In this document: positions 1 through 49,643 of the stretch, in pieces
Layout: every line of letters starts with the position of its first letter
How positions within the stretch are numbered: position 1 is the stretch's first letter
From: an uncultured Prevotella sp.
Lineage (GTDB): Bacteria; Bacteroidota; Bacteroidia; Bacteroidales; Bacteroidaceae
Assembly (NCBI GenBank): GCA_934203355.1
Contig: CAKPZC010000008.1
Location: forward strand, 1 to 49,643
Length of the DNA stretch: 49,643 nt
Direction: 5' to 3'
Program-made: the position numbers and the translations under genes
Notes under the pieces: model-generated
The model's input: only the letters and a program-made list of their open reading frames with translations
What the model was told of the DNA's origin: nothing
The model's database searches: none

Positions 1-777
1 AAGGAGGATGTAACTAACATTATCTTGAATTTGAAACAAGTAAGATTCAAGCAAGTAGTAGAAGAATTCGAGAACGAAAAAGTTAGTATCACCGTTGAGA
101 ATTCAACAGAGTTCAAGGCTGGTGATATAGGCAAGTATCTGACTGGATTTGAAGTGTTAAACCCTGATTTGGTGATTTGTCATTTAGACTCCAAGGCTTC
201 TATGCAGATTGATCTTACTATCAACAAGGGACGCGGCTATGTCACAGCCGACGAAAACCGCGCCTTCTGCACTGATGTCAACGTAATTCCAATCGATTCT
301 ATCTACACCCCAATCCGTAACGTTAAATACGAAGTGGAGCCTTATCGTGTCGAGATGAAGACCGACTACGACAAGCTCGTGCTCGAAGTAACTACGGACG
401 GTTCCATTCACCCGAAGGACGCTCTTAAAGAGGCTGCCAAGATCCTCATCCAGCACTTCATGCTCTTCAGCGACGAGAAGATTACTCTCGAAAGCCCAGA
501 GCAGGAGGGCAACCAGGAGTTCGACGAGGAGGTGCTTCACATGCGCCAGCTTTTGAAGACCAAGTTGGTCGACATGAACCTCTCGGTTCGTGCGCTTAAC
601 TGCCTCAAGGCTGCTGATGTTGAAACTCTCGGCGACTTGGTACAGTACAACAAGACTGATCTCTTGAAGTTCCGCAACTTTGGTAAGAAATCGCTTTCAG
701 AGCTTGATGATTTGCTCGAGAGTCTGAATCTGTCGTTTGGAACTGATATTACTCAATACAAATTAGATAAAGAATAA
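1..777 (+). CDS. rpoA: DNA-directed RNA polymerase subunit alpha (5' truncated by window edge)
   Basis: Alpha subunit of RNA polymerase, which nucleates core assembly and contacts promoter DNA and activators through its C-terminal domain. The frame is open from base 1, starting [12 protein letters not shown], a typical internal alpha-NTD segment, so about 70 N-terminal residues lie outside the window; the TTG at 25 is not the start. The C-terminal helix-hairpin-helix domain is visible in the last 75 residues ([20 protein letters not shown], then [14 protein letters not shown]). rplQ follows after 6 bases, the usual end of the large ribosomal protein operon. Identification is secure. Confidence 0.97.
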
Positions 778-783
778 AACAAA

Positions 784-1278
784 ATGAGACACAATAAGAA
801 ATTCAACCACCTGGGCCGTACTGCATCTCACCGCAACGCTATGCTCGCTAACATGGCCGTTTCGCTGATTATGCACAAAAGAATCACTACGACCCTCGCC
901 AAGGCAAAGGCCTTGAAGATGTATGTAGAGCCGCTGATTACTCGCAGCAAGGACGACAGCACTAACTCTCGTCGTGTAGTGTTCAGCTACCTCCAGAACA
1001 AGTATGCTATCAAGGAGCTTTTCGGCACTGTTGCTGAGAAGGTGGGCGACCGTCCTGGTGGCTATACTCGCGTTATCAAGCTCGGTACTCGTAAGGGTGA
1101 CGCTGCTTCTATCGCTTTCATCGAGCTCGTTGACTTCGACGAGAACATGGCTAAGACTGCTAAGGCTGGCAAGAAGACTCGCCGTAGCCGCAAGTCTGCT
1201 GCAGAGGCTACTGAGGCTCCTGCTACTGAGGCTCCTGCTACTGAGGCTCCTGCTACTGAAGAGGCTAAGGCTGAATAA
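784..1278 (+). CDS. rplQ: 50S ribosomal protein L17 with Ala/Thr/Glu/Pro-rich tail
   Basis: Large-subunit ribosomal protein L17. The start [20 protein letters not shown] is the family signature, and the conserved core covers about residues 1-120. A basic stretch (KKTRRSRK) follows, then an acidic low-complexity tail with four near-identical A-T-E-A-P units ending EEAKAE. The tail lies beyond the usual bacterial L17 length (about 116-130 aa); extensions of this kind are common in Bacteroidetes. It is the last gene of the rpoA transcript and is followed by a strong hairpin terminator. The tail repeats are encoded by 15-bp direct DNA repeats, so their number may vary between strains. Confidence 0.96.
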
Positions 1279-1310
1279 TTCGATTTTATCGACTTTATCT
1301 CAATACAAGG

Positions 1311-1352
1311 AAGGTCTGAAGGAACTTAATTGTTCTTTCAGACCTTTTTCTT
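1311..1352 (+). terminator. Rho-independent terminator after rplQ
   Basis: A 15-bp stem (AAGGTCTGAAGGAAC, loop TTAATT, GTTCTTTCAGACCTT) with a single G-T pair is followed by a T-rich run. It starts about 33 bases after the rplQ stop and ends the ribosomal operon. Confidence 0.92.
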
Positions 1353-1373
1353 TGTTTTTTTGTTTTTCCGAAA

Positions 1374-1452
1374 AAATCTGACATATCTGACATAAACGCT
1401 GTAAAGTATTGATGGTCAGTGGTTTAAAGTATGTCAGATATATGTCAGATTT
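1374..1452. repeat. Imperfect inverted repeat of the TGTCAGAT motif
   Basis: The left arm 1374-1394 contains ATCTGACATATCTGACATA; the right arm 1430-1452 is its reverse complement with two extra bases. Each arm holds two direct copies of the 8-mer TGTCAGAT or its complement, and the arms are 35 bases apart. It lies just past the 3' end of the VapE-like gene. The same motif recurs at 3949-3964 beyond the other end of the module. No T-run follows, so a simple terminator is unlikely; a protein-binding or element-boundary site is an inference. Confidence 0.6.
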
Positions 1453-1485
1453 CGATTTTTGTGTCTTTATCTGCCAGCCATTGTC

Positions 1486-2703
1486 TTAGTGTTTGAGGCG
1501 TTTCACGAGATAGCGTGCCACTGTCTGAAATCTGCGACGTTTTAGTCCCTCCATATTCGAGAGCTTCCGTCCGAATCCTACCATGCTTGTTACCTTCATC
1601 GATGCGCCTGCACTTTGTTTTATGAAGTCGAATATTTCGGCTGCTGATAGCCATTCTGCTCCCGTGTCGTCGGGTCCGTCGGCAGGTGTGAAGAACATTT
1701 GGAAGTATTGTTCTGCAGGGTCTTGTATTTCGTATCGTCGGTTCCACACCATTATCTGCTTTGTCTCGTCCTTGTCAAACCAACTGCGTTGTCCGTTCTG
1801 TAGCATTTGTAGTGCCTGAGCAAACAGTTGACGGTGGTTGGGCGTGTGGCTCACGTCGATAGGTGCTGTCAGTTCTATGCCAATGAATCGACGGTTGCCC
1901 GATGGGTCGGCGAGAATGTCGGTAAGGTTGCTTGTGGCGATAAACGAAGCCCTGCGTGGCAGGTCTTCCATTACGATGGAGTAGGGGCGTCTTGCCTTTA
2001 TCGTTGGCAACTGTATTACGTTCTTTAGGAACCCCTGTTGCACACGCGGCGAGATTTGGTTGAATTCGTCGAGATTGATGAGAAGATGCTCCGACATGGC
2101 AATCATCACCTGTCGTCGTTCTGAGAGGTTCAGACAGTCTGTATAGCCCCATTTCAGGGCTTCGGGTATCAGTTGTCTACAGAACGTACTTTTGTTGTAG
2201 CCTTGCGGTGATATGAGCAGCGGCGCAACACTGTTGCCGTAGAGTCTGTTCTTCTTGTTTTGCCATTGTTCAACCATAGCGAGCATCCATTTTGTGAACC
2301 ACTGTTTCCACAGAGGAGCGTCGGTGGGTACAGTGTCGGCGAGATCGCCGATGTGGTCGTGTCCGTCCCATATTCCTTCGCATTGTGCCAGGTAATCGCC
2401 CACGGGGTCGTAGGCGCGTATGTAGTCCGAGCCAATGTAGTTGGCAATATCGTTCTGGCTCACCTCAATGCCTTCGCGTTCCACTTCGATAGTGATGCGT
2501 CGTCGCGCTCGCGGGTCGAGAGACATGTATCCGTCAGCAGGACCGTTTGTGTGTCGATATTCCGTGCAATTAGTGATTGTGTTGAATCTGAAGGCATATC
2601 TCGTTGCAAGATAGTCAATCATTTGATTGATTGCGTTGTTAGTTGTTGTGCTGTTGAATGGTGCGTCTTCAACGGATTTCTTCTTCATTGTGATTTCTTC
2701 CAT
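1486..2703 (-). CDS. VapE-family (virulence-associated E) P-loop ATPase
   Basis: 405-aa protein of the VapE/DUF3874 type, related to helicase-primase proteins of phages, satellites and genomic islands. A Walker-A-like segment (SPQGYNKST, residues 165-173) lacks both usual glycines, a Walker B segment (LLINLDEF, 207-214) is intact, and an arginine pair in GNRRFIG probably acts as sensor or finger. The N-terminal 100 residues resemble the region that precedes the ATPase in Bacteroidetes VapE proteins. The start may be ATG 2703 or the second ATG at 2688 (MKKKSVED). No good promoter is seen directly upstream; six 22-bp repeats lie there. The gene probably shares a transcript with the DUF6078 gene. 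A role in replication or DNA handling is inferred from the family. Confidence 0.82.
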   Translation of the reverse strand: MEEITMKKKSVEDAPFNSTTTNNAINQMIDYLATRYAFRFNTITNCTEYRHTNGPADGYMSLDPRARRRITIEVEREGIEVSQNDIANYIGSDYIRAYDPVGDYLAQCEGIWDGHDHIGDLADTVPTDAPLWKQWFTKWMLAMVEQWQNKKNRLYGNSVAPLLISPQGYNKSTFCRQLIPEALKWGYTDCLNLSERRQVMIAMSEHLLINLDEFNQISPRVQQGFLKNVIQLPTIKARRPYSIVMEDLPRRASFIATSNLTDILADPSGNRRFIGIELTAPIDVSHTPNHRQLFAQALQMLQNGQRSWFDKDETKQIMVWNRRYEIQDPAEQYFQMFFTPADGPDDTGAEWLSAAEIFDFIKQSAGASMKVTSMVGFGRKLSNMEGLKRRRFQTVARYLVKRLKH

Positions 2704-2740
2704 ATTGTTGATGTGTTGATTTAATTTAATTAAGTCTTGA

Positions 2741-2872
2741 GGGTTTTGGTAACTTCGTTTTCAAGCCTTGGAAACTCATGTGTTAAGTTCCTAAACTCTC
2801 TGTTTTGAGCCTTGGGAACCCATGTACTGAGCCTTGGTAACTCGTGTTTTGAGCCTTGGTAATAAACTTTTC
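2741..2872. repeat. Six-copy 22-bp tandem repeat upstream of the VapE-like gene
   Basis: Six contiguous units of exactly 22 bp start at 2741, 2763, 2785, 2807, 2829 and 2851. The best-conserved part is GAGCCTTGGTAACTCGTG, with a CCTTGG core in units 2, 4, 5 and 6; units 1 and 3 are more diverged. There are no spacers, and 22 is not a multiple of 3, so the array is neither CRISPR nor coding. Constant phasing close to two helical turns is what iterons or arrayed operators look like. Confidence 0.88.
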
Positions 2873-2904
2873 CGAGGTTATTTATTTCCGCAGCTTTATG
2901 CGTG

Positions 2905-3360
2905 TTACATGAAGTCGATTTCTTCCCGTGTGTAGTTGAAGCAAATGTTTTTGTAGCCGTAGCGTTCGAACAGTTGTTTAATCCAGTTTTGTTGTTCGGG
3001 CGACAGTCGTCGGATGCCGTGATGATAGCGGTAGTACATACTATTGCCTCCGAGATAGTTGCGCATCAGAGCACGTAGTATAGGTGCGTCCTTTGTCTTC
3101 ACCTCGTCGAACATCCTGTCGAACCCCCATGCCGTATTTATTATGCGCATGGGTTTGTAGTGTTGGCATGAGTCGTCTGGTCGCAATGCGTTAGCAAAGA
3201 TGGCTTTGCCGGCAGTATGCGAGTCGTCGAGAGCAATGGTTGAGATGTAGTGCAAGCATACCTCATGTTGAGGACAGTTGTCGTTGAAGCAATAAGCCCA
3301 GTTGTGTGGAATGTCACTGCTATTGATAGCAGTCTTATGAAGTTTGTTGTGTTTTACCAT
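2905..3360 (-). CDS. DUF6078-like protein
   Basis: Small cysteine-containing protein of unknown function resembling the Bacteroidetes DUF6078 family: an early HNWAYCFNDNCPQHEVCLHY segment with regularly spaced Cys residues, and a C-terminal FERYGYKNICFNYTREEIDF segment. The cysteines (C-x4-C-x5-C) could bind a metal, but this is untested. I chose ATG 3360 (MVKHNK, 151 aa), not the TTG 60 bases upstream, because a good Bacteroidetes promoter lies inside that longer frame. It sits immediately before the 22-bp repeat array and the VapE-like gene on the same strand, so the two probably form one module. The family name is from memory. Confidence 0.7.
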   Translation of the reverse strand: MVKHNKLHKTAINSSDIPHNWAYCFNDNCPQHEVCLHYISTIALDDSHTAGKAIFANALRPDDSCQHYKPMRIINTAWGFDRMFDEVKTKDAPILRALMRNYLGGNSMYYRYHHGIRRLSPEQQNWIKQLFERYGYKNICFNYTREEIDFM

Positions 3361-3389
3361 TTTTGAAACTATTTGTTTTTGATTGTCTG

Positions 3390-3421
3390 CAAAATTACAA
3401 TATTGCGCATAGGTTGTCAAT
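3390..3421 (-). promoter_or_regulatory. Promoter of the DUF6078/VapE module
   Basis: Read on the minus strand, a -33 box ATTG (3421-3418), a 20-nt spacer and a -7 box TAATTTTG (3397-3390) match the Bacteroidetes consensus. The ATG at 3360 lies about 30 bases downstream. Confidence 0.75.
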
Positions 3422-3486
3422 AGTTCCAGACAAGTTTCTTGGGTTTATAAGTATGTGGTAATAATGAAAGTTAACGGAAGTTTGGG

Positions 3487-3780
3487 CTCATACAAAAGCG
3501 GGCTGAAAGCCCAATGTTCTCCATAGCCCAGGGCAACGCCCTGGGTATAAGGCATTTAAGGACAATGCGCCCTGTAAGGGCAACTCTATTGTTCCATGTA
3601 GAGTTGCCCTTACAGGGCGCATGGGTTGTGTTTATCCGTTACCCAGGGCGTTGCCCTGGGCTATGGAGATACTGGGCTTTCAGCCCGCATTGTTTAGGTT
3701 TTGACTTACCCTCCTGTGGAGATATTGGGCTTTCAGCCCGCTTTTGTATGAGTTTTGTTTCACACACCCTCCTCCTACTA
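3487..3780. repeat. Mosaic hairpin element, copy 1
   Basis: Nested inverted repeat. The outer arms are GCGGGCTGAAAGCCC (3498-3512) and its complement (3674-3688); next come CCCAGGGCAACGCCCTGGG pairs; the centre is a perfect 22-bp stem (3567-3588 with 3599-3620) built on GCGCCCTGTAAGGGCAAC. The right end is duplicated: a second GGGCTTTCAGCCCGC lies at 3727-3741, followed by the shared end ACACACCCTCCTCCTA. Copies 2 and 3 are at 11018 and 24209. Open frames here are by-products of the palindromes, so I call no gene. Confidence 0.9.
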
Positions 3781-3825
3781 TATGTAAAAATGAGTCTATA
3801 AAGATAACTTTGTACAGATCAGGCT

Positions 3826-3888
3826 GGCAGATAGACACTCCCTTATGGCAGATAGACTATCTCGTATGTCAGATGGACTGGCACATTT
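3826..3888. repeat. Three-copy 21-bp tandem repeat (GCAGATAGAC)
   Basis: Units at 3826-3846, 3847-3867 and 3868-3888 begin GGCAGATAGAC, GGCAGATAGAC and GTCAGATGGAC. An ATCTGCCAGCC word overlaps the start in reverse (3824-3834 region) and recurs forward near 3904; the same word lies at the 3' edge of the VapE-like gene near 1470. A TGTCAGATATGTCA copy follows at 3951-3964. The rest of 3780-3971 holds no gene that I can see. Confidence 0.7.
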
Positions 3889-3971
3889 CTCGTTTTTTCA
3901 AAAATCTGCCAGCCTTTAAATGTTTGTATTACAACGAGTTGCGTCATTTATGTCAGATATGTCACTTTTTT

Positions 3972-5411
3972 TCACTTAAACAATTCTTCCATGGTTATTA
4001 CCTTTTGTATTCTTCCTGCATACTCGTTGAACTTTAGGCCATAAGTTGTGATTAGCGTTAGGTGCAGTGCGTTCCTGCATTTCGTTTCCTCCAAGAATGT
4101 GCTTAGTTTATTTCGTAAGTTCTTGTCGTAGCTTGCGTTGATAGTGAAGTCGTCATCGCAGAATTTCATTTCGCAAATATTGTTTATGTGGTCAGCCCTT
4201 TCGATAATCAAATCTATTTGAGCCCCATCTTTAGTCTTTCTGCTTTTCCATGGACTTGCCTCAGTCTGTACCCCACTGATGCCAAGCGACTGCTTTATTT
4301 GTGGCAGGTGGTATATGCAGACCGACTCGAAAGTGAAGCCACGCCATGCCGTTAGCGACGGTGTGAGCAGGTTATCCTGCCAGAAAGTTGGGTTAGTTGT
4401 TTTTTTGCCATCGATGAACGATAGGTAGAATTTGCTATAGAAGTCGGTGAGCCGATAATACACCTCCCTTTTAGGATAGCCGTATTTCACATACGAGGTG
4501 ATGAAATCGCTTACTTCTAAAGTCTTCAATGTGTTTGTCAGTCCTCCACCGTCAGACAATTTAGTTTGTTCATGTATCTCTTTCCTCGTATATCCTTGTT
4601 GCTTGCGTGCAAGTAGTTGTACTATTTTTTTGCAATCATCGGCATTTGTGAACAGCGATGAGTACAGACGGTCGAATTCCAACTTGAGTTTGGCATTTGG
4701 TTCAAAGAAGAGTCTGTCGATATTTTGTGCCAAACTCTTACCTTTTTGCAGCATTGAGATATAATACGGAATTCCACCTGTTGCCATATAGCATTGCAAT
4801 TGGTCAAATTTTGACATGATAATGTCGTTAGCCTGATAGTATTTTTCGCATTCACCCAATGTGAATGGTCGCAATTTGATTTCATCAGTAGTACGGTCGA
4901 ATAGTCCCCCCTTATTGTTGAGTAGTTTGTCGGAAATCCACGACGTAGCCGAGCCGCATACGATAAGCATCAAATTCTCTCTTCCAGCTCCCCATCCATT
5001 CCAAAAATGTTCTAAAGCTGTGATAAAGCCCGAACGAGGAGAGTCCATCCATGGTAATTCATCGATGAAAACCACTTGTCGTTTTTTATCATTCTGTTTT
5101 TCCAGCAGGTCGATGAGCGCATCGAATGCTTCCAACCAATTAGTTGGAATATGGTTGATTCCACTACCGTACCTAATGAGCGACGTGTAGAAATTGCTCA
5201 GTTGTTGTTCCTTCAATTTTGCGCCAGTTAGTTCGTATGGCGATAATCCCGTATGATAGAAGTTAAACTTATTGCCTAATAATTCCCTTACCAGAAAAGT
5301 TTTGCCAACTCTTCTTCTACCGTATACAACAGCGAAAACTGGCTTGTTTGAATGATACAAAGCTTCAATCTCCTTGATTTCTTGTTCTCTTCCAATAATT
5401 TTCTGTGCCAT
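3972..5411 (-). CDS. AAA ATPase of the ATPase_2/DUF234 type with nuclease-like C-terminus
   Basis: 479-aa ATPase related to the archaeal-type ATPase_2 family. Walker A is GRRRVGKT (31-38), Walker B VVFIDEL (113-119), followed by a sensor-like CGSATSW. A winged-helix-like middle (YTRKEIHEQTKLSDGGGLT) leads to a C-terminal segment DGAQIDLII then CEMKF, which has the D...ExK spacing of PD-(D/E)XK nucleases. Start ATG 5411 (MAQKIIGREQEI) matches family N-termini. Such genes occur widely in Bacteroidetes and archaea without a settled role; mobile-element or defence functions have been proposed. Its promoter carries three copies of a TTCGCGCAAAAT palindrome half, one of them over the -33 box. Confidence 0.85.
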   Translation of the reverse strand: MAQKIIGREQEIKEIEALYHSNKPVFAVVYGRRRVGKTFLVRELLGNKFNFYHTGLSPYELTGAKLKEQQLSNFYTSLIRYGSGINHIPTNWLEAFDALIDLLEKQNDKKRQVVFIDELPWMDSPRSGFITALEHFWNGWGAGRENLMLIVCGSATSWISDKLLNNKGGLFDRTTDEIKLRPFTLGECEKYYQANDIIMSKFDQLQCYMATGGIPYYISMLQKGKSLAQNIDRLFFEPNAKLKLEFDRLYSSLFTNADDCKKIVQLLARKQQGYTRKEIHEQTKLSDGGGLTNTLKTLEVSDFITSYVKYGYPKREVYYRLTDFYSKFYLSFIDGKKTTNPTFWQDNLLTPSLTAWRGFTFESVCIYHLPQIKQSLGISGVQTEASPWKSRKTKDGAQIDLIIERADHINNICEMKFCDDDFTINASYDKNLRNKLSTFLEETKCRNALHLTLITTYGLKFNEYAGRIQKVITMEELFK

Positions 5412-5430
5412 ATCAATTCTTATTTTGCTG

Positions 5431-5461
5431 TAAAGGTACTTAAATTATCGTTTCGCGCAAA
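5431..5461 (-). promoter_or_regulatory. Promoter of the ATPase_2/DUF234 gene
   Basis: On the minus strand, TTTG (5461-5458), a 19-nt spacer, then TACCTTTA (5438-5431), one base off TAnnTTTG. The -33 box lies inside the first palindrome half-site (5451-5463). The ATG is about 20 bases downstream. Confidence 0.6.
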
Positions 5462-5522
5462 ATTATCAATCGTTATTTTGCGCGAAATGGGTTGAAAAGG
5501 GTGCTTCGCGCAAAATAACGAT
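5451..5522. promoter_or_regulatory. Palindromic operator-like array TTCGCGCAAAAT (three half-sites)
   Basis: TTTCGCGCAAAAT occurs at 5451-5463 (+), as ATTTTGCGCGAAA at 5475-5487 (-) and as TTCGCGCAAAAT at 5505-5516 (+). The second and third extend to an exact 18-bp inverted repeat, ATCGTTATTTTGCGCGAA (5469-5486) against 5505-5522. The first copy overlaps the -33 box of the minus-strand ATPase promoter, whereas the AraC promoter on the plus strand (5573-5604) is not covered. Confidence 0.8.
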
Positions 5523-5572
5523 ATTCCTTTAAGTCAATAATAAGGTGGGGATAAAATAAAAACTGTAGATTG

Positions 5573-5604
5573 TTTGCTTGTTTGCGAAGAATGTTTTATA
5601 TTTG
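5573..5604 (+). promoter_or_regulatory. Promoter of the membrane AraC-type regulator
   Basis: TTTG (5573-5576), 20-nt spacer, TATATTTG (5597-5604). Transcription would start near 5611, which favours ATG 5662 over the TTG at 5623. Confidence 0.8.
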
Positions 5605-5661
5605 CAGTTGTAAAACTTCGACTTGATTACTATTATTATTTATACTGCTTACAATCCACTT

Positions 5662-6747
5662 ATGGACAATTACAATCTGTTATACCTTGTCTATGGTATG
5701 TGCCTTATGTTCCATCTGATGATGGGCTGGGTGTTCTGTTTCCGCAAGAATGGTCTCGCCAAGAAGCTCATAGGTGCGCTGATGTTTCTTGTGGTGTTGC
5801 AATACTTCAAGGATTTGTTCATGTTGCAGGGCTTCTATGGTGAGGGGGCTTATGCAGAGCGTGTGGCGTCGAGCATCGACGTTGTGACAGTGCCGCTCTA
5901 TGTGCTCATACTTGTGGAGTTCTGTCGTCCCCATTGGCTTAATATGCGCCGCATCGTGGTGTCCGAACTGCCCTTTATATTGCTTTCGCTCTTGTATGTG
6001 CTCACAAGATACGCTCTTTTCTATCATCTTATGATGAGTCTTGCCCTTATATATGGTGTGTTGTGCGCCCTATGGACCATCCGCGAGCTTCCCGTCTACC
6101 ATCGTCGGCTGAAGGAAGAATATTCCTACGACGAGGATATCAACCTGCATTGGTTGCGTGGTGTCACACTGTTGTTCTTTGTGATACTCTTGCTGTGGAT
6201 ATACAGTAACGCCAAACCATGTCCCGAGAGTGACACTATCTATATGTTGAGTTCGCTTGTGGGATGGTCGGTGACGTGCTATTTCATCAACAAGCAGGAG
6301 TTGGTATTGCGTGAGGTGATGGGCAACGAATCATTGCTTGAGTTGCCAGGCGACGAGAATGATAAGATCACGGCAGAAAGCGACGAGCAGGTTTGCGATG
6401 AGGTTGTTGAGAATCTACAGAATAGTATTCGCAGTCTGTTTGAGAACGATAAGGTCTATCTTGACCCCAAACTTCGTCTCTCGGAGCTTGCTGTGCGCCT
6501 CGGAACCAACCGCACCTACCTAAGTCAGTACTTCAATCAGAGTTGCGAACAGTCGTTTTATGCTTATGTCAACCGCTATCGCGTGAGTCATTCCATGCAT
6601 CTGCTGCTCACCACCGACTACACCATCGAGACCGTGGCGTTGATGTCGGGTTTCAACTCTATATCAACGTTCCGTCGCGCTTTTCTGTCGCAAAATGGGT
6701 GTAGTCCTTTACAATATCGCAACAATGCCCCCGAAAAACCGGGGTAA
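5662..6747 (+). CDS. Membrane-anchored AraC-family transcription regulator
   Basis: 361-aa regulator. The first 220 residues are hydrophobic with about six or seven membrane segments (for example LLYLVYGMCLMFHLMMGWVF and GVTLLFFVILLLWIYSNA). A linker leads to a C-terminal AraC-type double helix-turn-helix (LRLSELAVRLGTNRTYLSQY, then YTIETVALMSGFNSISTFRR). This layout suggests a sensor that reads a membrane or periplasmic signal and binds DNA directly. Start ATG 5662 (MDNYNLLY) fits the promoter better than TTG 5623. Neighbours are the divergent ATPase gene and a convergent membrane LuxR-type regulator. The target is unknown. Confidence 0.85.
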   Translation: MDNYNLLYLVYGMCLMFHLMMGWVFCFRKNGLAKKLIGALMFLVVLQYFKDLFMLQGFYGEGAYAERVASSIDVVTVPLYVLILVEFCRPHWLNMRRIVVSELPFILLSLLYVLTRYALFYHLMMSLALIYGVLCALWTIRELPVYHRRLKEEYSYDEDINLHWLRGVTLLFFVILLLWIYSNAKPCPESDTIYMLSSLVGWSVTCYFINKQELVLREVMGNESLLELPGDENDKITAESDEQVCDEVVENLQNSIRSLFENDKVYLDPKLRLSELAVRLGTNRTYLSQYFNQSCEQSFYAYVNRYRVSHSMHLLLTTDYTIETVALMSGFNSISTFRRAFLSQNGCSPLQYRNNAPEKPG

Positions 6748-6825
6748 AATAGGGTAAAAATGCAGATTTTTATTTATTGAACTATTGTTTTTACCGATTG
6801 AACCGTAGAATGCAAATAAAATCCA

Positions 6826-6998
6826 TAACTTTGTGATGTAGATATAAGTCAACAGCACAAAACTTTAAAATATACCTCATGTTCCCACTTCAAGGTGGAA
6901 GCATATTCTAATTAACAGAGAAGCAGTTTGTAATTGTTTGATAATCAAGAAAAGAGTTTTTTATTTTGAACCTGCCTAGCAGTGATGCTGGGCGGGTT
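6826..6998 (+). ncRNA. Candidate small RNA between the two membrane regulators
   Basis: A -7-like box TAACTTTG (6826-6833; no good -33 box) precedes about 160 nt without a convincing ORF. A 10-bp hairpin with one wobble and one mismatch lies at 6879-6904 (ATGTTCCCAC against GTGGAAGCAT), and a G+C-rich terminator hairpin closes the region at 6969-6998. Promoter, structured middle and terminator together suggest a free-standing RNA. Bacteroidales-1/6S-like RNA has a similar size and layout, but I cannot assign it. An AraC 3'UTR is the alternative. Confidence 0.35.
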
Positions 6999-7007
6999 TC
7001 CCTTTTT
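6969..7007 (+). terminator. Rho-independent terminator after the AraC-type gene / candidate sRNA
   Basis: Stem AACCTGCCTAGCA (6969-6981), loop GTGA, TGCTGGGCGGGTT (6986-6998), with two G-T pairs, followed by TCCCTTTTTATTTTT. Confidence 0.85.
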
Positions 7008-7076
7008 ATTTTTCCCCTTAAATTTTTCCCTTTTCACTTTTCCCTTTTAATTTTTCCCTTTTCCCTTTTCACTTAT
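6999..7076. repeat. Pyrimidine tract of TTTTCCC repeats overlapping a gene end
   Basis: Repeats of TTTTTCCCTTTTCAC run from the terminator into the 3' end of the LuxR-type gene, so its last residues (EKGKGKN) and stop codon come from the tract. A similar tract is at 15744-15820. Confidence 0.75.
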
Positions 7077-8054
7077 TTTAATCAGTGCTTCTTTCAGATC
7101 ATCCCCCTTTGTGAGTTTCAATTTTCTGCGTATATGAATCCTCACGGTGCCTATGTTGTTAGGTTTCTTGCCCATTATTTGTGCTATTTCGGCGAGAGTC
7201 TTGCCACCCATGATAAGTCGGCACACCTCTAGTTCGGTGGGTGTGAGTTGTGGCAGCAGTTCTGCCATGTCCTGTCGTTTCATGTGTCGTTCGCCAATGC
7301 GCAGATTCACCGCCCTTATCAGGTTGGCTTCCGACAGGTCGTCAAGATGCTCAAAGAATCCGCTCACTGACTTCTCCGTCGGTTTGTTTTGGCGGCACAG
7401 TTTCACGTATGCGTTCAGTTCCTCCTTGGTCATGTCAAAAGCGTCGAGTATTCCCTGCTCAGTAACCTTATAGTTGGTGTTTTCGCGTTGCATGTTGTGT
7501 ATGCTGCGTTGTATGAAGTCGCCTATGAGACAGGTGAACACTTCCACGAATGTGAAAATCACCACCACTTGTCTGTTTAGGGCTCCGTCGGTGTAGTAGT
7601 AAGCGAATATCAGTGTGGCGAGACTTATCATGGTGTTCGCAATGGGTATCCACCTTACGAAGCCTATTACCAGATGTATGATGATGATAAGCGAGATGAT
7701 TTGGTTGAGCACGATTGCCCATACAAATCCTTCGGGCTGCACAATAGTATTGTAGACGATGCGGGCTGTCTGAGCCACCTGCAATGTTATGGTGAATATG
7801 GATACCGCGGTGATGAGCGATATAATGCGCTTTAGGTATAGTCCGAACACTATGACGCTCACTGTCCACGAAGCCACTGATATAGTTTGCAGTACGGGGT
7901 TGTTGATGCCTAATACACCGAGAAGATGAAGCGGCATGCCTGTGATAGCCATAACGACACCTATGATATAGACAATGATACACACTCGCTGCTCCTGGTT
8001 TTTGGTGCGACTGTCGATGAAGTGCCTTATACTTAGTTTTAGTTCCTTGCTCAT
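7047..8054 (-). CDS. Membrane-anchored LuxR-type transcription regulator
   Basis: 335-aa protein. About six hydrophobic membrane segments fill residues 22-185 (for example VCIIVYIIGVVMAITGMPLH and VVVIFTFVEVFTCLIGDFI). A soluble linker and a C-terminal LuxR/GerE helix-turn-helix follow (LTPTELEVCRLIMGGKTLAE, then GTVRIHIRRKLKL, about 268-320). It is convergent with the AraC-type membrane regulator and divergent from the 52-aa peptide gene at 8248. A -7-like TATCTTTG on the minus strand at 8103-8096 may be its promoter, with no clear -33 box. The signal sensed is unknown. Its last six residues derive from the TTTTCCC repeat tract. Confidence 0.82.
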   Translation of the reverse strand: MSKELKLSIRHFIDSRTKNQEQRVCIIVYIIGVVMAITGMPLHLLGVLGINNPVLQTISVASWTVSVIVFGLYLKRIISLITAVSIFTITLQVAQTARIVYNTIVQPEGFVWAIVLNQIISLIIIIHLVIGFVRWIPIANTMISLATLIFAYYYTDGALNRQVVVIFTFVEVFTCLIGDFIQRSIHNMQRENTNYKVTEQGILDAFDMTKEELNAYVKLCRQNKPTEKSVSGFFEHLDDLSEANLIRAVNLRIGERHMKRQDMAELLPQLTPTELEVCRLIMGGKTLAEIAQIMGKKPNNIGTVRIHIRRKLKLTKGDDLKEALIKISEKGKGKN

Positions 8055-8177
8055 AGTTAGTTGGATTTTTAGTAGTAAATGGTTCGTTTTAAATACAAAG
8101 ATAGCAATATCTTCTGGTTTTTACCCATTTTTACCCCTGTTTTTTCAACTCGTTGCATCAATTTACGCCTAATGAAA

Positions 8178-8209
8178 TTTGTTTCTTTGAAAACAAAGCC
8201 CTAATTTTG
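8178..8209 (+). promoter_or_regulatory. Promoter of the 52-aa peptide gene
   Basis: TTTG (8178-8181), 20-nt spacer, TAATTTTG (8202-8209), an exact consensus match, 38 bases before the ATG at 8248. Confidence 0.82.
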
Positions 8210-8247
8210 CGGAATAATAATTAAAACAACCACAAAAACGATCTATT

Positions 8248-8406
8248 ATGAAGAAAATTTACCAAAAACCAGAACTGACAGTGCTTAGTATGGAACCAGC
8301 TACTATTATCGCTACTTCAGGAGGGACAATGTTGAGAAAGGAAGGAAAAATCAACGAACTCGGTTATGATGGCTATGGAATAATCACAGCCGAACAAACA
8401 CGCTAA
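8248..8406 (+). CDS. 52-aa peptide of the MKK-Y-x-KP-E type
   Basis: Short gene beginning MKKIYQKPELTVLSMEPA and ending TAEQTR. It has a consensus promoter and a normal ATG, so I believe it is expressed. Prevotella and Bacteroides genomes carry many small proteins with this kind of opening (MKK, aromatic residue, x-KP) and a Ser/Gly-rich segment near residues 20-28; here it reads IATSGGT. Function is unknown. The SGG step after a 24-residue leader-like region resembles a leader cleavage site, but no peptidase-transporter is nearby. It lies divergent from the membrane LuxR-type gene and upstream of the convergent DUF4143 ATPase. Confidence 0.7.
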   Translation: MKKIYQKPELTVLSMEPATIIATSGGTMLRKEGKINELGYDGYGIITAEQTR

Positions 8407-8439
8407 CACTTAACCCCAAATCGTTTATCAATTTATATA

Positions 8440-9645
8440 TCACACTTCCATCATCCACTCCAACGCATTCATTCTCTTTATGCCGTCGTAGTCGGCTGTC
8501 GGGTCGTCGTCGAGCGTCAGTATTATTTTGGGGTACTGGTCCTTGATTTGTTGCAGCGATGTCAGTTCGCGCTTCAGTGTTTTCTCATCCCTAACCGTTG
8601 CCGCCACCTGATAATAAGTGATGCCGTCAGGGTCTATAGCCACGAAGTCCACCTCCAGATCATCCACCTTTCCTATATATACCTTCTTCTGACGATGAAG
8701 GAGTTCGAGATAGACGATGTTCTCGAGAATGCGTCCTGCGTCGAACGAACGTGAGCCTAAAAGCATGCGACGCAAACCAAGGTCAACGAGATAATACTTG
8801 CCCAATGTCTTGAGCAGCTGCTTACCTTTGATGTTATATCGCTTAGCCTCGTACACAAAGAAGGTCTCGCAGAGGGCGGAAAGGTAGCGTTCTACCATCT
8901 TCTGGTCTATTTTCCTGCCGTCTGCAGTCATTATGTCGGCTATGCGTTTCGTGGAAAGGATGTTGCCAATATTGTCAGCCGTAAATCGGATGACACTCTC
9001 AAGCATCATCACATCGGGCAGGCGTTTGCGACTCATGATGTCTTTCACTACAATGGTGTTATACACCCCATTAAGATAATCGCTAACTTCGGATGGTGTG
9101 TCGAGTTCCAAGGAATAAGGAAAGCTACTACGGGTGATATAGTCAGTATATGCCTTAGAGATGTTGTCAGTAGCCTCAGTGGCTACCACGTATTCCTTAA
9201 ACGAGAGAGGAAGCATGGCTATCTCGACATATCTGCCAGACAGAAGAGTGGCTATCTCGCTGGACAGCATGTAGGCGTTCGAACCAGTAACGTAAATATC
9301 TACCGTTGATTTGAGATTTAGGCTGTTTATGATGTCAGGAAAATCCTCCACGTGCTGTATCTCGTCAAAGAACATATAGGTCATCCGGTCCTTGAGGATG
9401 AGTGGCTTTATATATGCGTAGAGATTCTTTGGATTGCGAAGTTCATAATAGTCGTAATCCTCAAAATTCAGATACACAATCTGATTGTCTGTTACTCCAT
9501 GCGCCAAAAGCCAGTCGCGATAAATCTCCATTATAGTAGACTTGCCGCAACGTCGAATGCCGGTTATCACTTTTATAAGATTCTTGTCCTTAAAGGCTAT
9601 CAGTTTATTGAGATATGCCGTCCGCTCTATTCTTTTCATAACCAC
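8440..9645 (-). CDS. AAA_14/DUF4143 ATPase
   Basis: 401-aa ATPase of the AAA_14 plus DUF4143 architecture. Walker A is GIRRCGKST (about 29-37), Walker B MFFDEI, sensor VTGSNAYMLSSE, then a winged-helix-like region (STKRIADIMTADGRKIDQKM). The C-terminal DUF4143 region (RILENIVYLELLHR, LEVDFVAIDPDG, YYQVAAT) resembles a PD-(D/E)XK fold but has Q-V-A where active members carry E-x-K, so catalysis is doubtful. The start is ATG 9645, or ATG 9639 (MKRIERTAYL). The function of the family is unsettled. As with the ATPase at 3972, a private palindrome array begins at its -33 box. Confidence 0.85.
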   Translation of the reverse strand: MVMKRIERTAYLNKLIAFKDKNLIKVITGIRRCGKSTIMEIYRDWLLAHGVTDNQIVYLNFEDYDYYELRNPKNLYAYIKPLILKDRMTYMFFDEIQHVEDFPDIINSLNLKSTVDIYVTGSNAYMLSSEIATLLSGRYVEIAMLPLSFKEYVVATEATDNISKAYTDYITRSSFPYSLELDTPSEVSDYLNGVYNTIVVKDIMSRKRLPDVMMLESVIRFTADNIGNILSTKRIADIMTADGRKIDQKMVERYLSALCETFFVYEAKRYNIKGKQLLKTLGKYYLVDLGLRRMLLGSRSFDAGRILENIVYLELLHRQKKVYIGKVDDLEVDFVAIDPDGITYYQVAATVRDEKTLKRELTSLQQIKDQYPKIILTLDDDPTADYDGIKRMNALEWMMEV

Positions 9646-9678
9646 TCCTTTTGTTTAATGATGTATTGGTTGACTTCA

Positions 9679-9709
9679 CAAAGATAGATTATTTTTAGGA
9701 CAATCCAAC
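9679..9709 (-). promoter_or_regulatory. Promoter of the DUF4143 ATPase gene
   Basis: On the minus strand, GTTG (9709-9706, one base off TTTG), 19-nt spacer, TATCTTTG (9686-9679). The -33 position overlaps the first CCTAAAA half-site of the palindrome array. Confidence 0.65.
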
Positions 9710-9800
9710 CTAAAAGTTGTTGGAATTAGAAAGTTTTAGGTTAAATCAACCTAAAACTTCTCTATTTTCATAAGTTTTAGGTTGATTTAACCTAAAACTT
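9693..9800. promoter_or_regulatory. Palindrome array AAGTTTTAGGTT/AACCTAAAACTT
   Basis: Two 29-bp blocks, 9731-9759 and 9772-9800, each consist of AAGTTTTAGGTT, 5 bases, AACCTAAAACTT; the spacers (AAATC and GATTT) are reverse complements, so the blocks are exact inverted copies of each other. A third, weaker pair (TTTTAGG 9693-9699, CCTAAAA 9709-9715) abuts the -33 box of the ATPase promoter. The rest of the 359-bp gap up to the rpn promoter shows nothing further. Confidence 0.85.
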
Positions 9801-9948
9801 TCCCTAATACCAATACATTCACGAAATCGAGAACAATTCCCCGATTCAAACTTCACTGCCCAGTTCTGCCGCTATAAAGCTTTGTTTATTCTAATGATCG
9901 ATTTTGGCTAAAGTGATACTATACGTTTATTAATTTCCATTCGAAAAA

Positions 9949-9980
9949 TTTGAATATCTCACGGCAAATCGCTACATTTG
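9949..9980 (+). promoter_or_regulatory. Promoter of the Rpn-type nuclease gene
   Basis: TTTG (9949-9952), 20-nt spacer, TACATTTG (9973-9980), 24 bases before ATG 10005. Confidence 0.82.
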
Positions 9981-10004
9981 CATACAACATTATAAAATAC
10001 ACTT

Positions 10005-10952
10005 ATGACACCTCGTTTTATCAACCCCTTCTCCGACTGGGGATTCAAGCACATCTTCGGTCGTGAGATATCAAAGGACCTCCTCTTGAGCTTCCTCAAC
10101 GACCTCTTTTCGGGAGAGTTCGTGATAAAGAGCCTCATGTTTGGCAACAATGAGCAGATTGGCTTGTCGAATGACTCTCGTGAGGTCGTGTTCGACATCT
10201 ACTGCATCACCGACGAAGGCAAGGAGATTATCGTTGAGATGCAGAATCGTGGGCAGGAACACTTCATCGACCGCGCCCTCTACTACTCGTCGCGTGTTAT
10301 TGTGAATCAGGGCGAAAAGGGCAAGTGGAACTACGATCTGCTCCCCGTCTACACCATCTGCTTCATGAACTTCATCGACCCTAACATGCCGGAATGCAAG
10401 TTCCGTACAGACCTTACGCTCGCCGACCGCGACACCGGTAAAGTGGTGTCCGAGAAGTTGCGTATAATCTATCTTATGCTTCCTCTCTTCGAGAAGGAGG
10501 AGGGAGATTGTGAAAATGATTTTGAACGTTGGATTTTTGTATTAAGAAACATGAACACATTTGAACGTATGCCTTTTATGGCAAAGAATGCGGTATTTAA
10601 AAAACTTGCTGAGATTTCCGATATCAGAAGTCTAAGCAAAAAGGAAATGGATAAATATGAATATAGTCTGAGAGTGATGCGCGACAGCTATGCTACATAT
10701 CAATATGCTGCGAAGAATGGCTGGAAAAAGGGAGTGGCTGAAGGCATGGCTCAAGGCATGGAAAAAGGCATGGCTGAAGGCATGGAAAAAGGCATGGCTG
10801 AAGGCATGGCGCAAGGAAAAGCTGAGGGAAAAGTAGAAGGCGAGCGCGAGAAGGCTCTTGCTATAGCTCGCAACCTCAAGACTTTCGGTTTGTCGATTAG
10901 TCAAATCGCTGAAGCCACAGGGCTTAATCAGGAAGAAATCAATACGCTTTGA
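10005..10952 (+). CDS. Rpn-family PD-(D/E)XK nuclease (recombination-promoting / transposase-like)
   Basis: 315-aa member of the PDDEXK_2/Rpn family, described as recombination-promoting nucleases. It opens with the family signature FINPFSDWGFKHIFG. Probable active-site residues are D64 (FDIYC), E78 and Q80 (VEMQ), giving a D-x13-E-x-Q pattern. Near residues 240-275 lies a run of G-M-A-E, G-M-E-K and G-M-A-Q units encoded by 12-bp DNA repeats, followed by an HTH-like tail (LSISQIAEATGLNQEEI). From about 10495 the DNA becomes clearly richer in A+T than the first half. No terminal inverted repeats of an IS are seen around it. Confidence 0.88.
   Translation: MTPRFINPFSDWGFKHIFGREISKDLLLSFLNDLFSGEFVIKSLMFGNNEQIGLSNDSREVVFDIYCITDEGKEIIVEMQNRGQEHFIDRALYYSSRVIVNQGEKGKWNYDLLPVYTICFMNFIDPNMPECKFRTDLTLADRDTGKVVSEKLRIIYLMLPLFEKEEGDCENDFERWIFVLRNMNTFERMPFMAKNAVFKKLAEISDIRSLSKKEMDKYEYSLRVMRDSYATYQYAAKNGWKKGVAEGMAQGMEKGMAEGMEKGMAEGMAQGKAEGKVEGEREKALAIARNLKTFGLSISQIAEATGLNQEEINTL
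10735..10836 (+). repeat. 12-bp in-frame tandem repeat inside the rpn gene
   Basis: Units GGCATGGCTGAA, GGCATGGAAAAA and GGCATGGCTCAA alternate, encoding GMAE, GMEK and GMAQ. The length is a multiple of 3, so slippage would change repeat number without a frameshift. Confidence 0.8.
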
Positions 10953-10953
10953 T

Positions 10954-11017
10954 AAGTAACAGTTCAGAACTATCTTTATATATATAAGTAAAAGTTCAGA
11001 ATTCTCTTTATATATAA
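10954..11017. repeat. Two-copy direct repeat (about 33 bp) flanking hairpin element 2
   Basis: Each copy begins AAGTAA.AGTTCAGAA and ends in CTTTATATATA. A related sequence (AAGTAACAGTTCTGAATT) directly precedes hairpin element 4 at 36584, so this is the outer conserved flank of the element family. Confidence 0.7.
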
Positions 11018-11308
11018 TAGGAGGAGGGTGTGTCAAAACTCATACAATGCGGGCTGAAAGCCCAATGACCTCCATAGCCCAGGGCAACGCCCTGGGTAAA
11101 CGGATACAAAACCGAACAACGCGCCCTGTAAGGGCAACTATAAAAACAAAGGAATATTAAAGTTGCCCTTACAGGGCGCATTGCCCGTAAATGTCTTATA
11201 CCCAGGGCGTTCTTGCTTAGGCAAGCGGCAGAGCCGAGCGGCCCTGGGCTATTGAGATATTGGGCTTTCAGCCCGCTTTGTATGAGTTCTGACAAACCCT
11301 CCTCCTAC
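11018..11308. repeat. Mosaic hairpin element, copy 2
   Basis: The ends are inverted: TAGGAGGAGGGTGTGTCA at the left and TGACAAACCCTCCTCCTA at the right. Inside are the GCGGGCTGAAAGCCC, CCCAGGGC and GCGCCCTGTAAGGGCAAC arms of copy 1. The right CCCAGGGCG arm carries a roughly 30-bp insert (TTCTTGCTTAGGCAAGCGGC onward) absent from the left arm. The part up to 11457 is short-period repeat (CAACTCGTCTACTTGT) with no gene. Confidence 0.9.
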
Positions 11309-11367
11309 AATTGCCTTGCTGGTTTAAGCCTTGCAAACAACGATTTTCAAGAAAAAGCATATCTTCT

Positions 11368-11456
11368 TGTCAACTCGTTTACTTGTCAACTCGTCTACTT
11401 ATCTACTTATCTACTCGTATCTTGTCAACTCGTCTACTTGTCAACTCGTCTACTTA
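11368..11456. repeat. Simple repeat of TTGTCAACTCGTCTAC
   Basis: Imperfect short-period repeat directly downstream of the CYTH gene. A related sequence (GTTGACAAGTTAACGAG) occurs at 12170-12210. Confidence 0.7.
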
Positions 11457-11457
11457 G

Positions 11458-11949
11458 TTATACCTTCTTTCCCCAATTTTTATATGGATTCTTGAGCAGC
11501 TGTGAGTTGTAGTATCGTCTGTCGCCCGTGACTTCATCACCGATGAAGTCAGGTTTTTCGTACACCTCGTCCTCTGTCTCCAGTTCCACTTCAGCCACCA
11601 CCAGTCCCTCGTTGTCGCCGAAGAATTCGTCCACCTCGAAAACATGTTTGTTATCGGGGCTTTTTACGAGCCAGCGTCGTTTGTCGATGACCCCGCCACG
11701 GCACAGTTCGAACAGATGGTGTGCCTCGTCGTTGCTTATTTCCTTCTCAAACTCATAGCGCGACAGTCCTGTGCGGTCGCTGTGGCTCTTGATAGTGAGC
11801 CACGAGCGGTCGTCGCGTGTGCGCACCCTCACTGTAGCCGACTCGCACGGCATGTAGCCCTGCTTGATATGACTTGAAGAAAAGGCGGCTTCCTTCCAGG
11901 AGCCGCCTTTACGTATTAAGAACTTGCGTTCGATTTCTAATCCACTCAT
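11458..11949 (-). CDS. CYTH domain protein
   Basis: 163-aa CYTH (adenylate cyclase IV/thiamine triphosphatase-like) protein with the diagnostic ExExK motif at residues 5-9 (EIERK). Conserved charged strands follow: VRVRTRDDRSWLTIKS, YEFEKEI, FEVDEFFG and AEVELETED. These line the triphosphate and metal tunnel. Bacterial members mostly hydrolyse inorganic tripolyphosphate, so phosphatase activity is more likely than cAMP synthesis; this is inferred from the family. Upstream on the same strand, 21 bases away, is a 46-aa membrane peptide, probably in the same transcript. Confidence 0.88.
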   Translation of the reverse strand: MSGLEIERKFLIRKGGSWKEAAFSSSHIKQGYMPCESATVRVRTRDDRSWLTIKSHSDRTGLSRYEFEKEISNDEAHHLFELCRGGVIDKRRWLVKSPDNKHVFEVDEFFGDNEGLVVAEVELETEDEVYEKPDFIGDEVTGDRRYYNSQLLKNPYKNWGKKV

Positions 11950-11970
11950 GTGATAATCAGTTTTTTAGGT

Positions 11971-12111
11971 CTAAGCCTGGGTTGTGGTCCATACAGCGAA
12001 TCCCACAGCGAGGACGATGAATCCCCAGAGAATCCACTCTACAATTTTCTTACCCTTTTTCTCTTGTTCCTTTGCGTATTTTTCACGCTTAATCTTACTG
12101 TTCTGGCTCAT
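11971..12111 (-). CDS. 46-aa single-pass membrane peptide
   Basis: Short gene read from the bases: MSQNSKIKREKYAKEQEKKG, a basic N-terminus, then a hydrophobic helix around WILWGFIVLAVGFAVW and a short polar end (TTTQA). It would be a single-pass protein with the charged N-terminus inside. It sits 21 bases before the CYTH gene on the same strand, with a normal ATG and TAG stop. Similar tiny membrane proteins are common in Bacteroidetes; no function is known to me. Confidence 0.65.
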   Translation of the reverse strand: MSQNSKIKREKYAKEQEKKGKKIVEWILWGFIVLAVGFAVWTTTQA

Positions 12112-12128
12112 AGTTATTGATTTTTTAA

Positions 12129-12332
12129 GTTAGTTATTGAAGTTTCGCATGCCTTTGGCATGCTGATAGTTGACAAGTTGACAAGTTAACGAGTTAACGA
12201 GTTAACGAGCTGTTTGCTTTTACAACTCAAACTCTTTATAACAACTTTGATAAGTATGGGTAGCAACTTGTCTACTTGTCCGCTCGTTTACTGTCAGCAA
12301 GTTGAAAACTTGCGAAACTTCAGTTAGTTACT
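12129..12332. repeat. Repeat segment bounded by inverted GAAGTTTCGCA ends
   Basis: The left end AGTTAGTTATTGAAGTTTCG (from 12129) pairs imperfectly with the right end CGAAACTTCAGTTAGTTACT (12313-12332). Inside are a perfect hairpin GCATGCC TTT GGCATGC (12147-12163) and short-period GTTAACGA repeats. The right end overlaps the prfB stop codon. Confidence 0.7.
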
Positions 12333-13446
12333 CTTCGTTTACTGGGAACTCCATGAGATAAGCCTTGATGAATCCGTCGATTTTGCCGTCCATCACTCCG
12401 TCCACGTCGGCGGTTTGGAATCCAGTGCGGTGGTCCTTCACTCGTCGGTCGTCGAACACATAGCTTCTTATCTGGCTACCCCATTCAATTTTCTTCTTGC
12501 CAGCCTCAATCTTCGCCTGAGCCTCAAGTCGTTTCTTCATGGCCCGGTCGTAGAGTTGCGACTTGAGAAGACGCATGGCATTGTTGCGGTTTTCGAGCTG
12601 TTTGCGGCTCTCGGTGTTCTCGATGAGAATCTCCTCCTCCTCTCCAGTGTCGGGGTCGGTGTATTGGTAGCGTAGTCGCACGCCAGTCTCCACCTTGTTC
12701 ACGTTCTGTCCTCCGGCACCACCCGAGCGGAAGAGGTCCCAGCTCACCTTCGACGGGTCGACATACACCTCGATGGTGTCGTCGACAAGCGGCGACACGA
12801 ACACCGATGCAAACGATGTCATGCGTTTGCCCTGCGCGTTGAACGGCGATACGCGCACCAGTCGGTGTACACCGTTCTCGCTCTTCAGGTATCCATAGGC
12901 ATATTCACCACCCTCAATCTCCATGGTGACGCTCTTGATACCAGCCTCGTCGCCCTCCTGAAGGTTGCTAATAGTCACCTTATGTCCGTGTGCCTCAGCC
13001 CATCGCATATACATGCGCATGAGCATTTGTGCCCAGTCCTGGCTCTCGGTGCCACCAGCTCCCGAGTTGATCTTCAGCACACAGTCCATGGGGTCCTCCT
13101 TCTGTCGGAGCATATTCTTGAGTTCCAGGTCCTCGATGGCGTTGATGGCAGCAGTATAGTCGGCGTCCACCTCTTCCTCGCTTACGAGTTCCTCCTTATG
13201 ATAGTCGAAGGCGAGTTGCAGTTCGTCGGCGAGCCGGCGCACCTGCTCATAGCCTTTAATCCACTTCTCAATGCCTTTCACTTTCTTCATCTGCTCCTCG
13301 GCGCGTTTGGGGTCTTCCCAGAAGTCGGGCGCCTGAGTTCGGAGCTGTTCCTCTTCAAATTCTACTTTCTTCTGGTCGATATTCAAGTAGCGGTTGAGCG
13401 CATCGGCGCGCTCGAGCACATCCTTTAGTTGGTCGGCTGTTATCAT
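12328..13446 (-). CDS. prfB: Peptide chain release factor 2
   Basis: 372-aa class I release factor recognising UGA and UAA. The RF2 anticodon-like tripeptide SPF is at residues 200-202 and the catalytic GGQ at 245-247 (SGGAGGQNVNK). The N-terminal stalk and C-terminal domain are complete. The reading frame is continuous through RYLNIDQKK, the place where many bacteria carry a programmed UGA frameshift, so autoregulation by frameshifting is absent here. The repeat array 13447-13770 directly abuts the start, and the acyl-CoA synthetase lies upstream on the same strand. Confidence 0.96.
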   Translation of the reverse strand: MITADQLKDVLERADALNRYLNIDQKKVEFEEEQLRTQAPDFWEDPKRAEEQMKKVKGIEKWIKGYEQVRRLADELQLAFDYHKEELVSEEEVDADYTAAINAIEDLELKNMLRQKEDPMDCVLKINSGAGGTESQDWAQMLMRMYMRWAEAHGHKVTISNLQEGDEAGIKSVTMEIEGGEYAYGYLKSENGVHRLVRVSPFNAQGKRMTSFASVFVSPLVDDTIEVYVDPSKVSWDLFRSGGAGGQNVNKVETGVRLRYQYTDPDTGEEEEILIENTESRKQLENRNNAMRLLKSQLYDRAMKKRLEAQAKIEAGKKKIEWGSQIRSYVFDDRRVKDHRTGFQTADVDGVMDGKIDGFIKAYLMEFPVNEE

Positions 13447-13770
13447 TTATGAGTTTTGAATTTTGAGTTTTGAGTTTTGAATTGTCGCCGTTGGCGATGT
13501 TGAATTTTGAGTTTTGAATTGTTGCCAGAGGCAATTTTGAGTTTTGAATTTTGAGTTTTGAATTGTTGCCTTGCGGCAATTTTGAATTTTGAGTTTTGAA
13601 TTTTGAATTGTTGCCTTGCGGCAATTTTGAATTTTGAGTTTTGAGTTTTGAATTGTTGCCAGAGGCAATTTTGAGTTTTGAATTTTGAGTTGTTGTCTGC
13701 CAATTCCAAATTGAATAATTCAAAATCGGCGTAGCCGACAATTCAAAACTCAAAATTCAAAATTCAAAAC
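13447..13770. repeat. TTTTGAATTTTGAG array with small variable hairpins
   Basis: Direct repeats of TTTTGAATTTTGAG alternate with short hairpin cores of different sequence: TCGCCGTTGGCGA, TTGCCAGAGGCAA (twice), TTGCCTTGCGGCAA (twice) and TCGGCGTAGCCGA. Orientation flips near 13715-13730, so the far end reads CAAAACTCAAAATTC. The whole gap between prfB and the acyl-CoA synthetase is repeat; ORFs called in it are translations of the repeat. A second array is at 38038-38358. Confidence 0.9.
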
Positions 13771-15579
13771 TCAAAATTCGTACATTTTGTCAATCACTTC
13801 CTTGAAGTTCTTGTTAATAATTGGTCGGCGAATCTTGAGCGTGTTGGTCAACTCGCCCGACTCCAGTGAGAAGTGGTGGGCGATGAGTGTGAATCTCTTG
13901 ATTTGCTCATAGGGTGCCAGCTGTTGCTGCAAAGTCTGTATGCGGTCCATCATCATCTTGTTCACCTTCGGGTTGGTGCATAAGTCCTCGCGTGTTTCAA
14001 ACTCGATGTTGTTGTCCTTAGCCCATTCCTCCACGAGTCGGAACTCAGGCACGATGAGAGCCGATACGAACTTGCGCTCGTTGGCAATCACCACCACCTG
14101 ATCGATGAACTTGTCGACCAAGAGCAGCGACTCCACCATTTGTGGTGCGATATACTTGCCGTTGCTGGTCTTGAAGAGGTCCTTGATGCGGTCGGTCAGG
14201 AACAGTTCTCCGTCCTTGATATATCCAGCGTCGCCAGTGCGGAAGTAGCCGTCGGCTGTGAACGCCTCCTTATTGGCAGCCTCGCGCTTGTAGTAGCCTC
14301 GTGTGATGGTGGGGCCCTTGAGCAGAATCTCGTCGTTGTCGCCAATCTTCACCTCCAGTCCGTTGATAGGTCGTCCCACGGAACCGATGGTGAACGGCAT
14401 GTTTTCTCGGTCGCAGGTTACGGTGGCGAGACTCTCAGTGAGTCCATATCCTACCACCATGTTGATGCCCACCGAGTGGACAAAGCGTTCCACCTCGGGC
14501 GACACCGCTGCACCAGCAGTTGGGAATATGTTGGCATCCTCCAGTCCAATCTGCTTGCGCACAAGTCGCAGTATAGCCTTGTCGATAAGTTTATATTCCA
14601 TGGCGAGCAGTGGCGACGGTCGTTTGCATTGGCTCTTGCACTCCACGTTGTAGCGGCGTCCCACGTTGAGTGCGTGGCGGAAGAGGCTCTGCTTGGTAGA
14701 ACTTGAGCGGTCGATCTTGTCCTTCACAGCCTGGTATACCTTCTCCCAGAATCGCGGCACCGACGACATACAAGTAGGATGAGTCTCGCGCATCGACTGC
14801 TGAATCTTGTGAGGGTCGGTATTTATAATAATGTGTGCACCCTCGGAGAATGAGAGGTATGACCATCCGCGCTCAAAGATATGCGTTATGGGCAGGAACT
14901 GTATGATGCGGTCGTTCTCGGTGATGGGCACCACCTCGTCGTTTGCCTTCAAAGCAGCGTTGTATTGTCCATAGGACAGCATCACACCCTTCGACTCGCC
15001 CGTTGTTCCCGACGTGTAGAGAATGTTGCACAGGTCGTCGTCGTTAGCCTCCTTGTAGAGTTGCTCCACCTCGCACTGTCGCGGAAGTCCCTCGCCCAGT
15101 TTCAGGAAGTCGTCGAAGTAGATGGCTGCAGGGTCGTGTGAAGATATGCGCACAGAGCGGTCGAAGATGATGATGCGCTCCAGCGAGTGGCACATGCCGA
15201 ACACGCGGTGCGCCTTGTCGTACTGCTCCTGCTCGCCCACGAAAAGGAACTTAATCTGGGCGTCGTTAATCATATATTGTATCTGCTGCTCCGACGCCGT
15301 GGCGTAGAAAGGGGTAGAGATGACGCGCACGCCGTAGGCACCGAAGTCGGTGATGAGATATTGTATGGTGTTCTGTGAGAACACGCCGATGGTTTCCTGC
15401 GGTTTTGCCCCCAGGTTGAGCAATGCGTTGCTTGCCTGCTTCACCAGGAGAGCGAAGCGGTTGTAGCTCATGGTTTTCCACGTAGAACCGCCGAAGTCCT
15501 TGTATGTGAAGGCTTCGCGCTCTCCATACTTCTCAGCCTGTTTTAGGGCGAGAACCGAAAGATGACATCTTGTTTGCAT
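13771..15579 (-). CDS. Long-chain fatty acid-CoA ligase (AMP-forming)
   Basis: 602-aa member of the AMP-dependent synthetase family that activates fatty acids to acyl-CoA through an acyl-adenylate. The AMP-binding P-loop motif YTSGTTGESKGVM lies at about 188-200, the adenine motif VVGYGLTES and the YFRTGD hinge motif follow, then DRIKDLFKTSNGKYIAP near the catalytic C-terminal domain. The N-terminus (ALKQAEKYGEREAF) is soluble with no signal, so it acts in the cytoplasm. It has a consensus promoter at 15635-15665 and lies upstream of prfB. Substrate chain length cannot be read from the sequence. Confidence 0.92.
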   Translation of the reverse strand: MQTRCHLSVLALKQAEKYGEREAFTYKDFGGSTWKTMSYNRFALLVKQASNALLNLGAKPQETIGVFSQNTIQYLITDFGAYGVRVISTPFYATASEQQIQYMINDAQIKFLFVGEQEQYDKAHRVFGMCHSLERIIIFDRSVRISSHDPAAIYFDDFLKLGEGLPRQCEVEQLYKEANDDDLCNILYTSGTTGESKGVMLSYGQYNAALKANDEVVPITENDRIIQFLPITHIFERGWSYLSFSEGAHIIINTDPHKIQQSMRETHPTCMSSVPRFWEKVYQAVKDKIDRSSSTKQSLFRHALNVGRRYNVECKSQCKRPSPLLAMEYKLIDKAILRLVRKQIGLEDANIFPTAGAAVSPEVERFVHSVGINMVVGYGLTESLATVTCDRENMPFTIGSVGRPINGLEVKIGDNDEILLKGPTITRGYYKREAANKEAFTADGYFRTGDAGYIKDGELFLTDRIKDLFKTSNGKYIAPQMVESLLLVDKFIDQVVVIANERKFVSALIVPEFRLVEEWAKDNNIEFETREDLCTNPKVNKMMMDRIQTLQQQLAPYEQIKRFTLIAHHFSLESGELTNTLKIRRPIINKNFKEVIDKMYEF

Positions 15580-15634
15580 AATCGTATGTTTTTATTAGGC
15601 AGGTAAAAAAACACCTATCTATATTATGAATATG

Positions 15635-15665
15635 CAAAAATACGCCAAAAAACACGAAAAACAAA
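15635..15665 (-). promoter_or_regulatory. Promoter of the acyl-CoA ligase gene
   Basis: On the minus strand, TTTG (15665-15662), 19-nt spacer, TATTTTTG (15642-15635), about 55 bases before the ATG at 15579. Confidence 0.82.
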
Positions 15666-15743
15666 ACAATTTGGCTGTTATTTTAGGTTGACTTGGATTT
15701 TCAATTTCGTGCATCAATCTAAATTCCACTTAACCCCCCATCC

Positions 15744-15820
15744 GATTTTTCCCTTTTCCCGTTTCATTTTTTCAATTAAAGAACTATTGGATTTTTCCCT
15801 TTTCCCTTTTCACTTTTCTC
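15744..15820. repeat. Pyrimidine tract of TTTTTCCCTTTTCCC repeats
   Basis: Two blocks of GGATTTTTCCCTTTTCCC-like sequence, related to the tract at 6999-7076. In the 720-bp gap 15580-16299 I otherwise see only the two promoters and A+T-rich sequence; 15821-16100 shows no gene or strong hairpin. Confidence 0.65.
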
Positions 15821-16102
15821 TTAAATTCTCCTTTATTTATCCAAATATTTAAGAAACTGGCTCTCTGTTGATGTCATATTGTAATTAGTAGACTTGGATT
15901 TAAGATTTATTTAGCCTTAAAGTTGCGATTTTTGCCGATTTTAACCCTTAAAAGTGGCATTTTGGCACGGGTTGGATTGTTTGCGCACACGACAAATTGT
16001 ACATTAAGTACACCTAAAACTTATAAACATTAACAAAAAATGCAGAGAAAAGTATGATTTAGAATAAATTTGGCATAAACCTATAGTTTTTGCCTTAAAA
16101 TA

Positions 16103-16134
16103 TTTGGACGTTAACCAAATAATACGTATTTTTG
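16103..16134 (+). promoter_or_regulatory. Promoter of the susC-susD operon
   Basis: TTTG (16103-16106), 20-nt spacer, TATTTTTG (16127-16134), an exact consensus match. The ATG is at 16300, so the leader is about 160 nt. ATTTGG and CCAAAT form a small inverted repeat around the -33 region. Confidence 0.85.
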
Positions 16135-16299
16135 CAAATGAAATTTAAAATCTGATACGCAATTGTATTTGAGATAACAACTACATTACAAACTTGCATC
16201 CTTGATGCGTCCCGCTTTCACTTCTTAATTGTAGTGTTGGTGTAGTAGTAATGAAAATAACATTAATAATTATATTACAAACAAAAAGAGAGAGATTTT

Positions 16300-19299
16300 A
16301 TGGAAAAAAGACTCATGACGTTTATCGCCTGCCTTTTCCTCAGCATAGGAATGGCATTGGCACAAACTCAAGTTTCCGGACAGGTCACCTCTGCTGAAGA
16401 CGGCGAGCCGATTATCGGCGCAACCGTAAAGGTAGTCGGATCGAAAAATTCCGGTACAGTTACCGACATCGATGGACATTTCTCGCTCGTAGTCAAAGAA
16501 CGCGGCGCGGAAATCGAATTTACATCGATTGGTATGGTCGCAAAGCGTATGAAGGCAGCCCCAAATATGGTTGTCGTGTTGGAATCGGACAGTAAAGTCC
16601 TTGATCAGGTCATCATTACTGGTTACGGTTCTGCTAAGAAGCTTGGCTCTGTTGTTGGTGCCGTAGCATCAGTAGGCGAGAAGAAGCTCGAGAGTATTGT
16701 AACTCCTAACTTCACCGACGCTCTTGCTGGTCAGGTGTCTGGTCTTTCGGTATTGACTTCTGCCGGCGACCCTTCAGCATCTGCAACCATCCGTCTGCGT
16801 GGTGTCAACTCTATCTACTCTTCTAACCAGCCGCTCTTTATCCTCGACGGTTCTCCAATCTCAGCGTCGTTCTTCGCAACGCTCAACCCGTCGGACATCG
16901 CCAACATCACCGTGCTTAAGGATGCTGCCTCTACAGCTATCTACGGTTCGCGTGCTGCCAATGGTGTTATCGTTATCACCTCTAAGCAGGGTAAGTATAG
17001 CGAGCAGGTGCAGCTGACTGTTAAGGCACAGTATGGTGTGTCAAGTGCTACAAGCGACGGTGTCACAATGATGAACTCTGAACAGTACATCAAGTTCCGT
17101 GACATGATGAATCAGCCTGTGAGCGATGAGATTCGCAACTTCGTAAACAAGTATCACATCAGCACCGACTGGCGCAGCGAGATGCTCGACGACTCGGCTC
17201 CTACATCCGACATCAACGCCACAATGCAGGGCGGTGGTCAGACTGTGAACTACTATCTTTCGTTCAACCACCATGCACAGGAGGGTCTTATTCAGAACTC
17301 TGGTATGCATCGTAACACTCTTTCAGCTCGCATCAATGCGCGTCTGAACCGTTTCTTCAAGGTGGGCTTCAACTCTAACTTCGGTGTTCAGAAGAACAGC
17401 GTGAACGCTGAGTGGAATGACAAATCGAATATTTATGCCAGCAACCCGCTCGTGTTCGCACGTATGGCTATGCCTTATGATACTCCTTATTATTACACCA
17501 TCGACGAGAATGGTAATATGGTGAAGGGCGACCGTGCTGCTGTTCTTTATTACACATCATCTGGTCAGATTTCAATGCCTTGGTTTATCGACTCTCATCG
17601 TCAGCAGGATCGTAACAATGTGACATTGAACCTCGGTTTGAACCAGCAGTTCACTCCGATTGAGGGTCTCACATTCATGGCTTCACAATCAATGACTGGC
17701 TACGACTTCACTGGCACAGCATCGAGCTTGCCATACGAGTCGTTCGTAACTCCTATGGGTCAGGAAGTAGCAGGCCGTGACGGTTCTCGTTCGGCTTCTT
17801 TCTCACGCTACTATCAGTACACACTCACCCACACAGGCGAGTGGCGCAAGAACTTCGGTAAGCACTACATCAACCTCCTTGTTGGTGAGGAGACTCGTCT
17901 TGAGCGCTCTAAGGCGTTTGGAGTAATTTCTTCAGGTCATACCGATGCACGTCTTATGAGCATCATGTCTGGTAAGACTATCGATATCGCAGGTCAGTCG
18001 GACAGCCAGGCTGAGGAGGTCAACAACTCTATCTTCGGCAACGCTGAGTATAACTTCATGGAGAAGTACTACGTTTACGCTTCGCTCCGTCGCGACGGCA
18101 GCTCTAAGTTTGCTCCCGACCACCGTTGGGGTACATTCTGGTCGGCAGGTGCCAAGTGGAATGCCAAGTTAGAGAGCTTCCTTAAGAACGTGAAGTGGCT
18201 CGACGACCTCACAGTAAGCTTCAACTACGGTACTACTGGTAACGACTCGGGTGCTGGTTCTTACGACTACCTCGGTCTCTATGGCAACGGCACACAGTAT
18301 AACGGTGAGAACTCTATCGGTATTTCTTCTCCGAGCAACAACACCCTCACATGGGAGCAGGTAGGCAAGATGAACCTCGGCTTGACCGTAGGTCTCTTCA
18401 AGCGCTTGACACTTGATGCCAACTTCTATCGCAACAAGACCACCGATATGATCATGAGCATTCCTTACTCAATGACCACTGGTTTCAGCGCAGGTGTGGG
18501 CAACATCGGTTCTATGACAAATACTGGTTTTGAGGTGACAGCCAATGTCGACCTTATCAAGAACCGCGACATCAACTGGACATTCAGTGCCAACGTAGGC
18601 TACAACAAGAACGAGATTACCGAGCTCTTCCAGGGCCGCGACGAGTATGTGCTCGGCCAAACTGGTCAGAAGCTTCAGGTAGGTCACGCATTCGGCGAAC
18701 TCTTCTATGTTCGTGGTGCAGGTGTTGACCCAATGACTGGTGCTCCTCTCTATCTCGACAAGGATGGTAACGTCACTAAGGTATTCAATGAGGAAAGAGA
18801 CGCCGTATTCCTTGGCAAGAACCGTTATGCTCCTTGGCTTGGTGGTTTCGGCACCAACTTCACATGGAAGGGCTTCAGCGTTATCGCCGACTTCGCATGG
18901 CAGGCTGGCAAGTATATGCTCGTGAACGACGATATGTTCGTTGCAAACCCAGCTAACGCTACCCAGTTCAACCAGCGTGTTGAGATGCTCAATATGTGGA
19001 CAGAGCCGGGCCAGATTACCAACATCCCGTCTTACAAGTACAAGGTGGAGTTCGACGACCGCATGGTTCAGAACGCTTCGTTCCTTCGTATGAAGACTCT
19101 CACATTGCAGTACGACCTTCCCAAGAAGTGGATGGCAGCTACTCGCTACATAAAGGGTGTTAAGGTATTCGGTATCGCACGCAACCTCTTCACCATCACT
19201 TCGTTCGAGGGATACGACCCAGAGCCGGACATTAACCTTGTTCAGTTCAACTATCCTAACACACGCCAGTTTGTGCTGGGTGCAGAGATCACATTCTAA
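16300..19299 (+). CDS. SusC-like TonB-dependent outer membrane transporter
   Basis: 999-aa outer-membrane barrel that imports oligomers bound by its SusD partner, driven by TonB. A signal peptide (residues 1-21, ending GMALA) precedes a carboxypeptidase-regulatory-like domain (24-100, VSGQVTSAEDGEPIIGATVK). The plug domain at about 110-235 contains IRLRGVNSI, LDGSPI and VLKDAASTAIYGSRAANGVI, the SusC hallmarks. The barrel ends in F, as outer-membrane proteins do (ITF). A susD gene follows after 24 bases. No TonB-fused sigma regulator or hybrid sensor is adjacent, so control must be elsewhere or act through the long leader. Confidence 0.96.
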   Translation: MEKRLMTFIACLFLSIGMALAQTQVSGQVTSAEDGEPIIGATVKVVGSKNSGTVTDIDGHFSLVVKERGAEIEFTSIGMVAKRMKAAPNMVVVLESDSKVLDQVIITGYGSAKKLGSVVGAVASVGEKKLESIVTPNFTDALAGQVSGLSVLTSAGDPSASATIRLRGVNSIYSSNQPLFILDGSPISASFFATLNPSDIANITVLKDAASTAIYGSRAANGVIVITSKQGKYSEQVQLTVKAQYGVSSATSDGVTMMNSEQYIKFRDMMNQPVSDEIRNFVNKYHISTDWRSEMLDDSAPTSDINATMQGGGQTVNYYLSFNHHAQEGLIQNSGMHRNTLSARINARLNRFFKVGFNSNFGVQKNSVNAEWNDKSNIYASNPLVFARMAMPYDTPYYYTIDENGNMVKGDRAAVLYYTSSGQISMPWFIDSHRQQDRNNVTLNLGLNQQFTPIEGLTFMASQSMTGYDFTGTASSLPYESFVTPMGQEVAGRDGSRSASFSRYYQYTLTHTGEWRKNFGKHYINLLVGEETRLERSKAFGVISSGHTDARLMSIMSGKTIDIAGQSDSQAEEVNNSIFGNAEYNFMEKYYVYASLRRDGSSKFAPDHRWGTFWSAGAKWNAKLESFLKNVKWLDDLTVSFNYGTTGNDSGAGSYDYLGLYGNGTQYNGENSIGISSPSNNTLTWEQVGKMNLGLTVGLFKRLTLDANFYRNKTTDMIMSIPYSMTTGFSAGVGNIGSMTNTGFEVTANVDLIKNRDINWTFSANVGYNKNEITELFQGRDEYVLGQTGQKLQVGHAFGELFYVRGAGVDPMTGAPLYLDKDGNVTKVFNEERDAVFLGKNRYAPWLGGFGTNFTWKGFSVIADFAWQAGKYMLVNDDMFVANPANATQFNQRVEMLNMWTEPGQITNIPSYKYKVEFDDRMVQNASFLRMKTLTLQYDLPKKWMAATRYIKGVKVFGIARNLFTITSFEGYDPEPDINLVQFNYPNTRQFVLGAEITF

Positions 19300-19323
19300 A
19301 ACAACATAAACAAGGAAAAATTT

Positions 19324-20868
19324 ATGAAGAAAATATATTTATCGTTGATGTTGCTTGGAGCCGTAGCATTCACTTCTTGCGACATGAACACAACCCCATG
19401 GGGCGCGCTCGACGAGAATACAGCAATTCAGTCGACCAAGGACCTCCGCAAATTCCGCAACCAGCTTTACGCCAACTTACGTTCGGTGACTTCTGGTTCA
19501 TGGCTCCTCACTACCGACATTCAGATGGACGAGTTCAACGGCGTTTTGGATAACGGTAACCAGATGGGCGAGATTTCAAAAGGTATATTCAATACTTCAT
19601 CTGGCGAATTTTCAAGTTTCTGGGGATCATGCTACGGTGTGATTGCCAACTGCAACGCCATGATTGCTCAGGCAGACAAGTTGCTTGCTGCTGGTGAGGT
19701 TAGCGAGACAACAAAGGTTGAGATTGAACGCTATAAGGGCGAGGCTCTCTTCCTTCGTGGTTATATGTACTTCTGGCTTGCCGATCACTTCTGCCTGTCT
19801 TACACCCAGACCGACCCATCGAAGGCTGCCTCTGGTATGCCACTCGTAACTGAGTACAATCCTACTGGTGATGTGACTAAGTATCCAGGCCGTGCCACAC
19901 TTGCCGAGACCTTCAAGCTTATCGATGACGACCTCAATGCCTCTTACTCTTTCATCAAGGCTTACGAGGCATCGGGTCTGACCGTAGAGACAGAGGAGCG
20001 TGCTGGTTCTATCGCCTTCATCACTCCCGAGGCAGTGCAGGCTCTTCAGGCTCGCATCGCTCTCGTTAAGGGCGACTGGCAGACAGCACGCGACAAGGCT
20101 GTCAGCGTAATCGACTGTGGCAAGTTCAAGCTCGCCACAAAGAAAAAGTATGCCAAGATGTGGTCGGAGGACAACAGCACAGAGACTATCCTCCAGCCCA
20201 TCCAGACTCCTACCGAGCTTGGTGGCACATACGGCGACATCTTCCAGGACAAGACAGCTCAGCACGCATGGTATATTCCTAACTATGGTGCCTTGATGAT
20301 GTATCCTGAGGGTGATATCCGCTTCGAAGTATTCTTCACAGAATCAAGCAAGTTCACAGTGGATGGCGCTTCTTGTCCAGCCTACTTGTTCAACAAGTAT
20401 CCGGGCAACCCCGCTCTGCGTACAGCATCTGACAACAACTTCGCACATATGTCAAAGGTGTTCCGTCTCTCGGAGATGTACCTCATCGCTGCTGAGGCAG
20501 ACGGTCGTCTTGGCAAGGTTGAAGAGGGTAGCAAGTATCTTAATGACTTCTGCTCACAGCGTATCGACGGCTATCGCACACAGACCTACAATGCCACAAA
20601 CCTTGTGCAGACAGCTCTCGACGAGCGTCAGCGTGAGTTCATTGGCGAGGGTATGCGTTGGAGCGACATCCGCCGCTTGGGCAAGGGCTTCCAGCGTGTT
20701 TCTGAATTCCCGTCAGAATCAGGTCTCGACTATCTGAACGACGTAATGGTGGTACTTGGCAAGAACATCAAGTATGATGCCAGCGACCGTCGTCTGACAT
20801 GGCCTATTCCTAAGGCAGAACTTGATGCCAACCCGCAGATTGCAGGTCAGCAGAACCCAGGTTATTAA
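19324..20868 (+). CDS. SusD/RagB-family surface lipoprotein
   Basis: 514-aa substrate-binding lid of the SusCD importer. A lipoprotein signal ends in FTSC with Cys19 as the lipid site. The body has the RagB/SusD helical repeats (IANCNAMIAQADKLL, YKGEALFLRGYMYFWLADHF) and the conserved C-terminal end typical of the family (ERQREFIGEGMRWSDIRRLG, LTWPIPKAELDANPQI). It is co-transcribed with susC and the Calx-beta lipoprotein at 20904. The ligand cannot be told from the sequence; the adjacent protease suggests peptide or glycoprotein material. Confidence 0.95.
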   Translation: MKKIYLSLMLLGAVAFTSCDMNTTPWGALDENTAIQSTKDLRKFRNQLYANLRSVTSGSWLLTTDIQMDEFNGVLDNGNQMGEISKGIFNTSSGEFSSFWGSCYGVIANCNAMIAQADKLLAAGEVSETTKVEIERYKGEALFLRGYMYFWLADHFCLSYTQTDPSKAASGMPLVTEYNPTGDVTKYPGRATLAETFKLIDDDLNASYSFIKAYEASGLTVETEERAGSIAFITPEAVQALQARIALVKGDWQTARDKAVSVIDCGKFKLATKKKYAKMWSEDNSTETILQPIQTPTELGGTYGDIFQDKTAQHAWYIPNYGALMMYPEGDIRFEVFFTESSKFTVDGASCPAYLFNKYPGNPALRTASDNNFAHMSKVFRLSEMYLIAAEADGRLGKVEEGSKYLNDFCSQRIDGYRTQTYNATNLVQTALDERQREFIGEGMRWSDIRRLGKGFQRVSEFPSESGLDYLNDVMVVLGKNIKYDASDRRLTWPIPKAELDANPQIAGQQNPGY

Positions 20869-20903
20869 TATTGTTGTATAAACATTAAAGAACTATCTTT
20901 CGT

Positions 20904-21821
20904 ATGAAATATATTAAATTATTTATACTGTTGGCAGTAGTAGCCTTCATGGGTTCTTGCTCGGACGACGAGTCTTGGAATAGCCAGAGTGGCGTGACTG
21001 TTAGCATGGAGAACACCGCTATGCAGTTCAAGGAGAATCTTGGTATCGTTAACATACCTGTCAAGGTAGAGGGCGAAACCAATGGTACTGTCCGTGTAAA
21101 AGTGGATGTTAAGGAGACTGGTGCAAATCCCGCAAAGGAGAATGAGCACTATTATATCACAAGCAAGACTATCAATATCAATGATGGTAGTGGTTATGTT
21201 GAGCTTGAGTGTGTAGACGACGAGGTTATCAACGACGACCGTACTTTCGAGATTACTATCGTTAGTGCTCAGGGTGCAACAGTTGGTGCCAACGCTACTA
21301 CAGCAGTAACTCTTCGCGACAACGACAAGGAGGTCTATGAGAGACTCCAGGGTAAATGGACAATGACTGGTGTTGACTTGGATGGCAATGCAATCAGCTG
21401 GGATGTTAAGATTGTAGGTGCAAGTGATGAGACCGAAAAGGATTACAACCACACTCTCTACGTCACTGGTATGGGAGGCATCGCTTCTTCATCGGCAATT
21501 CTTTCGTTCACCTTCGATCCTGAAACCAATGATGGTCATGTTTCATTCGACCACCTGGGCGAGTACAACTTCTGCGAGGGATTGAACTTCGGTATGACTA
21601 ATCCGATGAACCTCCTCCTCTTGCAGTTCGACGGAAAGAGCCTCTTCGCTACTCCGCTCGACGGTACTTGGTCAGCCGACCTCAAGACTATTACCTTCGA
21701 TGAGGAAGGAACACTTACAGCATTCCTTGTTGACAGTGTAACAGGCGAGCAGCCAGGCTACATCTACATGGGTAATGGTGTTTCAGGTGGTATCACTAAG
21801 ATAAAGATGGTTAAAAAGTAA
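20904..21821 (+). CDS. Calx-beta domain surface lipoprotein in the SusE/F position
   Basis: 305-aa lipoprotein. The signal peptide ends in the lipobox FMGSC, followed directly by S-D-D-E, a pattern matching the surface-export signal described for Bacteroidetes lipoproteins. Residues about 28-135 look like a Calx-beta fold (VNIPVKVEG, INDDRTFEITIVSAQGATVG, TTAVTLRDND). The remaining 165 residues are beta-rich and resemble no domain I recognise. Third gene of the susC operon, where glycan-binding SusE/F-type proteins usually lie; a terminator hairpin follows. Ligand binding at the cell surface is inferred from position. Confidence 0.8.
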   Translation: MKYIKLFILLAVVAFMGSCSDDESWNSQSGVTVSMENTAMQFKENLGIVNIPVKVEGETNGTVRVKVDVKETGANPAKENEHYYITSKTININDGSGYVELECVDDEVINDDRTFEITIVSAQGATVGANATTAVTLRDNDKEVYERLQGKWTMTGVDLDGNAISWDVKIVGASDETEKDYNHTLYVTGMGGIASSSAILSFTFDPETNDGHVSFDHLGEYNFCEGLNFGMTNPMNLLLLQFDGKSLFATPLDGTWSADLKTITFDEEGTLTAFLVDSVTGEQPGYIYMGNGVSGGITKIKMVKK

Positions 21822-21854
21822 ATGTCAATTTACGATTTAACTAAATATTAAGAT

Positions 21855-21905
21855 AAAGGAGAGCAAGACATCCCCAGCAATGAGGGTGTCTCTCTCCTTT
21901 TTGTG
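21855..21905 (+). terminator. Rho-independent terminator of the susCD operon
   Basis: AAAGGAGAG (21855-21863) pairs with CTCTCCTTT (21892-21900), with further pairing inside (AGACA with TGTCT), followed by TTTTTG. It separates the operon from the M6 protease gene. Confidence 0.85.
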
Positions 21906-21952
21906 CGTTTAACTATCAATCAATCAACTAAATAAAGGAATATATAGTACTT

Positions 21953-24070
21953 ATGAAAACAAAAATCTTTGCTCTTGCGCTTGCTCTTGCAGCAGCAACT
22001 ACTGCCAATGCTATCCCGGCGAAGCGCGGTATTTGGCGCACCATGAAGCTCGCCAACGGCACGGAGGTGAAAGTGGAACTCCGTGGCGACGAATTTCTCC
22101 ACTATTGGCAGGATGCCAATGGCAACCGCTATACTGTAAATACAGATAATCACCTTCAGCTTGCCGACATGACCAAGTTGCGTCAGCGTAGTGTGGAAAT
22201 GCGCGAGGCAGCGCAGAATGTGTCCGACGGTGCACGTCGTGTCAAGGCTGCAAGTAAAAATAATAAGATGTCGTACAAGGGCAACAAGCGTTGCCTTATC
22301 CTCCTTGTGGAGTTTTCCGACAAGGCTTTCTCCATGGACGACCCGCTTGCTTTCTATAAGCGCGTAGCCAACGAGAAGGGTTTCAAGGAAGGCAAGTTTA
22401 AGGGCAGTGTGTCTGACTATTTCAGCGCACAGAGCAACGGCCAGTTCAATATCGACTTCGACGTTGTTGGACCATATAAGCTCGGCAACGTGGCTTCTTA
22501 TGGAGCCAACGTAAACGATGCCGACGGTAACCGTCTCTACGACAAGAACCCTCAGGGCATGATTAATGCAGCATGTCAGGCAGCCGTGAGCGACGGCGTC
22601 GACTTCTCGCCCTACGACTGGGACGGCGATGGCAATGTAGAAATGGTATACGTGATTTATGCCGGTGAAGGCGAGGCAACAGGCGGTGGCGACGACACAA
22701 TATGGCCCCACAAGTCGCAACTATTCCCGTCGGCAAAGTGTGGCGACAAGCGCGTCAGTGTGTATGCCTGCTCGAATGAGCTCAGCTCGAAGACAGCCAT
22801 TGCTGGTATCGGCACCATCTGCCATGAGTTCTCTCATTGTCTTGGCTATCCTGATGCCTACGACACCCAGTACAACGGATTCTATGGCATGGGCTCATGG
22901 GACCTCATGTGTCAGGGTAGTTACAACGGCAACCAGTTTGTGCCGGCAGGCTACACCGCCTACGAGAAGTGGGTGGCAGGCTGGATTGAGCCAGTGGTGC
23001 TCCACGACCATGCAAACTATTCCGACATAAAGCCAGTAGCCGACGGCGGCGACGCTTACATATTCTACAACCCCGGCGACAAGGACGAGTATTACATCAT
23101 CGAGAATCGCCAGAAGAAGGGTTGGGACGCACAATTGGCTGGTTCGGGCATCTTGGTGAACCACATCACCTACGACCGCAATGCATGGGACAACAACATT
23201 CCCAACACCAACACTCCGCCCTACAACACATTCGAGCGTATAACAATCATCCCTGCCGACGGCACTAAGTCGACTAACGACGAGTCGGGCGACCCATGGG
23301 GCAACTCTTCGTTCGCATCGTCGCTGACTGACGCCACAAAGCCAGCTACAGCCACTCACTCCGAGAACCTCGACGGCACTAAGTTCATGCACATCGGCTT
23401 GTCGAAAATGACTGTTACCGACGGTTTGGCTTCATTCTCGTTCACCAACTACAATATTGGTTCGTCGCAGGAGGGTTACATCATCCACGAGACCTTCGAC
23501 AAGAACCAAGGCACTGGCGGCAACGACGGTCGTTTCGCTCCGAAAGCTTTGGAGAAGAACTTTGCTACAGCCGACTTTATGTCGGATGTTAAGGGTTGGG
23601 ATGGCTCATACTTGAGAGGTGCGTTCCAGTGTGCTCGTATTGGTAAGTCTTCGGAACAGGAGGCAATGGTAACGAGTCCGGAGATGACACTCACTGGCGA
23701 GTCGACACTAACCTTTAAGGCTGCCCCCTACAGCACCGACGGCACTGCTCTCACAGTGACAGCAGTGGGTGCTACACTGGGCACCACAAGCTTCACCATG
23801 ACTCCCGAGAAGTGGACAGAGTTCTCAACAACTATCAAGGCAGAAGGCAAGTTCCGTCTTGTGTTCCAGGGCGACCGCCGCTGGTTCCTCGACGAGGTGT
23901 GCATTGCTGATCCTGGCACATCGGGCATCAGCGGTGTGACAACCGACAATGCTGGTGTTCAGAATGCCGCCAAGCGCATATATTCTCTCGACGGACGCTA
24001 TATGGGCAACGACCTTAACAAGCTCGGCAAGGGACTTTATATCGTGAACGGCAAGAAGATTGTGAAGTAA
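21953..24070 (+). CDS. Secreted M6-family metalloprotease with T9SS-like C-terminal signal
   Basis: 705-aa zinc protease of the immune inhibitor A/M6 type. A signal peptide (1-20, ending TANA), a propeptide-like region, then the catalytic domain with HEFSHCLGYPD at 291-301 (HExxHxxGxxD) and a Met-turn-like GSWDLMCQG near 314. A beta-rich region (about 500-650) precedes a C-terminal segment (IYSLDGRYMG, GKGLYIVNGKKIVK) typical of type IX secretion cargo in Prevotella. It should act outside the cell or on its surface. A terminator and 47 bases separate it from the susCD operon; no promoter matching the consensus is visible. Joint action with the importer is inferred. Confidence 0.9.
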   Translation: MKTKIFALALALAAATTANAIPAKRGIWRTMKLANGTEVKVELRGDEFLHYWQDANGNRYTVNTDNHLQLADMTKLRQRSVEMREAAQNVSDGARRVKAASKNNKMSYKGNKRCLILLVEFSDKAFSMDDPLAFYKRVANEKGFKEGKFKGSVSDYFSAQSNGQFNIDFDVVGPYKLGNVASYGANVNDADGNRLYDKNPQGMINAACQAAVSDGVDFSPYDWDGDGNVEMVYVIYAGEGEATGGGDDTIWPHKSQLFPSAKCGDKRVSVYACSNELSSKTAIAGIGTICHEFSHCLGYPDAYDTQYNGFYGMGSWDLMCQGSYNGNQFVPAGYTAYEKWVAGWIEPVVLHDHANYSDIKPVADGGDAYIFYNPGDKDEYYIIENRQKKGWDAQLAGSGILVNHITYDRNAWDNNIPNTNTPPYNTFERITIIPADGTKSTNDESGDPWGNSSFASSLTDATKPATATHSENLDGTKFMHIGLSKMTVTDGLASFSFTNYNIGSSQEGYIIHETFDKNQGTGGNDGRFAPKALEKNFATADFMSDVKGWDGSYLRGAFQCARIGKSSEQEAMVTSPEMTLTGESTLTFKAAPYSTDGTALTVTAVGATLGTTSFTMTPEKWTEFSTTIKAEGKFRLVFQGDRRWFLDEVCIADPGTSGISGVTTDNAGVQNAAKRIYSLDGRYMGNDLNKLGKGLYIVNGKKIVK

Positions 24071-24143
24071 ACAGCATAAAGGAGTAATCCTACTTAAGTA
24101 TGTGGCCATATTTATCTTTATATATGAGTGGCAATCTGTAGGA

Positions 24144-24167
24144 GGGTATGGCATCCCTGCCATACCC
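24144..24167. repeat. Perfect hairpin GGGTATGGCA / TGCCATACCC
   Basis: 10-bp stem with a 4-base loop (TCCC), 75 bases after the protease gene. A direct half copy (GTGGGTATGGCA) occurs at 24197-24208 next to hairpin element 3. No T-run follows, so termination is uncertain. Confidence 0.7.
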
Positions 24168-24208
24168 ACTCTGCCATGATTGTACTGTCTATTTAGTGGG
24201 TATGGCAA

Positions 24209-24468
24209 GAGTCAAACAAAAGCGGGCTGAAAGCCCAATATCTCCACAGCCCAGGGCCGCTCGGCTCTGCCGCTTGCCTAAGCAAGAACGCCCTGGGTAA
24301 CGGATAAGCACAATCCCATGCGCCCTGTAAGGGCAACTCTATTGTGCCACATAGAGTTGCCCTTACAGGGCGCGTTGTTAATTGAATGCTATATTCCCAG
24401 GGCGTTGCCCTGGGCTGTGGAGATATTGGGCTTTCAGCCCGCATTGTATGAGTTTTTACACACCCTAC
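24209..24468. repeat. Mosaic hairpin element, copy 3
   Basis: Same nested arms as copies 1 and 2 (GCGGGCTGAAAGCCC, CCCAGGGC, GCGCCCTGTAAGGGCAAC with a loop around TTGTGCCACA). Here the left CCCAGGGC arm carries the roughly 30-bp insert (CGCTCGGCTCTGCCGCTTGC onward) that sits in the right arm of copy 2. The right end reads ACACACCCTACACTATA. No gene is present. Confidence 0.9.
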
Positions 24469-24523
24469 ACTATATAGGTTGGACAATCATAGCAGAGTGA
24501 GTATGGCAGGGAGATGCAGTGGC

Positions 24524-24600
24524 ATATGTCCATTAACTTCACGAGCGAAGCGAGTTATCTTCCAATATCTTCCAATAACTCCTTTCGCTTGCGAAACTTA
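24524..24600. repeat. Left inverted repeat flanking the MORN-GH25 gene
   Basis: Contains GAGCGAAGCGAGTTATCTTC, two TTCCAATA units and GCTTGCGAAACTTA. Its reverse complement lies at 25861-25987 on the other side of the gene, with extra TTCCAATAA units and a hairpin module inserted there. Confidence 0.85.
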
Positions 24601-24607
24601 AGCTTTT

Positions 24608-25837
24608 TTATTTTATACATTCTCGGTTTAGGAAGTCCTGAAACTCTGCCTTGTATCCGTTGAACACGTTGATGTCAACGGCAGGCCGTATGCCGCTCAC
24701 CCTTCCGTCGGGACACAATTGCCAGTAAACCAGATGCACGTCGGGTTTGTATTCGCCGTAGCGTGCTATCCATATGTTGTAGTCGCGTTTTAGGTCGGGA
24801 GCCGACGGCAAGTATCGGTTCACGAATCCCTGCGAAATGTAGAGCACGGGGCGTGTTCCAGTGTGCTCTCCCACCATGCGTAGCCATGTGCGCACCGCCT
24901 TGAAGAGTGGTCCCGGACCTCCCATCTTGCGTATCTGATCGTGGCTTGGTTCCACGTCGAGCACAGGTGGCAGGTCGCCCTTGTGAAACGACGAATACTT
25001 AATGAAATATCGTGCCTGAGCCGAAGCAGGAGTTCGAGTGGAGAAGAAGTGGTATGCCCCCACGCGTATACCTCTGGCTCGTGCCGCTGTGCAGTCGGCA
25101 CGATAGTATTTGTTGCGTATGGTAGTACCCTCGGTCGACTTAATGTAGCAGAACGAAATGGGGTAGTCCACCTTTCCGGTGACATGCTTGTGCGAGATAG
25201 TTCCGAGATGAGAGATGCGCACTCGGCTCCAGTCGATAGGGTAGTGGCGTCGTCCCACATCATGCTGAAATCGCGAAATGTCGATGCCGTAGATGCGGTC
25301 GGATGTGTATTCGAGTCGTTCGCCGAGAAAGCGGTCCTGCTTCCATTCTCCCACCCTCATGTGTTTCTTTGCTGTCAGAGCGAATCCGAATCCCGAGCGT
25401 TTGCCGTCAATCCACTGTCCTATATACACGTTGCGCATAGGGTCGGTGAATGTGCCGTGTCCAGCCGCAATAGCGTCGCGGTTCATCTCGCCAGCATAAG
25501 TTCCGGTAGAGTCGGTCCACGAGCCGCTTACAAGAGTGTCGGCTCGCCATGTGCCCACGATGCGATGGTGGAGCGAGTCGTGGCTCACTCCCTTTCCCTC
25601 GCGTTTTCCCTTGTGCCATTGTCCGGCATACACCACACTGTCGCCAATCGACAGTTGTCCGTAGCCCTCATATTTTCCGTTGAGTATGCCGCCGCGGTAG
25701 GTTGTGTCGTTGCGGTGTAGAATCGTCTGATTGTCGCATGGTATGTCGCGGCAACTTGCGGTGGCGAGTAGGGCAGTGGCGAAAAGAACTGTCCGCGTTG
25801 CTCGGAGTGTTATTTTGGAAAGACAGATATTGAACAT
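24608..25837 (-). CDS. MORN-repeat / GH25 lysozyme-like lipoprotein
   Basis: 409-aa protein. A lipobox-like ATASC places the lipid on Cys29. Residues about 47-170 are MORN-type repeats (YRGGILNGKYEGYG, YAGQWHKGKREGKG, YIGQWIDGKRSGFG). Residues 184-405 form a glycoside hydrolase family 25 domain (GIDISRFQHD, AYHFFS, PPVLDVEP with the D-x-E pair, DINVFNG), a muramidase fold cutting peptidoglycan. The fusion is familiar in Bacteroidetes; the role may be wall remodelling or attack on other bacteria. Direct inverted repeats bracket the gene, and no consensus promoter is visible, so it may be read from the gene upstream at 26981. Confidence 0.88.
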   Translation of the reverse strand: MFNICLSKITLRATRTVLFATALLATASCRDIPCDNQTILHRNDTTYRGGILNGKYEGYGQLSIGDSVVYAGQWHKGKREGKGVSHDSLHHRIVGTWRADTLVSGSWTDSTGTYAGEMNRDAIAAGHGTFTDPMRNVYIGQWIDGKRSGFGFALTAKKHMRVGEWKQDRFLGERLEYTSDRIYGIDISRFQHDVGRRHYPIDWSRVRISHLGTISHKHVTGKVDYPISFCYIKSTEGTTIRNKYYRADCTAARARGIRVGAYHFFSTRTPASAQARYFIKYSSFHKGDLPPVLDVEPSHDQIRKMGGPGPLFKAVRTWLRMVGEHTGTRPVLYISQGFVNRYLPSAPDLKRDYNIWIARYGEYKPDVHLVYWQLCPDGRVSGIRPAVDINVFNGYKAEFQDFLNRECIK

Positions 25838-25860
25838 AATAAAGTGATCTATTCAGAATT

Positions 25861-25987
25861 TAAGTTTCGCAAGTGAAAGAAGTTATTGGAAGTTATTGGA
25901 AGTTATTGGAATTTATTGGAAGATAACTCGCTTCGCTCGTGAAGTTCTTGCTAAGGCAAGCGGCAAAGCCGAGCTAATGGACAAATG
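25861..25987. repeat. Right inverted repeat flanking the MORN-GH25 gene
   Basis: Begins TAAGTTTCGCAAG, has four AAGTTATTGG-type units, GATAACTCGCTTCGCTCGTG, a two-hairpin module (CTTGCTAAGGCAAG, CGGCAAAGCCG) and ends GGACAAATGTCC. It overlaps the last codons of the next gene: the TAG stop at 25974 and the residues TFVH come from the repeat. Confidence 0.85.
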
Positions 25988-26981
25988 TCCTATTGTTTAA
26001 GCAATTAATGTCGCTAACAATCGTTTTGCCCTTTACGATGCCAATGAATCGACCTTTGGCGGTGAACACTGGTGTGCCGTCGGATGCGAGCAGAGTGGGC
26101 AGGTCGTGGCAGTTGCCCTTAGTCTTGTGTCCAGGTATGATGGCAGGCGAGATAGTGTCGCATTCCAGTCCGTTCTCGCCCAGTCCAGGGAATCCCACAG
26201 CCCTAATGTTGCGCTCGGCGTTGTGGCTCCATGGCGATGTAGATAGCGGTCGTGCTCCGTCGGGAGTCTTCTCGTCCTTAGTCTTCAGCAACATAATGCC
26301 GCGTTTGGTGTTGCGTTCGGCAACAAACAGGTCTGCCTTTGCCCGTTTGCCTTCGGAGTCGCGGAAGTAGGCAGTGTAGGCTGCCATAGTTCTGAAGCCG
26401 AACTTGTGGTTCTTGGCGTTGGCAAGACTGTCGATGAATTTGGCGGCACGTTCCACATCATTATATGTGGCAGTAAGACGGGTTGTGAGGGCAGCAATCC
26501 TCTGGTAGCCGTTGTCCTGCACACCATGCACACGCAGATAGTAGTCGAGTTCTGCCTTCTGTGCCTTCAGCGTCTTCAACTGCATTGCAATCGACTGTTT
26601 GCAGAGCCTGACAATAGTAGAATCGTCGTTCTGCTTAGGAGCCGAAGGCGTGGGGCATGCCACAGTTACAATTCGTCCGAAGCACGACGGCAACATCTGC
26701 CAGCGGTTAACCCAGCATCCTGCCACACGACGGTGGTGCAGTGCCGAGTCGCGGTTGGCAGTAACTCCGAGCAGTGCCGAGTCGCCAGCCACAGCGTTGA
26801 AATATAGTTTGGGTTTGCCGTCGACCAGAACCTCCTGCCATGTGGTCTGTTCCACCATCACCACACTGCCCCGCATGGTAGCCATCGACGAGGGCAAGAG
26901 TTGCCATGTCACCACAGCGGCACTCAATACAACCAATATGCCGATGATGACCAGAAATAATTTCTTCTTAGAGTATTTCAT
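25974..26981 (-). CDS. Membrane-anchored protein with trypsin-like C-terminal segment
   Basis: 335-aa protein of uncertain function. One N-terminal membrane anchor (LFLVIIGILVVLSAAVVTW, residues 9-27), a beta-rich region, a charged helical stretch (about 120-200, possibly coiled coil) and a C-terminal part that resembles the end of trypsin-like proteases: AVGFPGLG, then LLASDGTPVFTAKGRFIGIV, where the S-D-G-T-P would stand for the usual S-G-G-P. A clear catalytic His/Asp pair is not evident, so it may be an inactive relative. The gene lies directly upstream of the MORN-GH25 gene on the same strand, and its 3' end is supplied by the inverted repeat. Confidence 0.6.
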   Translation of the reverse strand: MKYSKKKLFLVIIGILVVLSAAVVTWQLLPSSMATMRGSVVMVEQTTWQEVLVDGKPKLYFNAVAGDSALLGVTANRDSALHHRRVAGCWVNRWQMLPSCFGRIVTVACPTPSAPKQNDDSTIVRLCKQSIAMQLKTLKAQKAELDYYLRVHGVQDNGYQRIAALTTRLTATYNDVERAAKFIDSLANAKNHKFGFRTMAAYTAYFRDSEGKRAKADLFVAERNTKRGIMLLKTKDEKTPDGARPLSTSPWSHNAERNIRAVGFPGLGENGLECDTISPAIIPGHKTKGNCHDLPTLLASDGTPVFTAKGRFIGIVKGKTIVSDINCLNNRTFVH

Positions 26982-27055
26982 ACTTAGTGAGCCTTTGATT
27001 TTTCGTGCGAAATTACAAAATATATCAATACGCCGTCGCTTTTTCTTTCTAAATT

Positions 27056-27086
27056 TTTGTTTATTCCGATGTTAATAGTAACTTTG
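27056..27086 (+). promoter_or_regulatory. Promoter of the PASTA-rluD-ddl operon
   Basis: TTTG (27056-27059), 19-nt spacer, TAACTTTG (27079-27086), 30 bases before ATG 27117. Confidence 0.8.
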
Positions 27087-27116
27087 CAATATAGCAAAAA
27101 TACGTAACAATAAAGT

Positions 27117-27794
27117 ATGAATCCATCGGAATTCCTGAGAAAATTCAAGAGCCGTTATCTCTGGGGCAATATCTGCGCCATGGCGATAGTAGTGGTGGCT
27201 GCATGTGCGGGCGTGAAAATAGGCCTCGACGTGTATACCCACCACGGAGAATCCATTCCCATCCCCGATGTGCGCCACAAGCTGTTTGCCGATGCCGAAT
27301 ACCTGCTTGAGGACGCTGGACTTGAGGTGGTGGTGAGCGACACGGGATATGTGCCAGGACTGCGCCCCGACTGCATCCTTGAACAGTCGCCCGAGCCGGG
27401 CGAGCGCGTAAAGACAGGACATATTGTATATGTAATAGTGAACGCGTCGCACACACCAACACTCACTGTGCCCGACATCATCGACAACTCGTCGATGCGC
27501 GAGGCTATGGCTAAGCTCACGGCAATGGGCTTTAAACTGACACAGCCGCAGTTTATAGATGGCGAGAAAGACTGGGTGTATGGCATTCTTGTGAAAGGAC
27601 GACATGTGGTGGCTGGCGACAAGGTGTCGGTCAACGACTACCTGACAGTACAGGTGGGCAACGGACAACGCGACTCTACCGAGGACATCGACTATATCGA
27701 CGCACCAGAACCATCGCCGTCAGGAGAGGATGAGTTTGAAGTGGAAAGCGGAGACATCGACGAGTTCCATGAAGTGCATGGACCGGAGGAGTAG
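27117..27794 (+). CDS. PASTA-domain membrane protein
   Basis: 225-aa single-pass protein: a short cytoplasmic N-terminus, a membrane helix (about 18-36, NICAMAIVVVAACAGVKIG), then two PASTA domains (about 48-110, IPIPDVRHKLFADAEYLLED; and 114-182, LTVPDIIDNSSMREAMAKL) and an acidic tail. PASTA domains bind muropeptides or beta-lactam-like ligands, so it probably acts at the cell wall. No kinase domain is present. First gene of an operon with rluD and ddl; D-Ala-D-Ala ligase as a neighbour fits a wall-related role. The acidic tail (EDEFEVESGDIDEFHEV) is low in complexity. Confidence 0.87.
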   Translation: MNPSEFLRKFKSRYLWGNICAMAIVVVAACAGVKIGLDVYTHHGESIPIPDVRHKLFADAEYLLEDAGLEVVVSDTGYVPGLRPDCILEQSPEPGERVKTGHIVYVIVNASHTPTLTVPDIIDNSSMREAMAKLTAMGFKLTQPQFIDGEKDWVYGILVKGRHVVAGDKVSVNDYLTVQVGNGQRDSTEDIDYIDAPEPSPSGEDEFEVESGDIDEFHEVHGPEE

Positions 27795-27981
27795 AATGTT
27801 GAGTGTTGAATGTTGAGTGTTGAATGGTTGCGGCAAGCCGCAATGTTGAATGTTGAATGGTCTCATCATACATTCTCATCATATCTCCTTCATCATATCT
27901 CCTTCATCATATCTCCTTCATCTTACCCCTTCATCTTACCCCTTTATCTTACCCCTTTATCTTACCCCTTCAAATAAACAA
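27795..27981. repeat. Repeat tract before rluD: TGTTGAA units, one hairpin, 14-bp and 13-bp tandem units
   Basis: AATGTTGAGTGTTGAATG repeats surround a perfect hairpin TTGCGGC AA GCCGCAA (27828-27843). Then come ATCTCCTTCATCAT units with a 14-bp period and CTTACCCCTTCAT/CTTACCCCTTTAT units with a 13-bp period, up to the rluD start. Confidence 0.85.
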
Positions 27982-27987
27982 TGAATT

Positions 27988-29079
27988 ATGATAGACGAAA
28001 TACAAGACATGGAAGGACTCGATGCGATGTCCTTCGACACCGACCCCGCTGCCGACGACGAGACAGGACAACTCTATGAGCATTTCCGATTCGTTGCCGA
28101 CCCAGGCATGTCGCCACTACGTGTCGACAAGTTTATGTGCGAGAAATTGCCACACTCGTCGCGCAACCGCATACAGACAGCTGCCGACGCGGGATTCGTG
28201 CACGTGAACGAACGCCCGGTGAAGAGCAACTACAAAGTGCGACCGGGCGACGTGGTGACACTGATGCTCGACCGACCACGACACGACACAAGCATCGTTG
28301 CCGAAGACATACCCATAAATGTGGTGTATGAAGACAACGACCTCATGGTGGTGAACAAAGAGGCAGGTATGGTGGTGCATCCAGGAGCAGGCAACTTCAC
28401 AGGAACACTCGTCAATGCAATAGCATGGCATCTGCGCGATGTGGAAAGCTATGACCCCAACGACCCCGAAGTGGGACTCGTTCACCGCATCGATAAGGAC
28501 ACAAGTGGACTGCTCGTAGTGGCAAAGACACCTAAGGCGAAGACGGCACTCGGACTGCAGTTCTTCAACAAGACAACCCACCGATCCTACAACGCCCTCG
28601 TGTGGGGCAACCTCACCGAAGACGAGGGACGCATAGAGGGCAATATAGCCCGCGACCCTAAAGACCGCTTGCGCATGACAGTAATGTCGCCCGACTCGGG
28701 AATAGGCAAGGAGGCTGTGACACACTGGCGAGTGCTGGAGCGTTTCGGCTATGTCACACTAATCGAGTGCCGACTGGAGACAGGACGCACCCACCAAATA
28801 CGCGCACACATGAAGCATATCGGACATCCACTATTCGGCGACGAACGCTATGGAGGCATGGAGATATTGCGTGGCGAACGATCAGCCACATACAAGGCAT
28901 TCATACAAAACTGTTTCAAACTGTGCTCGCGACAGGCTCTGCACGCACGCACATTAGGCTTCGTGCATCCCTCGACAAAACAACAGATGGACTTCACGAG
29001 CGAACTGCCCGAAGACCTGGCGAAACTTATAGAGAAGTGGCGCGGCTACATAGGCGGCACCACACGCGACACATTCTAA
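27988..29079 (+). CDS. rluD: Ribosomal large subunit pseudouridine synthase D
   Basis: 363-aa RluD-type pseudouridine synthase acting on helix 69 of 23S rRNA. An N-terminal S4 RNA-binding domain (about 44-105, RVDKFMCEKLPHSSRNRIQT) precedes the catalytic domain with the RluA-family motif HRIDKDTSGLLVVAK carrying the active Asp. The C-terminal GRTHQIRAHMKHIGHPLFGD segment is complete. About 40 acidic residues precede the S4 domain, longer than the E. coli protein. The ATG at 27988 directly follows a short-period repeat tract. ddl starts 17 bases downstream. Confidence 0.93.
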   Translation: MIDEIQDMEGLDAMSFDTDPAADDETGQLYEHFRFVADPGMSPLRVDKFMCEKLPHSSRNRIQTAADAGFVHVNERPVKSNYKVRPGDVVTLMLDRPRHDTSIVAEDIPINVVYEDNDLMVVNKEAGMVVHPGAGNFTGTLVNAIAWHLRDVESYDPNDPEVGLVHRIDKDTSGLLVVAKTPKAKTALGLQFFNKTTHRSYNALVWGNLTEDEGRIEGNIARDPKDRLRMTVMSPDSGIGKEAVTHWRVLERFGYVTLIECRLETGRTHQIRAHMKHIGHPLFGDERYGGMEILRGERSATYKAFIQNCFKLCSRQALHARTLGFVHPSTKQQMDFTSELPEDLAKLIEKWRGYIGGTTRDTF

Positions 29080-29096
29080 TAATATTAAACAAAACA

Positions 29097-30098
29097 ATGG
29101 AAACACTAAAACGAAACATTGCCATCGTCTGCGGTGGCGACTCATCAGAACATGACGTTTCAATGCGCTCAGCGCAGGGTATCTATTCCTTCTTCGACAA
29201 GGAACGCTACAATGTCTACATAGTTGACGTGAAAGGACAGGACTGGCACGTCAACCTTCCCGACGGCAATACCGCCAAAATCGACAAGAACGACTTCTCG
29301 TTTGTAATGAACGGCAAGGCGGTGGTGTTCGACTATGCCTACATAACAATCCATGGCACTCCGGGCGAGAACGGAGTGATGCAGGGCTACTTCGAGTTGC
29401 TACATATCCCCTACAGCACCAGCGGCGTGCTGGTTGAGGCTATGACCTTCGACAAGTATGTGCTCAACAACTACCTGCGCGGATGGGACATCAATGTGGC
29501 AAAGAGTCTGCTCGTGCGCCGTGGCGAGGAGGGCAAGTACTCTGACGAGTATATCGAGAAGGAGATAGGTATGCCGTGCTTCGTGAAGCCTGCCGCCGAC
29601 GGCTCAAGCTTCGGTGTGTCGAAGGTGAAGAACGCCGACCAGCTCGCCCCGGCACTGCGTGTGGCATTCATGGAGAGCGACGAGGTGATGATAGAGAAGT
29701 ATATGGAAGGCACCGAGATATCTATCGGCTGCTATAAGACACGCAACAAGAGCGTGGTGTTCCCTGCCACCGAGGTAGTGACAAGCAATGAGTTCTTCGA
29801 CTACGACGCCAAGTACAACGGACAGGTGCAGGAAATCACTCCGGCACGCATCGCCCCCGAGACAGCCAAGCATGTGGCAGAACTCACAAGCCGCATCTAC
29901 GACATTCTCCACTGCAACGGCATCATACGCATCGACTACATCATCTCGAAGGATGCCAAGGGCAACGACGTGGTGAATATGCTCGAAATCAACACCACTC
30001 CCGGCATGACAGCCACAAGCTTCATACCGCAGCAGGTGCGCGCCGCAGGTCTCGACATCAAGCAGGTGTTGACCGACATTGTGGAAAACCAGTTTTAG
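29097..30098 (+). CDS. ddl: D-alanine--D-alanine ligase
   Basis: 333-aa ATP-grasp enzyme that makes the D-Ala-D-Ala end of the peptidoglycan stem peptide. The N-terminal motif IAIVCGGDSSEHDVS, the lid and ATP site PCFVKPAADGSSFGVSKV, and the C-terminal metal and substrate motif MLEINTTPGMTATSFIP are all present. A longer open frame reaches back into rluD from 28767, but its first 110 residues are a shadow of that gene; ATG 29097 (METLKRNIAIV) gives the normal start. Part of the PASTA-rluD-ddl operon. Confidence 0.95.
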   Translation: METLKRNIAIVCGGDSSEHDVSMRSAQGIYSFFDKERYNVYIVDVKGQDWHVNLPDGNTAKIDKNDFSFVMNGKAVVFDYAYITIHGTPGENGVMQGYFELLHIPYSTSGVLVEAMTFDKYVLNNYLRGWDINVAKSLLVRRGEEGKYSDEYIEKEIGMPCFVKPAADGSSFGVSKVKNADQLAPALRVAFMESDEVMIEKYMEGTEISIGCYKTRNKSVVFPATEVVTSNEFFDYDAKYNGQVQEITPARIAPETAKHVAELTSRIYDILHCNGIIRIDYIISKDAKGNDVVNMLEINTTPGMTATSFIPQQVRAAGLDIKQVLTDIVENQF

Positions 30099-30128
30099 AG
30101 AGTAGTGAAACCATTCAACATTCCCATT

Positions 30129-31280
30129 ATGGATATACATCAATTTGACTCCATCCGCCCTTTCTTGCCGGAAGAGTTGCCAGCAGTGTTCGATCGCATG
30201 CTCCAGAACGAACAGTTCCAGCAGGTGCTTGCATGGCTCTATCCAGGTGTGCCCCTGGTGGCTATCGGCGAGAAGATGCACCAGTGCAAGACCAATCTTG
30301 AGTTTCAGAAGGCTTTCTGCTACGGCTTCCTCAAGCAACTGCTTGCCAAGGTAAGCCAGGGACTCGACATCGACATCGACAACGTCGACATAAAGAAACG
30401 CCACACCTTCGTGAGCAACCACCGCGACATAGTGCTCGACTCGGCCTTGCTCCACGTGCTTCTCTTCGACTCTGGCTGCGACACCACCACCGAGATAGCC
30501 ATCGGCGACAACCTGCTGAAGCTTCCTTGGGTGAAGGACCTTGTGCGCATCAACAAGTCGTTCATCGTGGAGCGTTCGCTGCCGATGCGCCAGATGCTCA
30601 TGGCGTCGAAACGACTCTCGGAGTATATGCACTATGTCGTAAACCAGAAGACCGACAACGTGTGGATAGCGCAGCGCGAGGGACGCGCCAAGAACTCCGA
30701 CGATCGCACACAGGAGGCAATACTCAAGATGATGACAATGGGAGGCGAGGGTAGCATTAAGGAGCGACTCATGTCGCTGCACATCGTGCCACTCGCCATC
30801 AGCTACGAGTATGACCCCTGCGACTTCCTAAAGGCACGCGAGATGCAACTGCGCCGCGACGTGGAGAACTGGAAGAAGGGACCAATGGACGACGTGGTGA
30901 GTATGCAGACCGGAATAATGGGCTACAAGGGACATATCCATTACCATTGCGCTCCGTGTATCGACGAGTGGCTACAGTCGCTCCCCGACGACATGCCGAA
31001 GTCCGACTTCTATGCTGCCGTAGCAAAGCATATCGACCGCGACATCTTCCTTGGCTATCGACTCTATCCCGGCAACTATGTGGCTATTGACATGCTGCAC
31101 GGCACCAACGACTATGCCGACCACTACACCGAAGCCGACCGCGCCACATTCGAGAAGTATATAGATGGACAGCTCGCCAAGATACAGGACTTGCCCAATC
31201 CCGACATGGCGTTCCTGCGCGAGCGTATACTTGAGATGTATGCCAATCCGGCTATCAACCAGATGAACGCAAAGAGATGA
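30129..31280 (+). CDS. PlsC-like 1-acylglycerol-3-phosphate acyltransferase family protein
   Basis: 383-aa protein with an acyltransferase signature: VSNHRDIVLDSALL (the N-H-x4-D motif), GDNLLKLPWVKDLVRINKSF, and IAQREGRAKNSDDRTQEA (the E-G-x-R motif). These point to transfer of acyl groups to glycerol phosphate or a related lipid; the substrate is not certain. It is longer than PlsC (about 245 aa), with an extended C-terminal half. I prefer ATG 30129 (MDIHQFDSIRPFL); GTG 30105 is possible and would leave only 6 bases from ddl. The lipoprotein gene at 31277 overlaps its stop codon. Confidence 0.8.
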   Translation: MDIHQFDSIRPFLPEELPAVFDRMLQNEQFQQVLAWLYPGVPLVAIGEKMHQCKTNLEFQKAFCYGFLKQLLAKVSQGLDIDIDNVDIKKRHTFVSNHRDIVLDSALLHVLLFDSGCDTTTEIAIGDNLLKLPWVKDLVRINKSFIVERSLPMRQMLMASKRLSEYMHYVVNQKTDNVWIAQREGRAKNSDDRTQEAILKMMTMGGEGSIKERLMSLHIVPLAISYEYDPCDFLKAREMQLRRDVENWKKGPMDDVVSMQTGIMGYKGHIHYHCAPCIDEWLQSLPDDMPKSDFYAAVAKHIDRDIFLGYRLYPGNYVAIDMLHGTNDYADHYTEADRATFEKYIDGQLAKIQDLPNPDMAFLRERILEMYANPAINQMNAKR

Positions 31281-32017
31281 AACTGAACAACATCATATCA
31301 TATACACAATCGCGTCGCAGAAGTCTCACGACTTCTGTGGCGCGATTTGTGTATGTAGTCATGCTTATAGCCACAATGTCGGTGGGCTTGGCATCATGCT
31401 CAAACGACGGCTATGCCACTGGCGACAACGGTAATTCGTATCTCACTGCCGACTTGGCTCTGCTTCACACCAACAGTTCAAAGGCTGCATATGCCGCAAC
31501 CCTCGACGACGGCACACTCTTGCAGATAACCAATCCGTTCGTCACGAAATGGATGGAGAAAGCCGACACCATATACCGTGCCTTGCTCTATTACGACAAG
31601 ACCGACGACACAAACACACAGGTGAAAGCGCGTAGCGTGGTGCAGGTGCCGGTGATGGGTGTCGCCAAGGCGGCAGACGTGAAGGAGATGTATACCGACC
31701 CTCTTGATGTGGAAAGCGTGTGGACGGCAAAGAACGACACATATATAAATATGTCGCTACTCTTGAAGTCGGGTACAGCGTCGGATGTGGACGCACGGCA
31801 GTCAATAGGACTGGTGCTTGAACAAGCCTATACCGACGGCGACGGACTGCGCCATTCAGTGCTGCGCATGTATCACAACCAAAATGGTGTGCCCGAATAC
31901 TACACCGTGCAGCAATACGCAAGTGTCGATGCCAAGCAGCTTGGGGCAGATGTAGTGGAGTTGCACGTCAATACATATAAGGGCGAAATAGTGAAGACCA
32001 TAGAACTAAAACCTTAA
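31277..32017 (+). CDS. NigD-like lipoprotein
   Basis: 246-aa probable lipoprotein. An unusually long N-terminal signal (about 41 residues, SLTTSVARFVYVVMLIATMS then GLASC) places the lipid on Cys41, followed by SNDG. The body is beta-rich (YAATLDDGTLLQITNPF, YRALLYYDKTDD) and resembles the NigD-like lipoproteins of Prevotella; this match is from memory. The ATG overlaps the stop of the acyltransferase gene (ATGA), so translation is probably coupled. Last gene of the operon. Function unknown. Confidence 0.65.
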   Translation: MKLNNIISYTQSRRRSLTTSVARFVYVVMLIATMSVGLASCSNDGYATGDNGNSYLTADLALLHTNSSKAAYAATLDDGTLLQITNPFVTKWMEKADTIYRALLYYDKTDDTNTQVKARSVVQVPVMGVAKAADVKEMYTDPLDVESVWTAKNDTYINMSLLLKSGTASDVDARQSIGLVLEQAYTDGDGLRHSVLRMYHNQNGVPEYYTVQQYASVDAKQLGADVVELHVNTYKGEIVKTIELKP

Positions 32018-32030
32018 AACAAGAAAACAA

Positions 32031-32065
32031 CCTTAAAAAGGAATAATGACCTTTTAATATGTTTT
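32031..32065 (+). terminator. Possible weak terminator after the NigD-like gene
   Basis: TTAAAAAGG pairs with CCTTTTAA across an 8-base loop, followed by TATGTTTTTATC. The stem is A+T-rich, so the call is weak. Confidence 0.4.
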
Positions 32066-32141
32066 TATCTTCCAGTACGTCTTTAATCATTTTTAATACG
32101 AAAAACTAACAACAAATGTAATTTAGCCAATTAAAAAATAG

Positions 32142-32149
32142 TAAATTTG
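32142..32149 (+). promoter_or_regulatory. Likely -7 element of the GH92 gene
   Basis: TAAATTTG, 20 bases before ATG 32169; no clear -33 TTTG at the right spacing. Confidence 0.45.
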
Positions 32150-32168
32150 CAATTGCTAAATACTAATT

Positions 32169-34343
32169 ATGAAAACAAAGAATCTATTAGGCATCACGTT
32201 GATTGCTGCCCTTATCATGTCGTTTATGACAACAGGCATTAAAGCCGCCACGCAGAACCTTACACAATACGTCAATCAGTACATCGGAACTGGAGGGCAT
32301 GGCCATACGTTCATGGGAGCCAACTCTCCCTTCGGACTCGTGCAACTCGGTCCTACCGAGCCTTTGCGCGGATGGGACTGGACCTCGGGCTATCACTATA
32401 GCGACGACGAGGTGATAGGCTTCGGACACATGCACCTCTCGGGCACAGGCATAGGCTGCCTGGGCGACATCGCACTATTGCCCATCACCAACAAACAGCA
32501 GAAATCTACACGAATCAAGCACGAAGACGAACGCTTCCATCCTGGATTCTACTCCGTGTCGCTTGCCAATCCTAATGTGCTTGTGGAACTTACAGCCACA
32601 GAACGCTGTGGATTCCATCGCTACACATTCCGTGGCGGAGCAAAGGCAATGCTTGCCCTTGACCTCGCACAGTGCATAGGATGGGACACACCCACCGACT
32701 GCCTGCTCACACAGGAATCGCCCACACGACTCACTGGCTACCGCCGTTCGACAGGATGGGCAAAGGATCGCCGCATATACTTCGCCATGGACTTCTCGCA
32801 GCCCGTGACACTTGAGCGCACCGACACAATGTATCGCGCATTCATCACCGCACCCGATAACACCAAGCCACTCCTCGTCAAGGTGGCACTCTCGCCAGTC
32901 GACATCGACAAGGCAAAGACCAACATGAAGGCAGAACTGCCTGAATGGGACTTCGACAAGGTTGTGGGCGAGGTCGACGAGAAGTGGAACACGGCACTCT
33001 CGCGCATAGAGATAGAAACCGACGACCTCACACAACGCCGCATTTTTTATACCGCCATGTACCATCTTATGACATCGTGCTCGGTATTCAACGACGTTGA
33101 CAAGCAGTATCGCGGAGCCGACGGCAAGGTGCACCGCGGTGACTTCGACAACTACACAACCCTGTCATTGTGGGACACTTACCGCGCCGCACACCCACTC
33201 ATGTCATTCCTCTTCCCCGACATGCAGCGCGACTTCGTGCAGACATTCCTCAACATCTACAAGCAGCAGGGCCGTCTGCCCGTGTGGCATCTCATGGGAG
33301 GCGAGACCGACTGCATGATAGGCAACCCAGGAGCCATCGTGCTTGCCGACCTCACCATGAAGGGATTTGCCAAGGGATATGAACAGGAAGCACTCGAAGC
33401 ACTGAAGGCAACACAGATGATTGACATCCGCAGCCTCGACATATTGAAGCAGTATGGATATATACCATGGGACAAGGTGCCAACCAATGAGACCGTGGCA
33501 AACGCACTCGAATATTGCATTGCTGACGATGGAGTAGCCAAGGTGGCACAGATGATGGGCGACACCGACGACTATAAGTTCTTCCACGACCGCTCGCGCA
33601 CGTTCAAGAAATACTTCGACCCTCAGACAGGATTCCTGCGCGCCGTAGGCACCGACGGTAAGTTCCGTACACCGTTCAACCCCTTCAACGCCGAGCACCG
33701 TACCAACGACTACACCGAGGGCAACGCATGGCAGTATACATTCCTCGTACCGCACGACGTGCGTGGACTTATCGGTTGCTTCGGCTCCGACAAGGCATTC
33801 ATGCACAAACTCGACTCGCTCTTCATAGCCGAGGGCGACGCAGGCGAGAACGCCTCGCCCGACATGTCGGGCATGACCGGACAGTATGCCCACGGCAACG
33901 AGCCGTCGCATCACGCCATATATATGTACAACTATGCTGGTCGCCCCGACAAGGCAGCTCCGCTACTGCGCAAGATGCTCACCGAGATGTATCACGACCA
34001 GCCCGACGGACTCTCGGGCAACGAGGACGTGGGACAGATGTCGGCGTGGTATGTAATCTCGTCGATGGGACTGTACCAAGTAGACCCCGTGGGTGGACGC
34101 TACGTGATAGGCTCGCCACTGTTCAAGAAAGCCACCGTCGATGTGGGTGGAGGCAAGAAGTTCACCGTAGTGGCAAAGAACAACAGCGACCGCAACATCT
34201 ATGTGCAGTCGGCACGCCTCAATGGCAAGGCATACACAAAGTCGTATGTCGACTTCAAGGACATACAGCGCGGCGGAACACTGGAGCTGACCATGGGCGC
34301 AAAGCCATCGAAGTGGGGCACCAAACTAGCCGACCGACCCTAA
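32169..34343 (+). CDS. GH92 alpha-mannosidase
   Basis: 724-aa calcium-dependent exo-alpha-mannosidase of family GH92. A signal peptide (about 1-26, MTTGIKA) is followed by VNQYIGTGGHGHTFMGANSP, the family opening, then FGHMHLSGTG, GGETDCMIG and the conserved acid region SGNEDVGQMSAWYVISSMG near the C-terminal end. It should act in the periplasm or on the surface, trimming mannose from N-glycans or mannan. The start at 32169 has a -7 element at the right distance. The next gene is a NagB-like/PIG-L protein, consistent with handling of GlcNAc-containing glycans; linkage preference cannot be read from the sequence. Confidence 0.94.
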   Translation: MKTKNLLGITLIAALIMSFMTTGIKAATQNLTQYVNQYIGTGGHGHTFMGANSPFGLVQLGPTEPLRGWDWTSGYHYSDDEVIGFGHMHLSGTGIGCLGDIALLPITNKQQKSTRIKHEDERFHPGFYSVSLANPNVLVELTATERCGFHRYTFRGGAKAMLALDLAQCIGWDTPTDCLLTQESPTRLTGYRRSTGWAKDRRIYFAMDFSQPVTLERTDTMYRAFITAPDNTKPLLVKVALSPVDIDKAKTNMKAELPEWDFDKVVGEVDEKWNTALSRIEIETDDLTQRRIFYTAMYHLMTSCSVFNDVDKQYRGADGKVHRGDFDNYTTLSLWDTYRAAHPLMSFLFPDMQRDFVQTFLNIYKQQGRLPVWHLMGGETDCMIGNPGAIVLADLTMKGFAKGYEQEALEALKATQMIDIRSLDILKQYGYIPWDKVPTNETVANALEYCIADDGVAKVAQMMGDTDDYKFFHDRSRTFKKYFDPQTGFLRAVGTDGKFRTPFNPFNAEHRTNDYTEGNAWQYTFLVPHDVRGLIGCFGSDKAFMHKLDSLFIAEGDAGENASPDMSGMTGQYAHGNEPSHHAIYMYNYAGRPDKAAPLLRKMLTEMYHDQPDGLSGNEDVGQMSAWYVISSMGLYQVDPVGGRYVIGSPLFKKATVDVGGGKKFTVVAKNNSDRNIYVQSARLNGKAYTKSYVDFKDIQRGGTLELTMGAKPSKWGTKLADRP

Positions 34344-34372
34344 AAAGAACAAACCTTTAAAAAGATACTATT

Positions 34373-36361
34373 ATGAAACTGAATTTGAGTTCGCAGATTG
34401 TGTTGAACAAAGTTCCAGAGCAGTACTACCGCCCACGCACGGCAGTTGAGCGCTCTGAAATCACACGTTGTGAGAAAATATTTACCGACATCTACCCCAA
34501 GGTAGAGGAGGCTGCAAGCGTAATAGCCAACAGCATTGAGATAGAAATAAAGCGTGCCAAGGATGCAGGCAAGAAGTGTGTGTTCGCTCTCGGCACAGGA
34601 CTCTCGCTCAATCCCGTCTATGAAGAGCTTATCCGCCGCCACAAGGAGAACGGACTCAGCTTCGAGAATGTAGTTGTGTTCAACGCCTACGAATACTTCC
34701 CGCTCAACGCCGACAGCAAGCACAGCGCCATCGGTCAGCTGCGTGAGCGCTTCCTCGATCATGTAGACGTAAAGGCAGAGAACGTGCATACACCCGACGG
34801 TTCAATTGATCAGAACGACGTGCTCGACCACTGCCGCGCCTATGAGCAGCTTATAGCCGCTGAGGGCGGACTCGACATAGCATTGCTCGGCATTGGTCGT
34901 ATGGGCAACATCGCCGCCAACGAGCCGGGTTCCACCATCTCATCAACAAGCCGCATCATCCTCATCGACCAGACTTCGCGCGACGAGATGACCAACAGCT
35001 TTGGTAGCCAGGAGCAGGTGCCGCCATGCTCTATAACAATGGGCGTACACACACTGCTCTCAGCCCACAAAGTGTTCCTCACAGCATGGGGCGAGGAAAA
35101 GTCGGAGATTGTGCAGAAGATAATAGAAGGTCCTATCACTGATAATGTGCCAGCTTCGTTTGTTCAGACACACAACGATGCTAAGTTCTTCATCGATCTT
35201 GCCGCAGCCAGCAAGTTGACACGTATTGTGCATCCGTGGCTCGTGACCAACTGCGAATGGAACGACAAGACAATACGCGCTGCTGTGGTTTGGCTCTGCC
35301 TGCTAAAGCAGAAGCCTATCCTGAAGCTCACCAACAAGGACTATAATGAGAATGGATTGAGCGACCTGCTCGCTCGTTTTGGCTCGGCTTACAACTGCAA
35401 CATCAAGATATTCAACGACCTGCAGCACACCATCACAGGATGGCCTGGCGGCAAACCCAACGCCGACGACACCTATCGTCCAGAGCGTGCCACACCAGCC
35501 GTGAAGCGCGTAATAGTATTCTCGCCGCATCCCGACGACGACGTAATCTCAATGGGTGGTACAATACGCCGACTCGTACAGCAGAACCACGACGTGCATG
35601 TGGCTTACGAGACATCGGGCAACATCGCTGTGGGCGACGAGGAGGTGACACGATTCATGCATTTCGTCAACGGCTACAACCAGATTTTCTGCGACAACAA
35701 GGACGAGGTGATTAAGAAGATGTATGCCGACATCAAGGCTTTCCTCGCTCAGAAGAAGGCTTCGGACATGGATACACCCGAGGTGCGCACCATCAAGGGA
35801 CTCATACGCCGTGGCGAGGCACGCACTGCCTGCACCTACAACGGCATACCTCTCGACCATGTGCATTTCCTCGACCTGCCGTTCTATGAGTCGGGCAAGA
35901 TTGAGAAGCTCCCGATGACAGAGAAGGACGTGGAGATTGTGCGCGCCCTGCTGCAGAAGGTGAAGCCACATCAGGTGTATGTAGCCGGCGACCTTGCCGA
36001 CCCACACGGAACCCATCGCAAGTGTACCGACGCTGTACTTGCCGCCATCGACCTTGAAAAGGAAGCAGGAGCCGAGTGGCTCAACGACTGCCGTGTATGG
36101 ATGTATCGTGGCGCATGGGCTGAATGGGAAATCGAGAACATCGAGATGTGTGTGCCTATGTCGCCAGAGGAACTTCGCGGCAAGCGCAACTGCATCCTAA
36201 AGCACTCGTCACAGATGGAGAGTGCGCCATTCCTCGGCAACGACGAGCGTCTGTTCTGGCAGCGTGCCGAAGACCGCAACCATGCCACAGCAGAGCTTTA
36301 CCACAGTCTCGGTCTTGCTTGCTATGAGGCTATGGAGGCATTTGTGCGCTACAATCCGTAA
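34373..36361 (+). CDS. NagB-like / PIG-L (LmbE) deacetylase fusion protein
   Basis: 662-aa fusion. Residues about 20-300 match glucosamine-6-phosphate deaminase, and 376-650 a PIG-L/LmbE zinc deacetylase with an intact FSPHPDDDVISMGG motif (386-390 HPDDD). In the NagB part, the catalytic site G-I-G-x-D-G-H reads GIGRMGN (173-179), and the first catalytic Asp in the M-D-E-Y motif is Tyr (NAYEYF, 104-109); only the Glu of NEPG remains. The first half is therefore probably not a deaminase and may bind sugar phosphate. The architecture is known in Bacteroidetes under a deaminase name, which may mislead. It is followed by a strong terminator. Confidence 0.88.
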   Translation: MKLNLSSQIVLNKVPEQYYRPRTAVERSEITRCEKIFTDIYPKVEEAASVIANSIEIEIKRAKDAGKKCVFALGTGLSLNPVYEELIRRHKENGLSFENVVVFNAYEYFPLNADSKHSAIGQLRERFLDHVDVKAENVHTPDGSIDQNDVLDHCRAYEQLIAAEGGLDIALLGIGRMGNIAANEPGSTISSTSRIILIDQTSRDEMTNSFGSQEQVPPCSITMGVHTLLSAHKVFLTAWGEEKSEIVQKIIEGPITDNVPASFVQTHNDAKFFIDLAAASKLTRIVHPWLVTNCEWNDKTIRAAVVWLCLLKQKPILKLTNKDYNENGLSDLLARFGSAYNCNIKIFNDLQHTITGWPGGKPNADDTYRPERATPAVKRVIVFSPHPDDDVISMGGTIRRLVQQNHDVHVAYETSGNIAVGDEEVTRFMHFVNGYNQIFCDNKDEVIKKMYADIKAFLAQKKASDMDTPEVRTIKGLIRRGEARTACTYNGIPLDHVHFLDLPFYESGKIEKLPMTEKDVEIVRALLQKVKPHQVYVAGDLADPHGTHRKCTDAVLAAIDLEKEAGAEWLNDCRVWMYRGAWAEWEIENIEMCVPMSPEELRGKRNCILKHSSQMESAPFLGNDERLFWQRAEDRNHATAELYHSLGLACYEAMEAFVRYNP

Positions 36362-36434
36362 TCGAAAGAAAATAGAAAATTACCAATGAATTGTTTCATA
36401 AACATCTGATTTTATAGCGATAGAATCAATCGAA

Positions 36435-36455
36435 AACCCTTCAAACGAAGGGGTT
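36435..36455 (+). repeat. Hairpin AACCCTTC / GAAGGGGTT
   Basis: 8-bp stem with a one-base bulge and AAAC loop, 74 bases past the NagB/PIG-L stop and 37 bases before the terminator. It may be part of the 3'UTR. Confidence 0.65.
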
Positions 36456-36491
36456 ACTATCATTTTAATTTGTATCCACATAACTTTAGAG

Positions 36492-36524
36492 GGGAGCTGG
36501 ACGTGAGTCTCGCTCCCTTTTGTT
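36492..36524 (+). terminator. Rho-independent terminator after the NagB/PIG-L gene
   Basis: GGGAGC (36492-36497) pairs with GCTCCC (36512-36517), with an inner GAC/GTC step and GTGA loop, followed by TTTTGTTG. Confidence 0.82.
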
Positions 36525-36615
36525 GTATATGGAGGAAAAATATGAACAATTATGGTGTTTATAGCGTTTGACGCTTGGAGAATAAGTAACAGTTCTGAAT
36601 TATCTTTACATATAG

Positions 36616-36853
36616 TAGGAGGGGGTGTGTCAAAATAGGAGTTAAAGGAAGTTAGGGCTTCGCCCGAAGTTAACGGAAGTTCTTGCTAAGGCAAGCGGCA
36701 AAGCCGAGCGAGCGGACATATGTATAATTTGTTGAAAATAAAGCATTTGTCCGTTCGCTCGGCTTTGCCGCTTGCCTTAGCAAGAACTTCCATCCATCGT
36801 AGATGGATTAACTTCTTCTTAACTTCCTCTAACTCCTATTTTGACACACCCTC
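36616..36853. repeat. Mosaic hairpin element, copy 4 (different interior)
   Basis: The ends are the family ends: TAGGAGGGGGTGTGTCAAAA at the left and TTTTGACACACCCTC at the right. The interior differs from copies 1-3: near-perfect arms around GGAAGTTCTTGCTAAGGCAA and CGGCAAAGCCGAGCG, with a central loop near 36725-36745. GGGCTTCGCCC and CCATCGTAGATGG are extra small hairpins. It reaches to within six bases of the nadD stop. 36525-36615 holds only a short AGCGT/ACGCT hairpin and a 9-codon ORF. Confidence 0.9.
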
Positions 36854-36858
36854 ATTTT

Positions 36859-37440
36859 TTAGTCGTGCATGTTTTTGTAGTTCTCAATAGCCTGTTGGGC
36901 GATGGATTCGGGTATGAGTTCAGCAATATTCTTACCCTCGGCAATCAAATCCCTCACCTGTGTGCTGCTCACATCATAAAGCCCCGTGTCTACAAGTCTC
37001 ACCGTGGGGGGTAGGGTAGAGGGGTCGATGGAATAGCCAGTGCGTGGATATATGGCTATGGGATAATGCGCAATGATGTCGTCGGCATGATACCAGCGGT
37101 CGAACACCGCCCAGTTGTCGGCTCCAATGAGCAATGTGAAACAGCGGTCGGGATAGTCGTGTGACAGCGATTGTAGCGTGTGCCACATATATGAAGGTCG
37201 GGGCAGGTGGAACTCGTAGTCGCACGCTTTCAGTTTGGGATAGGGCATAAGAGCCGTGCGTGTCATGTCAAGGCGCAGTTGTTCGTCGAGCAATCCACTC
37301 GACTGCTTGAGTGGGTTCTGCGGTGACACCATGAGCCACACCTCGTCGAGTCCGGCAAGCTCCGTCATCTTGCTTGCGATGGCAATATGTCCGTTGTGGA
37401 TAGGGTTGAACGAGCCACCGTATATTCCAGTTTTTATCAT
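36859..37440 (-). CDS. nadD: Nicotinate-nucleotide adenylyltransferase
   Basis: 193-aa nucleotidyltransferase that adenylates nicotinate mononucleotide in NAD synthesis. Motifs are the GGSFNPIHNGH phosphate-binding sequence (about 9-19) and the C-terminal SSTQVRDLI, which corresponds to the ISSTxIR motif. Its length is normal for the family. It lies 27 bases downstream of gmk on the minus strand and is the last gene of the yicC-gmk-nadD group. The start at 37440 reads MIKTGIYGGSF, matching other NadD proteins. Confidence 0.95.
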   Translation of the reverse strand: MIKTGIYGGSFNPIHNGHIAIASKMTELAGLDEVWLMVSPQNPLKQSSGLLDEQLRLDMTRTALMPYPKLKACDYEFHLPRPSYMWHTLQSLSHDYPDRCFTLLIGADNWAVFDRWYHADDIIAHYPIAIYPRTGYSIDPSTLPPTVRLVDTGLYDVSSTQVRDLIAEGKNIAELIPESIAQQAIENYKNMHD

Positions 37441-37467
37441 AATGATGGTTCCCCGTCTACTTACTGT

Positions 37468-38034
37468 TTACTTGTTGATGAATTCCGTCACAATGCGCAG
37501 AGTCTCCTCCACTGCCTTGTCGAGGTCGTCGTTTATCACAACGTGGTCGAACTTGGGGGCCTGCGACAGCTCGAATGTGGCACGCTCAATGCGCTGCTCA
37601 ATCACCTCGGGAGCGTCGGTGGCGCGTCCTGTGAGACGGCGGCGCAGTTCCTCTATCGAGGGAGGCTGAATGAATACGCTGAGAGCGCGGTCGCCGTAGA
37701 ACTGCTTGATGTTGCATCCACCTTTGACGTCTACGTCGAACACCACGTTCTCGCCGCGTGCAGCCTGAGTCTCCACCTGCTGCTTCAGTGTGCCGTAGAA
37801 GCGGTCTTGATACACCTCCTCGTATTCAAGGAACTCGTCGCGCGCTATGCGCTCACGAAACTCCTCTGGAGTGATGAAGAAATACTCTACACCGTTCTTC
37901 TCGGTGCCGCGCGGTGCACGACTGGTGCATGAAATAGAAAAAGCCAGATGCAACTCGGGGTGCTGCATGAGGCGATTGATGATTGTGCTCTTTCCGCTGC
38001 CCGAGGGAGCGGAGAAAATTATAAGTTTACCCAT
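37468..38034 (-). CDS. gmk: Guanylate kinase
   Basis: 188-aa enzyme phosphorylating GMP to GDP. P-loop SAPSGSGKST lies near the N-terminus, followed by the GMP-binding SCTSRAPRGTEKNGVEYFF and the lid region DRFYGTLKQQVE. The open frame extends 38 codons further upstream, but those codons are repeat sequence (QNSKLKIQNS), so ATG 38034 (MGKLIIFSAPSG) is the start, matching the family. The ATG directly abuts the TTTTGAATT repeat array, which must lie in its leader if transcription comes from yicC. Confidence 0.95.
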   Translation of the reverse strand: MGKLIIFSAPSGSGKSTIINRLMQHPELHLAFSISCTSRAPRGTEKNGVEYFFITPEEFRERIARDEFLEYEEVYQDRFYGTLKQQVETQAARGENVVFDVDVKGGCNIKQFYGDRALSVFIQPPSIEELRRRLTGRATDAPEVIEQRIERATFELSQAPKFDHVVINDDLDKAVEETLRIVTEFINK

Positions 38035-38037
38035 GTG

Positions 38038-38358
38038 GAGTTTTGAGTTTTGAATTTTGAATTTTGAATTGTGCGCCTTTGGCGCATGTTGAATTATTGA
38101 ATTTTGAATTTTGAGTTTTGAATTTTGAATTGTGCGCCTTTGGCGCATGTTGAATTATTAAATTTTGAGTTTTGAGTTTTGAATTATTGGCAGCACCGTT
38201 TTTGAGTTGTACTTATTGAAGTTTCGCAAGTTTGCAACTTGCTTAGACAGTAGACAAGATACGAGTAAATAAGGAGATATGCAATTCTTAATTCATAATT
38301 GATAAAATCAAAATCGGCTCTGCCGATAATTCAAAACTCAAAATTCAAAACTCAAAAT
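38038..38358. repeat. TTTTGAATTTTGAG array with small variable hairpins, second copy
   Basis: Between gmk and yicC: direct TTTTGAATTTTGAG units, two identical hairpins TGCGCCTTTGGCGCA, one ATCGGCTCTGCCGAT, and an AAGTTTCGCAAGTTTGCAAC segment at 38219-38238. Orientation flips at the far end (CAAAACTCAAAATTC). The layout is the same as at 13447-13770, with different hairpin sequences. No gene is present. Confidence 0.88.
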
Positions 38359-38359
38359 T

Positions 38360-39235
38360 CTACAACGCGTTCAATACCTGTTCCTTTATTTGTTCCAGTT
38401 CGTCCTTCATTTTCACCACGATGTTCTGCATCTCGGCGTTGTTGCTTTTCGATCCGGTAGTATTGATTTCTCGTCCCATTTCCTGTGCGATGAATCCGAG
38501 TTTCTTGCCTTGTCCATGTCCCTCGTCCATAGTTTCGCGGAAGTACTTCAGGTGGTTGGCAAGACGCTGTTTCTCCTCGCTTATGTCGAGTTTCTCGATA
38601 TAGTAGATGAGTTCCTGCTCCAGTCGGTTCTTGTCGTACTCCACGTCGGGAATCGACTTGAGTCCCTCAACGATGCGAGAGCGAATCTTCTCCACTCTTG
38701 CCTTCTCGTATGGCTCAATGCTCAGCAGCAACGACTCTATATTGTCGATTTTCTCGCCAAACTTCTTTTGCAGTGCGGCTCCCTCCTGGGTGCGGAAATC
38801 CACAAGTTTATCGATGGCATTGTCGACGGCAGCGCGTGCCACTGCCCACTCCTCGTCGTCGAGAGTCTCCACCTCGGTCTTTGCTGTCACGTCGGGCATG
38901 CGCATGAGAGTGAGAAACCAGTCCTCAGGCTCCGGTATGTTGCATCGCTGTGCAATAGCCTTGATTTGTTTGCAATAGTTCTCGGCGAGAGCGGCGTTGA
39001 TGACAGTAGCGTCGCAGTCGGCATCCTTCTCAATCCAGATGGCAAAGTCGACCTTGCCTCTCAGCACACGCTGCTGAATGGTCTGGCGTATTTCCATCTC
39101 CTTCTCGCGGTAGAGCGGAGCAATGCGTGTAGACAGGTCGAGACTTTTGCTATTGAGCGACTTAATCTCGACGTTGATTTTCTTTCCTTTGTAGACTGCG
39201 ACAGACTTGCCGTAGCCAGTCATTGATAATATCAT
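38360..39235 (-). CDS. yicC: YicC-family RNA endonuclease-like protein
   Basis: 291-aa YicC protein; the E. coli member has been linked to endoribonuclease activity and small RNA turnover. The start MILSMTGYGKS is the family signature, so I use ATG 39235 and not the GTG-type start 45 bases upstream. The N-terminal YicC domain covers about 1-155, and the C-terminal DUF1732 part ends LGFIAQEMGREINTTGSKSN, NIVVKMKDELEQIKEQVLN, as expected. It heads the minus-strand group with gmk and nadD, separated from gmk by the repeat array. Confidence 0.92.
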   Translation of the reverse strand: MILSMTGYGKSVAVYKGKKINVEIKSLNSKSLDLSTRIAPLYREKEMEIRQTIQQRVLRGKVDFAIWIEKDADCDATVINAALAENYCKQIKAIAQRCNIPEPEDWFLTLMRMPDVTAKTEVETLDDEEWAVARAAVDNAIDKLVDFRTQEGAALQKKFGEKIDNIESLLLSIEPYEKARVEKIRSRIVEGLKSIPDVEYDKNRLEQELIYYIEKLDISEEKQRLANHLKYFRETMDEGHGQGKKLGFIAQEMGREINTTGSKSNNAEMQNIVVKMKDELEQIKEQVLNAL

Positions 39236-39277
39236 GTGATTATATGTCTTTTTATATTGTCTTATTGTTATAACGTG

Positions 39278-39308
39278 CAAAAATACTTATTATTTTTGTA
39301 ATATCACC
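39278..39308 (-). promoter_or_regulatory. Probable promoter of yicC
   Basis: On the minus strand, TATTTTTG (39285-39278) 43 bases before the ATG; the -33 position (39308-39305) reads GGTG, a poor match. Confidence 0.5.
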
Positions 39309-39316
39309 GTTTGATG

Positions 39317-39748
39317 TCAGAAAAAGACTCTCTTTATTTTTAGCCATGCCGTCCACCCCACGGTAGCCAGCGTGACGCCTATCGAGTTGGCGGCAAAGTC
39401 GAGCCATTCGCCCGAGCGTCGTCCGCCGGTGCAGGTGGCTTGCAGAATTTCTATCAGTCCGCTCATCATTATGGGCGCGAGCCATGCAAGCAGCAACAGT
39501 CGGCTCATGCTTATCTCATAGCGATATCCACCCCCAATATCGCACTTACGGCGGTGGCGGCGCAAGTACTCATACCATATTGTGCTGCATGTGCCGAGAT
39601 ACATCAGCGTGTGCACCCACTTGTCGATAAGTGTCACGTTGTCGAGCGGAGAATGTGGTACAGAGGCAAAACAAAGAATCCATATCATCAATATATAGAA
39701 CGACGACACGGGATAGGATTTGATAATATGACGTATGTAGCTCATCAT
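39317..39748 (-). CDS. VanZ-like family membrane protein
   Basis: 143-aa protein with four hydrophobic segments (SSFYILMIWILCFASVP, WVHTLMYLGTCSTIWYEYL, LLLLAWLAPIMMSGLIEILQ, FAANSIGVTLATVGWTAWL). The motif DKWVHTLMYLG and the segment GLIEILQ...GR..EWLDFAANSIG are typical of VanZ-like proteins. Relatives of VanZ affect teicoplanin resistance in some Gram-positives, but the role of the Bacteroidetes members is unknown. It probably has its own transcript: TATTTTTG on the minus strand at 39792-39785 lies 37 bases upstream. Confidence 0.82.
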   Translation of the reverse strand: MMSYIRHIIKSYPVSSFYILMIWILCFASVPHSPLDNVTLIDKWVHTLMYLGTCSTIWYEYLRRHRRKCDIGGGYRYEISMSRLLLLAWLAPIMMSGLIEILQATCTGGRRSGEWLDFAANSIGVTLATVGWTAWLKIKRVFF

Positions 39749-39784
39749 AGTTGTTGATGTTGTAATTAAGTTATGTATTGGCTA

Positions 39785-39792
39785 CAAAAATA
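39785..39792 (-). promoter_or_regulatory. Probable -7 element of the VanZ-like gene
   Basis: TATTTTTG on the minus strand, 37 bases before the ATG; no clear -33 TTTG. Confidence 0.4.
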
Positions 39793-39911
39793 CAAAAAAA
39801 GAATGGTTTTGCACCTTTTTTGTTAATATAAAAATAGACGATGATTTTGATACTGTGTACTTTTTGTTTTGATTTATTTACAAAATGCTATTAAATATTG
39901 CGGAAATTTTA

Positions 39912-39919
39912 TACATTTG
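39912..39919 (+). promoter_or_regulatory. Probable -7 element of the sodium symporter gene
   Basis: TACATTTG, 40 bases before ATG 39959; no clear -33 TTTG at the right spacing. Confidence 0.45.
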
Positions 39920-39958
39920 CATCTTTAAAGAGTAAAAACTAACAAATAAGTAGTAAAG

Positions 39959-41317
39959 ATGTCACAAGAAAGAGTAAACTTTGGAAGTAAGTTGGGAATG
40001 ATTCTTGCCACGGCAGGCTCGGCAGTAGGCTTGGGCAACGTGTGGCGTTTTCCATATATGACGGGTCAGAACGGAGGCGCAGTCTTCATTTTTGTATATA
40101 TAGCCTGCGTGGTGGTGCTCGGACTGCCCTGCATGATGAACGAGTTTATCATCGGCAGGCATGGCGCAGCCAACACAGGTCGTGCCTATGGCAGGATGGG
40201 CGCTCATGGCATGTGGCGGATTGTGGGTTGCATGAGTGTGCTCACAGGATTCCTCATCACGGGCTACTATGCCGTAGTGTCGGGATGGTGTCTGCAATAC
40301 ATCTTCGCGTCGGCGTTTGGCGAACTTAGTGGCACCCCCGACTATGTGGCTCAGTATTTCAACGACTTCTCGTCGTCGCCCGTCAAGCCCGTGTTCTGGA
40401 CAGTTGCAATACTCGTCGCCACCCATTTTGTCATCATCCATGGCGTGCGTAGCGGCATAGAGCGCGCTTCGAAACTGATGATGCCAACGCTATTCCTCCT
40501 CCTTCTTGTTGTCGTCGTAGGCTCATGTATGTTGCCAGGAGCTCAAAAGGGCATAGAATATTTGTTTCGTCCCGACTTTTCAAAGTTCACCTCCAGCACC
40601 TTCCTTGCCGCAATGGGTCAGGCGTTTTATTCGCTCAGCATCGGTATGGGCTGCATCTGCACCTTTGCCAGCTATTTCTCGCGTCAGGCAAACCTGATGA
40701 AATCGGCTTTCAACATTGTGCTCATCGACTCGCTCATAGCCATTCTTGCCGGATTGATGATATTTCCGGCAGCCTTCTCAGTGGGAGTAAACCCCGACTC
40801 GGGTCCGTCGCTGATATTCATCACCCTGCCTAATGTCTTCCGCGAGGCATTCGCCGCCATGCCACTCTTGGGCACAGTGATAGCCACAGGTTTCTACGTG
40901 CTGCTGTCGCTTGCCGCCCTCACGTCGCTAATCTCGCTGCATGAGGTGTCGACGGCTTTCTTCTATGAGGAGTTGCACACGTCGCGTCATAAGGCAGCCG
41001 CCCTCGTCACCGTGTCGTGTTGTGTGATGGGTGCTTTTTGCTCCCTTAGCATCGGTGGCAGAGACTGGCTTATATTCGGTGGCAAGTCGCTGTTCGACAT
41101 CTTCGATTTTGTGACGGGTCAGATATTCCTGCCTATAGTGGGATTTGTCAGTTGCATATTCATGGGGTGGGTGGTGCCACGCGGCATCGTGAAAGACGAG
41201 TTCACCAACTGGGGCACACTACGCTCCACCTTCTTCGGCATCTACATGCTGCTTATCAGATATGTTTGCCCAGTGTGTATCGTGGCAATATTCCTTAATC
41301 AAATAGGAGTGATATAA
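39959..41317 (+). CDS. Sodium-dependent transporter of the NSS family
   Basis: 452-aa membrane protein of the neurotransmitter:sodium symporter (LeuT-fold) family. The first helix carries the diagnostic sequence ATAGSAVGLGNVWRFPYMTG, including the sodium and substrate site residues; YFSRQANLMKSAFNIVLIDS and FYVLLSLAALTSLISLHEVS lie in later core helices. About eleven hydrophobic segments are visible, the number usual for bacterial members. The substrate is probably an amino acid but cannot be set from the sequence. It seems to form its own transcription unit. Confidence 0.93.
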   Translation: MSQERVNFGSKLGMILATAGSAVGLGNVWRFPYMTGQNGGAVFIFVYIACVVVLGLPCMMNEFIIGRHGAANTGRAYGRMGAHGMWRIVGCMSVLTGFLITGYYAVVSGWCLQYIFASAFGELSGTPDYVAQYFNDFSSSPVKPVFWTVAILVATHFVIIHGVRSGIERASKLMMPTLFLLLLVVVVGSCMLPGAQKGIEYLFRPDFSKFTSSTFLAAMGQAFYSLSIGMGCICTFASYFSRQANLMKSAFNIVLIDSLIAILAGLMIFPAAFSVGVNPDSGPSLIFITLPNVFREAFAAMPLLGTVIATGFYVLLSLAALTSLISLHEVSTAFFYEELHTSRHKAAALVTVSCCVMGAFCSLSIGGRDWLIFGGKSLFDIFDFVTGQIFLPIVGFVSCIFMGWVVPRGIVKDEFTNWGTLRSTFFGIYMLLIRYVCPVCIVAIFLNQIGVI

Positions 41318-41340
41318 AACATAAAAAACAGTGTGCTTAT

Positions 41341-41371
41341 TTTGTATTGTCCCCGATTTGCATTAACTTTG
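41341..41371 (+). promoter_or_regulatory. Promoter of the epimerase-PAP2 pair
   Basis: TTTG (41341-41344), 19-nt spacer, TAACTTTG (41364-41371), 29 bases before ATG 41400. Confidence 0.8.
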
Positions 41372-41399
41372 CATCCGATTATGAACTTTTTAATCCATA

Positions 41400-42401
41400 A
41401 TGACTAATAAGATACTTATAACCGGTGCCAGCGGTTTTATTGGCAGTTTCATCGTCGAGGAGGCACTTCGCAGGGAAATGGAAGTGTGGGCGGCGGTGAG
41501 ACCAACGAGTTCCAAAAGATATTTGCAGGACAATCGTATTCATTTCATTGAGCTTGACTTCGGGTCGAAGGAGACCCTGAAGCGTCAGCTCGACGGCCAC
41601 CGTTTCGACTATGTTGTTCATGCGGCAGGAGTGACAAAGTGTCTCGACAAAGCCGACTTCAAGCGCATCAACACCGACGGCACTCGCCATCTGGTTGACG
41701 CCCTTATAGAATTAGGAATGCCGCTTAAACGCTTCGTCTATCTCAGTTCGCTGTCGGTATACGGAGCCATACACGAGCACATGCCCTATCAAGACATCAC
41801 GGAGAACGACTGTCCGCATCCCAATACCGCCTATGGCAAGAGCAAGCTTGATGCAGAGCGTTATCTCGACTCCATAGGCAACGACTTCCCCTATATAATC
41901 CTTCGCCCCACGGGAGTATACGGACCGCGTGAGCGCGACTATTTCCTTATGGCACAGAGCATAAACCGCCATGTCGACTTCGCAGTGGGCTTCAGCCGTC
42001 AAGACATAACGTTTGTGTATGTGCTCGATGTGGTGCAGGCTGTATTTCTTGCCTTCGACCGTGGCATGAGCGGCAGAAAGTATTTCCTCACCGACGGCGA
42101 GGTCTACCGTTCAGCCGACTTCAGCGACCTGCTAAAGAAGGAGATGGGCATTGGATGGATGCTGCGTATAGTTGCCCCCGTGTGGTTGCTGCGCATCGTC
42201 ACTTTCTTTGGCGAGAGAATAAGTCGCCTCACCCATAAACCCATCGCCCTCAACGATGACAAGTACAACATTCTGCGTCAGCGCAACTGGCGTTGCGACA
42301 TAGAGCCCACGGTAGACGAATTAGGCTACCATCCCCACTACAAACTCGCCCAAGGCGTGAAGCTCACGGTGAAGTGGTATAAGAGACACAGATGGCTCTA
42401 A
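41400..42401 (+). CDS. NAD-dependent epimerase/dehydratase family protein
   Basis: 333-aa extended short-chain dehydrogenase. The Rossmann motif GASGFIGSF (about 9-17) binds NAD(P). The catalytic pieces are YLSSLSVYG and the Y-x3-K in TAYGKSKLDAERYL, followed by LRPTGVYGPRERDYF. The C-terminal third contains a hydrophobic stretch (IGWMLRIVAPVWLLRIVTFF) that may associate with the membrane. Sugar-nucleotide or sterol-like substrates are both possible. It is followed after 25 bases by a PAP2 phosphatase, so the two may act on the same lipid-linked intermediate. Confidence 0.88.
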   Translation: MTNKILITGASGFIGSFIVEEALRREMEVWAAVRPTSSKRYLQDNRIHFIELDFGSKETLKRQLDGHRFDYVVHAAGVTKCLDKADFKRINTDGTRHLVDALIELGMPLKRFVYLSSLSVYGAIHEHMPYQDITENDCPHPNTAYGKSKLDAERYLDSIGNDFPYIILRPTGVYGPRERDYFLMAQSINRHVDFAVGFSRQDITFVYVLDVVQAVFLAFDRGMSGRKYFLTDGEVYRSADFSDLLKKEMGIGWMLRIVAPVWLLRIVTFFGERISRLTHKPIALNDDKYNILRQRNWRCDIEPTVDELGYHPHYKLAQGVKLTVKWYKRHRWL

Positions 42402-42426
42402 TCCCCAACATGTCAAATTAACAACA

Positions 42427-43392
42427 ATGAATTTCATAAAACAACTGTTTGCTATCGAGACCAAGCCACGCCGCGGACTTATGGCTCTCGAATGGCTTGT
42501 CATCGCCTATGCCCTGTTTACGCTGTGCATAGCCATGTTCATGTATACCCGTCTGCAGAACCCCGACGAGATGATATGGGGACGTGTGCGCGCCATGGCA
42601 ATGATAGGTGCGCTGTGGGTGGTATATCGTCTTGTGCCGTGCCGTCTGACGCGCGGCGTGCGTGTGTTTGCCCAGATGTCGCTGCTCGCGTGGTGGTATC
42701 CCGACACCTACGAGATAAACCGCCTTCTGCCCAACCTCGACCACGTGTTCTGTCATTGGGAACAGGCTCTGTTCGGATTTCAGCCCGCTCTGGTGTTTGC
42801 CGACAACTTCTCGTGGAATCTGGTGAGCGAACTTATGAGTATGGGCTATGCCTCCTACTATCCGATGATAGCCCTGATAATATTCTTCTACTTCTTTCGT
42901 CGCTACGACGAGTTCGAGCGTGCGTCGTTTGTGATGCTCGCCTCGTTTTTCATCTACTATCTGGTGTTTATCTTTGTGCCAGTGGCAGGCCCGACGTTCT
43001 ATTATAAGGCGGTGGGACTCGGCGAGATAGCCAAGGGAGTGTTCCCCTCGGTGGGCGACTACTTCAACCACCACCAGGATTGCCTGCCCACACCGGGCTA
43101 CAGCGACGGATTCTTCTATCGGCTTGTAGAGAACGCCAAGGCGGCAGGCGAGCGACCCACGGCGGCGTTCCCCTCGTCGCATGTAGGCATTTCCACTGTG
43201 TGCATGCTTCTCGCTGCCCACACTCGCCAGCGCAGGCTTGTTTGGATGCTACTGCCGTTCTATGTGTTCCTGTGTCTCGCCACAGTCTATATACAGGCCC
43301 ACTATGCCATCGACGCCATAGCTGGACTCATCACAGGATGTGTCCTCTACTTCGGACTGATGGCATCCACGCGCAATATGAAGACAAGATAA
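42427..43392 (+). CDS. PAP2-family membrane phosphatase
   Basis: 321-aa protein with about six membrane segments and the PAP2 signature in its C-terminal half: K-x4-RP (KAAGERPTAAF), PSSHVGIST and AHYAIDAIAG, the last giving the catalytic His and Asp. The N-terminal 150 residues (LEWLVIAYALFTLCIAMFMY onward) extend beyond a minimal PAP2 domain and are like inositol-phosphoceramide or aureobasidin-target proteins in layout. It probably removes a phosphate or transfers a phosphate-bearing head group at the membrane. Pairs with the epimerase gene upstream. Confidence 0.86.
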   Translation: MNFIKQLFAIETKPRRGLMALEWLVIAYALFTLCIAMFMYTRLQNPDEMIWGRVRAMAMIGALWVVYRLVPCRLTRGVRVFAQMSLLAWWYPDTYEINRLLPNLDHVFCHWEQALFGFQPALVFADNFSWNLVSELMSMGYASYYPMIALIIFFYFFRRYDEFERASFVMLASFFIYYLVFIFVPVAGPTFYYKAVGLGEIAKGVFPSVGDYFNHHQDCLPTPGYSDGFFYRLVENAKAAGERPTAAFPSSHVGISTVCMLLAAHTRQRRLVWMLLPFYVFLCLATVYIQAHYAIDAIAGLITGCVLYFGLMASTRNMKTR

Positions 43393-43435
43393 AACACAAC
43401 CATAAGCAAAGACAAAAAAGAAGACAACATAGGCA

Positions 43436-43491
43436 ACATGAACAACATCAACAACGATGGATTATTGCGTTGGCGTTGATGCTGTTCATGT
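43436..43491. repeat. Long hairpin after the PAP2 gene
   Basis: ACATGAACAACATCAAC (43436-43452) pairs with GTTGATGCTGTTCATGT (43475-43491) over 17 positions with one G-T pair, loop 22 nt. No T-run follows. It could slow or protect the 3' end of the transcript. Confidence 0.7.
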
Positions 43492-43573
43492 CGCAACTGC
43501 CTTATTAGCAGAATAATTTATACCCACTTCTCATTTTCCGGTCATTATTGCTCACAATTCGCCCGAAAAATTG

Positions 43574-43581
43574 TATCTTTG
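43574..43581 (+). promoter_or_regulatory. Probable -7 element of the tsaB operon
   Basis: TATCTTTG; the best upstream partner is ATTG at 43547-43550 with a 23-nt spacer, longer than usual. ATG is at 43654. Confidence 0.5.
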
Positions 43582-43601
43582 CTGAATCATATGATAAATT
43601 T

Positions 43602-43632
43602 AAGTTTCGCATGGCTTTGGCATGCGAAACTT
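43602..43632 (+). promoter_or_regulatory. Perfect hairpin in the tsaB leader
   Basis: AAGTTTCGCATG (43602-43613), loop GCTTTGG, CATGCGAAACTT (43621-43632): a 12-bp perfect stem between the -7 element and the tsaB start, 21 bases before the ATG. The arm belongs to the dispersed AAGTTTCGCA family also seen at 12140, 24588, 25862 and 38219. Confidence 0.75.
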
Positions 43633-43653
43633 CAATGATAAAGATTTTTTAGC

Positions 43654-44343
43654 ATGTCGTGTATTTTGAATATTGAGACGAGCACCAACGTGTGCTCAGT
43701 AGCCGTCAGCCAGGACGGCACTTGTATTTTCTCCAAGGAAGACCGCGAAGGTCCCAACCACGCCGTGAAGCTCGGCACTTTTGTAGATGAGGCTATGTCG
43801 TTTGCCGACAGCCATGCCATTCCGCTCGACGCGGTGGCAGTAAGCCAGGGTCCAGGCTCCTATACGGGTCTGCGCATCGGTGTGTCGATGGCAAAGGGCA
43901 TCTGCTTTGGTCAGGACCTTAAACTCGTGTCTGTGCCCACGCTTGAGCTTATGGCTGTGCCGGTGCTTCTGCGCGAGGAGGTAGAGGAGGGCGCATTGCT
44001 CTGTCCGATGCTCGACGCGCGTCGCATGGAGGTTTACTCGGCTATCTACGACCGCGCGCTGAAGGAGGTGCGCGGCATACAGGCCGACGTCGTCGACGCC
44101 GACACCTACAAGGAATATCTCGATCGTGGTCCCGTCTACTTCTTCGGCAACGGAGCCGAGAAGTGCATGGAGGTGATAAACCATCCCAACGCTCGCCTTA
44201 TCAAGGGTGTGGAGCCACTTGCCAAGTGGATGTATCCGCTTGCCGAGCGCCGCATAGCCCGCGAGGAGTTTGAGGATGTGGCTTACTTCGTGCCGTTCTA
44301 TCTGAAGGACTTCGTGGCAAAGGAGTCGAAAAAACTGCTTTAA
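43654..44343 (+). CDS. tsaB: tRNA threonylcarbamoyladenosine biosynthesis protein TsaB
   Basis: 229-aa ASKHA-fold protein that pairs with TsaD in forming the t6A37 modification of ANN-decoding tRNAs. The N-terminal ILNIETSTNVCSVAVSQDG and the SQGPGSYTGLRIGVSMAKG segment (about 68-86) are diagnostic. A longer C-terminal half is as usual for the family. First gene of a six-gene operon (DUF4290, murA, rimM, dxr, rseP), with 10 bases to the next gene. A perfect hairpin lies in its leader. Confidence 0.93.
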   Translation: MSCILNIETSTNVCSVAVSQDGTCIFSKEDREGPNHAVKLGTFVDEAMSFADSHAIPLDAVAVSQGPGSYTGLRIGVSMAKGICFGQDLKLVSVPTLELMAVPVLLREEVEEGALLCPMLDARRMEVYSAIYDRALKEVRGIQADVVDADTYKEYLDRGPVYFFGNGAEKCMEVINHPNARLIKGVEPLAKWMYPLAERRIAREEFEDVAYFVPFYLKDFVAKESKKLL

Positions 44344-44353
44344 ATTATAGGAA

Positions 44354-44956
44354 ATGAATATAAAAGGACTGGATTACAATACACAGCGCGAGCGGCTCGT
44401 GCTGCCCGAATATGGACGCGAGATACAGCAGATGGTCGACTATTGCATTGGCATCCACGACCGTGAGGAGCGCCAGCGTTGCGCCCGCGCCATCGTGGCT
44501 GTCATGGGGCGCATGATGCCGCGCACCCAGAACATCAATGAGCACCGCCAGAAACTGTGGGACCACCTTGCGATAATGAGCGGATTCCGCCTCGACATCG
44601 ACTATCCATGCGACATAACCCAGGCGCACAAGATGCTCGAAAAACCGAAGCCGATGCCTTATCCCATGAAGCGCATACCTGTGCGCCACTATGGCAACCT
44701 CATGTTCGAGGTGTTCTCGCTGCTCAAGGACATGCCCGCCGGAGCCGAGCGTGACGAACTGTCGCGCCTTGCTGCCAACCAGATGAAGCGCGACCTCATT
44801 CAGTGGGGCCACGGTTCGAGCGACAACGAGAAGGTGGCTTCCGATATTGCCGGCTACACGGCAGGCAAGGTGCAACTCGACTTGTCAAGCTTCAAGTTCG
44901 ACCGCACTGAGATGCCGCAGCGCAACTTTGAAAAGAAACAACGCAGAAGAAAATAA
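44354..44956 (+). CDS. DUF4290 family protein
   Basis: 200-aa cytoplasmic protein conserved in Bacteroidetes, in the usual place between tsaB-like and murA genes. The opening MNIKGLDYNTQRERLVLPEY and the segment MGRMMPRTQNINEHRQKLWDH are typical. It is mostly helical, with a basic tail (KKQRRRK). No catalytic motif is visible and the function is unknown; its constant position beside murA and rimM is the only hint. murA starts 34 bases further on. Confidence 0.85.
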   Translation: MNIKGLDYNTQRERLVLPEYGREIQQMVDYCIGIHDREERQRCARAIVAVMGRMMPRTQNINEHRQKLWDHLAIMSGFRLDIDYPCDITQAHKMLEKPKPMPYPMKRIPVRHYGNLMFEVFSLLKDMPAGAERDELSRLAANQMKRDLIQWGHGSSDNEKVASDIAGYTAGKVQLDLSSFKFDRTEMPQRNFEKKQRRRK

Positions 44957-44990
44957 TTCCCCACACATACAACACACTTACAAGAAGCCT

Positions 44991-46295
44991 ATGGAATCGT
45001 TTATCATAGAAGGCGGACATCCACTTAGCGGCACAATCACGCCGCAGGGAGCCAAGAACGAGGCACTTGAGGTTATCTCAGCCATACTGCTCACAGGCGA
45101 GCCTGTGAGAATAAGCAATGTGCCCGACATACTCGATGTCAACAATCTCATAAAACTCCTACAAGACATAGGTGTGAAGGTGACACGCCACTCGCGAGGC
45201 GAATACACCTTTCAGGCCGACGAAATCAACCTCGACTTCCTTGCAAGCGACGACTATGTGCGCAAGTGTGCCGCCCTGCGCGGCAGTGTGCTGCTCATGG
45301 GTCCGCTGCTCGCGCGATTTGGCAAGGCTACCATAGCCGAACCAGGAGGCGACAAGATTGGCCGACGCCGACTCGACACCCACTTCCTTGGATTCAAGTC
45401 GCTCGGAGCGCATCTTGTCAACGACGAGGAGCGCAAGGTATACAGCATCGAGGCTCGCCGCCTGCGCGGCACCTACATGCTACTTGATGAGGCTTCGGTC
45501 ACAGGAACCGCCAACATCATCATGGCGGCGGTGTTGGCTGAGGGCACCACTACCATCTACAACGCTGCCTGCGAGCCTTACATACAGCAACTGTGCCACA
45601 TGCTCAACGGCATGGGAGCCAACATCTCGGGCATAGCCTCCAACCTCATCACCATCGTGGGAGTGAAGGAGCTGCACGGCACCGAGCACCGCATACTGCC
45701 CGACATGATTGAGGTTGGCTCGTTCATCGGCATGGCTGCCATGGTGGGCGAGGGAGTGCGCATCAAGGACTGCGCCGTGCGCGAGCTGGGTATCATCCCC
45801 GATGCGTTCCGCCGACTCGGCGTGAAGATAAAGGTGGAGGGCGACGACCTCTTCATCCCCAAGCAGCCCCACTATGTTGTCGACTCGTTTGTCGACGGCA
45901 CCATAATGACACTCGCCGACGCTCCATGGCCAGGACTCACCCCCGACTTGCTCTCTGTGCTCATTGTCGTTGCCACACAGGCACGTGGCTCGGTGCTCAT
46001 ACACCAGAAGATGTTTGAGAGCCGACTGTTCTTCGTCGACAAACTCATCGACATGGGAGCACAGATAATACTATGCGACCCTCACCGCTGTGTCATCGTT
46101 GGCCACGACCACAAGCGCCAGCTGCGCGCCGGACGCATGACCTCGCCTGATATTCGCGCTGGCATTGCTCTGCTCATTGCAGCCCTTGGAGCCAAGGGAA
46201 CAAGCCGCATCGACAACATCGCGCAGATTGACCGTGGCTATGAGGACATCGAGGCACGACTCAATGCCTTGGGAGCAAGAATCAGTAGAGAGTAA
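44991..46295 (+). CDS. murA: UDP-N-acetylglucosamine 1-carboxyvinyltransferase with Asp at the fosfomycin site
   Basis: 434-aa first committed enzyme of peptidoglycan synthesis, joining enolpyruvate to UDP-GlcNAc. The conserved K-N pair is at 22-23 (GAKNEALEVISA). The active loop reads EPGGDKIGRRRLD: Asp121 replaces the Cys that fosfomycin alkylates in E. coli. The later segments SPDIRAGIALLIAAL and IAQIDRGYEDIEARL are normal. The open frame continues upstream to 44847 inside DUF4290, but ATG 44991 (MESFIIEGGHPLSG) is the family start. rimM follows after 10 bases. Confidence 0.95.
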   Translation: MESFIIEGGHPLSGTITPQGAKNEALEVISAILLTGEPVRISNVPDILDVNNLIKLLQDIGVKVTRHSRGEYTFQADEINLDFLASDDYVRKCAALRGSVLLMGPLLARFGKATIAEPGGDKIGRRRLDTHFLGFKSLGAHLVNDEERKVYSIEARRLRGTYMLLDEASVTGTANIIMAAVLAEGTTTIYNAACEPYIQQLCHMLNGMGANISGIASNLITIVGVKELHGTEHRILPDMIEVGSFIGMAAMVGEGVRIKDCAVRELGIIPDAFRRLGVKIKVEGDDLFIPKQPHYVVDSFVDGTIMTLADAPWPGLTPDLLSVLIVVATQARGSVLIHQKMFESRLFFVDKLIDMGAQIILCDPHRCVIVGHDHKRQLRAGRMTSPDIRAGIALLIAALGAKGTSRIDNIAQIDRGYEDIEARLNALGARISRE

Positions 46296-46305
46296 GTGAA
46301 TCATT

Positions 46306-46827
46306 ATGATAAAGAAAGAAACCGTATATAAGATAGGTAAGATAGGCAAACCCCACGGTGTCGACGGCGAGGTGTCGTTCCATTTCGACGACGACGTGTT
46401 CGACCGCACCGATGCCGACTATCTCATTCTCGACATTGACGGCATTCTCGTGCCGTTCTTCATCGACGAATATCGATTCAAGACCGACGAGACTGCTCTC
46501 GTCACCTTCGCCGATATCGACACGCAGGACAAGGCGCGCAACCTCACTGGTTGCGAGGTCTACTTCCCACGAGAGCATAGCGACTCCGACTCCGACTCGC
46601 TGTCGTGGGCTGAAATCGTGGGCTATCATGTGGTGGACAACAACTCGGGCAAGACAGTGGGCGAGATTCGCTCGGTCGACGACTCAACCATCAACACGCT
46701 ATTCGAGCTTCTCACCACCGATGGCACCGACCTGCTCATACCCGCCAGCGACGACCTGGTAGTAGATGTCGACACCGAGCATCGCCAGATAACCATGCAG
46801 CTACCCGAAGGTCTGCTGGAGCTATAA
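46306..46827 (+). CDS. rimM: Ribosome maturation factor RimM
   Basis: 173-aa 16S rRNA processing factor that assists 30S head assembly. The N-terminal beta-barrel opens KIGKIGKPHGVDGEVSFHF, the family signature, and a C-terminal PRC-barrel domain (about 98-172) contains GYHVVDNNSGKTVGEI and LLIPASDDLVVDVD. A serine/aspartate run (HSDSDSDS) links the two. In the operon with murA and dxr; length normal. Confidence 0.92.
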   Translation: MIKKETVYKIGKIGKPHGVDGEVSFHFDDDVFDRTDADYLILDIDGILVPFFIDEYRFKTDETALVTFADIDTQDKARNLTGCEVYFPREHSDSDSDSLSWAEIVGYHVVDNNSGKTVGEIRSVDDSTINTLFELLTTDGTDLLIPASDDLVVDVDTEHRQITMQLPEGLLEL

Positions 46828-46855
46828 ACCTATCTACAAAACAGCAAGAATTTTT

Positions 46856-48004
46856 ATGAAAAAACAAATCTGCATCCTTGGTTCCACCGGTTCCATCGGA
46901 ACCCAGGCCCTGGATGTCATACAGCAGCACAGCGACCGCTACGAGGTGTACTGTCTGACGGCAAACAACCGCTACGAGATGCTTGCCGAACAGGCGCGTC
47001 GCTTTCGTCCGGCTACCGTGGTCATAGCCAACGAGCAGTGCTACGAGCCGCTCAAGGCATTGCTTGCCGACTGCCCCGACATCAAGGTGTATGCCGGAGC
47101 CCAGGCACTCGACGAGATTGTTGAGGCTCAGCCCATCGACATGGTGCTCACCGCAATGGTGGGATTTGCCGGACTGTCGCCCACAATCCATGCCATCAAG
47201 GCGCGCAAGACCATCTGTCTTGCCAATAAGGAGACGCTCGTCGTGGCAGGCGAGCTCATCTGTCGCCTTGCAGCCGAGTATCGTGTGAACATTCTGCCCG
47301 TCGACAGCGAGCATTCTGCCATATTTCAGAGCATCGTAGGCGAGGGGAACAACGCGATAGAGAAGATATTGCTCACCGCCTCGGGCGGACCCTTCCGCAA
47401 CTTCACTCTCGACCAGATGCGCACAGTGAAGGCTGCCGACGCGCTGAAGCACCCGACATGGGATATGGGAGCGAAGATAACCATCGACTCGGCGTCGATG
47501 ATGAACAAGGGTTTCGAGGTGATTGAGGCTAAATGGCTCTTCGGTGTTGATGCCGACAAGATTCAGGTGCTTGTGCATCCGCAGTCGATAGTTCACAGTG
47601 CTGTGCAGTTCAGCGACGGAGCCGTGAAGGCGCAACTCGGTGTGCCCGACATGCGTCTGCCCATACAGTATGCCTTCTCCTTCCCCGAACGACTGCCGCT
47701 CAATGGCGACCGTCTCGACCTCTTCCGTCAGCCACTCGAGTTCTTCGAGCCCGACATGGAGAAGTTCCGTTGTCTGCGCATGGCCTACGAGTCGATACGT
47801 CAGGGAGGCAATATGCCCTGCATCGTCAACGCCGCCAACGAGGTGGTCAACGAGGCGTTCCGCAAGGACAAGTGCGGATTCCTTGAAATGGGCGAGATTA
47901 TAGAGGCAACAATGCAGAAAGCCACGTTCATAGCCAAGCCCACATACGACGACTATATAGCCACCGACGCCGAGGCACGGCGCATAGCTGGCGAAATGCT
48001 ATAG
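46856..48004 (+). CDS. dxr: 1-deoxy-D-xylulose 5-phosphate reductoisomerase
   Basis: 382-aa enzyme of the MEP pathway, making 2-C-methyl-D-erythritol 4-phosphate for isoprenoids including the undecaprenyl carrier. The NADPH site is ICILGSTGSIGTQALDVI at the N-terminus; the metal site is PVDSEHSAIFQ; the substrate-binding ASGGPFR and the motif MNKGFEVIEAKWLFG follow, with HPQSIVHS after that. It is complete. The pathway is the target of fosmidomycin. In the same operon as murA and rseP, so wall and carrier-lipid genes are together. Confidence 0.95.
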   Translation: MKKQICILGSTGSIGTQALDVIQQHSDRYEVYCLTANNRYEMLAEQARRFRPATVVIANEQCYEPLKALLADCPDIKVYAGAQALDEIVEAQPIDMVLTAMVGFAGLSPTIHAIKARKTICLANKETLVVAGELICRLAAEYRVNILPVDSEHSAIFQSIVGEGNNAIEKILLTASGGPFRNFTLDQMRTVKAADALKHPTWDMGAKITIDSASMMNKGFEVIEAKWLFGVDADKIQVLVHPQSIVHSAVQFSDGAVKAQLGVPDMRLPIQYAFSFPERLPLNGDRLDLFRQPLEFFEPDMEKFRCLRMAYESIRQGGNMPCIVNAANEVVNEAFRKDKCGFLEMGEIIEATMQKATFIAKPTYDDYIATDAEARRIAGEML

Positions 48005-48069
48005 AAAAGGCATTCCAGTCGTAAGGGATTGGACACGAAATAAGAAACAATAAAAACAATCAATAATTA

Positions 48070-49446
48070 ATGGAAATTTTCCTTATCAAATTGCTGCAGT
48101 TCATGCTGGCAATTTCAATCCTTGTGTTGCTCCATGAGGGCGGACACTTCTTCTTCTCCAAACTCTTTGGTGTAAGGGTGGAGAAGTTCTTTCTGTTCTT
48201 CGACCCCTGGTTCCACCTCTTCCAGTTTAAACCCAAGAAGAGCGACACAACCTACGGCATAGGCTGGCTGCCGCTTGGCGGCTACTGCAAGATATCGGGT
48301 ATGATCGACGAGTCGTTCGACACCGAGCAGATGAAGAAGCCTGCCGAGGATTGGGAGTTCCGCTCCAAGCCTGCATGGCAGCGACTGCTGATAATGGTGG
48401 GTGGAGTGCTCGTGAACTTCCTGCTCGCACTGTTCATTTACGCCATGTGTCTATTCACATGGGGCGACGACTATGTGAAGCCCAAGGACATGCCGCTCGG
48501 CATGAAGTTCAACAATGAGGCTAAGGCTCTGGGTTTCCACGACCGCGACATCCTTGTAGGCACCGACCTCGGTGAGTTCAAGAAGTTTGGAGCCGACATG
48601 TTCCGCGACATTGCCACAGCCAAGGAGGCTCATGTGATACGTGATGGCAAGCCGCTCACAGTTTCATTGCCGGGCGACCTCGACTTGCTTGAGATGTTCA
48701 AGTCAACGCCGCCGTTTATGACCCAGTTTATCGAGTCGCGCATCGACAGCGTGATTCCAGGCTCGATAGCCGAGCAAATGGGATTCCGCCGAGGCGACAG
48801 CATCCTCGCCATAAACGGTGCTGCCATTACCTCGCACAACGATTTCCTCTACGAGGTGGGACGCATCAGCGACGTGCTTGAGTATGCTAAGACCCATGAG
48901 GACAGCCTGAAGGCACTCACCGTGAACGTCATCCTTGCTCGTCATGCTTCTGGACGACTCTGCAAGATAAAAACCAGTGGCACACTCGACGGCACGCTCA
49001 AGTTTGGTTTCATGCCAGTTCTGCCTGCCGACAAGGTGACTCATGTCGACTATGGATTCTTCGAGAGTTTCCCTGCCGGAGTGAAGTATGGATGGAACGT
49101 GCTTGCTGGCTATGTGGGCGACATGAAGTATATCTTCTCTGCCGAGGGAGCCAAGTCGCTCGGAGGCTTTGGAGCCATTGGAAGCATGTTCCCCGACCAG
49201 TGGAACTGGCACAAGTTCTGGCTTATGACGGCATTCCTGAGCATCATACTCGCCTTTATGAACATCCTGCCCATCCCGGCTCTCGACGGTGGCCACGTGC
49301 TTTTCCTGCTCTATGAGATGATAACGCGACGCAAGCCAAGCGAGAATTTCATGATTCGTGCCGAGTATATCGGTATAGGAATATTGATGCTGCTAATGCT
49401 TGTTGCCAACCTGAATGATGTGTTGCGCTGGCTACACATAATGTAA
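48070..49446 (+). CDS. rseP: RIP metalloprotease RseP (site-2 protease)
   Basis: 458-aa inner-membrane zinc protease that cuts transmembrane segments of signalling proteins such as anti-sigma factors and remnant signal peptides. The zinc motif HEGGH is at 22-26 in the first membrane helix; the third ligand region NILPIPALDGGHVLFLL lies near residue 400. A PDZ domain (about 215-300, IDSVIPGSIAEQMGFRRGDS) sits between; a second, degenerate one may precede it. Last gene of the tsaB operon and followed by a strong terminator. No anti-sigma gene is in the window. Confidence 0.93.
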   Translation: MEIFLIKLLQFMLAISILVLLHEGGHFFFSKLFGVRVEKFFLFFDPWFHLFQFKPKKSDTTYGIGWLPLGGYCKISGMIDESFDTEQMKKPAEDWEFRSKPAWQRLLIMVGGVLVNFLLALFIYAMCLFTWGDDYVKPKDMPLGMKFNNEAKALGFHDRDILVGTDLGEFKKFGADMFRDIATAKEAHVIRDGKPLTVSLPGDLDLLEMFKSTPPFMTQFIESRIDSVIPGSIAEQMGFRRGDSILAINGAAITSHNDFLYEVGRISDVLEYAKTHEDSLKALTVNVILARHASGRLCKIKTSGTLDGTLKFGFMPVLPADKVTHVDYGFFESFPAGVKYGWNVLAGYVGDMKYIFSAEGAKSLGGFGAIGSMFPDQWNWHKFWLMTAFLSIILAFMNILPIPALDGGHVLFLLYEMITRRKPSENFMIRAEYIGIGILMLLMLVANLNDVLRWLHIM

Positions 49447-49466
49447 TTTCGAAAAATAACGATATA

Positions 49467-49511
49467 GATGACATAGCAAAACCACCTGCTGGTTTTACTA
49501 TGTCATCTTTT
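49467..49511 (+). terminator. Rho-independent terminator after rseP
   Basis: GATGACATAGCAAAACCA (49467-49484) pairs with TGGTTTTACTATGTCATC (49490-49507) with one mismatch, loop CCTGC, followed by TTTTGG. The remaining 49512-49643 shows no gene. Confidence 0.92.
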
Positions 49512-49643
49512 GGTTTAAGCCAATTGTAACTCCCAAAGGTTGCCTTTTTTGTCAGATTTCATAATTTAACCTTAAATTAGCAGACAATGTCTTTCCGTAT
49601 ATTCTTTATATTTTTATCGTGCGCACACGCATGTCCGCACGAT

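Follow-up and report, generated by a model that had tools for sequence, protein, structure and literature searches.

What reads the palindromes that stand ahead of a DUF4143 ATPase gene in an uncultured Prevotella sp., and what do they do there? Two ATPase genes in the window (the whole 49,643-nucleotide stretch of DNA that was analyzed) are each headed by inverted repeats of a different sequence, and an initial reading made from the letters had proposed that every such ATPase carries its own recognition repeats, in one shared geometry.

The array and the gene that it precedes

The intergenic region upstream of the DUF4143 ATPase gene (9640-10004) contains three palindromes of about 29 bp, whose starts lie 41 and 41 bp apart (Table 1). 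Two of them are exact and are perfect reverse complements of each other, with a match that extends to arms of 31 nt (9729-9759 and 9772-9802). The consensus of the Bacteroidota -7 box is TAnnTTTG, and a box of this type lies at 9679-9686; the weak copy therefore lies over the -33/spacer region and directly adjoins the -7 box. When up to three mismatches were allowed, a 23-bp core of the array was found at three sites in the whole window, all of them in this array, and none of 100 shuffles gave three sites. Across the 200-bp stretch that precedes the gene, the array score (two extra copies of an 18-mer) was 32 and the palindrome score was 25, as compared with best values of 29 and 14 in 1000 dinucleotide shuffles. 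The shuffles of the core and of the upstream DNA rule out chance or low complexity as the origin of the array. Together with the coordinates, they confirm the exact inverted 29-bp blocks and the weaker copy that the sequence-only reading had described.

Table 1. Features of the two ATPase loci in the window (positions in the window; residues refer to the DUF4143 ATPase)
Feature	Position	Strand	Remark
DUF4143 ATPase gene	8440-9639	-	399 aa, ATG at 9639; AAA_14 + winged helix + PD-(D/E)XK-like
AAA_14 domain	9190-9582	-	Residues 20-150; Pfam profile
Predicted winged-helix DNA-binding domain	8785-9012	-	Residues 210-285; secondary structure of model
PD-(D/E)XK-like domain	8443-8754	-	Residues 296-399; catalytic E-x-K changed to Q-V-A
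-7 box TATCTTTG	9679-9686	-	Bacteroidota type
Array copy 1	9688-9718	.	Imperfect palindrome, over -33/spacer region
Array copy 2	9731-9759	.	Exact palindrome AAGTTTTAGGTT-N5-AACCTAAAACTT
Array copy 3	9772-9800	.	Exact palindrome AAGTTTTAGGTT-N5-AACCTAAAACTT, reverse complement of copy 2
Second ATPase gene	3972-5411	-	479 aa, ATPase_2 family, PADLOC candidate PDC-S27
Palindrome of second ATPase's array	5451-5487	.	TTTCGCGCAAAAT...ATTTTGCGCGAAA
Second copy of TTCGCGCAAAAT half-site	5505-5522	.	53 bp from first

The DUF4143 ATPase matches the Pfam profiles AAA_14 (2e-34) and DUF4143 (8e-17) and, over its full length (residues 2-398), the PADLOC profile PDLC04787 of PDC-S01 (1.3e-155), a system that was also the best PADLOC match for seven clade representatives. 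An AF2 model (pLDDT 91.9, pTM 0.91) places helices at residues 210-222, 230-239 and 246-258 and wing strands at residues 262-269 and 274-284, and we read this predicted helix-helix-helix-strand-strand unit (residues 210-284) as a probable winged helix. An alpha-beta domain follows at residues 301-396 of the model; the PD-(D/E)XK fold name that we use for the C-terminal domain comes from PMC12988326. A search of solved structures by sequence gave no match for either window ATPase. By fold, the nearest solved structures were the P. abyssi ATPase 2qen and SSO1545, and then NLR/CED-4 and Orc1/Cdc6, with the C-terminal domain barely covered; the NLR/CED-4 and Orc1/Cdc6 relatives include oligomer-forming and origin-DNA-binding proteins.

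Among the clades of related ATPases surveyed below, the E-x-D ... E-x-K nuclease motif is kept in the 33, 23 and 375 clades, reads Q-V without the lysine in the window and L058 clades, and is gone from the 395 clade. Arrays are present both with and without the nuclease lysine, which suggests that they go with the DNA-binding part of the protein and not with nuclease activity. A restriction-type analogy, one of three that had been offered, did not hold up: a Pfam scan of 1486-15579 (nine genes) detected neither a methyltransferase nor any other modification gene, and the catalytic E-x-K is lost in the window ATPase. As the nuclease lysine is missing, the window ATPase is not restriction-like, and with no methyltransferase neighbor either we rejected restriction-modification for this gene. 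No toxin gene adjoins the ATPase in one operon at the window locus. Its same-strand neighbor (7047-8054) starts 385 bp downstream and matches GerE only, and on the opposite side lies a divergent PDDEXK_2 gene (10005-10952), within which we also noticed 12-bp repeats (TGGCTGAAGGCA) at 10735-10810. In viral contigs, four stretches fit the peptide pattern for relatives of P0002, none of which was confirmed.

The second ATPase of the window, a match to PDC-S27 (3e-198), likewise has an array upstream (array score 32 and palindrome score 13, as compared with at most 28 and 11 in 1000 shuffles). However, the two arrays do not share the same geometry, as had been claimed, since the period is 41 bp ahead of the DUF4143 gene and 53 bp at the 3972 gene. 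A top lag of 51-53 was found for 6 of 13 readable ATPase_2 genes (L175, L181, L182, L186, L187 and L192) and, read apart from these 13, for the window's own ATPase_2 gene P0001; for L174 the top lag was tied at 52. The 13 genes, one of which is evidently RecA, come from 26 of 68 matches that were tried, 13 without Walker A by pattern having been set aside.

Arrays in related genes: enrichment, period and letters

Array scores of at least 30, an arbitrary threshold, were found in the 200 bp upstream of 28 of 48 ATPases as compared with 11 of 135 control genes (Mann-Whitney p = 6e-11). The ATPases comprise the two of the window and 46 DUF4143 matches with a usable start, out of 55 (nine without) from five genomes reached via relatives of the window protein; start codons were picked automatically, and that of L001 is plainly too far upstream. 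The controls are S. copri genes whose upstream 200 bp include 150 bp or more of intergenic DNA, all from one genome, and include one ATPase of the same class. The proposed rule of palindromes ahead of these ATPases was therefore not refuted by comparison with other genes. In the whole survey of 220-bp stretches (100 genes filtered from 149 ORF hits, and 62 held-out genes from 74), 87 of 162 genes reach a score of 30: 41 of 52 in the 33 clade, 11 of 12 in the 23 clade, 14 of 32 in the window clade, 7 of 15 in the 375 clade, 5 of 13 in the L058 clade, none of 12 in the clade of about 395 aa, and 9 of 26 without a clade. Since 75 of the 162 genes, including the entire 395-aa clade, fall below the threshold, an array is not needed by every member. 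The claim that each such ATPase has its own repeats thus stands as to their enrichment and, as far as searched, their privacy, and fails as to "each".

Among the 12 top-scoring controls printed, five have a dispersed repeat of the GCCCTGAAAGGGC type upstream; five others were identified as one DUF234/ATPase_2 ATPase, one AbiEi antitoxin and otherwise metabolic or HU-type genes. The AbiEi antitoxin gene (S. copri L096:9209-9769) has a CCGTACAAAAGTACCACAA-type array upstream. A further array ahead of a gene that is no ATPase, made of TTTCGTATATATTAAAACTCCTT-type repeats, lies upstream of the S. copri formate-tetrahydrofolate ligase gene (L099:6395-8113). Dispersed G+C-rich inverted intergenic repeats of the GCCCTGAAAGGGC / CCCAGGGC type occur in S. 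copri L091, L092 and L104, with similar repeats (GGGCTGAAAGCCC and CCCAGGGCGTTGCCCTGGG) at 3500-3740 of the window, and these look like REP-type elements. The window also holds two distant tandem arrays of TTTTGAATTTTGAGTTTTGAATTG-type units (13445-13779 and 38041-38360).

The spacing of successive same-strand copies was 23 bp (15 cases), 31-34 bp (64), 40-41 bp (8) or another distance (4). On a tree of 100 ATPases, the period classes of 47 genes need three changes, as compared with at least 10 (mean 12.3) in 300 shuffles of the labels on the same tree. With clade lists that were drawn up after the periods had been seen, lag profiles peaked at 33 in the 33 clade (z 25), at 23 in the 23 clade (z 13) and at 40 in the window clade (z 12, falling to 10 when the window gene and four close relatives are omitted). 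The 395 clade gave no clear peak, and control genes peaked at 21 (z 6). The period is a trait of the clade: 23, 32-33 or 40-41 bp, with 51-53 bp in genes of the 3972 type. This excludes an identical geometry across all ATPases.

The 40-bp period recurs in relatives from Bacillota and Fusobacteriota. The lag profile of twelve plasmid relatives outside Bacteroidota peaked at 40 (z 6.4), and a top lag of 39-41 was found in 6.5 of 13 plasmid copies from other phyla as compared with 4.4 of 135 controls. For instance, a Monoglobus relative (Bacillota, 56% identity) has AAGTTTT...AAAACTT palindromes 40 bp apart. This top lag was absent from two archaeal, one Treponema, one Moraxella and one Prevotella nigrescens relative; an A. 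baylyi relative likewise has a direct top lag other than 40, but it does have two weak copies with a 40-bp spacing.

We fixed a prediction of the period before any new upstream DNA was read, and then applied it to 62 new genes from nine genomes, 49 of them assignable. The prediction scored 36.2 weighted hits out of 49 (permutation p 5e-5). Six of the nine genomes had earlier contributed one or two genes to the first set, and eight of the 49 genes share 90% identity or more with a known one; when these eight are left out, the score is 28.7 of 41. It was correct for 12 of 17 genes whose identity to the nearest known gene is below 60%. By clade, hits amounted to 19.5 of 22 (33 clade), 6 of 6 (375 clade), 4.5 of 5 (L058 clade) and 5 of 7 (23 clade, the remainder being ties with the 46-bp harmonic). 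The window clade was a clear failure, with 1.2 of 9. Eight of these nine genes are nearest to the L041/L142/L144/L046/L051 sub-clade, which has palindromes in another layout or none that are clear; the remaining gene, whose nearest relative is L053, shows the 40-bp period.

As far as searched, the letters of the repeats are nearly private to each ATPase. For 16 S. copri arrays, the reference 18-mers (up to three mismatches) had 55 copies in their own 220 bp and three matches upstream of the other fifteen ATPases; in a 400-kb control sample, roughly one tenth of the S. copri genome, they had five matches as compared with 6.8 expected from shuffled motifs. When at most one mismatch was tolerated, scans of two complete genomes located CCCTCATAAAATGTG (five and three copies) and TCGTCTATAAACGATA (three and three copies) only at their own ATPase, with copies 33 bp apart. 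The palindrome of an ortholog of 87% identity gave, in a search of the same kind, three copies 41 bp apart at its own ATPase and one more site, which lies in the other genome and is part of a decayed three-copy array. Across 150 genomes of the genus, the window-type palindrome (9-bp center, up to one mismatch) occurred in two, namely in the array of this ortholog and in the decayed array, and a reversed control pattern matched two other genomes once each. The S. copri form of the palindrome (7-8-bp center) was found in one of 301 family genomes, at a single site at its own ATPase. Viral contigs contain seven stretches with a 7-8-bp-center palindrome and two with the window-type 9-bp center, one site each.

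The decayed three-copy array, of the window type, lies in S. copri at L051:66-190 (G001 C9, about 100065-100190), before an exonuclease gene (RNase_T). At the corresponding locus of a relative genome (L155), 82% identical over 214 bp of the array region and 95% identical over 448 bp of the exonuclease, the ATPase sits between array and exonuclease; its presence in L155 only therefore points to gain or loss of the ATPase gene. One locus known with and without the ATPase, and a patchy distribution of the gene (a homolog at E of 1e-70 or lower in 9 of 150 genus genomes), could suggest that the repeats mark the ends or the targets of a mobile element. We consider such an origin, or one by chance or composition, most improbable, given that the repeats keep a fixed period and the promoter side and that shuffles and control genes rarely match them.

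The protein region that tracks the repeats, and what the array may do

Similarity between motifs was compared over 1171 within-clade pairs of 88 array-bearing genes (score at least 29). Identity over residues 210-285, the predicted winged helix, was its best correlate within clades (partial r 0.223 given the rest of the protein, permutation p 5e-4), a modest effect among pairs that are not independent, a dependence only partly handled by within-clade permutation. Given the winged helix, the partial r was 0.005 for the AAA part and -0.08 for the C-terminus. Co-variation with the winged-helix or the C-terminal domain had been put forward, and the repeats track the former and not the latter; this comparison, too, does not refute the proposed rule. 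As an example, two ATPases that are 69% identical overall and 48% identical in the winged helix have different repeats. At residue 248 (codon 8896-8898), in the recognition helix, the window protein has M and six orthologs (69-87% identity) have T, and the core of the repeat is GGTT in the window as compared with GGA in those six; a connection between the two changes may exist, and this single event is a lead only. We also asked whether the recognition helix could determine the letters by itself; among the closest orthologs, however, it hardly varies apart from residue 248, whereas the core letters change.

These data do not show which protein binds, and an unrelated DNA-binding protein might read the arrays, with the ATPase gene as a mere target. 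This is improbable, since the letters are gene-private as far as searched and both motif similarity and period follow the sequence of the ATPase. That the letters vary by gene while the spacing tends to follow the branch of the protein suggests instead that every ATPase recognizes and controls a switch of its own. We therefore consider it probable that the array serves the ATPase gene downstream as its private operator, with binding by the winged helix, contacts that fix the period, and self-repression taken jointly. The winged helix would bind each repeat of its own array, and adjacent bound subunits or dimers would touch via the rest of the protein. Contacts between such neighbors would fix the period of each clade, close to 2, 3, 4 or 5 full turns of DNA. 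Because the copies overlap the promoter, binding would shut the gene off, and self-repression would keep the level of the ATPase low and self-set. The letters would have drifted apart because paralogs in one genome must not cross-regulate.

Several observations weigh against the private operator. The prediction of the period failed in the window clade, many members score below the array threshold, and the closest orthologs differ in core letters with hardly any change in the recognition helix. In addition, arrays overlap the core promoter only somewhat more often than random placement would give: this was found for 33 of 40 arrays with a recognizable -7 box, as compared with a mean of 25.7 at random (maximum of 2000 placements 35), and 7 of 47 arrays have no recognizable -7 box. 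Six of the seven non-overlapping arrays lie wholly upstream of the promoter and would be compatible with activation as well. IniR, which has an AAA domain like that of SSO1545, acts as an activator (PMC5760070).

It is possible, with less likelihood, that we are dealing with ordinary autoregulation only, like that of AbiEi-type antitoxins, and that the period reflects helical phasing of cooperative operators. This alternative overlaps with the private operator and denies only that the period reports contacts between ATPases. The inverted repeats of AbiEi-family promoters are bound cooperatively (PMC7319586), an AbiEi gene surfaced among our controls by the same array score, and the periods are near whole DNA turns. 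Taken alone, however, it does not account for a period that stays constant within clades and between phyla while the letters change at 50-60% protein identity, or for five-copy arrays that extend past the -7 box.

Orc1/Cdc6 sits on origin repeats, and ParR on parC. The arrays might similarly serve as an assembly platform or self-address, where an oligomeric ATPase is parked and its real job, in defense or element stability, is released or triggered. The tandem phased copies, their presence on plasmids of several phyla and a fold related to those of DNA-bound Orc1/Cdc6 and oligomeric NLR/CED-4 are consistent with such a platform; we nevertheless regard it as unlikely, as there is no sign of an origin or partition function and dozens of copies lie within one genome.

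A role of the ATPase in phage defense is a candidate by label only. The private operator could be part of a self-addressed defense switch, in which a phased oligomer is kept scarce and safe on its own array until a phage attack takes away host DNA or leaves the promoter unoccupied and the oligomer is set free to act, a scenario that we hold to be quite doubtful. If it were true, one could read the letters of an array as a specificity tag for a very common uncharacterized ATPase family, and fast-drifting letters with a fixed period would be a signature of paralogs that avoid cross-talk. More generally, the arrays are a likely DNA ligand, readable from sequence, for many such ATPases, and their period may report how the ATPase assembles on DNA. 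The 28 DUF4143 matches in Segatella copri and 35 in a relative (fragments included) provide a natural experiment on private specificity among paralogous DNA-binding proteins.

Comparison with known systems

The window ATPases match PDC-S01 and PDC-S27, both of which are names without a mechanism. PDC-S01 is the fourth most common defense system across prokaryotes according to PMC12988326, whose relevant passages describe ATPase domains fused to PD-(D/E)XK, give validation as pending for most PDCs, and mention no repeats at PDC-S01 or PDC-S27 genes. Operator arrays are a known kind of element; in the open-license literature, covered mostly by titles, we found no published description of the present arrays, nor of a large family with private arrays and a clade-linked period.

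The AAA plus winged-helix fold is shared with STAND/NLR proteins, which have C-terminal sensor repeats, whereas the 399-aa window protein ends in a DUF4143/PD-(D/E)XK-like domain and gave no sign of sensor repeats in the Pfam scan or the model. Kinship of fold also extends to Orc1/Cdc6; in contrast to these proteins, the ATPases show no sign of an origin, have their own letters for each paralog and carry an extra PD-(D/E)XK-like domain. The mycobacterial IniR is an AAA ATPase of the same broad class that binds a promoter, but it activates another operon and has a separate C-terminal DNA-binding domain (PMC5760070).

Of the three analogies first offered, toxin-antitoxin-like autoregulation would be the closest. 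Members of the AbiEi family repress their own promoter via inverted repeats (PMC7319586), and the ATPases resemble AbiE in having a DNA-binding protein and inverted repeats over its own promoter, with repression as what we infer here. However, AbiE is a two-gene toxin-antitoxin operon, whereas the window system is a single gene for an ATPase that combines AAA, winged-helix and nuclease-like parts, and the ATPase arrays, unlike those of AbiE, have up to six copies and a clade-bound period.
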